DNA of 51,404 nucleotides from Dehalococcoidia bacterium. Its GTDB lineage: Bacteria > Chloroflexota > Dehalococcoidia > CAUJGQ01. Shown one piece after another: positions 1-51,404 of this stretch. The notes below the pieces were generated by a model. It was not told the origin of the DNA. It saw only the letters and a list, made by a program, of their open reading frames with translations, and did not search any database. A program made the translations under genes and the position numbers. The number at the start of each line of letters is the position of its first letter. Position 1 is the stretch's first letter. Where the stretch lies: positions 1 through 51,404 of the forward strand of contig DATGEL010000026.1 in NCBI GenBank assembly GCA_035310145.1, read 5' to 3'.

Positions 1-2
1 TC

Positions 3-152
3 CAGGACAAGATCCTCGTGGGCTTCTCGCCGGCCACGCTGGGCGAACCCTACCGCGCCATGATCGACGCCTACCTCGCCTTGCCGCTGAAGGACGCCGT
101 CAAGGAGAAGTGGCTCGGCGGCAACGCCGCACGCTTGTTCAACATCGACTAG
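3..152 (+). CDS. Amidohydrolase-family protein, C-terminal end (partial)
   Basis: Only the last 49 codons are inside the window; the gene runs in from the left edge and stops with TAG. The visible end has the pattern LVGFSPATLG early and GNAARLFNID at the terminus. This matches the end of amidohydrolase_2-type TIM barrels, where a helix carrying G-N-A-x-R-L-F closes the protein. These enzymes are metal-dependent hydrolases or decarboxylases of cyclic or carboxylated substrates. The metal ligands lie outside the window, so the activity cannot be judged. The assignment rests on the C-terminal signature alone. Confidence 0.6.
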   Translation, partial: QDKILVGFSPATLGEPYRAMIDAYLALPLKDAVKEKWLGGNAARLFNID

Positions 153-579
153 CACGCGCAGACCTCGAGGCGGCACTCCCAGGCAATAGTCGCCAACGCC
201 GAACTCTGGCTAGACGATGAAGAGCCGCGGTCGCCTGGTGGCCGGAGATTGTCAGTAAGCACCGCTGCGAGACGCGGCGTGCCTACCGTCTATGGGAGGA
301 AGAACGAGAGTTCTTACCGCACCGGCAGGTGGTGGGACGAGGAGCAACCCGCTAACGCGACGAGTATGCCCGCGCACCACGACTGAGCCGCTGACGCTCC
401 CCGCTTCTCGGTGGTGCGTGTCCGGCGAGCGGACGGTACCCGGCGCCGCCGAACGGCGGCGCGAACCGCGCGTAGACCGCGGCGCTCGTCACGGCACGGC
501 GACCAGGACCAGCGGCCCTGCCGGAGGCGTGCCGCTACCTGGCCGCTGCGCCCAGCGGCTCGGGATCGATGGGGGTGGG

Positions 580-691
580 GCATCGCCTGCAGGACCGGCA
601 GCACCTTCCTGGCGAACAGGCGCAGGCTCTTCTACGACGGCATGCCGCGCGAGCAGGCGGAGAAGACGTGGAAGACGGTCTTCCCGGGCTG
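580..691 (-). pseudogene. Relic of an LLM-class flavin oxidoreductase C-terminus
   Basis: On the minus strand one frame reads TVFHVFSACSRGMPS, then a TAG stop, then KSLRLFARKVLPVLQAM. This is the closing signature of luciferase-like monooxygenases: a hydrophobic strand, G-x-P, then S-L-R-L-F-A-x-x-V-L-P. The intact gene at 1883-3016 ends with nearly the same pattern (NSLRLFAEQVMPAF). No other part of the family is recognisable upstream on that strand, and the in-frame stop breaks the frame. I read it as a decayed remnant left by deletion. It is short, so chance similarity is not fully excluded. Confidence 0.5.
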
Positions 692-711
692 ATCGGCCGC
701 CGCTGGCGCCA

Positions 712-740
712 TCGACAGCGGTAGGACGCCTCTCTATGCT
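712..740 (+). promoter_or_regulatory. Sigma70-type promoter before the hydratase gene
   Basis: TCGACA at 712-717 and TATGCT at 735-740 are separated by 17 bases. The implied start near 747 gives a leader of roughly 58 bases to the ATG at 805. Confidence 0.45.
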
Positions 741-804
741 GCGGAAGGAGCGGCAGCCGGGACCCCCGGCCGGCGGGGGCGTGCACTGCCGAAAGGAGGC
801 TCCG

Positions 805-1779
805 ATGAGTTCAGCGGAACGGCCGCCGTTTGAGATGCACGGTGCGGGCTGGTACAAGCAGGCCCTCGCCTACGAGGTCGTCCTCTACGAAGCCGATCCC
901 GAGGCGCATGTCGCCAAGATCACGATGAACCGCCCGGAACGCATGAATGCGCTTAGCCACCAGCTCCGCGCCGAGCTGTTCCACGCGCTGAAGGTGGCGG
1001 AGCAGGACCCCGCGATCAACGTGATCGTGATCAAGGGCGCGGGGCGCTGCTTCAGCGCGGGCTACGACCTCGCCGGCGGCAACGTCGGCGTGGAGGAGCC
1101 GGACTTCGGCTCGCAGTACGTGGGCAGCGGCCACTGGGCCCGCTACCTGATCAACCAGTACTGGCAGATCTGGGAGCTGTCCAAGATCGTCATCGCCCAG
1201 ACGCACGGCTACGTGCTGGCCGGCGCGTCGGAGCTGTGCGCGGTCTGCGACCTGGTCGTCTCCACGCCCGACTGCCAGTTCGGCTATCCGCCGATGCGCG
1301 CGATGGGCGCCCCGGACCTGATGTGGTTCCCCTGGCTGCTGCCCAGGCGCAAGGCCGCGGAGATGGTCTATACCGGCGACAGCATCACCGGGCAGGACGC
1401 GCTGCAGTTCGGCATGGTCAACTACTGCGTGCCGCAGGACAGCATCGACGAGTTCACCGAGACCTTCGCCAGGCGCGTGGCGCTGATCCCCTGGCAGATG
1501 CACACGATTCGCAAACGCGCCTTCCAGAAGGCCTACGAGCGGATGGGGTTCCGCGAGTCGCTCGAGATCTGCGCCCTAATGCAGGAGCGGTTCAGCTACA
1601 CCGACCGCGTGAAGGAGATGCGCGAGTTGATGCAGAAGGCGTCGCTGCGCGAGTACCTGACCGTGCGCGACGAGCCGTACCAGGACTACCGCACGGCGGA
1701 GAACGCCATTCTCGACCGCGGCAGGCGAGAGGGCGACACCTGGAAAGGCGTGGCAAGCGAAGCGAGACCGCAGCGGTAG
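805..1779 (+). CDS. Enoyl-CoA hydratase/isomerase family protein
   Basis: This 324-residue crotonase-fold protein probably hydrates or isomerises an acyl-CoA. The start at 805 is fixed by a strong AAGGAGG site at 793-799; the frame stays open further upstream but lacks family similarity there. The family core starts near residue 40 (KITMNRPERMNALS). The first oxyanion-hole loop is GRCFSAGYDLAGG, and the second lies in AGASELCAVCDLVV. The usual catalytic Glu positions are not obvious, so isomerase, hydrolase or other crotonase chemistry remains possible. The protein is longer than typical hydratases (about 260) because of an N-terminal lead and a C-terminal tail rich in charged residues. It seems to be a single-gene unit with the promoter at 712-740. 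Confidence 0.85.
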   Translation: MSSAERPPFEMHGAGWYKQALAYEVVLYEADPEAHVAKITMNRPERMNALSHQLRAELFHALKVAEQDPAINVIVIKGAGRCFSAGYDLAGGNVGVEEPDFGSQYVGSGHWARYLINQYWQIWELSKIVIAQTHGYVLAGASELCAVCDLVVSTPDCQFGYPPMRAMGAPDLMWFPWLLPRRKAAEMVYTGDSITGQDALQFGMVNYCVPQDSIDEFTETFARRVALIPWQMHTIRKRAFQKAYERMGFRESLEICALMQERFSYTDRVKEMRELMQKASLREYLTVRDEPYQDYRTAENAILDRGRREGDTWKGVASEARPQR

Positions 1780-1882
1780 TGGCGGCACAGAGCGCCTGCC
1801 TCCGCGCCTCGCCCGCTTGCCGGTACCAGGAACCCGCGGCGCATCGCGCCCGGCGTCGGGCCGCCGATGATCGCCGTGGTGC

Positions 1883-3016
1883 TCACACGGCCGCGCCCTG
1901 CTGAACGCTCTCGAGCGCAGGGACCGTCGTGAGCGGCGGCTTCGGCGCCTCGGCGAAGGCGGGCATCACCTGTTCGGCGAAGAGCCGCAGCGAGTTGAGG
2001 ATCTTCTCCTGCGGGATCACCTGGTCGAAATTGATCAGGAAGACCATGCGGTCGACGCCGATCGCCTCCCATTGCTTGAGCGCGGCGATCACCGTATCGG
2101 GGCTGCCGATCGGCGTGCCCTGCTGCACCGGACCGGCCACGTCGCCCGGCCGCTGCCGCAGTTGAATCGCCGAAGCCTGTGAGCCGTAGGCAGGCGAGGG
2201 GTAGAGGCTGCCCACGCCGGCGAGGTGCGAGGCGGCTCGCATGAAGTGATAGGCGGCGGCGCCTCCGTACTTGCGTGCCTCCTCGTCCGTCTCGTCGCAG
2301 TACATCCAGCCGACGCCGTTCACCTGCTCGTTCACGTAGTCACCCACCGGCTCGCAGGAGCGGATGATGCGCCGGTAGTCGCGCACGCGCTGCTCGTACT
2401 CGGCCGGCGTGCCGATCGAGACGCCGAGCAGGCCGATGCCGCGCTCCGCCGCCTGGATCGCCGTCTCGGGGCTGCTCACCGCGACCCAGAGCGGCGGGTG
2501 CGGCTTCTGGATCGGCTTGGGCAGCACGTTGCGCGGTGGGAAGCTGAAGTACTTCCCCTCAAACGAGAAGTATTCGTCCTTCCACATGCGCGGAATCGCA
2601 CGCAGCGCCTCGTCCCACATCTCTTTGGTGTCGTCCGGCTCGCAGCGGAAGCCGCCCAGCTCGGTCCAGGTGGCGCTGCGCCCCGTGCCGAACTCCAGCC
2701 GCCCGCCCGACACGATGTCCAGCGTGGCGGCGCGCTCGGCACAGCGCACCGGATGGTTGAAGGGAGGCAGGATCATGCAGACGCCGTGGCCGAGATGGAT
2801 CTGCTTCGTGCGCGCGGCGCAGGCGGCGAGAAAGACTTCGGGCGCCGATCCGTGCGAGTACTCTTCGAGAAAGTGGTGCTCGACCTGCCAGACCTGGTCG
2901 AAGCCGAGCTGGTCGGCGAGCTCGACCTGCTCCAGCGCCTGCTGGTAGATGCGGTATTCGCTCGCGCTCTCCCAGGGGCGGTTCACGGAATGCTCGTAGA
3001 AAATGCCGAACTTCAT
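1883..3016 (-). CDS. LLM-class flavin-dependent oxidoreductase
   Basis: This is a 377-residue bacterial-luciferase-like monooxygenase that uses reduced flavin (FMNH2 or F420). It begins MKFGIFYEHSV, a normal family start, with GGGAG just upstream. The frame extends another 64 codons upstream without family similarity. Family marks are the YSHGSAPEVFLAACA and GHGVCMILPPFNHPVR blocks, SGGRLEFGTGRS near residue 110, a PPLWVAVSSPET block, and the closing SLRLFAEQVMPAF. The substrate is unknown; relatives oxidise alkanes, sulfonates, aldehydes or heterocycles. It diverges from the DegV-like gene and has a well-formed promoter at 3101-3129. A fragment of a similar protein lies at 580-691 on the same strand. 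Confidence 0.9.
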   Translation of the reverse strand: MKFGIFYEHSVNRPWESASEYRIYQQALEQVELADQLGFDQVWQVEHHFLEEYSHGSAPEVFLAACAARTKQIHLGHGVCMILPPFNHPVRCAERAATLDIVSGGRLEFGTGRSATWTELGGFRCEPDDTKEMWDEALRAIPRMWKDEYFSFEGKYFSFPPRNVLPKPIQKPHPPLWVAVSSPETAIQAAERGIGLLGVSIGTPAEYEQRVRDYRRIIRSCEPVGDYVNEQVNGVGWMYCDETDEEARKYGGAAAYHFMRAASHLAGVGSLYPSPAYGSQASAIQLRQRPGDVAGPVQQGTPIGSPDTVIAALKQWEAIGVDRMVFLINFDQVIPQEKILNSLRLFAEQVMPAFAEAPKPPLTTVPALESVQQGAAV

Positions 3017-3100
3017 CCCCGGCTCCCGTCCTCGACTCCGGTCAGAGACGCATGCGACTCGCAGCCGCGCGCCTTCCGTTCGCGTGAAGGTAATGGCAAG

Positions 3101-3129
3101 ATTGTACTCCGGGCCGGGGATGCTACCAA
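3101..3129 (-). promoter_or_regulatory. Strong promoter for the LLM oxidoreductase
   Basis: On the minus strand TTGGTA (3129-3124), 17 bases, then TACAAT (3106-3101). The predicted start near 3094 leaves a leader of about 78 bases before the ATG at 3016. The -35 box is only 14 bases upstream of the divergent start at 3144, so the two genes share a very short control region. Confidence 0.6.
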
Positions 3130-3143
3130 CCGGGAGTCCGCCG

Positions 3144-3995
3144 ATGGTCGTCATCGTCACCGACAGCTCGGTCGACCTCCCACCGGCGGAGGCGGAGCGG
3201 CTCGGCATCGTCGTCGCGCCGCTCAGCGTGGCCTTCAGCGATGAGAACCTGCACGACCGCGGCCTGAGCCGCGCGGAGTTCTACCGGCGGCTGGAAGCCG
3301 CGCCGCGGCCGCCGCTCGTCTCCGGCGCCGCGGCCGAGGCGTTCGCCGCCGCCTTCCGCCAGGCGCAGCCCCGCGGCGAGATCGTCTGCATGGTGATGTC
3401 GGTTGAATCGAGCTTCACCTACGTGGCGGCCGAGGTGGCCGTGCGGGAGGTGCCTGGGCTCGCGATCAGCATCATCAACACCGGGCGCAGCCTTGCCGCG
3501 CAGGCGGCGATCGCCATCGCCGCCGCGGAAGCGGCGCAAGCCGGCGCGGAGAGGGCGGCGGTCGTCTCGCTGATCGAGGAGATCAGCAGCGCCGCGGACA
3601 CCTATCTGGCGCCCGCGACGACGGAGTATCTGCGCCGCGCCGACCGGCTCACCACCCTCGGCCAGGGTCCGGCGGGACGGCTGGACGGCGCGATCCCGGT
3701 GCTGCGTGTGCGCGGTCGCCTCACCGCGGTTGCGAAGGCGCCCGATGCCGAGACGGCGCGCCGGCAGATGCTGGAGCTGGCGGTCAAGGCCGTCTCGCCG
3801 GGAGAAGAGCAGATCGCGATCGTGACCCACGCCGTGGCGCCGGAGGCGGCGGCCGCAGTCGCCGAGCAACTGGCCGAGCGGCTTCGTTGCCGCCCGCCGC
3901 TGATTACCGAGCTCGGCCCCACGGTCGGCGCCTTGCTCGGCCCCGGCACGGTGGGCATCGGCTTCTGCCCATCCAGGGCGGCCGCCGGGAGCTGA
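3144..3995 (+). CDS. DegV family fatty-acid-binding protein
   Basis: This 283-residue protein begins VVIVTDSSVDLPP, the signature start of DegV proteins, followed by a short spacer and PLSVAFSDE. DegV/FakB proteins bind a fatty acid and in Firmicutes present it to the FakA kinase; no FakA-like gene is visible here. A Ser/Thr-rich segment (MSVESSFTY) near residue 85 corresponds to the lipid-contact region. ATG at 3144 is chosen because of CGGGAG at 3131 and because the DegV signature starts there. It lies 52 bases before an acetoacetate-decarboxylase-like gene on the same strand, so co-transcription is likely. Its cargo and partner are unknown. Confidence 0.85.
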   Translation: MVVIVTDSSVDLPPAEAERLGIVVAPLSVAFSDENLHDRGLSRAEFYRRLEAAPRPPLVSGAAAEAFAAAFRQAQPRGEIVCMVMSVESSFTYVAAEVAVREVPGLAISIINTGRSLAAQAAIAIAAAEAAQAGAERAAVVSLIEEISSAADTYLAPATTEYLRRADRLTTLGQGPAGRLDGAIPVLRVRGRLTAVAKAPDAETARRQMLELAVKAVSPGEEQIAIVTHAVAPEAAAAVAEQLAERLRCRPPLITELGPTVGALLGPGTVGIGFCPSRAAAGS

Positions 3996-4047
3996 TCCGT
4001 CAACGTCCAGGCATCCAGCAACGCCCAGCGCGAAGAGAGGACCGATC

Positions 4048-4800
4048 ATGCCGCAGTTTGGTCTCAAACCCGTCGAGCGCACGGCGCCCGTGGCCACGCC
4101 TGCCGATCTGCCAGAGTTGCCGTGGACGCTGCCCGGCGCCGAGGTGGTGCAGATCACCTACGAAGTCGACCTGGAGGCGGCGCTGGACCTCCTGCCAGAA
4201 GCGCTCTCGCGCCCGGTGCCGCCCTACGCGCGCCTGGTGATCACCCGGTACCCGAGCTCGCCCATCGGGCCGTGCGCCGAGGCGCTGCTTCTGCTCGCCT
4301 GCCGCTACCGCATGGAGCCGAAGCAGTTCGTGGTCGCCTGCGTGGTGACCAGCGAGGCGGCGCGCCGGGCCGCGGCGGCGCTCTGGGGGATCGACGCCCG
4401 AACCGGCAGCGTGGAACTGCAGCGCCAGCGCACGGCGACGGGCACGGAGGAGATCACGGCAAGCGTCGCCGCCGGGGAGCCGCTGGCCTCGGTGACGCTG
4501 CGGGCCGCGTACGCGATCGAACCGGCGATGATCCGCTATGACCCCTTCGTCTCGGTGCGGCGCGATGAGGACGACAAGATCGAGGTCTTCCAGTTCACCG
4601 GCGCGCCGGTTGTGCGCGAGGCGCGGTTGGCGAAGGGTGCGGTCGTCGCCTGCCAGACCGACGCCTGGGCCGATCCCTGGTTCCGCTTGCGCTCGCTGAA
4701 CATGATCAGCGCGACCTTCGCGGTTGCCGACCTCGAGCGGACGGCGCCGGTGGTGCAGCCGGCCGCGGGCGGCGGCGGATCGGCCGGCGCCGCGCCCTAG
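4048..4800 (+). CDS. Acetoacetate decarboxylase-like protein
   Basis: This 250-residue protein resembles the acetoacetate decarboxylase superfamily: an N-terminal stretch ending in WTLPGAEVVQITYEVD, the early beta-sheet segment LLPEALSRPVPPYARLVITRYPSS, then a core with ALWG. In true decarboxylases ALWG-like residues run on into P-K-K, which carries the Schiff-base lysine. Here the sequence is WGIDARTG, so that lysine is missing. The protein therefore probably does not decarboxylate acetoacetate and may be a hydrolase, aldolase or binding protein of the superfamily. AGAGAGG sits 7 bases before the ATG. It follows the DegV gene, and convergent transcription from the CocE gene ends 140 bases downstream. 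Confidence 0.7.
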   Translation: MPQFGLKPVERTAPVATPADLPELPWTLPGAEVVQITYEVDLEAALDLLPEALSRPVPPYARLVITRYPSSPIGPCAEALLLLACRYRMEPKQFVVACVVTSEAARRAAAALWGIDARTGSVELQRQRTATGTEEITASVAAGEPLASVTLRAAYAIEPAMIRYDPFVSVRRDEDDKIEVFQFTGAPVVREARLAKGAVVACQTDAWADPWFRLRSLNMISATFAVADLERTAPVVQPAAGGGGSAGAAP

Positions 4801-4940
4801 CCGGACAGGGCAAGGCTCCGCGGCGCCGAAGGCGAACTCCGGCTTGTGTCGTCAGGCGCACGATCACGGGCTCGGCGCATTGCTCGACCTCGATCGAGTC
4901 AACGTTTCTGCACGCGAACCCGCCGCCGGGCGGGCCGCCC

Positions 4941-6680
4941 TCAGCCGTTGCCGCCGCGGCTGGGAATGACCGGCAGATACAGGTGCGACGGGAACTTCGC
5001 GTCGTGAAACACCGTTTGCACCGCGGGGATGCCCTCCGCGTCCTCGCCCAGCGCGTGGCCCGTGTTCATGTTGCGGTCGATGCGCGGGAAGTTGCTGCTG
5101 GTCACGTCCAGGCGAACACGGTGGCCTTTGCGGAAGACGATGCTCACGTTCGCCATGTCGATCACGTACTCGCTCACCTCGCCGGGAACCACCGGCTTCG
5201 GCGAGAGCAGCCCCTTGCGGAAGCGTGCCCGGATCACGCCCTCGGCCACGTTGTACGCCGCGCCGTCCGGATAAACGTCGACCAGCTTGGCGACGAAGTC
5301 CGTGTCCACAGCGGAGGTGGCGGCGAAGAGGTGCAGCGTGAGCGGCCCGGTGACTTCGAGATCGTCCCGCAGCTCGCTGGTGGTGTAGCAGAGCACGTCG
5401 CCGCGGCGCTCGACGTGCGTCTGGTCGAGCGGGCCGGGCACGAGCTTGCCCGTCGGCAGGGAGCGGCCGCCCACGGTCGGCACGGGGAACATCGGGTCAT
5501 ACAGGAAGCGATCCGGCGATTGGTCGCCGGGCGCGTCGAAGCTCAAGACGCCGTCGCCGGCGGCCGACTGGGCGCGCCCGTTGCTGCTCAGATAGAGGCA
5601 GCGCCACTCGGTCTCCGGCAGCGGCCACCGCGTGCCGTTCCGCCAGCGGTTGGCGCCCATCACGAAGTAGCGCACGGCGGGGATCTCGACGTCCTTGCCG
5701 CGCAGGTACTTGTCGAAGAAGGCGAGCTGCCGCGCCTGGCTGAACGAGCCGGCCGCGTTCGCCGTCGGGCCGAAGTGCAGACCGCCGGCGAACGCGGGCA
5801 ACTGCCCGCCGTGCACCCAGGGACCGCAGAACACGTGCTGACCGCGCCGGGCTGCCTCGCTGCCGCCATGCTTCTGCATCATGCTGAAGCTGGTGAAGAT
5901 CGAGCCCGAGTAGATGTCAAACCAGCCGCCCGCGTGGAAGCAGGGGACCGTGATCCGGGAGAAGTCCCAGAAGAGGTCTTCGGGCTTCGTGATTTCGGGC
6001 GGCAGCGCATCGGATGCCCTCGCCTGGAAGCCCTCGCGGATCCCCTCGAAGTTGAAGTGGGGCACGTCGCGGAAGGGCAGGTAGTTCAGCACCTCGTCGA
6101 TGTTCTGCCGGGCGCGCTCGAGCCGGCGCCGGATCTCGGCGACGTCCCGGCCCTGCCGCTCCAGCCGGTTCGCCATCTCGACGGCCATCAACGAGAACCA
6201 GCTCACGTTCGCCTCGAAGTCGACGACGCCTGCCTGCCGGAACTCGCTCAGCGGCCCGGAGGTGATGATTGCCGGGGCGATCGCCTTGAGCGAGGGCGGC
6301 TGCTCAAGCGCGGTTTGCCACTGGATGCGGCCGAGGTAGGAGCCGCCCGCCATGCCGACCGAGCCGTCGCACCAGGGCTCCGCCGCCACCCACTCGACGG
6401 CATCGTAGCCGTCCTTGCCTTCGGGCATGCCGGGGCGGAACTCGCCCTCCGAGGCGAAGCGCCCCCGCGTGTCCTGGATGACGAAGGCATAGCCGGCGCG
6501 GGCGGCCTGCACGGCGCCCAGGAAATCGCTGTTCCAGGAGAGGCGCTTGTCGTACGGCGTGCGGCTGAGGATCGCCGGGTGGCGGGCATTGTCATCTGGG
6601 CGGAAGACGTCGGCCCGCAGCGTCACGCCGTCGCGGGTGCGCATGGGCACGTCGTGATCGATGCGGACGGAACTCGTCAT
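4941..6680 (-). CDS. CocE/NonD-family serine hydrolase
   Basis: This 579-residue alpha/beta hydrolase belongs to the X-Pro dipeptidyl-peptidase S15/CocE group, which cleaves esters and acyl-amides such as cocaine or beta-lactam side chains. The N-terminal part has MRTRDGVTLRADVFRP and the oxyanion Tyr in RTPYDK. The nucleophile lies in GGSYLG at about S114, the acid in HAGGWFDIY and the His in GPWVHGG. The C-terminal third is the beta-sandwich domain of the family (DFVAKLVDVYPDG, HRVRLDVTSSNFPR). No signal peptide is seen, so it should be cytoplasmic. Start at 6680 is supported by GGAGGCAGAG immediately before the ATG. The gene follows the ketopantoate-reductase-like gene with 174 bases between. 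Confidence 0.9.
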   Translation of the reverse strand: MTSSVRIDHDVPMRTRDGVTLRADVFRPDDNARHPAILSRTPYDKRLSWNSDFLGAVQAARAGYAFVIQDTRGRFASEGEFRPGMPEGKDGYDAVEWVAAEPWCDGSVGMAGGSYLGRIQWQTALEQPPSLKAIAPAIITSGPLSEFRQAGVVDFEANVSWFSLMAVEMANRLERQGRDVAEIRRRLERARQNIDEVLNYLPFRDVPHFNFEGIREGFQARASDALPPEITKPEDLFWDFSRITVPCFHAGGWFDIYSGSIFTSFSMMQKHGGSEAARRGQHVFCGPWVHGGQLPAFAGGLHFGPTANAAGSFSQARQLAFFDKYLRGKDVEIPAVRYFVMGANRWRNGTRWPLPETEWRCLYLSSNGRAQSAAGDGVLSFDAPGDQSPDRFLYDPMFPVPTVGGRSLPTGKLVPGPLDQTHVERRGDVLCYTTSELRDDLEVTGPLTLHLFAATSAVDTDFVAKLVDVYPDGAAYNVAEGVIRARFRKGLLSPKPVVPGEVSEYVIDMANVSIVFRKGHRVRLDVTSSNFPRIDRNMNTGHALGEDAEGIPAVQTVFHDAKFPSHLYLPVIPSRGGNG

Positions 6681-6854
6681 CTCTGCCTCCTGCTCAGCGC
6701 GGTGCAACGAGTGCTCACACAGCCGCAAGCGGCACAGCCCTGGTCGCCGGGCGGATCGCCGCGCCGATCGAGCCGCTGCTCTTCACCTTTGCCCCGCTCC
6801 CGGCCGGGGGAGCGATCCTTGACCGCGCCGCGCCATCGCTCGATCGAGGCCGGC

Positions 6855-7937
6855 TCAGCCGCCGGCGGCCTGGACCAGGTCCCAGACACGGTCGACGTTC
6901 GCCGGATCGGGAGCGCGGTCCCCCGCCTCGACCTCTTTCAAGACGACGACGATGGCGTCGTTCACCGGTGTCCGTATCCCTACCTCACGCCCGCGTGCGC
7001 TCACGTAGCCGTTGAGGTAGTCGATCTCCGTGCGCCGCCCCTTGGCGATGTCCTGGGAGGTCGACGCTCGCCAACCGCCGCCCTCGGTGCGTTCAGTCCG
7101 CGTCGAGGCCGCCGCGGGCGGAGGCGTCGCGGGCGCTGCCGCGTCCTCCTCCAGCCACGCCGCCGCCGGGCGTCCGGCGATCGATTCGACGCTCACGCCG
7201 TGCGCCTGGGCGACTCTGACCGTCTCGCGTGCCACGCGATCGCGCAGCAGGGGGAAGCGCGGCGCCGCATCTGCCAGCCCTTCAGCCCCGAGGCCGCTCA
7301 TCGCGGTCAGCGTGTTGCCCATGCTGTTGGTCGCCAGCTTGGCCCAGCGCTCGCCCCAGATGTTCGCCGTCGCGCGCGCCGCATCGACGTGATCGAGGAT
7401 CTCGGCGATCTGCCGGGCACGGGGACTGAGCACGCCGTTCAGCTCGCCCACCCGGAAGATGTCGTAGCCGCGGTCGCGCCCGGAGCGCCCGCCGCGCACC
7501 ACCCGTCCCGGGCCTTCGAGCGCGACGGTGATGCTGGAGATCGTGCAGCCCAGCGTCCGCTCGTAGCCGACGATGCGGGCGATGGTCTCGTCGTTCAGGC
7601 TGTTCTGGGCCGAGACCATGCAGCCGGCCGGCGCCAGGTGGTCTTTCATCAAGGCCGTCGCCCAGGCCGTGTCGTACGACTTCATCGCGATGAAGACGAT
7701 ATCGAAGGGCCGGCGCAGGGCCTGGACCTCGCAGAGATGCAGCGCGTCGGCTTTGACGGTGAACTGTCCCGAGGAGTCGGTGACGTCGATGCCCCGCTCG
7801 CGCATGGCTTCGACGTTCTCCGGCCAGGGGTCGATGAGCACGGGCGCGTAGCCGGCGCGCGTCAGATAGGCGCCGAGGTAACTGCCGATGGCGCCCCCGC
7901 CCATGAACGCGATGCGTGGTTCCATTGCCTCACTCAC
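6855..7937 (-). CDS. Ketopantoate reductase family (PanE/ApbA-like) oxidoreductase
   Basis: This 360-residue protein has an N-terminal Rossmann motif (FMGGGAIGSYLGAYL) and the FIAMKSYDT strand typical of 2-dehydropantoate 2-reductase. The C-terminal helical domain carries the KLATNSMGNTLTAMSG block that holds the catalytic Lys and Asn. It would reduce a 2-oxo acid or hydroxy-acid with NADPH. An Ala/Pro-rich insertion near residues 265-285 is unusual, and the location beside catabolic genes makes pantothenate synthesis only one option. GTG at 7937 starts the frame; ATG at 7925 is an alternative with GAGG before it and fits the family start better. A good promoter lies at 8018-8046. Confidence 0.85.
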   Translation of the reverse strand: MSEAMEPRIAFMGGGAIGSYLGAYLTRAGYAPVLIDPWPENVEAMRERGIDVTDSSGQFTVKADALHLCEVQALRRPFDIVFIAMKSYDTAWATALMKDHLAPAGCMVSAQNSLNDETIARIVGYERTLGCTISSITVALEGPGRVVRGGRSGRDRGYDIFRVGELNGVLSPRARQIAEILDHVDAARATANIWGERWAKLATNSMGNTLTAMSGLGAEGLADAAPRFPLLRDRVARETVRVAQAHGVSVESIAGRPAAAWLEEDAAAPATPPPAAASTRTERTEGGGWRASTSQDIAKGRRTEIDYLNGYVSARGREVGIRTPVNDAIVVVLKEVEAGDRAPDPANVDRVWDLVQAAGG

Positions 7938-8017
7938 AGCGCCGCCTCGTGGCCGGAGCCCGAACGGCAGAACGTCTGCAGCGCGACCAGGCCGCGAGCC
8001 CTGCGCCCTTCGCTAGA

Positions 8018-8046
8018 TTCGTACGGGCGGCCTGAAGCCCTGTCAA
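8018..8046 (-). promoter_or_regulatory. Promoter for the PanE-like gene
   Basis: On the minus strand a perfect TTGACA (8046-8041) is followed, after 17 bases, by TACGAA (8023-8018). It begins just 19 bases past the stop codon of the upstream carboxyltransferase gene, so the reductase is likely transcribed on its own. The leader is about 75 bases. Confidence 0.6.
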
Positions 8047-8065
8047 GCGTCGAGCGACCAGTGCG

Positions 8066-9667
8066 CTACGGCCGCACGGCGCGTTTCGGGCGTTTGGCCA
8101 GCTCGTGCAGCATTGGCTGGGCCAGCTTGACGAAGGTGCAGGCCAGCCGGCGCGTGTCGCGCGGGTCGATCAGGTCGATCACGTCGAAGTGGTGCGCCGC
8201 CTTCATGGGCGAGCGCAGCCGCAGCAGCCGCTCCTCGATCAGCTCGCGGTGCGCCTCGGGGTCCGAGGCTGACTCGATCTCACGTTTGTACGCGGCCGCC
8301 ACCCCGCCTTCGATCGGGATGCCGCCCCACTCTCCCGCCGGCCAGCCGAAGCGCAGGTTGAGGCCGTCCGGGTGGCCGAGGCTGTTGGGCGCGTCGGCCG
8401 CCACGCCGTACGACTTGCGCACGTTGAACTCGACCTTGGGAACTTGAGCCTCGGCGCTCGCGATCAGCGCCCGCACGCCGCGCCGCATCGTCGCCTTGCG
8501 CTCCGCCCACGACCCGAGCATGAAGCCCGGCATGTCCAGGAAGATCACGACCGGCAGGTTGAACGCGTCGCAGAGGTCAACGAAGTGGGCGTACTTGTCG
8601 GCGGCGTCGCCGTCCATCGCCCCGGCCAGCACCAGCGGATCGTTGCCCATCACGCCCACGCTGTAGCCGTCGAGTCGGGCGAAGCCGGTGATCAGCGAGC
8701 CGCCCCAGTGCCGCCGCATCTCGAAGAACTCGCCGCGGTCCACCACGAGCCGGATCAGCCTGCGCGGGTCGTATGGGCGCTTGCGGTTGGTCGGCATGAT
8801 CGTCAACAGCTCCTCGACGCGCCGGTCCGGGTCGTCCCCGGTCTCAACGCGAGGAGCAACCTCGTTGGTCGTGTTGGGCAGATAGGAAAGGAAGGCGCGG
8901 ATCTGCGCGAAGGCGTCCTCTTCGTTCTCCGCCTCGTTGTCGACCTGGCCGCTCTCGTGAACGTGCATCCGCGCGCCGCCGAGGTCGTCTTTGCTGATCT
9001 CCTCGCCGATCGCCCGCTTCACCACCGGTGGGCCGGAGGGAAAGATCTGCGACTGTCCCTTGATCATCACCGTGAAGTGCGAGAGCAGCGCGTAGGCCGC
9101 CGGCGCGCCCGCGACCGAGCCCATGATCCCGGCCGCCACGGGCACGCGCGCCAGCAGGCGGGCGGAGCGATACCACTGCGCGCCGCCCGGCAGCCCCATG
9201 TGCCCCTGCGTCTCATCCGACTTTGAGCTGTGTCCCACGCCCTCGATCAACTGCACGTACGGGATGCCGTACTGGAGCGCCAGCGGCTGGGTGAACTGCG
9301 AGGCGCCCTTGTGCACGTTGTGGGGGCTGCCGCCGGAGATGGTGAAGTCGTCGCCCCCGATCGCCACCGGGCGGCCGTTCACCCGCCCGAGTCCCATCAC
9401 GTACGCGCCCGGCGTGAAGCCCGTGAGGTTGCCCTGCGCGTCGTACTCGGCCGCGCCGACCAGCGGGCCGGCCTCGATGAAGCTGCCCCGATCGACGAAC
9501 TTCGCGATGCGCTCGCGGATCGTGTAGCGCCCGCCGTCGTGCTGGCGCTTGACGCGCTCGCGCCCGCCCATCTCGGCCGCGAGCTGCTTGATGTAGGCGA
9601 TCTCGTCCACGGCAAGCTCGAAGGGCATGCCGGGTTTCCAGCTTTCACGCGTCGGGTCGATTGGCAT
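8066..9667 (-). CDS. Acyl-CoA carboxylase, carboxyltransferase (beta) subunit
   Basis: This 533-residue protein is a biotin-dependent carboxyltransferase of the propionyl/methylcrotonyl/acetyl-CoA carboxylase type. It moves CO2 from carboxybiotin to an acyl-CoA. Both crotonase-like halves are present. The N-terminal half has RYTIRERIAKFVDRGSF, DDFTISGGS and AAGIMGSVAGAPAAYALLSH; the C-terminal half has RRHWGGSLITGFARLDG, FLDMPGFMLGSWAE and the KSYGVA loop. The start at 9667 is set by AGGAG upstream. No separate biotin carboxylase or carrier gene accompanies it. It could use the BC-BCCP part of the fusion at 17963-21388 or a distant subunit. Substrate specificity cannot be read from the sequence. 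Confidence 0.9.
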   Translation of the reverse strand: MPIDPTRESWKPGMPFELAVDEIAYIKQLAAEMGGRERVKRQHDGGRYTIRERIAKFVDRGSFIEAGPLVGAAEYDAQGNLTGFTPGAYVMGLGRVNGRPVAIGGDDFTISGGSPHNVHKGASQFTQPLALQYGIPYVQLIEGVGHSSKSDETQGHMGLPGGAQWYRSARLLARVPVAAGIMGSVAGAPAAYALLSHFTVMIKGQSQIFPSGPPVVKRAIGEEISKDDLGGARMHVHESGQVDNEAENEEDAFAQIRAFLSYLPNTTNEVAPRVETGDDPDRRVEELLTIMPTNRKRPYDPRRLIRLVVDRGEFFEMRRHWGGSLITGFARLDGYSVGVMGNDPLVLAGAMDGDAADKYAHFVDLCDAFNLPVVIFLDMPGFMLGSWAERKATMRRGVRALIASAEAQVPKVEFNVRKSYGVAADAPNSLGHPDGLNLRFGWPAGEWGGIPIEGGVAAAYKREIESASDPEAHRELIEERLLRLRSPMKAAHHFDVIDLIDPRDTRRLACTFVKLAQPMLHELAKRPKRAVRP

Positions 9668-9708
9668 GCTGGCGCTCCTGGACGGGATCGGGAAGCATGG
9701 TCGGAGCC

Positions 9709-9714
9709 AGTGTA
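9709..9714 (-). promoter_or_regulatory. Possible -10 box of the carboxyltransferase gene
   Basis: TACACT on the minus strand lies 42 bases upstream of the ATG at 9667. No convincing -35 box was found at the usual distance. Confidence 0.25.
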
Positions 9715-9820
9715 CCCGACCGCGAAGGCGTGAACCGCGCTGGCCGGGCGGCAACCAGCCCGGCCCTCATGGAGATGAAACGCGGCCGGAGCCGTTGTCT
9801 CAGCCGGGGTGCGCATTGCG

Positions 9821-9826
9821 TATGAT
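9821..9826 (+). promoter_or_regulatory. Possible -10 box before the double CaiB gene
   Basis: TATGAT lies 21 bases before the ATG at 9847, with GAGGAGGG between. This implies a very short leader. A TTGTCT box is present but 20 bases away, longer than normal spacing. Confidence 0.3.
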
Positions 9827-9846
9827 GGCCGCGAGGAGGGCCAGGC

Positions 9847-12285
9847 ATGGCTGCACCGCTCGCCGGACTGAACGTGCTCGAGATCGCGCAGGACATCGCC
9901 GCCCCGTTCTGCGCCAAGCTGCTCGGGGACCTGGGCGCCGACGTCGTCAAGGTCGAGCCGCCGCACACCGGCGACCGCTCGCGGGCGCTCGGTCCCTTCC
10001 CGGGCGGCCGCGCCGACGCCGAACGCAGCGCGGCGTTCTTCTACTTCAACACCAGCAAGCGCAGCGTGACGCTCGACCTGAACAATGAACACGGCGCCGC
10101 GCAGCTCGCGCGCCTGGTTCGCCGCTACGACGTCGTGATCGCGGGCGAAACCGAGGGCCAGCTCGCGCAGCGAGGCATCGGCTTCGATCAGCTGCGCGCC
10201 TGGAACGAGCGCGTGATCCTGACGACCGTCAGCGGCTTCGGCTCGCACGGGCCGCGCGCCGGCTACGCCTGGTCGCACCTGATCGCCTGCGCGGCCGGCG
10301 GCTGGGCGCGGACCTGCGGCCTGCCGGACCGCGAGCCGCTGCAGGCGGGCGGCGCGATCACCGAAACCCTGACGGGCGCCTACGCGGCCGTGGCCACGCT
10401 GCTCGCCGTGTTGGGCCGCGGCGCGCACGGGTACGGCGAGCATGTCGACGTCAGCGCGCAGCAGGCCACCCTGGCGGCCGCCTTATTCCCGACGCTGCGC
10501 TACGAATACCTGGGGGATCTGGCCGGACGAGACTCCAGTCACGGCCCCGGCCCCTCGTTCATGCTGCCCGCGCGCGCGGGCTATCTCGGCGTCAACGTGC
10601 TGACGGCGGCGCAGTGGCAGTTGCTGTGTGACTTCCTCGGCCGGCCGGAGATCCTGTCGAATCTCCGCTACGCCGGCCGCGAGCGCGTGCGCAAGGCCGC
10701 GGAGATTCGCGAGCTCTTCGCGCAGGCGGTGCGCGATCGGGACGCGGAGGAGGTCTTTCACGAGGGGCAGGCGTGGCGGATTCCCCTGGGGCTGGTGCCG
10801 AGCATGGCGGAGATCACGGCGCTGCCGCCGCACCGCGAGCGTGGGTTCTTCGTCGAGCTCGAACATCCGCTCGCTGGAACGGTCGCCGTGCCCGGACTGC
10901 CCTTCAAGTCCACGGCGACCGATGCACGGCCGTTTCGGCCGCCGCTGCTCGGGGAGCATACCGACCAGGTGCTGGAGCAGCTTGAGGCTCAGCCGGACGG
11001 CGGCACGGCGACGGTGGCGGCGAAGGCCGGCGCGGTGCTGCCGGCGCCTCTGCACGGGCTGAAGATCATCGACCTCACCATGTTCTTCTCCGGTCCGCTG
11101 GCCACCCAGATCGCGGGCGATGCCGGCGCGGACGTGATCAAGGTCGAGTCGGTGCAGCGCATCGACGGCTGGCGCGCGTCTGCCGCCACGGGCGTCGAGC
11201 GGCCCTGGGAGTGGTCGCCCAACTTCAACTGGGTGAACCGCAACAAGCGCGGGATCACGCTCAACCTCGCCGACCCGCGCGGCGCCGCGCTGCTGAAGCG
11301 CCTGGCGGCCGATGCCGACGTCCTGATCGAGAACTACTCGCCCAGGGTGATGGGCAACTTCGGGCTGACGTATGAAACCCTGCGCGCGATCAACCCGCGC
11401 CTGATCATGCTCTCGCTGCCCGGGTTCGGCGGCGATGTCTCATGGCGCGACTACGTCGCGTTCGGCATGTCCACCGAGCAGATGTCCGGCATCAGCCACC
11501 TGACCGGCTACGCCGGCGGGCCGCCGCTGTTCACCGGCATGAACGGCGGCGACCCATTCGTCGGCCTGATCGCCGCCACGGCGCTCCTCTCCGCGCTGCA
11601 CCACCGCCGGCGCACCGGCGAGGGACAGCACATCGACCTGAGCCAGGTCGAAGCCTGCACCCTGTTCGTCGGCGACGCGGTCACCGGTTGGACGCTGGCC
11701 GGTTTCGACCCCGGCCGGACGGGGAACGCGCACCCGCGGCACGCGCCGTACGGCATCTACCCCTGCCGCGACGACGGCTGGATCGCGATCGAGTGCCAGA
11801 CCGACACGCAGTGGCAGACGCTCGCCGGCCTGATCGGGCAGCCGGAATGGGGCGCCGAACCGTCGCCGTTCTCGACCGCGGCGGGGCGGTTGCGGCAGCG
11901 CGCGGCGATCGATGCGGCGATCGCGGAGTGGACGCGGCCGCGGCAGCATCTCGAGCTGATGGATGCCTTGCAGGCGGCCGGCGTTCCGGCCGGGGCGGTG
12001 CTCTCGGGCCCGGAGCTGCTCAGCGACCCGCAGTTGGCGGCGCGGGGCGGCTTTATCAAACAGGATCGCCCAGGCGTCGGCATCAAGCACTATCCGAGCC
12101 AGCCGTACCGTTTCCGCTTCGCGGCGCCGCCTCCCGAGCGCCGCGCGCCGCTGCTCGGGGAACATACGGCCGAGGTGCTCGGCGAACGGCTGGGCATCAG
12201 GGCCGAGGCGCTGGCCGCGCTGGAGCTTGACGACGTGATCGGCACCGTGCCCATCGCCGCGCGCCAGGCGATCGGCGCCCGCTGA
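9847..12285 (+). CDS. Tandem-fused CaiB/BaiF family III CoA-transferase
   Basis: This 812-residue protein holds two complete family III CoA-transferase units in one chain. Unit 1 (residues 1-395) begins LAGLNVLEIAQDIAAPFCAK and has LGDLGADVVKVEPP; unit 2 (from about 399) begins LHGLKIIDLTMFFSGPLATQ and has AGDAGADVIKVES. The catalytic aspartates are present in both, at about D201 (EHVDVSAQQ) and D597 (QHIDLSQVE). These enzymes move CoA between carboxylic acids and usually form interlocked dimers, so the fusion may fold as an internal pseudo-dimer. The start is fixed by GAGGAGGG. An SDR gene follows 95 bases later, which suggests activation of an acid and then redox at a hydroxyl or keto group. 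Confidence 0.9.
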   Translation: MAAPLAGLNVLEIAQDIAAPFCAKLLGDLGADVVKVEPPHTGDRSRALGPFPGGRADAERSAAFFYFNTSKRSVTLDLNNEHGAAQLARLVRRYDVVIAGETEGQLAQRGIGFDQLRAWNERVILTTVSGFGSHGPRAGYAWSHLIACAAGGWARTCGLPDREPLQAGGAITETLTGAYAAVATLLAVLGRGAHGYGEHVDVSAQQATLAAALFPTLRYEYLGDLAGRDSSHGPGPSFMLPARAGYLGVNVLTAAQWQLLCDFLGRPEILSNLRYAGRERVRKAAEIRELFAQAVRDRDAEEVFHEGQAWRIPLGLVPSMAEITALPPHRERGFFVELEHPLAGTVAVPGLPFKSTATDARPFRPPLLGEHTDQVLEQLEAQPDGGTATVAAKAGAVLPAPLHGLKIIDLTMFFSGPLATQIAGDAGADVIKVESVQRIDGWRASAATGVERPWEWSPNFNWVNRNKRGITLNLADPRGAALLKRLAADADVLIENYSPRVMGNFGLTYETLRAINPRLIMLSLPGFGGDVSWRDYVAFGMSTEQMSGISHLTGYAGGPPLFTGMNGGDPFVGLIAATALLSALHHRRRTGEGQHIDLSQVEACTLFVGDAVTGWTLAGFDPGRTGNAHPRHAPYGIYPCRDDGWIAIECQTDTQWQTLAGLIGQPEWGAEPSPFSTAAGRLRQRAAIDAAIAEWTRPRQHLELMDALQAAGVPAGAVLSGPELLSDPQLAARGGFIKQDRPGVGIKHYPSQPYRFRFAAPPPERRAPLLGEHTAEVLGERLGIRAEALAALELDDVIGTVPIAARQAIGAR

Positions 12286-12380
12286 GCGAACCGAACCGGC
12301 GATCTTTGCGCTGCCGTTTCCGCGGCCCCAGACTGAAGGCCGAACCATGCCGGCACGGCGACTGAAGGAGCAGGTCAACG

Positions 12381-13199
12381 ATGGCTGAGGCAAAGGTCAA
12401 CCCCCAGGGGCCGCTGGCCGGCCGCGTGGCCGTCGTGACGGGCGCCAGCCGCGGCATCGGCGAGGCGATCGCTCGGCGGCTCGCCATGGACGGCGCCAGG
12501 GTCATCGCCTCGGCGCGGACGGTCGAGGAAGGGAGTCACATGCTCCCCGGCAGCCTGGGCGAGACCGTCGCCCACGTCAAGGCAGCGGGCGGGGAGGCGC
12601 ATGCAGTCCGCTGTGATCTCTCCAAGCAGGAGGACAGGCATCGCCTGATCGAGGAAGCCGTCGCGACCTACGGGCCGGTGGACATTCTCGTGAACAACGG
12701 CGCGGTCACCTGGTATGCGCCCCTGGCCGAGTTCCAGGAGAAGCGGCTGCGCCTGATGTTCGAGGTGCAGGTGTTCGCCGCGCTCGAGCTGGCGCAGCTG
12801 GTCTATCCCGGCATGAAGCAGAAGGGGCTGGGGCACATCGTCTACCTCTCCTCGCACGGGGCGCTGCATCCGCAGCAGCCGTACCGGCCGGGCCTGGGCG
12901 GCACGGTCTACGGCATGGGCAAGGCGGCGATGGAACGCTTCTCCACCGGCTTCGCCTCGGAGGTCTACGCGGACAACGTCGCGGTGAACGCCATCTCGCC
13001 CGGCCTGGTGCCGACGCCGGGCGCTGTCTTCTTCGGCATCGCCAACGAGAATACGAAGGAGCGGGAGTCGCCCGTGGAGATGATCGCGGAGGCGGTCTGC
13101 TTCATCTGCCGCAGCGAGCCGAAACAGATCACCGGCCGCATCGATCACATCCCCGAGTTCATGCACGAGTTCAAGCTGGAGCCCGTGCCGCTGATCTAG
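12381..13199 (+). CDS. Short-chain dehydrogenase/reductase (SDR)
   Basis: This 272-residue classical SDR has the nucleotide-binding motif TGASRGIG near residue 20, the NNGA motif, a Ser in YLSSHG and the YGMGK motif with Tyr177 and Lys181. It would oxidise or reduce an alcohol/ketone with NAD(P). An Arg follows the first Gly-rich turn and another lies in SARTVEE, which is compatible with NADP, but cofactor choice is not certain. AAGGAG lies 10 bases before the ATG. The unusually Pro/Gln-rich loop at HPQQPYRPG precedes the active-site Tyr. It is downstream of the double CaiB gene and ends at a GC-rich hairpin, so both may be one transcript. Confidence 0.9.
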   Translation: MAEAKVNPQGPLAGRVAVVTGASRGIGEAIARRLAMDGARVIASARTVEEGSHMLPGSLGETVAHVKAAGGEAHAVRCDLSKQEDRHRLIEEAVATYGPVDILVNNGAVTWYAPLAEFQEKRLRLMFEVQVFAALELAQLVYPGMKQKGLGHIVYLSSHGALHPQQPYRPGLGGTVYGMGKAAMERFSTGFASEVYADNVAVNAISPGLVPTPGAVFFGIANENTKERESPVEMIAEAVCFICRSEPKQITGRIDHIPEFMHEFKLEPVPLI

Positions 13200-13200
13200 C

Positions 13201-13219
13201 GCCGGCCGGATCGGCCGGC
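13201..13219 (+). terminator. GC-rich hairpin after the SDR gene
   Basis: GCCGGCCG and CGGCCGGC form a perfect 8-bp stem around a 3-base loop, one base after the stop codon. No T-run follows, so the hairpin may pause or protect RNA rather than terminate intrinsically. Confidence 0.4.
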
Positions 13220-13352
13220 CGCCGAGAATCCTTCGTAAACCGCACGATTTCCGCCGTCTTGTGCGCGAGGCGTGCGGCGGAACCTCGCTGCGCGCTCGCG
13301 CATCGCCTATAGTCCAGGCAGCGGTGCGGTGCTGAACGGCATGGAGGCGATC

Positions 13353-14477
13353 ATGACCACGCAAGCAGTGGCGCAGGCGGCGAACCGGTACGGTCTGGCC
13401 GTCGGAACCCCGGAGATTCGCTCGATCGGCCCGGTCGGCTTCGGGCCGGAGGGGATCCTCTTCTTCGCGGATAACGCCCAGGCGAGCATCTTCGCCGTCG
13501 CGCTCGACGATGACGCCGCGCCCGCTGCGCGCCCGCTCGCGGTCGAGCAGCTCGACACCCGCCTCGCGGCCTACCTGGGCTGCGCCCCCGAGGACGTGTC
13601 GATCCGGGGCATGGCCGTGCATCCGCTGGTGCAGACCGTCTACCTCGCCGTGCAACGCGGCAGCGGCGATGCGGCCCTGCCGGCGCTGATCCGTGTCGCT
13701 GGGGACGGCAGCCTCTCCGTCGTGTCGCTTGAGCAGGCGCCGTTCGCCCGGCTGTCACTCGACGATGCCCCGGCTGCGGACGATCCGCGCCAGGAGGTGC
13801 GCGTCGTCCCCATCGACGGTCCCGACGGCGAGCTGATCGAGCCGCGCTCCGGTTTCCGGCTGCGCATCGCCCGCGACAGCCTGCGCACGGTGACGGTCAC
13901 CGACCTGGCCTACGTCGACGGCCTGCTGCTCGTGGCCGGCGCCTGCAACGAGGAGTTCTCCTCCGCCCTGCGGCGCATCCCCTTCCCCTTCACCGGCGAG
14001 ACGCGGACGAACTCGATCGAGATCTACCACGTCTCGCACGGGCGCTACGAAACCGCCTCGCCGATTCGCACGTTCGTGCCCTTCGGCGGCAACACCAGCC
14101 TGCTGGCCAGCTACACCTGCACGCCGATCGTGCAGTTCTCGCTGCAGGACCTGGCCTCGGGCACCTTGCTCAAGGGCCGGACCGTCGCCGAGTTGGGCGC
14201 CGGCAATACGCCGATCGACATGATCGCCTACACGGATGCCGGCCAGGAGTACCTGCTCGTCTCCAACGCCCGCCATCCGCTGATGAAGATCCCCTGCGCG
14301 GCGATCGCCGGGCAGGAAGGGCTGACGCAGCCGCGCGAGCCCGTCGGCGTGCCGCGCGAGACGCTGCCGCACGAAGGCGTGGGCCTGATGGCGGCCCGCG
14401 GCGACGGCGAGGTGCTGATGCTGCAGCGGGACGCGGAGGGCCGTCACCTGCGCTCCTACGGCAGCGCGTCGCTCTGA
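13353..14477 (+). CDS. Conserved-type protein of unknown function, possibly beta-propeller
   Basis: I do not recognise a named family in this 374-residue protein. It is rich in short beta-strand-like segments separated by turns (GILFFADNAQASIFAVAL, VSIRGMAVHPLVQTVYLAVQ, TVTDLAYVDGLLLVAG, IDMIAYTDAGQEYLLVSN), which suggests a propeller of about six or seven blades. No signal peptide or membrane segment is seen. The start at 13353 is chosen because GGAGG lies 5 bases before it; an ATG at 13341 is in frame but has no site. The next gene, an Ig-like protein, starts at or just after this stop codon, and a phosphotriesterase-like gene overlaps that one. This points to a three-protein unit. Confidence 0.6.
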   Translation: MTTQAVAQAANRYGLAVGTPEIRSIGPVGFGPEGILFFADNAQASIFAVALDDDAAPAARPLAVEQLDTRLAAYLGCAPEDVSIRGMAVHPLVQTVYLAVQRGSGDAALPALIRVAGDGSLSVVSLEQAPFARLSLDDAPAADDPRQEVRVVPIDGPDGELIEPRSGFRLRIARDSLRTVTVTDLAYVDGLLLVAGACNEEFSSALRRIPFPFTGETRTNSIEIYHVSHGRYETASPIRTFVPFGGNTSLLASYTCTPIVQFSLQDLASGTLLKGRTVAELGAGNTPIDMIAYTDAGQEYLLVSNARHPLMKIPCAAIAGQEGLTQPREPVGVPRETLPHEGVGLMAARGDGEVLMLQRDAEGRHLRSYGSASL

Positions 14478-14536
14478 ACGGGCGCCGGCGCCTGGCCCTG
14501 GCGTGGTCGACGCACGACGGGCGCGCCTGCCTGCAC

Positions 14537-15604
14537 GTGCGCGGTTGGACCGTGGACGAGATCCGGGCGCTGGCGGCGTGCTCGGCGGCGGAGCTGGGCG
14601 AGCGGCTGGCCGTGCTGCCGGGCGCACTGCTCGCGGCTGGTGCGGACGTGCATGACCTGCAACCGCTCGCCGGCCGCTTCGCCGTGGACGGGGAGACGCT
14701 CTGCTTTCTGCCGCGTTTTCCCTTCGTGGACGGGATGAGCTATGCCCTGCTGGTCGGCGTCGCGAGCCGTGAGGTCCACACGATCGAGCGGCCCCTGCCC
14801 GCGGCGGCGTCTACCACGGACGCGGTCGCGATTTATCCCAGCGCCGGCGTGATCCCCCTCAACCAGTTGAAGCTGTACGTCCACTTCTCTGGCCCGATGA
14901 GCGAGGGCTGGGCGGCCCGCGGCGTGCAGGTCCGCCGCGCGGACGACGGCGCACCGCTTGCCGGCGTCTTCCTGCCTACAGAGACGGAGCTGTGGGATCG
15001 GGAACACCGGCGGCTGACGCTGCTGCTCGACCCGGGCCGGATCAAGCGCGGTCTCGTGCCGAACGCGGAGGCCGGCTACCCCCTCAGCGAGGGCGTGCCC
15101 GTCGTTGTAAGCGTTGACCGGGCGTTCCGCGACGCCGCCGGCCGGCCGCTGCGGGCCGGGTTGGCGCGGCGCTACCAGGTGGGGCCGCCGCTGCGCAGGC
15201 GCATCGACCCGCGCGCCTGGCGCCTTGACGCGCCCCGTGCGGGAACAACGGAGCCCCTCACGGTGACGTTCGACCGGCCGCTCGATCACGCGCTGCTGGG
15301 CCGCTGCCTCTGGCTGCACGACGCGGCCGGCACGCCGCTGGAAGGACGCGCCACGCTGAGGGCCGGTGAGTGCGGCTGGCAGTTCACGCCGGCGGCGCCG
15401 TGGGCTGCCGGCCGCCACAGCCTGATCGTCGACCCGCGGCTCGAGGACCTGGCGGGAAACACCCTGCACCGCGTGTTCGACCGCGACCTGACCAGGGACG
15501 CGGAGGCGCCGGCCGAGCCGCATCCGATCGCGATAGCCTTCACCTGCGAGGGGCTTGCGGAGCAGGCCGTCGCCTGCAAATTCAGCCAAGGAAGAGCACG
15601 ATGA
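14537..15604 (+). CDS. Ig-like domain protein
   Basis: From GTG at 14537 this is 355 residues, but the frame is open and family-like back to the previous stop (about 20 more residues, LALAWSTHDGRACLHV). The true start may therefore be the CTG at 14474, overlapping that stop as CTGA. Features are LPRFPFVDGMSYALLV near residue 60, YPSAGVIPLNQLKLYVHFSGPMSEG near 100, LLLDPGRIKRGLVPN near 165, and a final FDRPLDHALLG...GRHSLIVDPRLEDLAGN module. These are SbsA/Big_5-type Ig-like repeats, found in uncharacterised bacterial proteins. No signal peptide is visible. It overlaps the next gene by ATGA, so the two are translationally coupled. Confidence 0.65.
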   Translation: MRGWTVDEIRALAACSAAELGERLAVLPGALLAAGADVHDLQPLAGRFAVDGETLCFLPRFPFVDGMSYALLVGVASREVHTIERPLPAAASTTDAVAIYPSAGVIPLNQLKLYVHFSGPMSEGWAARGVQVRRADDGAPLAGVFLPTETELWDREHRRLTLLLDPGRIKRGLVPNAEAGYPLSEGVPVVVSVDRAFRDAAGRPLRAGLARRYQVGPPLRRRIDPRAWRLDAPRAGTTEPLTVTFDRPLDHALLGRCLWLHDAAGTPLEGRATLRAGECGWQFTPAAPWAAGRHSLIVDPRLEDLAGNTLHRVFDRDLTRDAEAPAEPHPIAIAFTCEGLAEQAVACKFSQGRAR

Positions 15605-16587
15605 GCATGGTACAGACGATCCGCGGTCCGATCGCGGCCGCCGCGCTGGGGCGCACCCTCTCGCACGAGCACCTGACGGCGGGCGGCGCCGGCATGGAGC
15701 GCCTGCCCTGGATCTACGACGAGGGCGAGGCGGTGAACCTCGCCCTCGAGGCGCTGCGCCGGGCGCACGCCGCCGGCGTCCAGAGCCTGATCGACTGCAC
15801 CACGCTCGATCTCGGCCGGCAGACGGGCCTCTTTCAGAAGGTGGCCGCCGCCGACATGGGCGTGAACGTCATCTGCGCCACCGGCGTCTACCGCTGGGTG
15901 CCGATGTACTTCACGCGCCGCGACGCGGACGAGATCGCCGCCCACTTCCTGCACGAGCTGCGCGAGGGCATCGACGGCAGCGACATCCGCCCGGGCATCA
16001 TCAAGCTCGCCTGGGATCTCGAATACCGCCTGACCGAAGGCCCGCCCGGCATGACCATCCGCGACGGCCTCGAACGCACGGCGCGCGGCGCGGCGCGTGC
16101 GGCGCGCGCGGCGGGCGTGCCGATCACCTGCCACACCCGCGCCGCCGACGAGCTGGGCACGCCGCTGCTCGACCTGTTCGAGAGCGAGCGGCTGGACCTG
16201 CGCGCGGTGACCATCGGGCATTCCAATGACAGCAACGACCTCGCCTACCTGAAACGGCTGCTGGCGCGCGGCGCCACCGTGGGGCTCGATCGCTTCTTCA
16301 CGGCGGCGCCCGAGGCCGAGCGCGTGCGCCGCTGTCAGCTCGCGCTGGACCTGGCGCAGGCGGGCTACGCCGAGCAGATCTGCCTGGGCCACGACGCCTC
16401 GCCCGCCTACCGCTTCGGCGGCGTGCAGCCGAACCTCGACTGCTGGCTGCCGATCGCGGAGTTCGCCCTGCCGTGGCTGCGCGAGCACGGCGCCACGGAA
16501 GACCAGATCGATGCGATGCAACGCCGATCGATCGTCGCGACCTTCGAGGCGGCGGCGCGGATGGCCGCGGGCGCCGTTGCCCGTTAG
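15601..16587 (+). CDS. Phosphotriesterase-family metal-dependent hydrolase
   Basis: This 328-residue TIM-barrel hydrolase keeps the binuclear metal site of phosphotriesterases and lactonases: His22 and His24 (SHEHL), Lys135 in IIKLAW for the carbamylated bridge, His178 in ITCHTR, His207 in IGHSND and Asp265 in LGHDAS. Family members hydrolyse lactones (PLL, quorum-sensing lactones) or organophosphates; the natural substrate here is unknown and a lactone is more likely. The ATG overlaps the stop of the Ig-like gene (ATGA), so translation is coupled. An Ldh-family dehydrogenase follows after 65 bases, which would fit opening of a lactone and oxidation of the released hydroxy-acid. Confidence 0.88.
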   Translation: MSMVQTIRGPIAAAALGRTLSHEHLTAGGAGMERLPWIYDEGEAVNLALEALRRAHAAGVQSLIDCTTLDLGRQTGLFQKVAAADMGVNVICATGVYRWVPMYFTRRDADEIAAHFLHELREGIDGSDIRPGIIKLAWDLEYRLTEGPPGMTIRDGLERTARGAARAARAAGVPITCHTRAADELGTPLLDLFESERLDLRAVTIGHSNDSNDLAYLKRLLARGATVGLDRFFTAAPEAERVRRCQLALDLAQAGYAEQICLGHDASPAYRFGGVQPNLDCWLPIAEFALPWLREHGATEDQIDAMQRRSIVATFEAAARMAAGAVAR

Positions 16588-16652
16588 CCGAGGGCCAGGC
16601 GGAGCCGGGCGAGCCGGAGTGCGGCAGGTGAAACCAGGGAAGGAGCGGTCCC

Positions 16653-17702
16653 ATGCCCGCGATCCAGGCCCCCGAGCTGGCCACGCTCGCCACGGCGATC
16701 TACCGCGCCGCCGGCACGCCCGACGAGCACACGCAGATCGTCGTCGCCCACCAGGTCGGCGCCAACCTCGCCGGCCACGACTCGCACGGCGTCGCGCTGC
16801 TGCCCAACTATGTGCAGCGCATCGACCGTGGGCACATCATGCCGGAGGCGCGTCCCACCATTCTGCAGGAGACGCCGACCACGCTCGCCGTCAACGGGCA
16901 CTGGGGATTCGGCCCGGTCGTCTCCGAGTGGACGATGGCTCGCTGCATCGACAAGGCCCGCGCCATGCACGTGGCGATGGCCACGGTCCGCGAGCAGAGC
17001 CACGTCGGGCGACTGGCCGACTATCCGCTGATGGCGGCGCGTGCCGGTTTCATCGCGCTGATGATGTGCGACTCCGGTCAGTCCACAAAGCTGGTGGCGC
17101 CGTTCGGCGGGCGCGAGGCGCGGCTCGGCACCAACCCGATCTGCATCGCCTTCCCCAGCGACCTGCCCGGGCCGGTGTTCCTCGACATGGCCACGAGCGG
17201 GGTGGCGGCCGGCAAGCTGATGGTGGCCCGCGCCCGCAAGCAGCCGATCCCGCTCGGCTGGATCCTCGACAAGCAGGGCCGGCCGACGACGGACCCCAAC
17301 GACTACTATGACGGCGGCATTATGCTCCCGCTCGGCGGCGCCGAGGGGCACAAGGGCTACGGCCTCTCCTTCGCCGTGGAGACGCTGGCGTCGCTGCTGC
17401 CCGGCCTCGGCTTCGGCATCGACCCGCAGGGCCGCCACAACGACGGCGCCTGCATGCTGGTGCTGGATCCCGCGCCCTTCTTGCCGACCGCGGAGTTCAA
17501 GGCGCAGGTCGAGGCGTTCGTCCGGTACCTGAAGGAGACACCGCCCGCCGAGGGCTTCAGCGAGGTGCTGTACCCGGGCGAGCAGGAGTACCGCACCGAG
17601 CAACAACGCCGCCGCGACGGCATCCCGATCGAGGACGAGACCTGGGGACGGATCACCGCCGTCGCCGAGCGCTTCGGCCTGTCCTCGCAGCTTCCTGCAT
17701 AG
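16653..17702 (+). CDS. Malate/L-lactate dehydrogenase family (Ldh) oxidoreductase
   Basis: This 349-residue protein belongs to the NAD(P)-dependent Ldh family, unrelated to Rossmann lactate dehydrogenases. It oxidises 2-hydroxy acids or ureidoglycolate, sulfolactate and similar acids. Typical marks are HDSHGVALLPNYV near residue 42, the catalytic-His region SHVGRLADYPLMAA near residue 116, GTNPICIAFP near residue 157, DMATSGVAAGK near 178, and EGHKGYGLSFAVETLA near 231. GGAAGGAG precedes the ATG by about 8 bases. It probably belongs to the same transcript as the phosphotriesterase-like hydrolase upstream. The exact substrate cannot be told from the sequence. Confidence 0.9.
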   Translation: MPAIQAPELATLATAIYRAAGTPDEHTQIVVAHQVGANLAGHDSHGVALLPNYVQRIDRGHIMPEARPTILQETPTTLAVNGHWGFGPVVSEWTMARCIDKARAMHVAMATVREQSHVGRLADYPLMAARAGFIALMMCDSGQSTKLVAPFGGREARLGTNPICIAFPSDLPGPVFLDMATSGVAAGKLMVARARKQPIPLGWILDKQGRPTTDPNDYYDGGIMLPLGGAEGHKGYGLSFAVETLASLLPGLGFGIDPQGRHNDGACMLVLDPAPFLPTAEFKAQVEAFVRYLKETPPAEGFSEVLYPGEQEYRTEQQRRRDGIPIEDETWGRITAVAERFGLSSQLPA

Positions 17703-17793
17703 GAATCGAGAGCATACCTTGGTCCGCTGGCGGAACGACGGTTGAGCCGGCACACCGAGCCACGCAGGGCCGGCGGACGGCGCCGCCGCTCGT

Positions 17794-17801
17794 GGTATCC
17801 T
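17794..17801 (+). promoter_or_regulatory. Possible extended -10 box before the carboxylase fusion
   Basis: TGGTATCCT contains an extended -10 (TG-n-TATCCT, box at 17796-17801). It would give a leader of about 155 bases before the GTG at 17963, long enough to hold regulation, but I see no conserved RNA element in it. Confidence 0.3.
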
Positions 17802-17962
17802 CGCCCCGTGCCGTGCCCGCCCGCCGCTCCACGCCTGGGCGCCGAGTTCAGCGTGCGTGAACGCGGGCCGGGCGGGCAGACGTTCGCCCGTATTCGTGAG
17901 CGCTCTGCCTGCCGCAACCTGCGCCGCGCGCTGCCCGGCGGCGTGCGCGAGTGAGGAACGCC

Positions 17963-20900
17963 GTGCCGTTGTCCAGGCTGCTCGTGGCCAACCGTGGTGA
18001 GATCGCCGTGCGCATCCTGCGTGCCGCCGGTGCGCTGGGCATCGCCACCGTCGCCGTTTACTCCGAGGACGACGCCCAGTCCCTGCACGTCCGCCGCGCC
18101 GACGAGGCCGTGCCGCTGCGCGGCGCCGGCGCGGCCGCCTACCTCGACGTGGAACAGCTCCTTGCCGCCGCCCACGTACAGGGCTGCGACGCGATTCATC
18201 CCGGCTACGGCTTTCTCAGCGAGCAAGCGGACTTCGCCCGCGCCTGCGCCGAAGCGGGCATCGCCTTCGTCGGTCCGGATGCCGAAGCGCTGGCGACGTT
18301 CGGCGACAAGATCCGTGCCCGCGCCCTGGCCGAGCGGCTCGGCGTACCGGTGCTGCGCGGCAGCGCGCGGCCCGTTTCGCTGGAGGAGTGCCGCGCCTTC
18401 TTCACCGCGCTGGGCGGCGGCGCCATGGTGATCAAGGCGGCCGCGGGCGGCGGCGGGCGCGGCATGCGCGTGGTCACGGCCGCGGCCGCGATCGACGAGG
18501 CGTACGCGCGCTGCCGCTCGGAGGCGCAGGCCGCCTTCGGCGACGGCCGCCTCTACGTCGAGCAGCTCCTGCCGTACGCCCGCCACGTGGAGGTCCAGGT
18601 CGTCGGCGACGGCAGCGCCGTCAGCCACCTCTGGGAGCGGGAGTGCAGCCTGCAGCGCCGGCACCAGAAGCTGGTGGAAGTCGCGCCCTCTCCCGCGCTC
18701 GCGCCCGCCCTGCGCGCGGCGCTCACCGGCGACGCCGTACGGCTTGCGGCGGCCGTCAACTACCGCGGCCTCGGCACCTGTGAGTTCCTCGTGGACGAGA
18801 CGCCCGGCGCCGAACCGGCCTACGCCTTCATCGAGGCGAACGCCCGCCTGCAGGTCGAGCACACGGTCACCGAAGAGGTGTTGCGCCTCGATCTCGTGCA
18901 GGCGCAACTGCAGATCGCCGCCGGCCGTTCGCTGGCGGCGCTCGGACTGGATCAAGCGCGCGTGCCGGCGCCACAGGGCCACGCCGTCGAGGTGCGCATC
19001 AACCTGGAGACGATCGACGCCGGCGGCGCGGTGCGCCCGAGCACCGGCACGCTGACGGTCTTCGAGCCGCCGAGCGGGCCGGGTATCCGCGTGGACAGCT
19101 GCGGCTACGCCGGGTATCGTACCAACCCGAACTTCGACTCGCTGCTCGCCAAGCTGATCTGCTGGTCGCCGTCGCCCCGCTTCGCCGACGCGGTCGCCGC
19201 CGCCTACCGCGCCCTCTGCGAGTTCCGCAGCGAAGGGGCGCAGACCAACATTCCCTTCCTGCAAAACCTGCTGCGTCACCCGGACGTGGCCGCCGGCAGG
19301 GTCAGCACCCGCTTTCTGGACGATCACCTGACGGAGTTCGTCGCCCGGAGCGCCGCGCACCCGAAGCGGTTCTTCGAGGCAGCGCCGGCGCCGAGCCGCG
19401 CCGGCGTACGGCTCGATGCCGCCGATCCGCTGGCGGTGCTGAGCTACGGCAGGTCCGGCCGTGCGGCGATCCCGTCGCCGGCTCTTCCAGACGGCGCCTT
19501 CGCCGGCGCCGCAGATGGGTCGAGCGGCACGATCGCAGTGCGCGCGCCGATGCAGGCGACGGTCGTGAGCGTCGACGTGCAGGCCGGGGAGCCGGTTCGC
19601 CGCGGACAGCAGTTGCTGGTGCTGAACGCGATGAAGATGGAGCACGTGATCCAGGCGCCGGGACCGGGGATCGTGCAGGCGATCGTCGTCGCGCCGGGGG
19701 ACACGCTGTACGAGGGCGACCCCCTCCTCTACCTGGAGGAGCGCGAGGCCGAGGCCGGCGAAGCGGACGCAGCCGGCCAGCAAGACCTCGATGCAATCCG
19801 CCCCGACCTGGCCGAAGTGCTGCGGCAACGCCAGGTCACCGTGGCGGACCCGGTCCGCCTCGAAGCGATCGAGAAGCGCCACGCGCGCGGCGGGCGCACG
19901 GCGCAGGAGAACGTGGAAGACCTCTGCGATCCCGGCAGCTTCGTGGCCTACGGCCGGCTGGCCGTGGGCATGGGGCTGCGCGGCGCCGCCGACGAGCTGC
20001 TCGCCTACGCCCCGGCCGACGGCATGGTCATGGGCCTGGGGCACGTGAACGGCGATCGCTTCGACGAGACGAAGTCGCGCTGTGTCGTGCTCGCCTACGA
20101 CTACACGGTGCTCGCCGGCACGCAGGGCGGCATGAACCACAAGATGCAGGACCGGATGCTGGACGTGGCCGCGCGCCTGCGCGCTCCTGTTGTGTACTTC
20201 ACCGAGGGCGGCGGCGGGCGCGCCGGCGGCGGCAGCCGCAACGCCACGGGGCAGGGCAGCAGCTCGGAGCGGGCGGGCGGCGGCGGCGGCCTGGCCACCC
20301 CGACCTGGAACAAGCTCGGCCGGCTGAGCGGGTTGGTGCCGATCATCGGCGTCAACGCGGGGCGCTCGTTTGCCGGCAACGCGGCGCTGCTCGGCTGCTG
20401 CGACGTGATCATCGCCACGGCCAACAGCAGCATCGGCATGGGCGGGCCGGCGATGGTGGAGGGTGGCGGCCTCGGCGTGTTTCGCCCGGAAGAGATCGGC
20501 CCGATGGCGGTGCAGGTGCCGAACGGGGTGGTCGACATCGCCGTCCGCGATGAAGCCGAGGCGGTGCAGGCCGCGAAGCAGTATCTCTCCTACTTCCAGG
20601 GTCCGCTGCAGCAATGGGAGTGCGCCGACCAGCGCCTGCTGCGTGGCCTGATCCCGGAGAACCGGCTGCGCATCTACGACGTGCGCAACGTGATCGAGAC
20701 GCTGGCCGACTCGGGCTCGGTGCTGGAGTTACGCCGCGGCTTCGGCCTGGCGATGATCACCGCCTTCATCCGCGTCGAAGGGCGGCCCGTGGGCGTCGTG
20801 GCCAACAACCCGGCGCATCTCTCGGGCGCGATCGACAGCGCGGCGGCGGACAAGGCGGCGCGCTTCATGACGATCTGCGACGCCTTCGACATCCCGCTGC

Positions 20901-21388
20901 TCTTCCTCTGCGACACGCCGGGGATCATGGTTGGCCCCGAGGCGGAGAAAGAAGCGACGGTGCGGCACAGCGCCCGCATGTTCGTGGTGGGCGCGAGCGT
21001 GACGGTCCCCTTCTTCACGATCATCCTGCGCAAGTCCTACGGCCTGGGCGCCCAGACGATGGGCGCCGGCAACCACAAGCTGCCGCTGTTCACGATCGCC
21101 TGGCCCACGGCGGAGTTCGGCGGCATGGGGCTGGAGGGCCAGGTGAAGCTGGGGCGCCGCCGCGAGCTGGAGGCGATCGCGGACCCGCGGGAACGCGCCG
21201 CCGCCTTCGAGCGCATGGTGGCCGCGGCCTACGAGCGCGGCCGGGCGCTGAACGCCGCGCACGTGTTCGAGGTGGAGGACGTGATCGACCCGGCGGAGTC
21301 GCGCCACTGGCTGCTCGCCGGCCTCAAAGCCAGCCCGCCCGTGCTCCCGCGCGACGGCAAGAAGCGGCCATGCATCGACCCGTGGTAG
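17963..21388 (+). CDS. Biotin carboxylase-BCCP-carboxyltransferase fusion (acyl-CoA carboxylase)
   Basis: This 1141-residue protein joins all parts of an acyl-CoA carboxylase. Residues 1-450 are biotin carboxylase (LLVANRGEIAVRILRAAG, the ATP-grasp loop AAGGGGRGM, NARLQVEHTVTEE). Residues 520-595 are the biotin carrier with the AMKMEH motif and biotin site at about Lys558. Residues 610-1141 are carboxyltransferase (GGMNHKMQDRMLDVAARL, DTPGIMVGPEAEK, LRKSYGLGAQTMG). A Gly/Ser/Arg-rich loop near 755-780 is an odd insert. It should carboxylate acetyl-, propionyl- or another acyl-CoA by itself. GTG at 17963 is preferred because AGGA lies 6 bases before it; the in-frame GTG at 17951 has no site. 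A convergent VOC gene follows with a hairpin between. Confidence 0.92.
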   Translation: MPLSRLLVANRGEIAVRILRAAGALGIATVAVYSEDDAQSLHVRRADEAVPLRGAGAAAYLDVEQLLAAAHVQGCDAIHPGYGFLSEQADFARACAEAGIAFVGPDAEALATFGDKIRARALAERLGVPVLRGSARPVSLEECRAFFTALGGGAMVIKAAAGGGGRGMRVVTAAAAIDEAYARCRSEAQAAFGDGRLYVEQLLPYARHVEVQVVGDGSAVSHLWERECSLQRRHQKLVEVAPSPALAPALRAALTGDAVRLAAAVNYRGLGTCEFLVDETPGAEPAYAFIEANARLQVEHTVTEEVLRLDLVQAQLQIAAGRSLAALGLDQARVPAPQGHAVEVRINLETIDAGGAVRPSTGTLTVFEPPSGPGIRVDSCGYAGYRTNPNFDSLLAKLICWSPSPRFADAVAAAYRALCEFRSEGAQTNIPFLQNLLRHPDVAAGRVSTRFLDDHLTEFVARSAAHPKRFFEAAPAPSRAGVRLDAADPLAVLSYGRSGRAAIPSPALPDGAFAGAADGSSGTIAVRAPMQATVVSVDVQAGEPVRRGQQLLVLNAMKMEHVIQAPGPGIVQAIVVAPGDTLYEGDPLLYLEEREAEAGEADAAGQQDLDAIRPDLAEVLRQRQVTVADPVRLEAIEKRHARGGRTAQENVEDLCDPGSFVAYGRLAVGMGLRGAADELLAYAPADGMVMGLGHVNGDRFDETKSRCVVLAYDYTVLAGTQGGMNHKMQDRMLDVAARLRAPVVYFTEGGGGRAGGGSRNATGQGSSSERAGGGGGLATPTWNKLGRLSGLVPIIGVNAGRSFAGNAALLGCCDVIIATANSSIGMGGPAMVEGGGLGVFRPEEIGPMAVQVPNGVVDIAVRDEAEAVQAAKQYLSYFQGPLQQWECADQRLLRGLIPENRLRIYDVRNVIETLADSGSVLELRRGFGLAMITAFIRVEGRPVGVVANNPAHLSGAIDSAAADKAARFMTICDAFDIPLLFLCDTPGIMVGPEAEKEATVRHSARMFVVGASVTVPFFTIILRKSYGLGAQTMGAGNHKLPLFTIAWPTAEFGGMGLEGQVKLGRRRELEAIADPRERAAAFERMVAAAYERGRALNAAHVFEVEDVIDPAESRHWLLAGLKASPPVLPRDGKKRPCIDPW

Positions 21389-21454
21389 GCGCGCTCTAGC
21401 CAGCGCGCGGCGCGGATCGTCGCCCGCTGGCGCCCGATCGCGACTCAACCGATT

Positions 21455-21480
21455 CCGCCGGCGCACCACCGTGCCGGCGG
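21455..21480. terminator. Hairpin between convergent genes
   Basis: CCGCCGGC and GCCGGCGG form a perfect 8-bp stem around a 10-base loop, between the carboxylase fusion (stop 21388) and the VOC gene (stop 21506). The symmetry would serve both strands. There is no T-tract. Confidence 0.4.
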
Positions 21481-21505
21481 GCGCGGAGGTCGGCGCCAGC
21501 GGCGA

Positions 21506-22363
21506 TCACACCGGCAATGCATCCTGGCCGCGCCGGTAGCTGCCGATCAGTTGCGCCGTGTTGCGGTTGACGAAGGCACGGCCGTGGAGCGGATGCTGCA
21601 GGCTGCGCACCTCGTGCTCCAGCTCGGCCACCTGCTCGCCCGTCGCGGGATCGACGATCTTCTGGAAGCGAAACTGGTGGTTGCGCAACTGCTCCGTCAC
21701 CAGCCCTTTCGCTTCCAGCGCGGCGTACGGAGCGGAGAAGTTGGCGATGTAGACCGCGATGTGGTGCCCGTCGTAGGCCGGGAGCGGCTCGGCGGTCTCG
21801 CGGAAGCGGAGCACCTGCCCGCGGCCGGCCGGAATGGTGGCCGCCGCATCGCCATCCTGCTGCACGGTTGCGGGCACGCGCATGACCTCCCGGTAGAAGC
21901 GGGCGATGCCGGCCGCCGCACCGGGCCTCACCAGGAACTCAACGTAGGGGATGCCCAGCTGCATCGCGCCGAAGGCCTCCTGCGGCGCGTAGCAACGGAA
22001 GTGATTCCCCCAGGGGCAGGTCGCTGACACATATTCCGCTTCGGCCGACCAGGCGAACCGCGTGCCGGCCAGCGGCGACTCGAGCCGCTGCAGCCGCTGC
22101 TGAAGCGCGCCAAGATCGGGCACGACGAGGCCGATATGCCCCGGAATCACCTGAACTCCCCTCGTCGGCAGGTGAAACTGCTGCTCGCCGGCGTTGGCCC
22201 ACATGTTCTCGATGCCGACCATCATGTACGGGTCGCGCGTCAGCCCCAGGCCGACGATGTAGAACTGGGTCGCCAGCGCCTGGTCTGGAACGGTGACGTT
22301 GACGTGTTCGAGCGAGACGATGTTGCCGATGTCTTCGGCCGCGGCCGCGCCGTCGCTTCCCAT
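21506..22363 (-). CDS. VOC-superfamily (glyoxalase/dioxygenase) protein
   Basis: This 285-residue protein has two vicinal-oxygen-chelate modules. The first begins SLEHVNVTVPD near residue 17 and continues to VVPDLGALQQRLQRL; the second begins around QLGIPYVEFLVRPG near 140 and includes DGHHIAVYIANFSAPYAAL. H20 and other His/Glu residues could bind a metal, but the standard extradiol ligand set was not traced. Family members are extradiol dioxygenases, glyoxalases, epimerases and resistance proteins; a lyase or dioxygenase role in catabolism is possible. GGGGGAG sits 5 bases before the ATG. A TATACT box lies at 22437-22442. Confidence 0.75.
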   Translation of the reverse strand: MGSDGAAAAEDIGNIVSLEHVNVTVPDQALATQFYIVGLGLTRDPYMMVGIENMWANAGEQQFHLPTRGVQVIPGHIGLVVPDLGALQQRLQRLESPLAGTRFAWSAEAEYVSATCPWGNHFRCYAPQEAFGAMQLGIPYVEFLVRPGAAAGIARFYREVMRVPATVQQDGDAAATIPAGRGQVLRFRETAEPLPAYDGHHIAVYIANFSAPYAALEAKGLVTEQLRNHQFRFQKIVDPATGEQVAELEHEVRSLQHPLHGRAFVNRNTAQLIGSYRRGQDALPV

Positions 22364-22436
22364 GCCACTCCCCCTCGTGTCAGCTCAATGCGTGCAGGTA
22401 GAACAGGGCGACCCGTTGCCGGCGTTACCAGCTGTC

Positions 22437-22442
22437 AGTATA
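22437..22442 (-). promoter_or_regulatory. -10 box of the VOC gene
   Basis: TATACT on the minus strand gives a leader of roughly 67 bases to the ATG at 22363. The -35 region (GGCTGC at 17 bases) is weak. Confidence 0.35.
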
Positions 22443-22715
22443 GACCGGCCGCGACCGTTGCAGCCGGACAGATCGCTGAAGGCGAGCGCAAACGACGGGG
22501 CGCTCTCCGACGACGAACGACGATCGCATGATCTACGCGCTCGAAGCCGTCCCCGCGGCACGGCCTGCCGGCATTTGCGGTACCTTGATGGCGATCGCGA
22601 ACGCGGCGTCGGACGCCGGCGCCCGCTCGCGTGCAGCGTTCCCCGTCCGGGTCTGCGAACCGCCGGTCCAGCGTCGCCGTGCACGGGCGACGCGGGCGGG
22701 AGAAGGAGCGAGGCC
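22443..22715. other. Intergenic control region between divergent units
   Basis: This non-coding stretch separates the VOC gene from the five-gene operon. A TACCTT box on the + strand at 22581-22586 is a possible -10 for the operon, with no good -35. Open frames crossing here have no recognisable similarity. I see no repeats or RNA genes. Confidence 0.3.
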
Positions 22716-23954
22716 GTGGATCTGACGATCTCCGCCGAAAGGCAGGCGCTGGTCGAGCAGGCGAGGGAACTGGCGGCCGGGTACCGCGCGGAGGCCTTCG
22801 CGCACGACCTCGGCGCCGAGTTCCCGGCGCTGGCGTTCGAGCGGCTGCGCGAGGCCGGCTTTCTGCGCTTGTCGCTGCCGCCGGAGCTGGGCGGCCAGGG
22901 CTTCTGGTCGCTTGTGCCGCCGCTCACCGACCGCTTCGTGCCGTACTACCAGGTGCTCGCCGCACTCGCGGCCGGCGACGCCTCCACCGGCCAACTGGTG
23001 CAGATCCAGACCCACGCCACCGGCATCATCGCCCGTCACGCCAACGCCGAGCAGCGCCAGCGCTTCCTCGACCCGGTGGCCCGGCATGGCGCCCTGATCT
23101 CCTCCTGCGGCAGCGAGGCCGACCCCGCGACCCCGAGCTCGCCCCGCGCCCCCAACAGCGAAATGTTGCCGGTGCCGGGCGGCTTCCGCGTCACCGCCGC
23201 CAAGCACTTCGCCTCGCTCGCGCCGGTCGCGGACTTCCACCTCGTCTACCTGCGTGCGCCGGGCATCGAAACCCCCGGCCAGGGCACCGTCTTGATCGTC
23301 GTGCCCAGGGATCACCCCGGCGTCTCGGTCGTGGACAACTGGGATACGCTGGGCATGCGAGCGACCATTAGCTGGCAGCTGAAGCTCGACGATGTCTTTG
23401 TCCCCTGGGAGAACGTGCTCGGCCAGCCGGGTGACTGGGTGCTCAACGACCCGCGCACCTTCACCCTCGCCTATGCCGCCAACTACCTCGGCACGGCCCA
23501 GGGCGCCTACGATTTCGTGCTGGCGCTCGTGCGCGAGCGGCCGGCGATGCTGGACGACGATGTCACCGCCTACATGCTCGGCGAGATGGACGCGGCCTTG
23601 CAGGCGGCCTCCGCCTCGATGAACTACGCCGCCTGGCTGTGGGAGCAGGGCCGCTTCACCGATGCGGAGATCGCCGGCGTGCGCGCCGTGCACACGGCCA
23701 AGCAGGCGGCGCTGACCGTGACCAACAAGGCGATCGAGGTCGTGGGGGCGCGCGGCACCTTCCGCCACCTGCCGCTTGAACGTGCGCTGCGCGACGTGCG
23801 CACCTTCACGCTGCACTCGCGCGACTCGCGCAACACGCGCCGCATCGCCGAAGCGGCGGTTAAGGGCGCCGGCCACTCGAAGGAGACGTACGGCCCGCTG
23901 GTCGAGCGCCTGACCTGGGAGCAGATCGGCATCATGCAGCCGGTCACCGTCTGA
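22716..23954 (+). CDS. Acyl-CoA dehydrogenase-fold flavoprotein (ACAD or DszC-like monooxygenase)
   Basis: This 412-residue protein has the three ACAD domains: an N-terminal helical part with LREAGFLRLSLPPELGG, a central beta part (SCGSEADP, GFRVTAAKHFASLAPVADF), and a C-terminal helical bundle. The end of the bundle reads ERALRDVRTFTLHSRDSRNTRRI. R-D-x-R-T-x-T-L-H is the pattern of DszC/flavin-dependent group D monooxygenases rather than of classic dehydrogenases, so oxygenation of a heterocycle or amine is as likely as beta-oxidation. GTG at 22716 is preferred because AAGGAG precedes it by 7 bases and the family start fits. It is the first gene of a tight operon reaching 27192. Confidence 0.8.
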   Translation: MDLTISAERQALVEQARELAAGYRAEAFAHDLGAEFPALAFERLREAGFLRLSLPPELGGQGFWSLVPPLTDRFVPYYQVLAALAAGDASTGQLVQIQTHATGIIARHANAEQRQRFLDPVARHGALISSCGSEADPATPSSPRAPNSEMLPVPGGFRVTAAKHFASLAPVADFHLVYLRAPGIETPGQGTVLIVVPRDHPGVSVVDNWDTLGMRATISWQLKLDDVFVPWENVLGQPGDWVLNDPRTFTLAYAANYLGTAQGAYDFVLALVRERPAMLDDDVTAYMLGEMDAALQAASASMNYAAWLWEQGRFTDAEIAGVRAVHTAKQAALTVTNKAIEVVGARGTFRHLPLERALRDVRTFTLHSRDSRNTRRIAEAAVKGAGHSKETYGPLVERLTWEQIGIMQPVTV

Positions 23955-23984
23955 GGCCGGCGGGCCCGTCTGTGGAGGGAGCTC

Positions 23985-25142
23985 ATGTCCGACGTCCCGG
24001 CCTACTTCGCCTACCTCAAGTCGCGGCAGGCGGCGATGGTGGAGGAGGTCAAGCGCTACTGCGCGATCGAGAGCGGTTCGCGCGACAAGGAGGGCATCGA
24101 CCGGGTGGGGCCGCTGGTCGCCGCCGCGTGGCAGGAGCTGGGCTTCACGACCGAGACGATCGCCCAGCCCGAGAGCGGCAACCACATGATCGCGCGACGC
24201 CCAGGCGCCGGCCGCGGCCGCCTGCTCTGCCACATGCACCTGGATACCACGCAGCCGCGTGGCACGATCATCGAGCACCCGATCGAAGAGCGGGACGGGC
24301 GGGTCTACGGGCCGGGCATCATCGACATGAAGGGCGGCTGGGTGGTCCTGCTCGGGGCGTTCCGGGCGCTGCGCAACGCCGGCTGGGATGGGCTCGAACG
24401 GGCCACGGTCTTTCTCTGCGGCGATGAGGAGCTGGGCAGCCCCAGCGGCCGGCCGCTGATCGAGGCCGAGGCGCGGGCGGCCGACTGGCAGGTGATCATG
24501 GAGCCGTCGCGCACCGGCCCGCTCGTCATCTCGCGCGGCGTGGTGGGCGCGATCGCCTTCACCATTTACGGCAACGCGGACGACCGCCCCGGCGAACAGG
24601 CGGCGAGCGCCATCGCCGAGGCCGCGCACAAGATCCAGGCGCTCGAGGCGCTCTCCGACCCGGAGCGGGGCACGCGCCTGCGGGTGGGCATCGTCGAGGC
24701 CGGAACGGCGCGCCAGGCCGTGCCCGTGAAGGCCTGGCTGAGCATCGACCTGCGCGCCCGCACGCAGGAGGACGCCGAGGCTCTGGTGCGCGGCGCGACG
24801 GCGATCGCCGCGCAGACCGTTGTTCCCGGCACCCGGACGGTGATCACCGGCGGCATCACCCGCCCGCTGTTCAAGCGCAATCCGGGGAACGTGCGCATGC
24901 TGGAGCTGGCGCAGGCGGCCGGGCGGGAGCTGGGGCTGGAGATCACGGAGGCGCCGATGAGCGTCGGCGGCTCCGACGGCAACTTCGGCGCGGCGATGGG
25001 TCTGCCCTCGCTGGACGGCCTGGGGCCGGCTGGCGGCGCGGAGAACAACCGCCAGTACATCCTCGCCGACTCCCTTCCCCAGAAGGCGGCGCTGCTGGCA
25101 GGCGTGATCAGCCGCCTGCCGGAGCTGCTGGAAACTCGCTGA
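23985..25142 (+). CDS. M20-family metallopeptidase/amidohydrolase
   Basis: This 385-residue protein is an M20 hydrolase of the ArgE/DapE/CPG2 kind that cleaves amide bonds, often N-acyl amino acids. The di-metal motifs are intact: LLCHMHLDT (His85, Asp87), GIIDMKGG (Asp114) and GDEELGS (Glu148 as base, Glu149 as ligand). The middle dimerisation domain begins near ISRGVVGAIAFTIYG. The last motif, usually G-x-H with the final metal His, reads AGGAENNRQYIL, so that ligand is not obvious. GGAGGGA precedes the ATG. It is 30 bases after the flavoprotein gene and 35 before the first deacetylase, in one operon. Confidence 0.88.
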   Translation: MSDVPAYFAYLKSRQAAMVEEVKRYCAIESGSRDKEGIDRVGPLVAAAWQELGFTTETIAQPESGNHMIARRPGAGRGRLLCHMHLDTTQPRGTIIEHPIEERDGRVYGPGIIDMKGGWVVLLGAFRALRNAGWDGLERATVFLCGDEELGSPSGRPLIEAEARAADWQVIMEPSRTGPLVISRGVVGAIAFTIYGNADDRPGEQAASAIAEAAHKIQALEALSDPERGTRLRVGIVEAGTARQAVPVKAWLSIDLRARTQEDAEALVRGATAIAAQTVVPGTRTVITGGITRPLFKRNPGNVRMLELAQAAGRELGLEITEAPMSVGGSDGNFGAAMGLPSLDGLGPAGGAENNRQYILADSLPQKAALLAGVISRLPELLETR

Positions 25143-25177
25143 GGCGCCGGGTGAGAACCGGCAGGGAGAGCGCCGCC

Positions 25178-26020
25178 ATGAAGTACCGCTGGCCCAACGG
25201 CGCCCGCTGCGTCGTAATGCTCACGTTCGACTGCGACGGGCCGGGCAACGAGATCGGCCGCGGGCTCGATCCCGCCGGCGCCCACTCCATCGGCCGCTAC
25301 TCGCCGCGCCGCGGCCTGCCGCGCGTGCTCGAGATGGCCGACCGGCAGCAGATCCCCATCACCTGCTTCATGTGCGGCCACGACGCCGAGCTGCACCCCG
25401 AGTACATCTCGCTCATCGGCCAGGCGAAGCAGGAGATGGCCGCGCACGGCTACGTGCACGAGGGCTGGGCCATGCCGCCGGACGAGGAGATCGCGCTCCT
25501 GCGCAAGACCCACCGCATCCTCAGCGAACTGTCCGGCACGGCTCCCGTCGGCTGGCGGGCGCCCGGCGGGCAGAAAAGCAACGTGACGCTGCCGACCCTG
25601 CGGGAGCTTGGCTACGTCTACGACACGAGCGACAAGGACTTCGATGGTCCTTATCCGGCCGTGGTCGGCGCCGGGCCGTCCACCGAGATGGTCTCGCTGC
25701 CGAACATCACCTCCACGCTCGACGACGCCTACATGTACGGCACGGGGCGGCTCTCGCCCGAGGAGATCCTCGAGCTGTGGAAGGGCGAGTTCGATGCCCT
25801 CTACCACGGCGCCGGCTACTTCGTGATGACCCTGCACCCGCGCGGCGGCCGCGGCGGCTCCGGTGTGCCCGGGCGCCTGCGCGCGATCGACCGCCTCGTC
25901 TCGTTCATCAAGACCTATCCGGACGTCCACTTCACCAACATGCGTGACCTGGCGCGCTGGTGCCTCGACGCGGAGAGCGGCGTGATGCAGGCGACGGCCC
26001 ATCTGGGAGGCCGGCCATGA
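25178..26020 (+). CDS. Polysaccharide deacetylase (NodB-fold) hydrolase
   Basis: This 280-residue NodB-fold protein resembles the PuuE allantoinase/cyclic-imidase branch more than cell-wall deacetylases: it begins MKYRWPNGARCVVMLTFDCDGPG with no signal peptide. The metal and catalytic set is complete: TFDCDG (two Asp), AAHGYVHEGW (two His), and GWRAPGG (Arg and the groove motif). Substrates in this branch include allantoin, imides and formylated amines. The start at 25178 follows a GGGAGAG site; an in-frame GTG at 25151 is less likely. It ends inside the ATGA overlap with a second NodB-fold gene, so the two proteins are probably made in equal amounts. Confidence 0.85.
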   Translation: MKYRWPNGARCVVMLTFDCDGPGNEIGRGLDPAGAHSIGRYSPRRGLPRVLEMADRQQIPITCFMCGHDAELHPEYISLIGQAKQEMAAHGYVHEGWAMPPDEEIALLRKTHRILSELSGTAPVGWRAPGGQKSNVTLPTLRELGYVYDTSDKDFDGPYPAVVGAGPSTEMVSLPNITSTLDDAYMYGTGRLSPEEILELWKGEFDALYHGAGYFVMTLHPRGGRGGSGVPGRLRAIDRLVSFIKTYPDVHFTNMRDLARWCLDAESGVMQATAHLGGRP

Positions 26021-26844
26021 CCATCACCGACTTCTGGCCGCCGGGCAGCCAGGCCGCCGCCGCGATCAGCGTCAATCTCGAGGCGGAGAGCGTCGATCGG
26101 CGCGAGTCGGAGCTGCCGCTGTGGGGCCGGCGCTCGCACGGCCGCTACGCCGCCCAGGCCGGCGCCTTCAACCTGCTGGACCTGTTCGAGCGGCAGTCGG
26201 TGCATGCCACCTTCTTCATCAACGGCTGGGACGCCCGGCGCTACCCCGCCCTGATGGAGCGGATCGCCGCCGCCGGGCACGAGGTCGCGGCCTCCGGCTG
26301 CCTGCATGAAGACTTCAGCGCCCTTTCGGCCGAACAGCAGCACGCCGTGCTGGAACAGTCCGAGGCGGCGCTCAACTCCGTGTTCGGCAGCCGGCCCGCC
26401 GGATTCCGCGCCCCCGACCGGCTGATGACGAGCGAGACCCACGCCGTGCTCGCCGCCCGCGGCTACGCCTACGACTCCAGCTGCAGCGACGACGACGTTC
26501 CCTACGTCATCGATGCCGGGCAGGGGCGCTCGCTGCTCGAGATCCCCGTGCAGGAGCCGTACTCGGACCGCTGCTACTACGAGGCGCACCGCACGCCGGC
26601 AGTGGTGCGCTCGGCGCTCGCGGACCTGTTCGACGCCGCCTACGACGAGGGCGCGCTCTTCACGCTCATGATCAGCCCGCGTGGCGATGTGGGCTCCGGG
26701 CGCGGCCTGCGCGCCCGCGTGGTGGAGTCCGTGATCCAGGCGATGAAGGAACGCCCCCGCCTCTGGCTGGCGACGTGTGGCGACCTCGCCGGCTGGATGC
26801 AGCGAACGCGCGGCCCGGCAGAGATCCCCGGTGCAGCGCGCTGA
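26017..26844 (+). CDS. Second NodB-fold protein, altered metal site
   Basis: This 275-residue paralogue starts within the ATGA overlap with the first deacetylase. The fold is kept (HATFFINGWDARRYP, GFRAPDR), but the catalytic motifs differ. The usual T-F-D-x-D is VNLEAES, replacing both aspartates by glutamates, and the usual H-x-x-x-H motif is ASGCLHEDF, where the first His is Ser. It may be a non-catalytic partner of the first deacetylase or use another metal arrangement. A NWA-type allantoinase plan is possible. Translational coupling supports a heteromeric complex. The downstream ABM gene follows after 30 bases. Confidence 0.7.
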   Translation: MTITDFWPPGSQAAAAISVNLEAESVDRRESELPLWGRRSHGRYAAQAGAFNLLDLFERQSVHATFFINGWDARRYPALMERIAAAGHEVAASGCLHEDFSALSAEQQHAVLEQSEAALNSVFGSRPAGFRAPDRLMTSETHAVLAARGYAYDSSCSDDDVPYVIDAGQGRSLLEIPVQEPYSDRCYYEAHRTPAVVRSALADLFDAAYDEGALFTLMISPRGDVGSGRGLRARVVESVIQAMKERPRLWLATCGDLAGWMQRTRGPAEIPGAAR

Positions 26845-26874
26845 CGGCGGATCAAGCGCATGGAGGGAAACGGC

Positions 26875-27192
26875 ATGATCACGATGTGGGTGAAGGTGCG
26901 GATTAAGCCCGAGCTGCGGCGACGCTTCCTCGAAGCGATCGAGGTCGATGCCCTCGGCTCGGAGCGGGATGAGCCGGGCTGCATGCGCTTCAACGTCCTG
27001 CAGGACGCGCAGGACAACGCCGTCTATTACTTCTACGAGGTCTACAAGGACGAGGCGGCGCTGGAGGCGCACCGCCGCATGCCGCACTACGAGGTCTGGC
27101 GCGGAGCAGCCGATACCCTCGACGGCCCCGTCGAAGCGACCCGTTGCCAAACGGTGTTCCCGGAAGACAGCGCCTACTGGAGCAAAAAGTAG
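26875..27192 (+). CDS. Antibiotic biosynthesis monooxygenase (ABM) domain protein
   Basis: This 105-residue protein has the ABM fold: MITMWVKVRIKPELRRRFLEAI at the start, EPGCMRFNVLQDAQD and VYYFYEVYKDEAALEAHR in the middle. Members include cofactor-free monooxygenases (quinol oxidation), heme-degrading IsdG-like enzymes and small structural subunits such as LsrG. It is the last gene of the operon. ATG at 26875 is preferred because GGAGGG lies 7 bases upstream; an ATG at 26860 overlaps that site. The stop is followed by a 194-base gap and a promoter for the next module. Confidence 0.85.
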   Translation: MITMWVKVRIKPELRRRFLEAIEVDALGSERDEPGCMRFNVLQDAQDNAVYYFYEVYKDEAALEAHRRMPHYEVWRGAADTLDGPVEATRCQTVFPEDSAYWSKK

Positions 27193-27270
27193 CTGCTCGG
27201 CGCCGCGGGCCGTCACGCTCGTTGGCGCTGCGCCGCAAGGCCGTAAGCCGGCGTCGCACGGCCGTGACCC

Positions 27271-27300
27271 TTTACCCAACTGTCGCCGTCCCGCAATAAT
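27271..27300 (+). promoter_or_regulatory. Promoter for the phosphohistidine module
   Basis: TTTACC at 27271-27276 and AATAAT at 27295-27300, spacing 18. It gives a leader of about 80 bases before the ATG at 27387. Confidence 0.45.
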
Positions 27301-27386
27301 GCTGCACCGGCCCGCTCGGCTCCAGCCGCCTCAGCGGCCCTGGCCGGCGCCGCCAGTCTGCAGGCAATTGCGGGGAGGCAACGAGC

Positions 27387-29120
27387 ATGGACCCATGGAT
27401 CGTCGGCAGCAAGCCGAGCGCACGTTATCCGCTGTGGACGCGCGCCAACGTCGGCGAGGTGTTTCCCGACCCGGTCGCACCGCTGACGTTCAGCCTGCTG
27501 ATGAGAGATGTCGTCGAAGGCGCCTGGCGTGACGCGCTCGTGCAGATGGGCGCCTTCACCTACGACGAGTTCGCCCCCGGCGAGATGGAGACGCTCGGCG
27601 TCTTCGGCGGCTACTGCTACCTCAACGCCGCCGTTACCCGCATCCTCGGCGAGCGGGCGCCCGGCCTCTCCGCCCAGGCGATGGACGACCTCTTCTACGG
27701 CTCGCAGCCGGGCGTTCCGCCCTACGAGCCGGCGCCAGGCGACCACAACGAGGAACGCACCGCCGCCATTGGCGAGACCTTCGCCTGGGTGATGAGCGCC
27801 ACGCAGCTCGACGCGCCCGCCGCCAGCGCGGCGCGCGTCGCGACGCTGCGCGACAAGCGGCCGGACCTCGACGCGATGAGCAATCCCCAGCTCTGGGCCT
27901 ACGCCCGCGACCTGCTGCTTGCATACTTCCGTCAGCTCTTCTCCGAGCACATCTACATCACCTTCCTCAGCCCGATCCCGGTCGGCGTCCTCGCCCAGAT
28001 CTGCGCGGCGGTGAACCGGCCGGAGGACGCGATGCGCGTGATCTCCGGTGTGGGCGACGTGGAATCGGCGGCGCCGTCGCTGGCGATGTGGCAGCTCAGC
28101 CGTCAGGTGGCGGCCGATCCGGCGCTGATGGCGGCCTTCGACGCGGGCGTGCCGGGCCTGCTCGACCGCCTCGCCAAGGGCGGACCGGCCGGTGAGAAAT
28201 TCCTCGCCGACTTCAGCGGCTTCCTGCGCACATTCGGCTCGCGCGGGCCGAACGAGTGGGAGATGCGTAACCACACCTGGGAGACGCGGCCCGAGCTGGC
28301 GCTGGCGGCGATCGACCGCATGCGCCTCGCCGGTCCCGAGGCCGCGCCCGCTGCCCGCAACCGCCAGATGGCGGCCGAGCGCGAGCGCACCGTCGCCGAG
28401 ATCTCGGCCATGCTCGCCGGCGACGCCGCGACGCAGGGCGCCTTCCAGGCGGCCGCGAAGGCTGCCATGCTCTTCCAGGCCGGGCGCGAGCGCACCAAGA
28501 CCAGCGCGATCAAGCCGATCCACGAGGCGCGCATGGCGATGCACACGATCGGCCGGCGCCTGGTGGCCGAGGGCAAGGCCGACGAAGTGAGCGACTTCGG
28601 CCTCGTGCTGGCGACCGAGATGGACGGCTGGATCGCCGATCCGGCCTCGCTCAGAGACGAGATTCGCCGCCGCCGCGCGCTGTTCCACGATTACGCCGCT
28701 CTGCGCGAGCCGTTCGTCTTCGCCGGCACGCAGCCCGACCCCGACACCTGGCCGCCGCGCGAGGAGAACTCGGTGAAGCCCGTCGCCCCCGGCGAAGTGC
28801 TCACCGGCTTCCCCGGCTGCCCCGGCCAGGTGACCGGCGTGGCGCGCGTCGTGCTCGACCCGCTGGACCCGACCGCGCTCAACCCCGGCGAGATCCTCGT
28901 GGCGCCGATCACCGACCCGTCGTGGACGCCGCTGTTTGTCGCCGCCGGCGGCGTGATCGTCGATGTCGGCGCGGCGCAGAGCCATGCCATGATCGTCAGC
29001 CGCGAGCTGGGCATTCCCTGCGTGCCCTCGGTCACCGACGCGACACGGCGCATCCCCGACGGCGCCACCGTGCTGGTGAACGGCGATGCCGGCACGGTGA
29101 CCATTCTCTCTCTGACCTGA
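27387..29120 (+). CDS. PEP-utilising-enzyme-like protein with a C-terminal phosphohistidine domain
   Basis: This 577-residue protein has a long helical N-terminal part (residues 1-470) of unknown detail, beginning with DPWIVGSKPSARYPLW and containing TFSLLMRDVVEGAW. Its C-terminal 100 residues are the swivelling domain of PEP synthase/PPDK: FPGCPGQVTGVARVVLDP, GEILVAPITDPSWTPLF, then AQSHAMIVSREL with the candidate phospho-acceptor His533. No ATP-grasp and no PEP barrel are present. This plan, with the His close to the C-terminus, matches the large subunit of phenylphosphate synthase and the C-terminal part of rifampin phosphotransferase. The next gene supplies an ATP-grasp. GGGGAGG precedes the ATG, and the promoter lies at 27271-27300. 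Confidence 0.75.
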   Translation: MDPWIVGSKPSARYPLWTRANVGEVFPDPVAPLTFSLLMRDVVEGAWRDALVQMGAFTYDEFAPGEMETLGVFGGYCYLNAAVTRILGERAPGLSAQAMDDLFYGSQPGVPPYEPAPGDHNEERTAAIGETFAWVMSATQLDAPAASAARVATLRDKRPDLDAMSNPQLWAYARDLLLAYFRQLFSEHIYITFLSPIPVGVLAQICAAVNRPEDAMRVISGVGDVESAAPSLAMWQLSRQVAADPALMAAFDAGVPGLLDRLAKGGPAGEKFLADFSGFLRTFGSRGPNEWEMRNHTWETRPELALAAIDRMRLAGPEAAPAARNRQMAAERERTVAEISAMLAGDAATQGAFQAAAKAAMLFQAGRERTKTSAIKPIHEARMAMHTIGRRLVAEGKADEVSDFGLVLATEMDGWIADPASLRDEIRRRRALFHDYAALREPFVFAGTQPDPDTWPPREENSVKPVAPGEVLTGFPGCPGQVTGVARVVLDPLDPTALNPGEILVAPITDPSWTPLFVAAGGVIVDVGAAQSHAMIVSRELGIPCVPSVTDATRRIPDGATVLVNGDAGTVTILSLT

Positions 29121-29212
29121 CTTCGCCCGCCGCGGGGCGTGGCGTGGTTCTTTCGGATGCATGGATGGCGCTGAGACACGGCAGCGACCTCGATCAGGCA
29201 GGACCAGCGGCG

Positions 29213-31426
29213 ATGAACGCCGATTCGCAACCGGCGCCGGCGGTCGTCGCCTTTGATCAGCCGCTGCCCGAGGGGCACGACCCGGCGGCGCTGCTCGGCG
29301 GCAAGGGCGCCGGGCTGGCGGAGATGACGCGCGGGCTTGGCCTGCCTGTGCCGCCCGGCTTCACGATCACCACGGCGGTCTGCCGGCGCTATCTGGGCTC
29401 CGGCTGGCCCGACGACCTGGACGAGCAGATCGCCGCGCAGCTCGAACGGCTGGCCGCGCACACGGGTCGCCGCTTCGGCGATCCGGCGGCGCCGCTGCTC
29501 GTCTCCGTGCGCTCGGGCGCGCCCGTCTCCATGCCGGGGATGATGGACACGCTGCTGAACGTCGGCATCACGCCGGCGATCCGCGACCGGCTCGCGGCGC
29601 AGAGCGGCAGCCCCGCCTTCGCCGCCGACACCTGGCTGCGCTTCTCTCGCATGTATGCCGAGATCGTGCTCGGCCTTCCCGAAGCCGAGATCGGCGCCGC
29701 CGCGGCAGCAGACGGCAGCGTCAGCGGCGGGCTCGCCGCCGCCGAACGTGTCCGCCGGCTGGCGGCCGAGCGCGTGCCGCCCGGTATTCCGGGCGGGCCG
29801 CATGCACAGCTGCGTGGCGCAATCGAGGCCGTCTTCCGCTCCTGGAACTCCGAACGCGCCCGCGTCTTCCGCGCGCGGGAGAACATTTCCGATCAGCTCG
29901 GCACGGCCGTGACCGTGCAGGCGATGGTGTTCGGCAACCTGGACGACCGCTCCGGCACCGGCGTCGCCTTCACGCGCAACCCGGCCACGGGCGAGGCGGC
30001 GCCCTACGGCGACTACCTGCCGCGCGCCCAGGGCGAGGACGTGGTCGCCGGCACGCACACGGTCTCCGGCCTGGACACGCTGCAGCGGCAGCTCCCCGAG
30101 GTCTACGCCGAACTGATCGAGACGCTGCGCACGCTCGAACGGCATTACCGCGACCTCTGCGACGTGGAGTTCACGGTCAGCGGCGGCCGCCTCTGCATCC
30201 TGCAGACGCGCATCGGCCGGCGCAGCCCCCTCGCCGCCGTGCGCATCGCCGTGGCCATGGCGGAAGAGCCGGACTTTCCCCTCAGCAAGGCCGAGGCGGT
30301 GGCGCTCATCGACGACGGCGTGCTGCAGCAGCTCGCGGCCGCGGTGCGCGTCGACCCGGAGGCGGCGCCGATAGCGAGTGGCCTCGCGGCCTCACCCGGC
30401 GCCGGCGCGGGCGTGCTCTGTTGCGACCCCGGCCGCGCCGCTGAGCTGAGCGCGAAGGGCGTTGCCGTGGTGCTCGCCCGTGAGCAGACCTCGCCGGCCG
30501 ACGTGCACGGCATGGTGCGGGCGGCCGGCATCGTCACCGCGAGCGGCGGCGTCGCCAGCCACGCCGCGGTCGTCGCCCGAAGCTGGGGCATCCCCGCCGT
30601 CACCAGCGTTGCGGGCGCACAGATCGACGACGCGGGCCTGCGCCTGGGCGACGCGCTGATCGCCGAGGGTGCGCTGGTGACGGTGGACGGCGGCACGGGC
30701 CGGCTGTTCCTGGGCGACTGCCGCGCGGCCGGGGCGGCCGAGATCGCCGAGCTGCGCACGCTGCGCCGCTGGCGGGTAGAGCTGAGCGCGGAGCCGGCGC
30801 CGGCCGCAAGCGCCGCCGCGCCGGGCCGCGAGCAGGTGACGCTGCTTGAACTGGCGCGCACAGTGCAGTTGAAGGGCCTCTGCCCACCGGCGCGCGCCGC
30901 CGCCGCACTCGGCGCGACGCAGCCGGCGATCGAAGCCTGCATCGCGGGGAACGCCGCCAGCTTCCGCGCAACGCCGCGCGGGGTAATGCTCACGCCGGAC
31001 GGCCGCGCCTGGCTCAGCGAGCAACTCGCCGCCGAGCGCGCCGCCGTCGCCGCGGATGCAATCGAGTCCTGCTACGGGCGCTTTCTGCTGCTCAACGCCC
31101 GTTTCAAGCAGCTCGTGAGCGACTGGCAGCAGTCATCCGCCGGCGCGCAGACGGAAGCTGCCTTCGCCGGCCTCGTGCGCACGCTGGGCGCCCTGCACGC
31201 CGAGCTGCGGCCGCTGCTGGAGGAAACCGCGGCGCATCTCTCCCGGCTCGGTGGCTATACGAACCGCTTCGAGCGTGCCCTGGCCGCGCTGCGCGCCGGC
31301 GACGCCTCGATGCTCGCCTCGCCGTTGAAAGACAGCTATCACACGGTCTGGTTCGAGTACCACGAGGAGCTGATCGCCCTCTGCGGCCGCGACCGCGCCG
31401 CCGAGGAACGCGCCCACGGCGGCTGA
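29213..31426 (+). CDS. Pyruvate phosphate dikinase-like protein lacking the PEP barrel
   Basis: This 737-residue protein has the PPDK N-terminal ATP-grasp (GGKGAGLAEMTRGLGLPVPPG, SVRSGAPVSMPGMMDTLLN, GVAFTRNPATGE) and the central swivel domain with GGVASHAAVVAR (His450). A true PPDK is about 870-900 residues and ends in a TIM barrel that binds pyruvate/PEP. Here the last 215 residues instead contain a winged-helix-like segment (LARTVQLKGLCPPARAAAALG, ...LTPDGRAWL) and a helical domain (YGRFLLLNARFKQLVSDWQ). It probably phosphorylates a histidine from ATP but cannot make pyruvate/PEP. It follows the His-domain protein by 92 bases, and AGGA precedes the ATG at 29213. An ATG at 29165 is in frame without a site. 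Confidence 0.8.
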   Translation: MNADSQPAPAVVAFDQPLPEGHDPAALLGGKGAGLAEMTRGLGLPVPPGFTITTAVCRRYLGSGWPDDLDEQIAAQLERLAAHTGRRFGDPAAPLLVSVRSGAPVSMPGMMDTLLNVGITPAIRDRLAAQSGSPAFAADTWLRFSRMYAEIVLGLPEAEIGAAAAADGSVSGGLAAAERVRRLAAERVPPGIPGGPHAQLRGAIEAVFRSWNSERARVFRARENISDQLGTAVTVQAMVFGNLDDRSGTGVAFTRNPATGEAAPYGDYLPRAQGEDVVAGTHTVSGLDTLQRQLPEVYAELIETLRTLERHYRDLCDVEFTVSGGRLCILQTRIGRRSPLAAVRIAVAMAEEPDFPLSKAEAVALIDDGVLQQLAAAVRVDPEAAPIASGLAASPGAGAGVLCCDPGRAAELSAKGVAVVLAREQTSPADVHGMVRAAGIVTASGGVASHAAVVARSWGIPAVTSVAGAQIDDAGLRLGDALIAEGALVTVDGGTGRLFLGDCRAAGAAEIAELRTLRRWRVELSAEPAPAASAAAPGREQVTLLELARTVQLKGLCPPARAAAALGATQPAIEACIAGNAASFRATPRGVMLTPDGRAWLSEQLAAERAAVAADAIESCYGRFLLLNARFKQLVSDWQQSSAGAQTEAAFAGLVRTLGALHAELRPLLEETAAHLSRLGGYTNRFERALAALRAGDASMLASPLKDSYHTVWFEYHEELIALCGRDRAAEERAHGG

Positions 31427-31560
31427 GCCGTACCCCCGCACCATCTCCACCACCGGAGACGCCCCGTAGTGGTGGCCTGATTTGGGACCAAGCAAGCTCC
31501 TGTAGCACCTCGACGCCGAAGGCCTACTTCTCCACCAACCCGTTCAACTGGAACGAGGAG

Positions 31561-32610
31561 ATGAGCCTAATCGTCGAGCAGCAGGGGGCATGCAGCCCGA
31601 CCTACTTCTACTTCTACCAGTCCACTGACGGCGGCCAGAGCTACCAGTACTTCTATGGCGGGACCGCCAACCAACTCGCCATGACGTATGGCAATTTCGC
31701 AGCCGGGACGAACTTCTACTACGCCGTCTACGCCTGCGATGCCTATTGCCCTAGCGTTCCGGGCTACGTCACCGTCACCGACAATGGCCCCAGCACTACC
31801 AACGCGTTCAACTACGTCAGCGGCCAGCAGTGGTTCTACCAGAACACCGGGTTCGTGAACAACGGCGGCGGCTACAGTGGCTTCTACCTCTCTAGCTCCC
31901 CGAGCGGTGCCGACCGGTACCTCGCCGTCCTCCAAACGCCGCAGCCGGGAACCAACCTCACCAACTTGGGCGAAGCGTTTACGTACATCGACGCGTACAC
32001 AGACAACGACGTCTTCTATCAGGTCGGGTACGCGCAGAACGCGGCCGGCTTCGAGTGGTTCGCGGCCACCACCTACCAGGGCCAGGGTTACAACACGACT
32101 ACCCGCCAGTGGAACGGCGTCGGCTGCGCTTCGGGTACATCGCGCTACGACTACTACCCGGCAGCTACGGGCGGAATCACCGTACGGTGCAATCTGTCCG
32201 GAACCGCGCCCAACACGCAGCAGACGTACGACGTGCACAGCTACACCAACGTCGTGTACACCGGCGTGAACGGGAGCTATATCCTGGACGCGACCGAGAG
32301 TAACCTCGGCTACATGTACCGAGCCGCGGCGGTCCAAGAGGCAGTCGGTGGCGCTCAGAGCCCGCAAACGACCTTCGCCCAAACCTCACCAACCAAGGCC
32401 ACAGGCGACATGGTTGAGTCGTGGTTCCAGTACAACGGCCAGAACTTCTCCACCATCGTGTCCGACTACTTTGTTAACAGCGATGTCTTCGACAGCAACC
32501 GCAACACCACCTCGCCTGAGTGCGGTCTGCCGAACGTCGCCAGCATCCAGCGCGAGACACCCGCCTATCCGTGGGGTATGCGCTGGGACGCTGGGCTACC
32601 GGACTGCTAG
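31561..32610 (+). CDS. Secreted-type protein of unknown function, 5' end apparently missing
   Basis: I do not recognise this 349-residue protein. It is rich in Tyr, Asn, Thr, Ser and Gly and has Cys residues that could pair, like mature extracellular proteins, yet there is no signal peptide. From the ATG at 31561 the reading frame is open further upstream to at least 31441, giving GLIWDQASSCSTSTPKAYFS just before the ATG, in the same style as the rest. No ATG, GTG or TTG lies upstream in that stretch. I infer a 5' truncation, with the lost end replaced by the PPDK-like gene's neighbourhood. Its base and codon use is less GC-rich than that of the neighbours, suggesting transfer. Confidence 0.5.
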   Translation: MSLIVEQQGACSPTYFYFYQSTDGGQSYQYFYGGTANQLAMTYGNFAAGTNFYYAVYACDAYCPSVPGYVTVTDNGPSTTNAFNYVSGQQWFYQNTGFVNNGGGYSGFYLSSSPSGADRYLAVLQTPQPGTNLTNLGEAFTYIDAYTDNDVFYQVGYAQNAAGFEWFAATTYQGQGYNTTTRQWNGVGCASGTSRYDYYPAATGGITVRCNLSGTAPNTQQTYDVHSYTNVVYTGVNGSYILDATESNLGYMYRAAAVQEAVGGAQSPQTTFAQTSPTKATGDMVESWFQYNGQNFSTIVSDYFVNSDVFDSNRNTTSPECGLPNVASIQRETPAYPWGMRWDAGLPDC

Positions 32611-32661
32611 GCATGGAGAGAGCAGCCGCAGCCGATGAGGTCGGCGTTCCGGGGTGAGACC

Positions 32662-33219
32662 ATGAGATTCGCCATCTGGTATACGTCACTGCTCTGGCTG
32701 CCGCTGCTCTTGTTCCTCGCCGGCGGCAGAGCAGCGCCACACACTGGCGTCGCGCAGACAGCGACGCCCACCGGTGGCCCACCGCCGCTGCTGATTCCCT
32801 ACTCCGCTGGCTGGAATCTAATTTCCGTTACCCAGGCTGGGGCGGGGATACCCGAAAACGTCCAACTCTATACGCTCGCGCCGGGTGGGATGACGTACGC
32901 GGCCGTTTCTCCGACCGATACCAAGCCGGGGGTCGGCTATTGGGCGTACTTCCCCACCGACAATCATGTGTTGCTCATTCCGCAGACACTCTGCCAGTCC
33001 TGCGGCGCGCCCTTGTCCCCCATCACGCTCCCTGCCGGCCAGTGGGTGATGACTGGCGACCCTATCACGGCGCCAGTCACGCTCACCGGTGCCGACGCCG
33101 TTTACGTGTACGGCGCAAGCACAGGGCAGTACCAGCAATCGACGCGGCTCTACCCCGGCCAGGGAGCGTTCGCCTATTCCGCAGCAGGTAGTAAACTAAC
33201 CTTCAGTTACGGTCCATGA
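32662..33219 (+). CDS. Small secreted protein with two GWNL-type modules
   Basis: This 185-residue protein has a clear signal peptide (MRFAIWYTSLLWLPLLLFLAG, then small residues). The mature part holds two related modules: PYSAGWNLISV...YTLAPGGMTY...GVGYWAYF and LPAGQWVMTGDP...VYVYGASTGQYQ...GQGAFAYS. Each has a W followed by hydrophobics, a Y-x-Y hairpin and a G-x-G/Y-aromatic turn. I have seen such repeats in extracellular proteins of Chloroflexota, but no function is established here. The start at 32662 is preferred over ATG 32635 because the hydrophobic core fits and GGGGTGAG precedes it. It is 51 bases after the truncated gene and shares its composition, so both may have arrived together. 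Confidence 0.65.
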   Translation: MRFAIWYTSLLWLPLLLFLAGGRAAPHTGVAQTATPTGGPPPLLIPYSAGWNLISVTQAGAGIPENVQLYTLAPGGMTYAAVSPTDTKPGVGYWAYFPTDNHVLLIPQTLCQSCGAPLSPITLPAGQWVMTGDPITAPVTLTGADAVYVYGASTGQYQQSTRLYPGQGAFAYSAAGSKLTFSYGP

Positions 33220-33423
33220 CGTGCGCTACGTTAGGCACGCCGCCGTCAGTTGCGGCGAAGTCTACCGCGGCCGCTCCGCCAGCGATGCCAGCGACGTTCT
33301 GCAAAATCATGTGGAGAAGCTCAGCCCTATGGCGATGGAGTAGGCAACTCCAATCAACTGCGCCCTTCGTGGCGCCAGCCACGACCCACGATCCGCCGCA
33401 CCCACGCCGTGCACGGTCGTCGG

Positions 33424-34650
33424 CTAGTCCGGCAGGCGCAGGGCCAGCAGACCCGCCAGCGGCGCCAGCACGGCGCAGAAGACCAGCACCGGCAGCAGCC
33501 CAATCCGGTCGCCCACGAAGCCGAGCGGAATGGCGCCGAGGCCGCCCAGACCGATCGAGAAGCCAAGCATCAGCCCGGAGGCCATGCCTACGTTCCGCGA
33601 GAGCAGCGTCTGGCCGCGGACGGTCAGCACGTTCCAGCTCGAAAGCAGCAGGATGCCGCTGCCGGCCGCCACGAGGTAGAGCCAGGCGCCGTCCAGCCGC
33701 GGCAGCACGAGCAGCAGCGGCCCCGCGGCGATCAAGGAGAGCACGATCACCGGCTTCGCCGCGAAGCGATCGGCGAGGAAGCCGCCCAGCAGCCCGCCGA
33801 AGGCGCCGGTCAGGCTGAAGACCGTGATCACGTTGGCCGCGTGACTCGCGGCGTAGTGATGGTCGGCGTAGCGGTGGCTGTAGTAGAAGGGCAGGAAGGT
33901 GGAGACGCTGAGCTGCGTCCACGAGCGCAGCACGACGATGCCCAGCAGCAGCCCGAGGATGCGCCGGTGGGCGCGCAGCACACCCCAGAGCGAGGGCAGC
34001 GCCTCGCTTCCGCGCGCCGGCGCCCAGTTGCGCGGCGCGAACAGCAGCAGCGCCAGCGCCATCAGCAGGCCGGGCGCCATCAGGTACGGCGTGGCGTGCA
34101 GATCGTGGCCGGCGACGGCCTGGACGATCTTCGGGCTGAGCGCAAAGCCGGCGCTGCCGCCGACGAGATACACCGACATCAGGGTCGATTTGCGCCGCCC
34201 CGCGCTGGCCACGACCATGGCCGCGGCCTGCGGATGGTACATCGCCGTGCCAAGGCCGGCCAGCACCGCAAAGAGCACGAGCACGAGAAAGCTGGGCGCC
34301 ACGCCCAGCAACGAGCCGCCCACGGCCGAGGCGGCCAGGCCGATCACCGAGATCAGCCGCGTCGTGTAGCGGTCGGCAAGGTGCCCGAGCAGCGGCTGAA
34401 TGATCGACGAAGTGATCGTGTACGCCGTGACGATGATGCTGGCGCGCCCCACGTCGAAGCCGATGCTCAGCGCCAGCAGCGGCAGCAGGATCGCCAAATA
34501 CTGGCCGTAGGAGTCGTTGACGAAGTGCGCCAGCGTCATGCCGGCGATGCGCCAGAGCGCGGGAGCCGCTTCGGCGGCCGGCGCCGCCGGCGCGGGGACC
34601 GCCGCGACGGCCATGCCCGGAGCCGCTAAAGTCCTTGACGAACGCGCCAT
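33424..34650 (-). CDS. MFS transporter, fosmidomycin-resistance (Fsr)-like
   Basis: This 408-residue membrane protein has about 12 hydrophobic segments. Marks of the MFS Fsr branch are HFVNDSYGQYLAILLPLL at the first helix, GHLADRYTTRL as the loop 2-3 motif, and AMYHPQAAAMV near helix 4, the counterpart of the FHPEA motif in Fsr proteins. It would export a small molecule by proton antiport, and a role in drug or metabolite efflux is possible. GGAGG sits 6 bases before the ATG at 34650. The first 33 residues are Ala/Pro-rich and probably cytoplasmic. It is divergent from the CaiB pair. Confidence 0.88.
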   Translation of the reverse strand: MARSSRTLAAPGMAVAAVPAPAAPAAEAAPALWRIAGMTLAHFVNDSYGQYLAILLPLLALSIGFDVGRASIIVTAYTITSSIIQPLLGHLADRYTTRLISVIGLAASAVGGSLLGVAPSFLVLVLFAVLAGLGTAMYHPQAAAMVVASAGRRKSTLMSVYLVGGSAGFALSPKIVQAVAGHDLHATPYLMAPGLLMALALLLFAPRNWAPARGSEALPSLWGVLRAHRRILGLLLGIVVLRSWTQLSVSTFLPFYYSHRYADHHYAASHAANVITVFSLTGAFGGLLGGFLADRFAAKPVIVLSLIAAGPLLLVLPRLDGAWLYLVAAGSGILLLSSWNVLTVRGQTLLSRNVGMASGLMLGFSIGLGGLGAIPLGFVGDRIGLLPVLVFCAVLAPLAGLLALRLPD

Positions 34651-34859
34651 GCCAGGCCTCCGCCGCTGAGCGCTTGTCGCACAGTGTTGCACGGAAGCGC
34701 CGGCTACGGCAGCAGCCGGTACGCGCCGTACGGGCGCCGCGATCCCCTTGCGTCGCGCGTCTTAACGCGCCACTGTGAAGCCGGAAGCGCCCAGCGCGCC
34801 GCGCGACGAACCGGTTCCGGCGGGCCCGGCGCAGCATCAGCCAGCGAGGGCTTGAGCGC

Positions 34860-36065
34860 ATGCAGGCGTTTGACGATGTCACCGTTCTCGATCTGACCTG
34901 CCACGTTGCCGGACCGTACGCCACGCGGCTGCTGGCGGACTTCGGCGCCGACGTGATCAAGATCGAGCGTCCGGGCGGCGACCCGGCGCGGGCGTTGGGA
35001 CCGTTCCAGGGCGACGCGCCCCACCCGGAGAAGAGCGGCCTCTTCTTCTACCTCAACTGCAACAAGCGCTCCGTGGTGCTGGATCTGAAGCGCGAGGCCG
35101 CCCGGTCGGCGCTGCTGCGGCTGGCCGATCGCGCCGACCTCGTGGTCGAGAGCTTCCGCCCCGGCGTGATCGAGCGGCTGGGCATCGGCTGGGAGACGCT
35201 GCAAGCGCGCAAGCCCTCGCTTTCGCTGATCAGCGTCTCAAACTTCGGCCAGACGGGGCCGTACCGCGACTACCGCGCCTCCGAGCTGGTGCTGTACGGC
35301 TTCGGCGGCGAGATGTACTCGATGGGCCTCACCGAGCGCGAGCCGGTGAAGATGGCCGGCACGGCGGCGCTGTTCGAGTCGGGTTCCGCCGTGGCCGTCG
35401 CCGCTGCCGGGGCGCTGTTCGCGAGCAGGCGCTTCGGTATCGGCCAGCGGGTCGATATCTCCCTGGCGGAGACGCAACTCGGCGGCGTGGACCGGCGCCA
35501 CGCCGCGGCGATCGGCTACCAGTTCAGCGGGCGCAGGATGGTGCGCACCGCCGGCGCGGCGGCCGGCATGCCCGGCGGCATCTACGCCTGCGCCGACGGC
35601 TACGTGGACTTCAACGGCGCCGGGCTGTATCCCGATCGCGTGCTCGACATGCTCAATTCGCCGGAATGGGCGCTGGACCCGAAGTACGCCGACCCGCTCG
35701 CGCGGCTGAACCCGGCGATCATCGAGGAGTGGAACGCGAACTTCATCGCCTGGTGCATCGAGCGCACGAAACGCGAGATCTGGACCGAGGCGCGGCGCGC
35801 CAGGGTGCTGTGCGGTCCGCTCTTCACCATGCAGGACATGTACGAGGACGAGCACTTCCGCGGCCGCGGCTTCTGGCAGAAGGCCGAGCACCGGCTGATG
35901 GGCGAGGTCGAGATGGCCGGGCGGCCGTTCATCATGCAGCAGGGCGGCTGGCAGTTACGCCGCCCGGCGCCGCTGCTGGGCGAGCACACGCAGGAGGTGC
36001 TGCGCGAGGCCGGCGTCAGCGAAGCCGCGATCGCGGCCGCGACGGGCGAGGGGGTGCTGCGATGA
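34860..36065 (+). CDS. CaiB/BaiF family III CoA-transferase
   Basis: This 401-residue protein has the family start (VTVLDLTCHVAGPYATRLLADFGADV), the FGQTGPYRDY segment, and the catalytic Asp199 in GQRVDISLAE. It probably transfers CoA to a carboxylic acid. It overlaps the next CaiB gene by ATGA, so the two are coupled and may form a hetero-oligomer, as in two-subunit benzylsuccinate- and formyl-CoA-transferase relatives (BbsE/BbsF). No strong ribosome-binding site is visible before the ATG; GAGGG lies further upstream. Sequence in the RDVRRHAAA region differs from the paralogue. Confidence 0.88.
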   Translation: MQAFDDVTVLDLTCHVAGPYATRLLADFGADVIKIERPGGDPARALGPFQGDAPHPEKSGLFFYLNCNKRSVVLDLKREAARSALLRLADRADLVVESFRPGVIERLGIGWETLQARKPSLSLISVSNFGQTGPYRDYRASELVLYGFGGEMYSMGLTEREPVKMAGTAALFESGSAVAVAAAGALFASRRFGIGQRVDISLAETQLGGVDRRHAAAIGYQFSGRRMVRTAGAAAGMPGGIYACADGYVDFNGAGLYPDRVLDMLNSPEWALDPKYADPLARLNPAIIEEWNANFIAWCIERTKREIWTEARRARVLCGPLFTMQDMYEDEHFRGRGFWQKAEHRLMGEVEMAGRPFIMQQGGWQLRRPAPLLGEHTQEVLREAGVSEAAIAAATGEGVLR

Positions 36066-37390
36066 CGGGACGCATGCCGCTCGAGGGCTACCGCGTGATC
36101 GATCTCTGCGTCGTCTGGGCGGGGCCGTTCGCCACGATGCTGCTGGGCGACCTCGGCGCCGAAGTCATCAAGGTCGAAAATCCGTTCGTCTTTCAGCCGT
36201 TGACCCGCGGCGCGATGGCGCACCCGCCTGCGGCCATGATCGAGAATTCGCCCGCATGGTCGGGCGGCTTTCCCAGAAACCAGCTTGGCCCACGCCCCTG
36301 GAACTACGGCCCCACCTTCGTCAGCATCTTCCGCAACAAGAAGAGCTTCACCGTCGATCTCCGCCGACCGGAAGGGCTGGAGCTGCTGCAGCGCCTCGTC
36401 GCCAGGTCCGACGTGGTCTACGAGAACAACGCCACCGGCACCATGGAGAAGCTGGGCATCACCTACGACTGGCTGCGGCAGGCGAACGAGCGCATCATCT
36501 TCGTGCGCGTGCCAGCCTACGGCAGCAGCGGGCCGTATCGCACCGCCCGCGCCCTCGGCGTGCACCTCGAAGGGGTGATGGGCCACACGCTGCTGCGCGG
36601 CTACGAAGACACGGACCCGTCTGCCAACACCGCGATCTACTCCGGCGACTACCTGGCGGGCGCCCAGGGTGCCTTCGCCGTGATGGCCGCGCTCTGGCAG
36701 CGCGAGAAGACGGGCGAGGGCCAGCTGATCGAGATCGCGCAGGCCGAAAACGCCGCGTCGATGTTCACACAGGCGATCATGGATTACACCCTGAACCGTC
36801 GCGTGCAGGGCACGATCGGCAACCGCGATGTCTTCGGCCGCGCGCCCTGCGGCGTCTACCCGGCGCGCTCCCCCGGCACGGCCGAAGCATCGCTCGACCG
36901 CTGGGTCAGCATCCACTGCACCGACGATGCCGCCTGGGAGGGGCTGAAGCGGGCGATGGGCAGCCCCGCCTGGGCCGAGGAGCCGCGCTTCGCCACGAAC
37001 GAGGCGCGCGCCGCCAACTTCCGCGAGCTGGACGCGCTGATCGGCGCCTGGACGGCTGAGCTGGAGGACTACGAGGTGATGCGCCGCTGCCAGGCCGAGG
37101 GCGTGGCCGCGGCGCCGGTGCTGGAAGCGTCGCGCACCTTCGACGATCCACAGCTGCGCGCCCGCAACTTCTTCCGCCGGCAGCGGCAGGCCGACGCGGG
37201 CGAGTACGAATATTTGGGGCCGATGTGGCAGTTCGGCGAGACGCCGGTCGAGTTCTACCAGCCGCCGGTGATGTTCGGTGAGCACAACGACTACGTCTAC
37301 CGCGAGCTGCTGGGTTGCAGCGAGGAAGAGTACCAGCGCTTCCAGGACGCCGGCCACGTCGCGATGGAGTACGACGCCAGCGTGCGCTGA
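36062..37390 (+). CDS. CaiB/BaiF family III CoA-transferase, Glu in place of the catalytic Asp
   Basis: This 442-residue protein starts at the ATGA overlap and has the family N-terminus (GYRVIDLCVVWAGPFATMLLG, LGAEVIKVE) followed by an insertion near residue 45-75. The site that normally reads G-Q-x-x-D reads GEGQLIEIAQAEN, so Glu224 stands where the catalytic Asp is expected. It may be an inactive or altered subunit of a complex with the upstream protein, or a Glu may substitute. The C-terminal tail from about 405 (NDYVYRELLGCSEEEYQRF) is the usual closing helix. The stop is followed by paired palindromes. Confidence 0.85.
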   Translation: MTGRMPLEGYRVIDLCVVWAGPFATMLLGDLGAEVIKVENPFVFQPLTRGAMAHPPAAMIENSPAWSGGFPRNQLGPRPWNYGPTFVSIFRNKKSFTVDLRRPEGLELLQRLVARSDVVYENNATGTMEKLGITYDWLRQANERIIFVRVPAYGSSGPYRTARALGVHLEGVMGHTLLRGYEDTDPSANTAIYSGDYLAGAQGAFAVMAALWQREKTGEGQLIEIAQAENAASMFTQAIMDYTLNRRVQGTIGNRDVFGRAPCGVYPARSPGTAEASLDRWVSIHCTDDAAWEGLKRAMGSPAWAEEPRFATNEARAANFRELDALIGAWTAELEDYEVMRRCQAEGVAAAPVLEASRTFDDPQLRARNFFRRQRQADAGEYEYLGPMWQFGETPVEFYQPPVMFGEHNDYVYRELLGCSEEEYQRFQDAGHVAMEYDASVR

Positions 37391-37422
37391 CAGACGGGGC
37401 GGCCCTCACCCTCACCCCCTTA

Positions 37423-37586
37423 CCCCTCCCCCTCGCCCAGGATTGGGAGAGGGGGAGGGGCGATCGTGGGTTGGAGCGTTCCGGAGGGCGTCGGGTTAGC
37501 GATCTGCTGCAGGGGCGCGCCGGCCAACTCGACGCCATACGCGTCAGCACCACTGGATCGCCCCTCGCCCAGGATTGGGAGAGGGG
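37423..37586. repeat. Paired-palindrome intergenic element A
   Basis: Two palindromes, 37423-37460 (CCCCTCCCCCTCGCCCA / loop GGAT / 17-base arm) and 37561-37586 (CCCCTCGCCCA / GGAT / TGGGAGAGGGG), face each other around a spacer of about 100 bases. The outer parts are inverted copies of each other. The same GGAT-loop palindrome recurs at 39680-39705 and 48595-48721. Confidence 0.7.
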
Positions 37587-37619
37587 TACGTGAGCTGGAG
37601 TGAGGGCCGATGGCCGCGT

Positions 37620-38453
37620 TCAGCGTTGCTCGCGGTAGAGGGCGTCGCGCGAGGCGCGGAACGCCTCCCAGCCCTGATCACGCAGCACGCGCAGGTGCTC
37701 GCTCTGCGTCGAGTCCGCGCCCTGCACGTACGCCTGCACCAGCGGGTCGGCGCGGTAGTCGAGCGCGGCGGGCAGGCCGGCCAGCTCGTGCACGCGGTTC
37801 ACCAGCAGCTTGTTCAACCGCACGGTGCTCTGCTTGAGCGCGATGATCTTCCTCGCCATCTGCTCGGCCTCGGCCAGCAGCCGCTCGGCCGGCACCACGC
37901 GGTTGACCAGGCCGAGCCGCCGCGCCTCGTACGCGTCATACATCTCACCGAGCAGCAGCAGTTCCTTCGCCTGCTTCGGACCGGTAAGGAAGGGCGAGAT
38001 CAGGATCGGCGGGCCGAAGCCGTGGCGGATCTGGATCTCGCCGAACTTCGCGTCGGCGGCCGCGATCGTCAGGTCGCAGATGCCGGCCAGCTCGCAGCCC
38101 TGGCCGACGGCGTGTCCCTGCACGGCGGCGATCACCGGCTTGGGCAGGCGCCAGATCGCCATGCAGATCTCCATGGCGCCGGGTGAAGGCAGGCCGTCTT
38201 CCGACGGCGTGGACTGGATATCGCCGCCGGCACAGAAGGAGCGGCCGGCGCCGTGCAGGATGACGACCTTGACCGCATCCTCGCGCTCCGCCCACTCCAG
38301 CGCGGCCATCAGCCGGCGGCGCAGCGACCAGTCGATCGCGTTGAGCACAACGGGGCGGTTGAGCGTTACCCAGCCGATGCCGTCTTGTTCGCGGAAGAGC
38401 ACATCGTCGGCTGAAGGCGGCGGCACCGGGATGCCGTCTGGGGTCATGCGCAT
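37620..38453 (-). CDS. Enoyl-CoA hydratase/isomerase family protein
   Basis: This 277-residue crotonase-fold protein has the first oxyanion loop GRSFCAGGDIQS near residue 70 and the second in GQGCELAGICDLTIAAADAKFGE near residue 120. This is close to classical hydratase length. It would act on an acyl-CoA made by the CaiB pair, although it is on the opposite strand and convergent with them. AGGAG lies 6 bases before the ATG at 38453; an ATG at 38447 is an alternative. Which crotonase reaction it performs cannot be told from motifs alone. Confidence 0.88.
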   Translation of the reverse strand: MRMTPDGIPVPPPSADDVLFREQDGIGWVTLNRPVVLNAIDWSLRRRLMAALEWAEREDAVKVVILHGAGRSFCAGGDIQSTPSEDGLPSPGAMEICMAIWRLPKPVIAAVQGHAVGQGCELAGICDLTIAAADAKFGEIQIRHGFGPPILISPFLTGPKQAKELLLLGEMYDAYEARRLGLVNRVVPAERLLAEAEQMARKIIALKQSTVRLNKLLVNRVHELAGLPAALDYRADPLVQAYVQGADSTQSEHLRVLRDQGWEAFRASRDALYREQR

Positions 38454-38794
38454 GGTCGCTCTCCTGCGACTGGCCTCCAGCGTGCGGCGGGGTGGTAGGC
38501 CGTCTGCTTGCAGGGTGACGGAAAGCGCTACGAGGGGGAAGGGCCGAGGCGGGCCGGCTGCTGTCGTAGCCGAGCGGCGTGCGCTGTCCAGGCTCGCCGA
38601 TCCAGGGCCGGCTGCGTGCAGGTCGCGTCATGTCGGAGTCCATCGGCTTCACCGCTGCTTGTGTGAACATTGCATTAAACGTGCAAATAGCCGGCCGGCG
38701 GTATCGTGCTACGGGGTAGGCGCGGGCGATAATAGTGGTGGCGCAAGCCGCGCCGACCCGTCGCGGCGGTCATCAGTCCCGAGAGAGGCACGTC
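38454..38794. other. Intergenic region with a low-GC inverted repeat
   Basis: This 341-base gap is between the divergent hydratase and small-protein genes. An AT-rich patch around 38660-38690 contains an inverted repeat (TTGCA, 7 bases, TGCAA at 38670-38686), a possible operator. A TAATAG box at 38730-38735 is a weak -10 for the small protein, with a poor -35. No RNA gene is evident. Confidence 0.35.
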
Positions 38795-39010
38795 ATGGCG
38801 CTGAACAAGTTCTTTGTGGAGTACGACGAGGACGCGGGGCAGCTCGGTCTGCAAGACGCGGAAGTCGGTCCGCTGGGTTATGCCTACGACTACCAGGATG
38901 CCTACCGCCGCGCCAAGCAGCTCGTGCGCGACGTCAACGTTGTGCGCGTGCGCGTGGTGCGCCGCGCCAAAGGCAAGCCGGAAGAGATCGTGGCCGAGGT
39001 CACGGACTAA
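38795..39010 (+). CDS. Small conserved-type protein of unknown function
   Basis: This 71-residue protein starts MALNKFFVEYDEDAG, has one helix-rich segment (YDYQDAYRRAKQLVRDVNVV) and ends in a strand with KGKPEEIVAEVTD. It is small, soluble and evenly charged, and I do not recognise it. The start is supported by GAGAGAGG 8 bases before the ATG. An upstream in-frame extension of 20 codons lacks a site. It is a lone gene with a control region containing an inverted repeat, and the DUF192 gene follows after 204 bases. The length is small, so the coding call relies on the ribosome-binding site and codon pattern. Confidence 0.6.
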   Translation: MALNKFFVEYDEDAGQLGLQDAEVGPLGYAYDYQDAYRRAKQLVRDVNVVRVRVVRRAKGKPEEIVAEVTD

Positions 39011-39214
39011 CGGGCACCGGGCCCGTGGCGGTGGACCAGTGTGCGCCACACCGCGACCGTGTCGACCATTGCATACTGACGGAAGCCCGGCTGCACGCCG
39101 GGCTTTCGCTGTGTTTGGCGCCCTACCGAGCCGGCGTCTTGGCACCGTGACCTGGTTCGCGGCGCCCCCTGGCGCTGGGCTGAGCGCGCTAGATCCTAGC
39201 TCAAGGATGATCGC

Positions 39215-39577
39215 GTGCGCACGGTACAGTTCATCAATCTCACCCGCGGCACCACCATGGGGCGCGAGATCGGCGTGGCCAACAACCCCTGGACGCGCTT
39301 TGTGGGGCTGATGGGCAAGGGCAGCCTGGCGGAGGGCCGCGGCCTGCACATCGCGCCGTGCTCGTCGGTGCACATGTTCTTCATGCGCATCGCGCTGGAT
39401 GTGGTCTACCTGGATGCGGGCATGCGCGTGGTCAAGACGGCGCCGAACCTGAAGCCGTGGCGGATCTCCTTCGGCGCGAAGGGCGCGAAGTCGGTGCTGG
39501 AGCTGCCAGTGGGCACGATCCGGCGCTCGCGTACCGAGCCCGGCGACCAGCTTGGCTCCGGCTCGCTGGCGCAGTAG
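39215..39577 (+). CDS. DUF192 family protein
   Basis: This 120-residue protein shows the DUF192 plan: a short strand, NNPWTRFVGLMGKGSLAEGRGLHI, then CSSVHMFFMRIALDVVYLDAGMRVVK, and a closing strand with SVLELPVGT. DUF192 proteins are of unknown function and are usually exported or periplasmic; this copy has no signal peptide and seems cytoplasmic. GTG at 39215 is chosen because AAGGA precedes it. It stands alone between a short gap and a palindromic region. Confidence 0.8.
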   Translation: MRTVQFINLTRGTTMGREIGVANNPWTRFVGLMGKGSLAEGRGLHIAPCSSVHMFFMRIALDVVYLDAGMRVVKTAPNLKPWRISFGAKGAKSVLELPVGTIRRSRTEPGDQLGSGSLAQ

Positions 39578-39586
39578 CGCCGCTGG

Positions 39587-39705
39587 CCCCCATCCCCCGG
39601 TTCATCCCTTGGCCCCCAATCCCAGGGGAAGGGGAGATCTACCGCGGGAGGGTTGGGGCTGAAGGCGCGGCGTAGAGCCCCCCTCTCCCAGGATTGGGAG
39701 AGGGG
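39587..39705. repeat. Palindromic intergenic element C
   Basis: A perfect 11-bp palindrome CCCCTCTCCCA / GGAT / TGGGAGAGGGG lies at 39680-39705, and a weaker half-copy (CCCCCAATCCCAGGGG) lies near 39615-39640. It is of the same type as the elements at 37423 and 48595. Confidence 0.6.
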
Positions 39706-39728
39706 CGGGGGGTGAGGGCACACGTGGC

Positions 39729-41261
39729 TCAGGCGCGACGCAGCGCGAGCGCGGCCGTTGCCGCGGAGGCGCCGGCACGGCGCCCGAAGACGGCGCCGGA
39801 CATCAGCCCCGCGCCGCCGGGATAGTTGTGATAAAAAAGGCCGCCCACCAACTCGCCGCAGGCGTAGAGGCCGGGCAAGGGCCGGTCCTCCGTGTCCAGC
39901 GCCTGCGCCGTTGCCGAGTCGATGCGCAGGCCGCCGAAGGTGAAGGTGATGCCGCAGGTGACGGCGAAGCCGGTGTAGGGCGGCGAATCGAGCCGCTGCG
40001 CCCAGTTGCTCTTCGGCGGCGCAATGCCGCGCGTGCCTTTGCCGTCGAGCACGGCGGGGTTAAAGGCGCCATCCTGCACGGCGGCGTTGTACTCGTCCAC
40101 GGTGCGCTCCAGCCCCTCGCGCTCGATGCCCAGCGCCTCGGCCAGGCCGCCGATCGTGTCCGACGTCGCCTTGGTCGCGCGGGCGATGCGGTACTCATCG
40201 CGCAGGATGTCCATCACCTTGCCGTCGAAGAGTTGGAAAGCGGTCCGCTGCGGCTGGCCGAGGATGGCGCGGCCGTACTTCACATAGGTGTAGTTGCGGA
40301 AGTCGGCGCCCTCGTCCACGAAGCGCCTGCCGTCGAGATTGACGATGATGCCCAGCGGGTAGCTGTGCTTCTGGAAGAGATCGCCGACCTTCAGGTCGCC
40401 GAAGGGCGGCGCGTTCAGATCCCAGGCGACGGAATGGCAGCCGGACCAGTGGCCGAAGGGCTGCGCCCCCGCCTCGAGCGCCATGCGGATCGCGTCGCCG
40501 GTGTTGTAGCGGGTGCCGCGCACCTTGGCCAGCTCCCAGCCCTGACCCAGATAGCGCGTGCGCCACTCCGGGTTCGCCTCGAAGCCGCCGGCGCCCAGCA
40601 CCACGGCGCCCGCCGCGATCTCCTCGCTGCCATCCGGCCCGAAGACGCGCAGGCCGGTGATGCGGCCCTGCCGGTCCTGCAGCAAGCCGGTGGCCTTCGT
40701 GCCGTAGCGAACCGCCACGCCGGTCTGCTCGCAGAGGCCGAACTCCTGGTCGGAAAGCCCCTGACCGCCGCCGACCGCCTCCATCACCAGGCCGCCCCAG
40801 AAGCGCAGCTTGCCTTCGACCCGGTACGCCTGGCGGCCGTACATCAGCACCCAGCGCACGCCCGTCTGCTGCAGCCAGCGCACGGTGGCCTGGCTCTCGT
40901 TCACCAGCGTTTCAACCAGGCCCGGATCGGCCAGCCCCTCGGTGACGCGCATCAGGTCGTCGTAGTACTGGGCGCGGGGATAGCTGCCGACCTCGATGCC
41001 GGCGGTCTCGTCGTCGGAAAGGTCGGGCAGCAGCGGGCGAAGCTGCTCGAAGCCGTCGTAGGCGAAGCGGAAGCCGCCGGCGGTGAAGGCGGTGTTGCCG
41101 CCGCGCAGGTGGCGCGGCGCCTTCTCCAGCACCAGGACGTTGGCGCCGTGCTCGCGCGCGGAGAGCGCCGCGCACAGCGCCGCGTTGCCGGCGCCGACAA
41201 CGATCACGTCGTAGCCCTGGCCCTGTTCCGCCTGAGACACGGTCGCCTGCGCCGAAGTCAT
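39729..41261 (-). CDS. TcuA-like FAD-dependent tricarballylate dehydrogenase/fumarate reductase family flavoprotein
   Basis: This 510-residue flavoprotein has the FAD dinucleotide motif DVIVVGAGNAALCAALSARE near residue 18 and LRGGNTAFTAGGFR. The C-terminal FAD part has LPGLYACGELVGG. The substrate part has PPYTGFAVTCGITFTFGG and DEGADFRNYTY, close to the tricarballylate dehydrogenase TcuA/3-ketosteroid dehydrogenase/succinate dehydrogenase group. It would oxidise a saturated acid or steroid-like compound to an unsaturated one. No TcuB partner is adjacent. GGAGGCGGAAG precedes the ATG; the frame extends 18 more codons upstream. It is convergent with DUF192 across element C. Confidence 0.87.
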   Translation of the reverse strand: MTSAQATVSQAEQGQGYDVIVVGAGNAALCAALSAREHGANVLVLEKAPRHLRGGNTAFTAGGFRFAYDGFEQLRPLLPDLSDDETAGIEVGSYPRAQYYDDLMRVTEGLADPGLVETLVNESQATVRWLQQTGVRWVLMYGRQAYRVEGKLRFWGGLVMEAVGGGQGLSDQEFGLCEQTGVAVRYGTKATGLLQDRQGRITGLRVFGPDGSEEIAAGAVVLGAGGFEANPEWRTRYLGQGWELAKVRGTRYNTGDAIRMALEAGAQPFGHWSGCHSVAWDLNAPPFGDLKVGDLFQKHSYPLGIIVNLDGRRFVDEGADFRNYTYVKYGRAILGQPQRTAFQLFDGKVMDILRDEYRIARATKATSDTIGGLAEALGIEREGLERTVDEYNAAVQDGAFNPAVLDGKGTRGIAPPKSNWAQRLDSPPYTGFAVTCGITFTFGGLRIDSATAQALDTEDRPLPGLYACGELVGGLFYHNYPGGAGLMSGAVFGRRAGASAATAALALRRA

Positions 41262-41376
41262 CGCTTCCGCCTCCGCGCGGCATGTTGCCGCCGCCCCCAG
41301 CTTAGCGCGATGCATGCCATGTCGCAGCGCCGCGTGCCGCGATTCGGCGCTTCAGGCAGATCCGGCAAGAGACCGC

Positions 41377-42024
41377 TCAGCCCGCGTCGCGCCGCGCGGC
41401 CAGCACCATGCCTTCGGAGCGGGCGCCGTAGGGCAGCGCTTCGTCGTAGGCGCACCAGGCGCCGGCCAGGCGCAGATCGGCGCGCGCCAGCAGCGCCGCG
41501 GCCTCGTCCAGGCAATAGTGCCGCCGCCGACGTACAAACCGCTCCACGCGGCCATCCGCGTGCCGATGCATGCGCACGCTGGTGCCGGTGCCCGTCGCCG
41601 CATCGAAGGTGATCGTCTCTTCGATCGTCTCATCGTTCTCGCGGCGCGTGGCCGCCTGGCAGGGCGGGAGCACGGGCGGGCAGTCCGTGGTGCCGAAGAG
41701 CAGCGCGCCGCCGGGCCGCAGCGCCGCGGCGACGCGCTGCAGAGCCGCGAGATTTTCCGCCTCCGTCTCGCCGGAGAGCAGGCAGTCGTCGTAGAAGGCG
41801 CAGACCGCATCGAAGCGGCCGAGGTCGGGCAGCCGGCGCACGCTGCCCTGCACGAAGGCGACGGCCAGGCCGGCCGCGGCGGCGCGTTCGCGTCCCAACG
41901 CCACGAGGTCCGGCGAGAGATCGAAGGCGGTGACATCGTAGCCGCGCCGCGCCAGCTCCACGCTGGTGCGGCCCCAGCCCGCGGCGAGGTCGAGCACGCG
42001 CAAGCCCGTCCGCAGGCCGAGCAC
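41377..42024 (-). CDS. SAM-dependent methyltransferase (class I)
   Basis: This class I methyltransferase has GLRVLDLAAGWGRTSVELARRG (motif I) at its start, then DVTAFDLSPDLVAL and RFDAVCAFYDDCL. From GTG at 42024 it is 215 residues, but the frame is open upstream to 42180 with family-like residues (EAWYLALTRRWARRL), and there is no ATG, GTG or TTG there. The most likely true start is a CTG at 42171 with GAGG before it. The substrate is unknown. It follows no obvious partner, with an orphan receiver further upstream on the same strand. Confidence 0.75.
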   Translation of the reverse strand: MLGLRTGLRVLDLAAGWGRTSVELARRGYDVTAFDLSPDLVALGRERAAAAGLAVAFVQGSVRRLPDLGRFDAVCAFYDDCLLSGETEAENLAALQRVAAALRPGGALLFGTTDCPPVLPPCQAATRRENDETIEETITFDAATGTGTSVRMHRHADGRVERFVRRRRHYCLDEAAALLARADLRLAGAWCAYDEALPYGARSEGMVLAARRDAG

Positions 42025-42347
42025 GCGCTCGGCGAAGTCGATATCCGGCGCCGGCTCGTGGCAGACGCCGGCCTGGCCGCCGGCGCGTAGCCGCCGCGCC
42101 CAGCGCCGCGTGAGCGCGAGGTACCAGGCTTCGTTGGCGGTGTACTGCTCAGACGCGCAATGAGGATCCAGGCCGCTGCCTCAGACGCCGCGCACGTATG
42201 GCCGTGCGGCGGGCATGCGTGGGCCGGCGCCGCGGCCCGACGTGCTCCACCGTACGGCTTGCCGCGCAGTTGGCGCCAGCCGGCAAACGATCATTGAGCG
42301 TGTGAGCAGACCGGGTGTGAGGGGACACTCGCCCGGGCGCCGCGGCC

Positions 42348-42698
42348 TCAGCGTGCGGCGAGGCGATCCACCGCCTCGACCAGATGTTCGAGCTCGAACG
42401 GCTTGCTGAGCACGGCGTCGGCGCTGCCGGCTGTCTCGCGCTCCAGGCCCGGCATCGCGCTGAGCAGCATCACCCGCGTATCGAGGTGCAGGGCATCGAC
42501 GCGCCGCAGCAGCTCCCGGCCGTCCATGCCGGGCAGGCGCACGTCGAGCAGCAACACGTCCGGCGCCTGCTCGCCCACGCGGTCCAGCGCCTGCTGGCCG
42601 TTGCCGGCGGTGGTTACCCGGTGCCCTTCGAGCTCGAGCACCAGCTGCACGAGCCGGCGGATGGTTGGCTCGTCGTCGACGATCAGTACGTTCGCCAT
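42348..42698 (-). CDS. Single-domain response regulator (CheY-like receiver)
   Basis: This 116-residue receiver has the acidic pocket (IVDDEPT), the phospho-acceptor Asp52 in LLLDVRLPGMDG, and the conserved Lys99 in LSKPFE. It has no output domain and no kinase gene beside it, so it is an orphan that probably acts by protein contact. The Thr/Ser switch residue is Ser in LLSAMP. GGAG precedes the ATG at 42698 by 8 bases. The control region holds a 14-base tandem repeat and a TACGAT box. Confidence 0.88.
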   Translation of the reverse strand: MANVLIVDDEPTIRRLVQLVLELEGHRVTTAGNGQQALDRVGEQAPDVLLLDVRLPGMDGRELLRRVDALHLDTRVMLLSAMPGLERETAGSADAVLSKPFELEHLVEAVDRLAAR

Positions 42699-42744
42699 GC
42701 ACGTTCTCCGGCGGTGGCTCCGCCCGCCACCGGCGCTTTGGCGC

Positions 42745-42750
42745 ATCGTA
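42745..42750 (-). promoter_or_regulatory. -10 box of the receiver gene
   Basis: TACGAT on the minus strand gives a leader of about 40 bases. The tandem repeat at 42764-42791 lies over the -35 region and has no good -35 match itself. Confidence 0.35.
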
Positions 42751-42763
42751 CCGGCGCTTCATT

Positions 42764-42791
42764 AGAGGACGGTTAGGAGAGGACGGCTAGG
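42764..42791. repeat. 14-bp tandem repeat
   Basis: AGAGGACGGTTAGG (42764-42777) is followed directly by AGAGGACGGCTAGG (42778-42791), one mismatch. It lies upstream of the receiver promoter and is placed to serve as an operator. Confidence 0.6.
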
Positions 42792-42838
42792 AACGGATGA
42801 CGGTTCGCAGAAGCCGGCCGCTGCCGCGCGGGATGGAC

Positions 42839-42882
42839 GTGCCGGGCCGAGAACCGGCGCTCGCCGATCTCGGCCCCGGCAC
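42839..42882. terminator. Large hairpin after the flavin-reductase gene
   Basis: GTGCCGGGCCGAGA (42839-42852) pairs with TCTCGGCCCCGGCAC (42868-42882) with one bulged base; the 15-base loop contains a smaller hairpin. It lies 30 bases past the end of the flavin reductase gene on the minus strand, so it is most likely its terminator. Confidence 0.5.
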
Positions 42883-42911
42883 ATCCGCCGCTGCTCGGCT
42901 GCCCGCGGCGA

Positions 42912-43397
42912 TCAGCCGCCGTACTTGACGCCGACCTCGTCCAGTGTCAGCAGCTTCGCCTCGTGCTTGAGGCCGGCGTTGGTGACCTCGCCCACCATGC
43001 AGCTATGGTCGCCGCTGTCCACTTCGCCGACGATGCGGCCCTCGACCCAGGCGGGGGCGCTGCTGATGATCGGGGCGCCGGTCTCGGCCGTCTCGAACGG
43101 CTGGCCGCTGATCGCGTTGCCCTCGACCTTGGCCGGGCGGAAGAAGGCGAAGGCCACGTCCTTCTGCCCGCTTTCCAAAAACGAGAGGGCGAAGGTCTTG
43201 GCGCTCTTGAGCTGGCTGTAGAGGTGGCTGTCCTTCTTCACGCCCATCGCGACGAGGGGCGGCTTGAAGGAGCACTGCGTCACCCAGTTGACGGTGCCGG
43301 CGTTGAGATCGTCGCCGTCCTTCACACCCAGCACGTACAGCCCGTAGGGGATCATCAGCAGCGTGGTCTTCTTCGCGGCCTCGGCGCGCTCGTCCAT
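42912..43397 (-). CDS. Flavin reductase-like/FMN-binding protein
   Basis: This 161-residue protein resembles the flavin reductase (FMN-binding split-barrel) family: LYVLGVKDGDDLNAGTVNWVTQCSFKPPLVAMGV at residues 18-50 is the FMN-phosphate and isoalloxazine loop block, then SHLYSQLKSAKTFALSFL. It could supply reduced flavin to the LLM oxidoreductases, but it is distant from them here. GAGGAGACGAGAG precedes the ATG. The -10 box TATACT lies at 43447-43452, and a large hairpin follows the gene, so it is an independent unit. Confidence 0.82.
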   Translation of the reverse strand: MDERAEAAKKTTLLMIPYGLYVLGVKDGDDLNAGTVNWVTQCSFKPPLVAMGVKKDSHLYSQLKSAKTFALSFLESGQKDVAFAFFRPAKVEGNAISGQPFETAETGAPIISSAPAWVEGRIVGEVDSGDHSCMVGEVTNAGLKHEAKLLTLDEVGVKYGG

Positions 43398-43446
43398 CTC
43401 TCGTCTCCTCGCCGCGGTGCGGCATGTGGTTTTGCATCCGCAGGCG

Positions 43447-43452
43447 AGTATA
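43447..43452 (-). promoter_or_regulatory. -10 box of the flavin-reductase gene
   Basis: TATACT on the minus strand gives a leader of about 43 bases. A -35 was not found. Confidence 0.4.
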
Positions 43453-43467
43453 GCGCGGCGGTGGCAA

Positions 43468-44013
43468 TCACGGCGTCGCCCGCGCGGTCGAGCGCGCACT
43501 GCTCGCCTCAATCAACAGAGCGTCCCACTCGGGCCGCAGGGGTCGCACGCCGAGATCGCGGATCAGCAGCCGGAGGACTTCCGCGCTGCTCACCCAGCCC
43601 GTTGGAATCTGTGCCGTGGCGAATGACGGACGGCGCAGCAACGCCGAGCCGAGGTGCAGATGCGGAGAGGCGGAATTCGGCACGTCGGGATGCAGATGAA
43701 AGGCCAGGAACTCGCTGCGCGCATCCGGTGAGCGCAAGGCGTAGTCATAGCCGGTAAGCTGCACGCGCCAACGTGCCGATACGTGTGCCTCACGCTGCTC
43801 GACGAACGTGTACCACTCACGCGCCTCCAGAGCCAGCGCCGGCGATGTGCCGGGCAGAGAGACCTGATCACCGCGGGCGAGCACCAACAGCGCCGGCTCG
43901 CTCGACGGATGATAGCCGCCAGGTCGCACGACCTCGCGCATCACGCACGAAAAGGCACGCTGCAAGGTTGCAGCATACGCAGCAATCGCCCCGGCCGGCG
44001 TCCTACCGAACAA
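43468..44013 (-). CDS. Second protein of a small two-gene module, unknown function
   Basis: The end is clear (43468), the start is not. A frame from TTG at 44013 gives 181 residues, starting LFGRTPAGAIAAYAATLQRAF. ATG at 43941 gives 157. The core reads QLTGYDYAL...FLAFHLHPDV...SPHLHLGSALL, with a cluster of His residues resembling the H-x-P, P-H-x-H motif of small uncharacterised proteins that pair with tiny partners. The preceding 72-residue gene ends 10 bases into the TTG-start frame, so the two are translationally linked. I do not recognise a named family; a toxin-antitoxin-like pair is possible but unproven. Confidence 0.55.
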   Translation of the reverse strand: MFGRTPAGAIAAYAATLQRAFSCVMREVVRPGGYHPSSEPALLVLARGDQVSLPGTSPALALEAREWYTFVEQREAHVSARWRVQLTGYDYALRSPDARSEFLAFHLHPDVPNSASPHLHLGSALLRRPSFATAQIPTGWVSSAEVLRLLIRDLGVRPLRPEWDALLIEASSARSTARATP

Positions 44014-44221
44014 GGGGCAGGAGCATGTAGACGCTGATGATCGCCGGCGTGTCCGGATTCTCGAACTCGCCCGCATCCCACTTGCGAATGAACTCGGCAG
44101 CGCTCAGGCCCGGGTTCTTCTGCGCCTGCTCTTCAAGGATCTGCCAGCCCTCTTCACGCGAAATGAACTCCGGCTTCGGCTTCGCCGGCCGTGCCTTACT
44201 CGATCGCGTCCTGGTCGTCAT
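44003..44221 (-). CDS. First protein of the small two-gene module, unknown function
   Basis: This 72-residue protein is basic at the N-terminus (TTRTRSSKARPAKPKPEF), then has ISREEGWQILEEQAQKNPGL, SAAEFIRKWDAGEFENPD, and ends ISVYMLLPLVR. I recognise the S-A-x-E-F-I-x-K-W-D-A-G-E-F pattern as recurring in small bacterial proteins placed before His-rich partners, but no function is known. GAGGGCAGCG precedes the ATG by about 6 bases. It overlaps or abuts the next gene on the same strand. No promoter was found between it and the ABC genes further upstream. Confidence 0.6.
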   Translation of the reverse strand: MTTRTRSSKARPAKPKPEFISREEGWQILEEQAQKNPGLSAAEFIRKWDAGEFENPDTPAIISVYMLLPLVR

Positions 44222-44319
44222 CGCTGCCCTCGGCGCGGCGCCGCGTCGCGTCCGCATCCATCTTCGCACACGCTGGGTCGGTGCCGTATTCGCCGGCGTC
44301 CTGATCGCGGCCTCTTGCC

Positions 44320-45333
44320 TCAGCGCCCGCGCAGCCGCGGGTCCAGCTCGTCGCGCAGGGCATCGCCCGCGAGGTTAAAGCCAAGCACTGCGACCGTGAT
44401 CGCGGCGCCAGAGAACAGCGACTCCCACGGATGCAGGTCGAGCCCGTTCCGTCCGGCCTCGACCATCTTGCCCCATGTAGTCACGCCTTGCGGGCCAAGT
44501 CCAAGGAACGAGAGCGCGGCTTCGGCGAGGATGTAGGCGCCGATACCGATGGAGAACAGGATCAGGACCACCGCAACCACGTTCGGCAGCACGTGCTGCA
44601 GCATCAGGCGAATGTCGGCGGCGCCGCACGAGCGGGCGGCTTCGATGAAGGGCTGTTGCCTGATGCTGAGCACGGCCGAGCGCACCACACGCACCGAAGT
44701 CGCCCAGCCGAGGAAGCCGAGCGCCGCGATCGTCACCCACAGAGGCGGAGTCTTGAACACCTGGACGATGAGCAAGAGCAGCACCAGCGCTGGAAACGCC
44801 TGCACGCCGTCCACGACGCGCTGGAAGATCAGGTCAACCAGTCCGCCGAAGTAGCCGGAAATGACACCACAGACCGTGCCCGTCGTGACCGCGATTAGCG
44901 AGGCGAAGATCCCGATCAGCGCCGCAAGCCGGGCGCCAACAATGATACGTGCGTAGATATCGCGTCCGAACGCGTCCGTACCGAGCCAGTGCTTGCCATT
45001 GGGCGACTGGAAGCGCTCCGTCACGAACTCCGACACGTCGTTTGCGTTCTTCCCCGCCTGCAACTGGGCGAGCACGTTGCCGCTGCCGCTCGGCGCGGCC
45101 TGATAGTTTGGATTGCGCACGACGAACTGACGATTGTCATCGTACCGTTGCAGGAGCGGGGAAAGGATCGCGGCAACCAGCACCACGATCACGAGCACGA
45201 CGCCGAATGCGCCCAACTTCCGTTTACGCATGAAGCGCGCGGTTCGAACCACCGCACGGCGACCAGCCGGTAGGTCACGCACCGAAGCGGGGATGAACTC
45301 TGGTAAGGCCGCGGCCGCTTCTGCTCTCGCCAT
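44320..45333 (-). CDS. Peptide/oligopeptide ABC transporter permease (DppC/OppC-like)
   Basis: This 337-residue permease has the DppC plan: an N-terminal cytoplasmic lead, one helix (LGAFGVVLVIVVLVAAIL), a long outside loop and a BPD_transp_1 domain with about five helices. The HWLGTDAFGRDIYARIIVGAR block is the family hallmark, and the EAA loop lies at EAARSCGAADIRLMLQHVLPN. It forms the channel with the DppB-like protein encoded upstream. ATG at 45333 has GGGAAGGG at a proper distance; the ATG at 45348 is too close to GGAGG. No ATPase genes follow within the window, so the importer must use ATPases encoded elsewhere. Confidence 0.92.
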   Translation of the reverse strand: MARAEAAAALPEFIPASVRDLPAGRRAVVRTARFMRKRKLGAFGVVLVIVVLVAAILSPLLQRYDDNRQFVVRNPNYQAAPSGSGNVLAQLQAGKNANDVSEFVTERFQSPNGKHWLGTDAFGRDIYARIIVGARLAALIGIFASLIAVTTGTVCGVISGYFGGLVDLIFQRVVDGVQAFPALVLLLLIVQVFKTPPLWVTIAALGFLGWATSVRVVRSAVLSIRQQPFIEAARSCGAADIRLMLQHVLPNVVAVVLILFSIGIGAYILAEAALSFLGLGPQGVTTWGKMVEAGRNGLDLHPWESLFSGAAITVAVLGFNLAGDALRDELDPRLRGR

Positions 45334-45380
45334 GGCCACCCTTCCCATCCCTCCGTCCGCGCCGCCAACATTCGCTGGAG

Positions 45381-46343
45381 CTACGTATAGCGGATGCGCG
45401 GATCGAACCAGGCGTACATAATGTCAACCAGCAGGTTCACTGTCACCACAACGAATGCGATAATGATCACCGTGCCCTGAAACGGTGGATAGTCGCGATT
45501 CGTGATGGTATAGAGCAGATAGTTGCCAACGCCGCGAATGCCAAACATGTTTTCGAGGATGATCTGACCGCCGATAATGCTCGACACGGTCAGGCCCATG
45601 ACGGTCAGCACCGGGATCATGGCGTTTTTCAGGGCGTGACGCAGGATTACGCCGTTCGGAGCGATCCCCTTAGCGCGGGCCGTACGCACGTAATCCATGC
45701 GCAGCACTTCGAGCATCTGCGAGCGGAGCAGGCGCATGACGCCGGCACCGCCGGCGATGCCGCCCGCGATCGCCGGGATCAGATACTTGAAGAACGCGGC
45801 CTTCGGGTCGGTCCAGAAGTGCGGGCTCTTGACGATCTCGATCGTGAACAGGTGGTACTTGAGCGTAACGAACGTCATCACGATCGCGATGAAGAACACG
45901 GGCGTGGCTACCGAGAGAATCGAAAAACTGCGCAGCACATAGTCTGCCCAGGTATCCTGTCTCACGGCGCTGATGATACCCACCGGAATCGCCACACCAA
46001 ACGACAGCAGCGCGATCAGCGTGCCCAGCTCAAGCGTGAACGGGACGCGCTCACCCAGTTCCGTCCAGGTCGTGCGCCGCGTCTCGAAGGACTTGCCCAG
46101 ATTGCCCCGAGCGAGTTGGCCAAGGTAGGTAAAGTACTGTTGCCATTTCGGCTGATCAAGACCGAGCTCGTGCCTCGCTTGCTTGATCGCTACCGGGTTG
46201 TTGGCACTCAGCTCCAGGTTGGCTCCGAGCCGCTCGTTCACGTAGTCGCCTTTCAGCAGGCGCACGGCGAAGAATACGAGCGTGGCAACGATCCAGAGCA
46301 CCAGGAGGTTCAGCAGCAGCCGACGAGCGATGTATCGACCCAC
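45381..46343 (-). CDS. Peptide/oligopeptide ABC transporter permease (DppB/OppB-like)
   Basis: This 320-residue permease begins GRYIARRLLLNLLVLWIVATLVFFAVRLL, the DppB hallmark start, and has six hydrophobic segments. The EAA-type loop lies in YVRTARAKGIAPNGVILRHALKN. It pairs with the DppC-like permease 47 bases downstream. GTG at 46343 is supported by GAGG at a good distance. It follows the solute-binding protein gene by 83 bases, so the three genes form a normal SBP-B-C operon. A 4-residue anti-sense GGTTCGAACC-like site elsewhere has no bearing. Confidence 0.92.
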   Translation of the reverse strand: MGRYIARRLLLNLLVLWIVATLVFFAVRLLKGDYVNERLGANLELSANNPVAIKQARHELGLDQPKWQQYFTYLGQLARGNLGKSFETRRTTWTELGERVPFTLELGTLIALLSFGVAIPVGIISAVRQDTWADYVLRSFSILSVATPVFFIAIVMTFVTLKYHLFTIEIVKSPHFWTDPKAAFFKYLIPAIAGGIAGGAGVMRLLRSQMLEVLRMDYVRTARAKGIAPNGVILRHALKNAMIPVLTVMGLTVSSIIGGQIILENMFGIRGVGNYLLYTITNRDYPPFQGTVIIIAFVVVTVNLLVDIMYAWFDPRIRYT

Positions 46344-46426
46344 GGTCCGCCTCGCACACTCGTACAGATGTCCTGCTGCCGGGCGAGGCCGGGAGGAGGG
46401 TCTCCTCCTCCCAGACGAGCATGTCC

Positions 46427-48319
46427 CTACAGCGATGCTGGCGGACGCCCCTGATACGACGGATCCTTAGTATCGATCCAGTTGTATCTGGCCAGCAGGT
46501 GGCCCGCGAAGATGTTGTAGCCGGCGCCCGGCTTGCCGGCACTGGCCTGCGCCTTTAGCAGCGGGTGGTAGTAGCTCCAGTAGGCGGTGCGGCTGATGTA
46601 GTTGTACAGCGTGATGTTGCCGAACATGGCGTTGGCCATGATCACGTCCTGGATCGAGCGTACGGCCGCAACCGCTTGCTTCAGATCGACGAGCGTGGCC
46701 GCCTTGTCGATCTGGTCGTCGAGGTTCGGATCGCCCGGCAACAGCCCCACCTTGTTGTAATTCGTGCTGCCTTTGGTGTGGTAGGAGTTGCGCAGATCAT
46801 TGCGCGGATCAGGTGAGTTGACCTGGCCGATCCAGCCGAACCAGTGCGGGAACTTGCCGTTGCCCAGGTTGGGGATAATGTCCTTGTTGTAATCGCTCTG
46901 GCTCGATTTGAATTGCGAGACGCCGAGATTGTCGTTGAGCATCTTGGTGATGATCTGCGGCGTGTCGGGCCAGTTGGCCAGCCAGGTCACCGGCACGGTG
47001 ATGTCCACGTCGCCGAGCCCCGGTCCGCCGCCGGCATTCCACAGGTCGCGCGCCTCCTTGAGCTCCTGGTTGCGGTCGCTGCGGTAGCCAGGCAGCTTGC
47101 CCAGCTCTTCCGGCGGGATGGCGAAGCCTTCCTGGATCCAGGTTACGATGCCGCTGTTCTGGCCGAGGCCCTGGTGGAAGGTCTGGATCAGCTTCTGGCG
47201 GTCGGCCGCCTGATTCATTGCTTTGACCAGGCGAACGTCCTTGAACTGTGTGTTCCGATTGATAATCAGCGCAACCGTATTGCCCACGCCGGTCAAGACC
47301 TCGGTCATCGCGCCCTTGTTCTGATCGATCACGGCCTTGGTCTGGCTCGGATCGGGGCTTCCCCAGCTCTCGACCTGCTTCTGGAGGAACGCCGCACGGT
47401 AGGCGACGGGATCCTCGAAGATGAGCGGGGCGACCCAGCCATCGAGCAAGGGCTCGTTCGGCTTGAAGTAGTCGGGATTGCGCTTGAACTTCACCTCCTG
47501 GCCGGCGCGGAGCTGCACACAGATGAATGGCCCCGTGCCAACCATCGCTTCCTCGGTCAGCGTGCGGTGCGTCGCCTCGAACTTCTCGGTCGTCTCCTTG
47601 TTTGGGAGGGTGCTGAAGTATGCCGCGAGGCGGTCGAGGAATGTGCCGTTGGGCGCGGCCAGCGTGAGCTTCACGGTGAAGTCGTCTGGCGTCTCGAGTT
47701 TGCTGATCGTCTTGTAAAAGACCTGGCGCGTGAAACCGCCGTCACTGCCGTCGAGCAGCTTGCCGTTCGCCTGGCGCTCGATGTGCCAGCGCACGTCCGC
47801 GCTGGTAAACGGCCGGCTGATCGGCGCCTGCCACTTCACGTTCTTACGCAGGCTGAAGATGTAGGTGGCGGCGTCCGGCGCCTCGAACTTCTCCGACAGG
47901 TCCGGCTCGAGCGTGCCCTGGTCCGGGTTCGAGTACATCACCAGCTTGTTGTAGAGATAGTTCGAGGTCCACAGCGTTGGGTCGCCGAGCGCCCGGTGCA
48001 CATCGGTCGAGTCGAAGACGTTCGGAATCTGCGCCCGCAGGATGCCGCCCTTCTGACCCACGGGGGTAGCCGGCACCGCGCCGGCCGTCGGGCTGGCGGA
48101 CTGTGTTGCTGAGGCGGCGGCCGTCGCGCCGCTGCTCGCCGCGGTCGGTGCAGAGGCAGCCGCCGTTGTGGCCGCCTTCGTCGCAACGGCGGCCGTTTTG
48201 TTGTTGCCGCCTCCACACGCTGCAAGGAGTGCCGCTGCAGCCGCCGAGGACGCGCCTGCAGCCATGAGCCGGCGGCGGCGAAGGGGCCGGCTCCAATACC
48301 CGGACAGGCCCTGCGACAT
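46427..48319 (-). CDS. ABC transporter solute-binding lipoprotein, family 5
   Basis: This 630-residue protein is the binding protein of a peptide-type importer. The N-terminus has RRRR before a hydrophobic stretch ending LLAAC, so it is probably a lipoprotein that could leave by the Tat pathway. An Ala/Thr/Ser-rich linker (residues about 45-90) separates it from the SBP_bac_5 domain. That domain has LEPDLSEKFEAPDAATYIFSLRKNVKW near the start, FTSADVRWHIER, and DDFTVKLTLAAPNGTFLD. Family members bind peptides, nickel, glutathione or sugars; ligand choice is unknown. GAGGGT precedes the ATG at 48319 and a strong promoter lies at 48409-48437. Confidence 0.92.
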   Translation of the reverse strand: MSQGLSGYWSRPLRRRRLMAAGASSAAAAALLAACGGGNNKTAAVATKAATTAAASAPTAASSGATAAASATQSASPTAGAVPATPVGQKGGILRAQIPNVFDSTDVHRALGDPTLWTSNYLYNKLVMYSNPDQGTLEPDLSEKFEAPDAATYIFSLRKNVKWQAPISRPFTSADVRWHIERQANGKLLDGSDGGFTRQVFYKTISKLETPDDFTVKLTLAAPNGTFLDRLAAYFSTLPNKETTEKFEATHRTLTEEAMVGTGPFICVQLRAGQEVKFKRNPDYFKPNEPLLDGWVAPLIFEDPVAYRAAFLQKQVESWGSPDPSQTKAVIDQNKGAMTEVLTGVGNTVALIINRNTQFKDVRLVKAMNQAADRQKLIQTFHQGLGQNSGIVTWIQEGFAIPPEELGKLPGYRSDRNQELKEARDLWNAGGGPGLGDVDITVPVTWLANWPDTPQIITKMLNDNLGVSQFKSSQSDYNKDIIPNLGNGKFPHWFGWIGQVNSPDPRNDLRNSYHTKGSTNYNKVGLLPGDPNLDDQIDKAATLVDLKQAVAAVRSIQDVIMANAMFGNITLYNYISRTAYWSYYHPLLKAQASAGKPGAGYNIFAGHLLARYNWIDTKDPSYQGRPPASL

Positions 48320-48408
48320 ACCCTCACTCCTCCCTTTGCGACCGATCCGGCAGAGCAAGAACTCTGCGGCGCGCAAGGCCGGGCGCACAAGAGCCGGCCT
48401 TGCGGCGC

Positions 48409-48437
48409 AGTATAGGCGCGTCAGGATCCGAAGTAAA
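48409..48437 (-). promoter_or_regulatory. Strong promoter for the ABC operon
   Basis: On the minus strand TTTACT (48437-48432), 17 bases, then TATACT (48414-48409). The leader is about 82 bases. Confidence 0.6.
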
Positions 48438-48594
48438 CCATTCTCTTCGCCATCCGTATAGAGACAGCGTGGCTGAGGGATCCATCGCTCTTGATGGCGC
48501 GCTGTCGTGGAGGGACGCTTCAGACTTGCTCATGACCTGATTGAACAGGCGGTGGCCGGGATCGCCCAGGGCCGGCCCTCACTTTCTCTCACTT

Positions 48595-48721
48595 GCCCCT
48601 CGCCCAATCCTGGGCGAGGGGCGATCGGGCGTCCAGCGTTCCAACCTTTTATCGGCTAACCCGACGTCGTCCGAGCCGTACTCCGCCCGATCGCCCCTTC
48701 TCCCAGGATTGGGAGAAGGGG
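48595..48721. repeat. Paired-palindrome intergenic element B
   Basis: The left arm (GCCCCTCGCCCA / ATCC / TGGGCGAGGGGC, 48595-48622, continuing GATCGGGCG) and the right arm (CGCCCGATCGC then CCCCTTCTCCCA / GGAT / TGGGAGAAGGGG, 48684-48721) are near-perfect inverted repeats of about 37 bases, each itself a palindrome. The spacer between them is about 52 bases. It is the clearest copy of the family. Confidence 0.75.
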
Positions 48722-48755
48722 GACGGGGGTTGAGGGCCGAGCGCGCCGCCTGCCG

Positions 48756-50438
48756 CTAGCTCGCCGCGGCGAAGTCCTTGACGTGCAGCTCGGGGGCGCC
48801 GCTGCGGCCGGGGCGGATGCTGAACAGCGCGTCGAGACGGTCGCCGGGGCGCGGCGCGGCCTCGGCCAGGCCGAAGGCGATGCCCCGCCAGACCACGCCG
48901 TTGCTGCGCAGGCGCAGTTGCAGGTGCGTGCGGTCGGCGCCCACCGCGCGGCGATCGAGCACCTCCAGCCCGCGGGCAAGGAACTGCGGCTCCGGGTTGC
49001 CCAGACCGAACGGCTCCAGGAAGGGAAACCACTGCAGCTCGCGCTTGCCGAAGCCGCCCAGGTCGATCTCGTCGTCGTATTCGAGGGTCGGCGTCAGATC
49101 CTGCCCGTCGAGCTGGGCGTGCGCCTGCTCCACCAGCGCCTCGCGCAGCGCCGGCACGTTTTCGCTGGGCGCGGTGAAGCCGCCCGCCTGGCGATGGCCG
49201 CCGAAGCGCGTCATCAGCGGCGCCGCGGCGTACAGCGCCTCCACGATGTTGAAGGCGGGGATGCTGCGGGCGCTGCCGCGGCAGCACTCGCCCAGCTGCT
49301 GATAGACCACGGCCGGGCGGTGATAGGTATCCGCCAGCCGGCTGGCCACCAGGCCGACGATCCCCTGCTGAATCTTCGCGTGGCCGACCATCAGCAGCGG
49401 CGCCTCCGGGTCTTCGTGCTCGATCAGCGTGCGCGAAACCTCGACCGCCTGCAGCGTCTGCTTCTGCCGCTCGACGTTGTGCGCATGGAGCTTCGCCGCC
49501 AGCTCGCGCGCCCGCGCCTCGTCGTGCGTGGACAGCAACTCATAGGCCAGGTTCGCGTGCGCGACGCGGCCGGCAGCGTTCAGCCGCGGGCCGAGTTGGA
49601 AGCCGAGCGTCCACGCCGTCGCCTTCGCCAGGTCGGCGCCGGCTGCCTCGGCCAGGGCCACGATCCCCGGGCGCGACGTGCGTTGCAGCGCCTTCAGCCC
49701 CTGCCGCACCAGCGCGCGGTTCTCGCCCACCAGCGGCGCCATGTCGCACACGGTGGAGAGCGCCACCAGGTCGAGATACCGCTCGGGCGCGAAGGGGCGG
49801 CCCAACCGTTCCGCCAGCGCGCCCAGCAGCTTGAAGGCGATGCCGCCGGCCGAGAGCTCGGCGCAGGGATAGACCGAATCGCTGAACTTCGGGTCCACCA
49901 GCGCCACGGCGTCTGGCAGGCGTCCGGGGATGCTGTGGTGATCGACGACGATCACGTCGAGGCCGATCTCGTTGGCGTGATCGACCTCGCGGTCGGCATT
50001 GATGCCGCAGTCGGCGGTGAGCACGAGCGAGACGCCGCGCCGGCGCAGCTCCGAGAGTGCGGCGCTGTTGACGCCGTACCCCTCGCTGAAGCGATCGGGC
50101 AGGTAGGGGATAATGTTGCCGCCGAGCGAGGCGATCCCTTCGACCAGGATCGCGGTGGCCGTGACGCCGTCCACGTCGAAGTCGCCGAAGACGGCGATCT
50201 GTTCGCCATCGCGCATGGCGTGCTCGATGCGCGCCAGCGCTGGCTCGATGTTGGGCAGCAGCAACGGATCGTGCTCGCGTTCGAGCGCGCCGCGCAGGAA
50301 CGCTTCGGCGGCGGGCGCGGCGCTCAGGCCGCGCGCAGCCAGCAGCCGCGCGATCGCGGGCGGAACGCCGCCCAGGTCGCAAGTAGCCGCCGCCGGCGCC
50401 CGTTGCAGCCAGCGTTTGCCCGTTGCCGTTGCCGTCAC
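48756..50438 (-). CDS. recJ: Single-stranded-DNA-specific exonuclease RecJ
   Basis: This 560-residue protein is a 5'-3' single-strand exonuclease of recombination and mismatch/base-excision repair. The DHH phosphoesterase domain has DFDVDG (residues 86-91), DCGI, and DHH at 166-168. The DHHA1 domain has RFGGHRQAGGF, and an OB-fold-like domain forms the C-terminus (LQWFPFLEPFGLGNPEP, THLQLRLRSNGVVWRG). It is at the family's normal length. GTG at 50438 follows a GGAGG site at 7 bases; the frame extends 18 more codons upstream without similarity. A plausible promoter lies at 50463-50492. This is the only housekeeping-type gene in the window. Confidence 0.95.
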   Translation of the reverse strand: MTATATGKRWLQRAPAAATCDLGGVPPAIARLLAARGLSAAPAAEAFLRGALEREHDPLLLPNIEPALARIEHAMRDGEQIAVFGDFDVDGVTATAILVEGIASLGGNIIPYLPDRFSEGYGVNSAALSELRRRGVSLVLTADCGINADREVDHANEIGLDVIVVDHHSIPGRLPDAVALVDPKFSDSVYPCAELSAGGIAFKLLGALAERLGRPFAPERYLDLVALSTVCDMAPLVGENRALVRQGLKALQRTSRPGIVALAEAAGADLAKATAWTLGFQLGPRLNAAGRVAHANLAYELLSTHDEARARELAAKLHAHNVERQKQTLQAVEVSRTLIEHEDPEAPLLMVGHAKIQQGIVGLVASRLADTYHRPAVVYQQLGECCRGSARSIPAFNIVEALYAAAPLMTRFGGHRQAGGFTAPSENVPALREALVEQAHAQLDGQDLTPTLEYDDEIDLGGFGKRELQWFPFLEPFGLGNPEPQFLARGLEVLDRRAVGADRTHLQLRLRSNGVVWRGIAFGLAEAAPRPGDRLDALFSIRPGRSGAPELHVKDFAAAS

Positions 50439-50462
50439 AGCGAATCCTCCGCCGCCTCGGTC

Positions 50463-50492
50463 AGCGTAGCGAGCCACGGGCAGCGCGGGCAA
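50463..50492 (-). promoter_or_regulatory. Promoter for recJ
   Basis: On the minus strand TTGCCC (50492-50487), 18 bases, then TACGCT (50468-50463). The start codon lies 25 bases beyond the -10 box. Confidence 0.4.
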
Positions 50493-50551
50493 GCGCGAGA
50501 GCGACGTAACGCAAACAGACGGCGAGGAGGTGATGGCTGCGCCCGCCGCGG

Positions 50552-50557
50552 TACAAT
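50552..50557 (+). promoter_or_regulatory. -10 box of the final LLM gene
   Basis: TACAAT lies 46 bases before the GTG at 50603. No good -35 box was found. Confidence 0.35.
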
Positions 50558-50602
50558 GCCGGACGGCGGGCCGCTTTGCATGCCGCCCGAACGGAGAGGG
50601 CC

Positions 50603-51404
50603 GTGCGTTTTGGCGTGATGATCGAGGGCCAGGAAGGCATCAACTGGGAGCGGTGGCGCCACTTCAGCGACCTGGCCGAGGGGCTGGGCTATGAGTCGCT
50701 GTGGCGCTCGGACCACTTCTGCTCGCTGCAGGGCCGGCCCCAGCGCGACGCCCTGGAGACGTGGATCTCGCTCGCCGACCTCGCCGCCCGCAGCACGCGG
50801 CTGCGCTTCGGGCCGCTGGTCTGCTCCATGACCTTCCGCCACCCGGCGCTGCTGGCGCGCATGGCGGCCGGCGTCGATCTGCTCTCCGGCGGCCGGCTAG
50901 AGCTGGGCGTGGGCGCGGGCTGGAACGTGCCCGAGCACGAGGCGTTCGGCATCCCTTTCCCGCCGTTGAAGCAGCGCATGGACGACCTGGAGAACGGTCT
51001 CCGCGTGATCAAGGCGCTGTGGAGCGGCGAGAAGGCCTCGATCGAGGGTGAGCGCTGGTCGCTGCACGACGCCGAGCTGCACCCGGCGCCGGCCCAGCGC
51101 CCCGGCCCGCCGCTGATCGTGGGCGGTGGAGGCGAGCGGCGCACGTTGCGCATCGTCGCCCGCTACGCCGACGAGTGGAACGCGGTCAACCTCGCGCCCG
51201 ACGCCTACCGGGCCAAGCTGGCCGTGCTGGAGCGCCACTGCGCCGCCGAAGGACGCGATCCGCAGACGATCCGGCGCTCGATGATGTGCGCCTTTGTTAT
51301 CGGCCGCGACGGGGCCGAGCTTGCGCGCCGCGCGGAGGCGATGCGCGCGGCCGTGCCGCCGCTGCAGGCGATCGCGCCTGGAGAGACGCCGAACACAAGA
51401 TCGG
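50603..51404 (+). CDS. LLM-class F420/flavin-dependent oxidoreductase (partial at window end)
   Basis: This gene runs off the right edge; 267 codons are visible. It is a luciferase-like oxidoreductase with the F420-type start RFGVMIEGQEGINWERWRH, then SLWRSDHFCSL, FRHPALLARMAAGVDLLSGGRLELGVGAGWN (residues about 77-107) and PLIVGGGGERRTLRIVARYADEWN. The GGRLELGVGAGW block is the cofactor-phosphate region. Many relatives in this group use F420, but FMN is not excluded. GTG at 50603 follows CGGAGAGGG. It is divergent from recJ and preceded by a TACAAT box. Confidence 0.88.
   Translation, partial: MRFGVMIEGQEGINWERWRHFSDLAEGLGYESLWRSDHFCSLQGRPQRDALETWISLADLAARSTRLRFGPLVCSMTFRHPALLARMAAGVDLLSGGRLELGVGAGWNVPEHEAFGIPFPPLKQRMDDLENGLRVIKALWSGEKASIEGERWSLHDAELHPAPAQRPGPPLIVGGGGERRTLRIVARYADEWNAVNLAPDAYRAKLAVLERHCAAEGRDPQTIRRSMMCAFVIGRDGAELARRAEAMRAAVPPLQAIAPGETPNTRS

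Follow-up and report, generated by a model that had tools for sequence, protein, structure and literature searches.

An RPH-like acceptor and a PPDK-type donor encoded side by side in a Dehalococcoidia bacterium probably form a two-component small-molecule dikinase

Two adjacent genes in a 51,404-nucleotide contig from a Dehalococcoidia bacterium (hereafter the window, meaning the whole stretch analyzed) probably code for the two components of a small-molecule dikinase driven by ATP, in which phosphotransfer involving His450 of one protein and His533 of the other would end on the hydroxyl of a small molecule. Both lie on the forward strand. Gene 1 (27387–29120) encodes an acceptor subunit, or 'H' component (P0001, 577 aa), with a substrate-binding domain of the rifampin phosphotransferase (RPH) type (residues about 1–460) followed by a phospho-His swivel. 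Gene 2 (29213–31426) encodes the donor protein (P0003, 737 aa), consisting of an ATP-grasp of the pyruvate phosphate dikinase (PPDK) type, a swivel and a tail, without a barrel. The architecture and fold of the two proteins, their intact catalytic residues and the conserved linkage of their genes carry this reading. This kind of dikinase is itself known; in our judgement, a PPDK-derived ATP-using half has not previously been described in such a role.

The third-position GC content is 0.92 in ORF1 and 0.87 in ORF2, indicating that both are real coding genes. For ORF2, the ATG at 29213 is the best start, an in-frame ATG at 29165 is a possible alternative, and the mechanically assigned start at 28922 was rejected as over-extended. 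Pfam searches detected the phospho-His swivel (PF00391) in both proteins (E = 7e-21 for ORF1 and 1e-19 for ORF2) and PPDK_N in ORF2 only. The PEP/pyruvate barrel was absent from both P0001 and P0003 in Pfam, so neither is a canonical PPDK. These results bear out a first-pass annotation, which had read the region as two adjacent swivel-bearing genes at these positions, with an ATP-grasp in the second and a barrel in neither. A canonical PPDK or PEP synthase with a separately encoded barrel was also considered and rejected: no barrel protein lies beside the genes, as the first-pass annotation had allowed might always be the case, and a full PPDK and a PEPS-type ATP-grasp are on other contigs.

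The AlphaFold model of P0001 (mean pLDDT 93.5) indicates an RPH-like fold minus the ATP-grasp, that is, a substrate-binding domain plus a phospho-His swivel. In this model, 508 residues align to residues 315–867 of RPH-Lm (Z = 35.9), fitting an alternative raised in the first-pass annotation, a rifampin phosphotransferase that lost its ATP-grasp. RPH, RedH and PigC share the fold over the whole length of P0001, together with the catalytic Arg-Glu and His. Consistently, the NCBIfam RedH, PRK06241 and RPH models align over residues 15–575, all below cut-off; RedH and PigC give the best and third-best matches, and the RPH model NF041857 scores 127 bits against a cut-off of 999. RPH is a single chain with its own N-terminal ATP-grasp, whereas P0001 begins at the equivalent of RPH residue 315 and lacks PPDK_N; it is thus not a one-chain RPH and should be unable to use ATP alone. 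No link to rifampin was found for P0001.

Alignment to 5fbs with phmmer placed Arg367–Glu368 of P0001 (28485–28490, +) at the catalytic pair Arg666–Glu667 of RPH-Lm, whose mutants R666A and E667A wholly lose rifampin inactivation (PMC4844700). The pair is invariant across an alignment of 40 homologues. The acceptor swivel (PF00391, E = 7.4e-21) covers residues 469–577 (28791–29117, +), and in structure comparison its fold corresponds to that of the RPH, PPDK and Enzyme I swivels. His533 (28983–28985, +), the candidate phospho-carrier, aligns with the catalytic His of RPH and PpsA and is invariant in alignments A1 and A5. Together with the fold match, these invariant residues give P0001 the features of a two-component dikinase acceptor in the broad sense. 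Counting against this reading, the motif around His533 deviates from the usual T/SxxGGxxxH, with V525 and A529 replacing T/S and the second G.

The ATP-grasp of P0003 (29288–30253, +) is of the PPDK type (PF01326), and alignment to PPDK showed that the ATP-site residues K31, R100, D317, E319, Q331 and R333 are intact; all six are invariant in six short PPDKs. The donor swivel (30368–30721, +) matches the isolated phosphoryl-carrier domain of PPDK (2fm4). Within it, the candidate phospho-carrier His450 (30560–30562, +; motif T442-x-x-GG-x-x-S-H) aligns with the catalytic His455 of PPDK and is invariant. His450 and His533 had been named as candidate phospho-histidines from the start, and both assignments stand. 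P0003 scores 473 bits against the NCBIfam model PRK05878 (NF004531; cut-off 456), and its match to PPDK in the PDB (E = 4e-112) is confined to residues 14–522. Judged by its sequence, P0003 follows the short PPDK plan of PRK05878 and VadK (ATP-grasp and swivel, barrel absent) and is a donor of the PPDK type that carries a phospho-His itself, rather than a PpsB/HpeI-type ATP-grasp.

VadK (Rv1127c) of Mycobacterium tuberculosis is likewise a barrel-less PPDK with ATP-grasp and swivel. It is autophosphorylated in vitro on His422, the equivalent of P0003 His450, and has been put forward as a histidine kinase that regulates methylcitrate-cycle enzymes (PMC13400623). VadK is encoded beside a small operon partner, Rv1126c, whereas the donor in the window has its tail fused to it and lies next to an RPH-like acceptor; no such acceptor has been described for VadK. 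A comparable arrangement is seen on M. avium and M. branderi plasmids, where a short PPDK adjoins a tail-family gene, and the position of Rv1126c suggests that it is homologous to the tail.

The tail of P0003 (30833–31420, +) is modeled by AlphaFold (mean pLDDT 89.8) as a MarR-type winged helix and, C-terminal to it, a helical bundle whose last residues are DSYHTVWFEYHEELI. Residues 17–89 of the model resemble winged helices of the MarR type (Z about 12), supporting the winged helix first recognized in the sequence. The helical half had no clear counterpart in fold searches, and neither Pfam (at its cut-off) nor NCBIfam assigned the tail to a family. In Rhodococcus, Diaphorobacter and Mycobacterium plasmids the tail is encoded by a gene of its own, and the family is elsewhere also fused to a CoA ligase. 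Despite the winged-helix fold, DNA binding is unlikely because the domain is fused to a PPDK or a CoA ligase; the tail is probably an adaptor docking donor to acceptor. Tail genes occur in 45 of the 49 acceptor-bearing genomes. In Acidimicrobiia, however, the tail gene stands alone at a dapA/RNase J locus, which counts against our reading; the count is therefore largely phylogenetic, and we dropped tail co-occurrence as proof of acceptor dependence in this class.

Every close orthologue of gene 1 that was sampled (64–75% identity) has an orthologue of gene 2 next to it. Acceptor and donor are adjacent in the window, in G059 and in G001. In L090, L091, L109 and L113 no more than one gene separates them; their order is inverted in L109, and in L091 the donor is encoded on the other strand. 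The first-pass annotation would have been undermined by homologues that are usually unlinked; close homologues instead keep the genes side by side, indicating that the pairing is more than chance. In a further set of Chloroflexota (families f79, f77, f67 and f64), 13 of the 21 genomes that encode a donor-tail protein carry an acceptor gene no more than 18 kb from it on the same contig. The triad of RPH-like acceptor, short PPDK and tail also recurs in Diaphorobacter, Halieaceae, Nocardia, Gordonia, several rhodococci and the M. avium and M. branderi plasmids. Across Chloroflexota, Rhodococcus, Nocardia, mycobacterial plasmids and Proteobacteria, it is found in catabolic clusters, reordered, split or fused. 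In L272, L275 and L276 the acceptor is split, leaving the swivel as an independent protein of about 120–150 aa. Neighbors of acceptor genes encode oxygenases, P450s, SDRs, enoyl-CoA hydratases, CoA ligases, and SurE or histidine phosphatases. Against our reading, a short PPDK and/or tail gene lies within 10 kb at only 11 of 80 P0001-type acceptor loci. Relatives of gene 1 in Acidimicrobiia have no linked donor, and 7 of 24 genomes of this class contain no detectable PPDK_N protein; some P0001-type acceptors must therefore use another donor or none.

In the mechanism that we propose, P0003 would bind ATP in its PPDK-type ATP-grasp, autophosphorylate His450 by analogy with VadK, and release AMP. 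The phosphoryl group would then reach His533 of P0001 either via His450, in an Enzyme I/HPr-like relay, or straight from the ATP-grasp, with the tail docking donor onto acceptor. The P0001 swivel would carry it to the RPH-type pocket, where Arg367–Glu368 would position it for placement on the hydroxyl of a small organic molecule, and the phosphorylated product may feed catabolism or detoxification. Passing a phosphoryl group from one phospho-His domain to another would parallel the Enzyme I to HPr step of the PTS; the PTS draws on PEP, whereas ATP would be the energy source here, and the His-to-His step is only proposed.

Two-component small-molecule dikinases were recognized as a subfamily only in 2025, with three examples (HpeHI, CreHI and PpsAB) and one common donor type. 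In these, the acceptor subunit requires a separate ATP-grasp protein (PMC12167813). The present pair resembles them in its RPH substrate domain and swivel, its separate ATP-grasp protein (here associated through conserved gene linkage), its catabolic setting and the phospho-His mechanism proposed here. Their donor is an ATP-grasp of about 340–375 aa with a PEPS-like motif and no swivel; the PPDK-type P0003, with its own phospho-His and tail, indicates a second donor type serving acceptors of both deep RPH-like branches. More tentatively, the triad may be an ATP-driven phosphorelay of its own kind that serves small-molecule catabolism through two phospho-histidines in succession, the second swivel being a free carrier in some bacteria and one donor perhaps serving several acceptors, as in the PTS; VadK/Rv1126c could then be the donor half of a system with an unrecognized acceptor. 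This offers a testable idea of why truncated PPDKs such as VadK retain an active phospho-His without a pyruvate site, and an annotation for short catabolic-plasmid genes labeled 'pyruvate, phosphate dikinase', 'PEP-utilizing enzyme' or 'MarR/hypothetical'.

The first-pass annotation had likened P0001 to PpsA and suggested phosphate transfer from ATP to a phenol-like or other hydroxy compound. The shared domain plan with PpsA and HpeH and the two-protein phospho-His phosphotransferase plan hold, but a close relation to phenylphosphate synthase in particular is not supported, and nothing found points to phenol. A strict phenylphosphate synthase, converting phenol to phenylphosphate, would show a like division of functions and a comparable His position, and phenol phosphorylation is established for this superfamily (PMC12167813). 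Comparison with genuine PpsA led us to reject it, and we consider it very improbable. P0001 is 22% identical overall to PpsA of the Azoarcus KH32C phenylphosphate synthase/carboxylase operon, and only in the swivel is there local similarity (46% over 117 aa); identity between PpsA and a CreH-like protein is 44%. HpeH, CreH and PpsA group in a clade whose members are about 45% identical to one another (PMC12167813); P0001 falls outside it, on the other deep branch of the tree (SH-aLRT 99%). The partner is also of the wrong type, as PpsB is an ATP-grasp without a swivel and P0003 carries ATP-grasp, His450 swivel and tail, and a scan of ten genes of the window, including eight that lie immediately upstream (16653–27189), revealed no phenylphosphate carboxylase or UbiD gene. 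The literature searched contains no description of a P0001-type subunit paired with a winged-helix-tailed PPDK, in agreement with the first-pass annotation.

Other genes of the same genome (L084) would allow a different partner. Contig C78 (8745–10031) encodes a stand-alone HpeI-like ATP-grasp without barrel or swivel, which scores like PEPS and RPH ATP-grasps and is of the exact type serving HpeH, CreH and PpsA (PMC12167813). It might charge P0001, leaving P0003 as a regulatory kinase of the kind proposed for VadK (PMC13400623), its proximity incidental or regulatory. The genome has at least four further RPH-like acceptors, and several paralogues lack an adjoining PPDK. We nevertheless hold it unlikely: the C78 gene is unlinked to P0001 whereas P0003 is linked in every close orthologue, and C78-type genes are missing from 46 of the 49 genomes with P0001-type acceptors. 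Somewhat less probable still is that P0001 acts by itself as a transphosphorylase or ligase-like enzyme while P0003 has an independent job. HpeH alone moves phosphate from 4-phosphoacetophenone to acetovanillone (PMC12167813), the closest NCBIfam models include those of the condensing enzymes RedH and PigC, and several Acidimicrobiia have P0001-type genes without any PPDK_N protein; yet the HpeH reaction is a partial reaction of a two-component kinase, and pairing with an ATP-using phospho-His protein is conserved in Chloroflexota. Finally, a full-length PPDK on contig C120 would allow P0003 to be a relic, or a donor to an unrelated protein, adjacent by descent only. There is little to recommend this, as the ATP-site residues and His450 are all intact and invariant, and the linkage recurs across phyla despite altered order, strand and fusion state.

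The gene for the acceptor subunit P0001 (27387–29120; 577 aa) and that for the donor protein P0003 (29213–31426; 737 aa) run in the same direction, are separated by a 92-bp gap and both display a strong coding signal. Pfam identified a single domain in P0001, the PEP-utilizer swivel (phospho-His domain; residues 499–569), and PPDK_N plus a swivel in P0003, bearing out the first-pass annotation, which had assigned an ATP-grasp to the second gene and a PEP/pyruvate barrel to neither; no barrel was detected by Pfam in either protein. The candidate phospho-histidines, His533 of P0001 and His450 of P0003, are located where that annotation had placed them.

The NCBIfam RedH and PRK06241 models span nearly all of P0001 (residues 15–574 and 16–575, respectively), and the PigC and rifampin phosphotransferase (RPH) models cover residues 232–574, all with scores well under the cut-offs. 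The top PDB sequence match was RPH (E = 4.5e-22, residues 255–574). The AlphaFold model of P0001, built with 40 homologues (mean pLDDT 93.5), aligned with residues 315–867 of RPH-Lm over 508 residues (Z = 35.9, 19% identity), and all its other structural matches were confined to the swivel. P0001 is thus an RPH minus its ATP-grasp. The second phosphotransfer of RPH requires the pair Arg666-Glu667 (PMC4844700); its counterpart in P0001, Arg367-Glu368, is invariant among 40 homologues, as is His533. The HpeHI dikinase has an acceptor, HpeH, built on the same plan as P0001 (PMC12167813).

P0001 had been matched at first pass to PpsA of phenylphosphate synthase, a genuine operon for which (ppsABC and ppcBDAG) is located on plasmid pAZKH of Azoarcus sp. 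KH32C. This PpsA is 44% identical to a CreH-like protein; its identity to P0001 is 22% overall and 46% over 117 swivel residues. PpsA/CreH and P0001 were placed apart at the deepest split (SH-aLRT 99%) of a 56-acceptor tree. PpsA and the CreH-like protein have Val-Glu at the RPH Arg-Glu site, whereas P0001 retains Arg-Glu. Given the low overall identity and the tree split, membership of P0001 in PpsA was rejected; the part of the match that stands would be a shared mode of action.

P0003 matched PPDK (pyruvate phosphate dikinase) with E = 4e-112 over residues 14–522, where the match ends, and exceeded the curated cut-off of PRK05878, whose mycobacterial namesake we take to be of the Rv1127c type. 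Its ATP-site residues K31, R100, D317, E319, Q331 and R333, together with His450, are intact and invariant. The tail (about residues 546–737) is predicted to form a MarR-type winged helix and a helical bundle, and no Pfam family was found for it. Rv1127c (VadK) of M. tuberculosis, a barrel-less PPDK like P0003, autophosphorylates its own swivel His422 and is solubilised by co-expression with its operon neighbour Rv1126c, the two being separated with 2 M NaCl (PMC13400623). We infer that Rv1126c is a putative member of the tail family. The tail is a gene of its own adjoining a short PPDK (ATP-grasp and swivel) on plasmids of Rhodococcus sp. ZPP, Diaphorobacter HDW4B, M. avium and M. branderi, and in Rhodococcus sp. 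LW-XY12 (L083, 8282–10453) it forms the C-terminal part of a fusion with an AMP-binding CoA ligase, beside a PPDK. Additionally, a lone tail-family gene lies away from any PPDK in Acidimicrobiia and other Actinomycetota (loci L236–L243 and L245); the genes around it mostly resemble those for DapA, FtsK and an RNase J-like metallo-hydrolase, suggesting a second, housekeeping role.

The survey of other genomes proposed at first pass showed that close P0001 orthologues do lie beside the donor, adjacent at L090 (75% identity), in G001 (69%, interrupted by a contig end) and in G059 (68%), and about 1 kb off on the opposite strand at L091 (64%). More distant orthologues (about 46%) at L109 and L113 also adjoin a donor, in reversed order at L109. 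In a second Chloroflexota group, a PPDK-tail fusion is present in 21 genomes, all of which encode an RPH-like acceptor, within 18 kb on the same contig in 13. Molybdenum-hydroxylase-like genes occur in the seven clusters read (gene types from sequence, not scanned). The conserved Chloroflexota cluster at L229–L235, typed likewise, has genes for a GntR-type regulator, an MBL-fold protein and a xanthine-dehydrogenase-type hydroxylase besides the RPH-like acceptor and PPDK-tail; it looks like an undescribed catabolic pathway. On plasmids, the acceptor lies within about 3.5 kb in 8 of 12 records with short PPDK and tail; the match is weak in N. resinovorum (L274). Three of these eight carry, beside tail and short PPDK, an acceptor encoded in two genes, one for the substrate domain and one for a free swivel of about 120–150 aa reminiscent of HPr (L272, 8341–9863; L275, 6710–8646; L276, 6796–7248; swivel match weak in the latter two). 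Acceptors linked to short PPDK and tail, fused or separate, are found on either side of the tree's deepest split and require at least seven changes of state; the donor has therefore been joined with different acceptors repeatedly.

Across the genome collection, a short PPDK and/or tail lies within 10 kb at only 11 of 80 P0001-type loci. The majority of the others are from Acidimicrobiia, with the tail gene alone at the dapA/RNase J locus, and a PPDK_N protein was not found in 7 of 24 Acidimicrobiia genomes. The genome containing the window also encodes a stand-alone PpsB/HpeI-type ATP-grasp on contig C78 (L084, 8745–10031), which is divergent from a neighbour resembling flavin reductase and has no acceptor gene near it in L084. 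At least four more RPH-like acceptor genes are present there, on C68 (L009, 4110–5768), C3 (L010, 9994–11814), C32 (L014, 4615–6396) and C135 (L015, 3–1664, cut by the contig end), none adjoining a PPDK-type donor; similar swivel fragments lie at contig ends on C4 and C10. Cross-talk of the pair with this ATP-grasp and these acceptors is therefore possible. Among 49 genomes encoding a P0001-type acceptor, open-frame length indicated no stand-alone ATP-grasp of the C78 type in 46.

We propose that P0003 would autophosphorylate on His450, that the phosphoryl group would get to His533 of P0001 either by relay or by direct delivery, and that P0001 would pass it to a hydroxyl in an RPH-type pocket. 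The relay seems somewhat the likelier route, because both swivels are retained and the second is free in the split systems. The neighbouring genes encode oxygenases, SDRs, CoA enzymes and SurE or histidine phosphatases, suggesting transient phosphorylation within catabolism, for which the Hpe pathway provides a precedent (PMC9618137). RPH, VadK and two-component dikinases have all been described separately; the pairing of an RPH-like acceptor with a donor that derives from PPDK and bears a winged-helix tail is absent from the literature searched, as the first-pass annotation had supposed.

Right after the pair, 31561–33219 holds two ORFs of deviating codon-position composition, the first of which (349 aa, Tyr/Ser/Gly-rich) has no Pfam match. 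Elsewhere in the window, 17951–21388 encodes a 1145-aa protein that joins biotin carboxylase, biotin carrier and carboxyltransferase in one chain and resembles long-chain acyl-CoA carboxylase. At 23985–26844, an M20 peptidase gene precedes a tandem pair of NodB-type polysaccharide deacetylase-like genes, an unusual set whose substrate might be a small amide or ureide.
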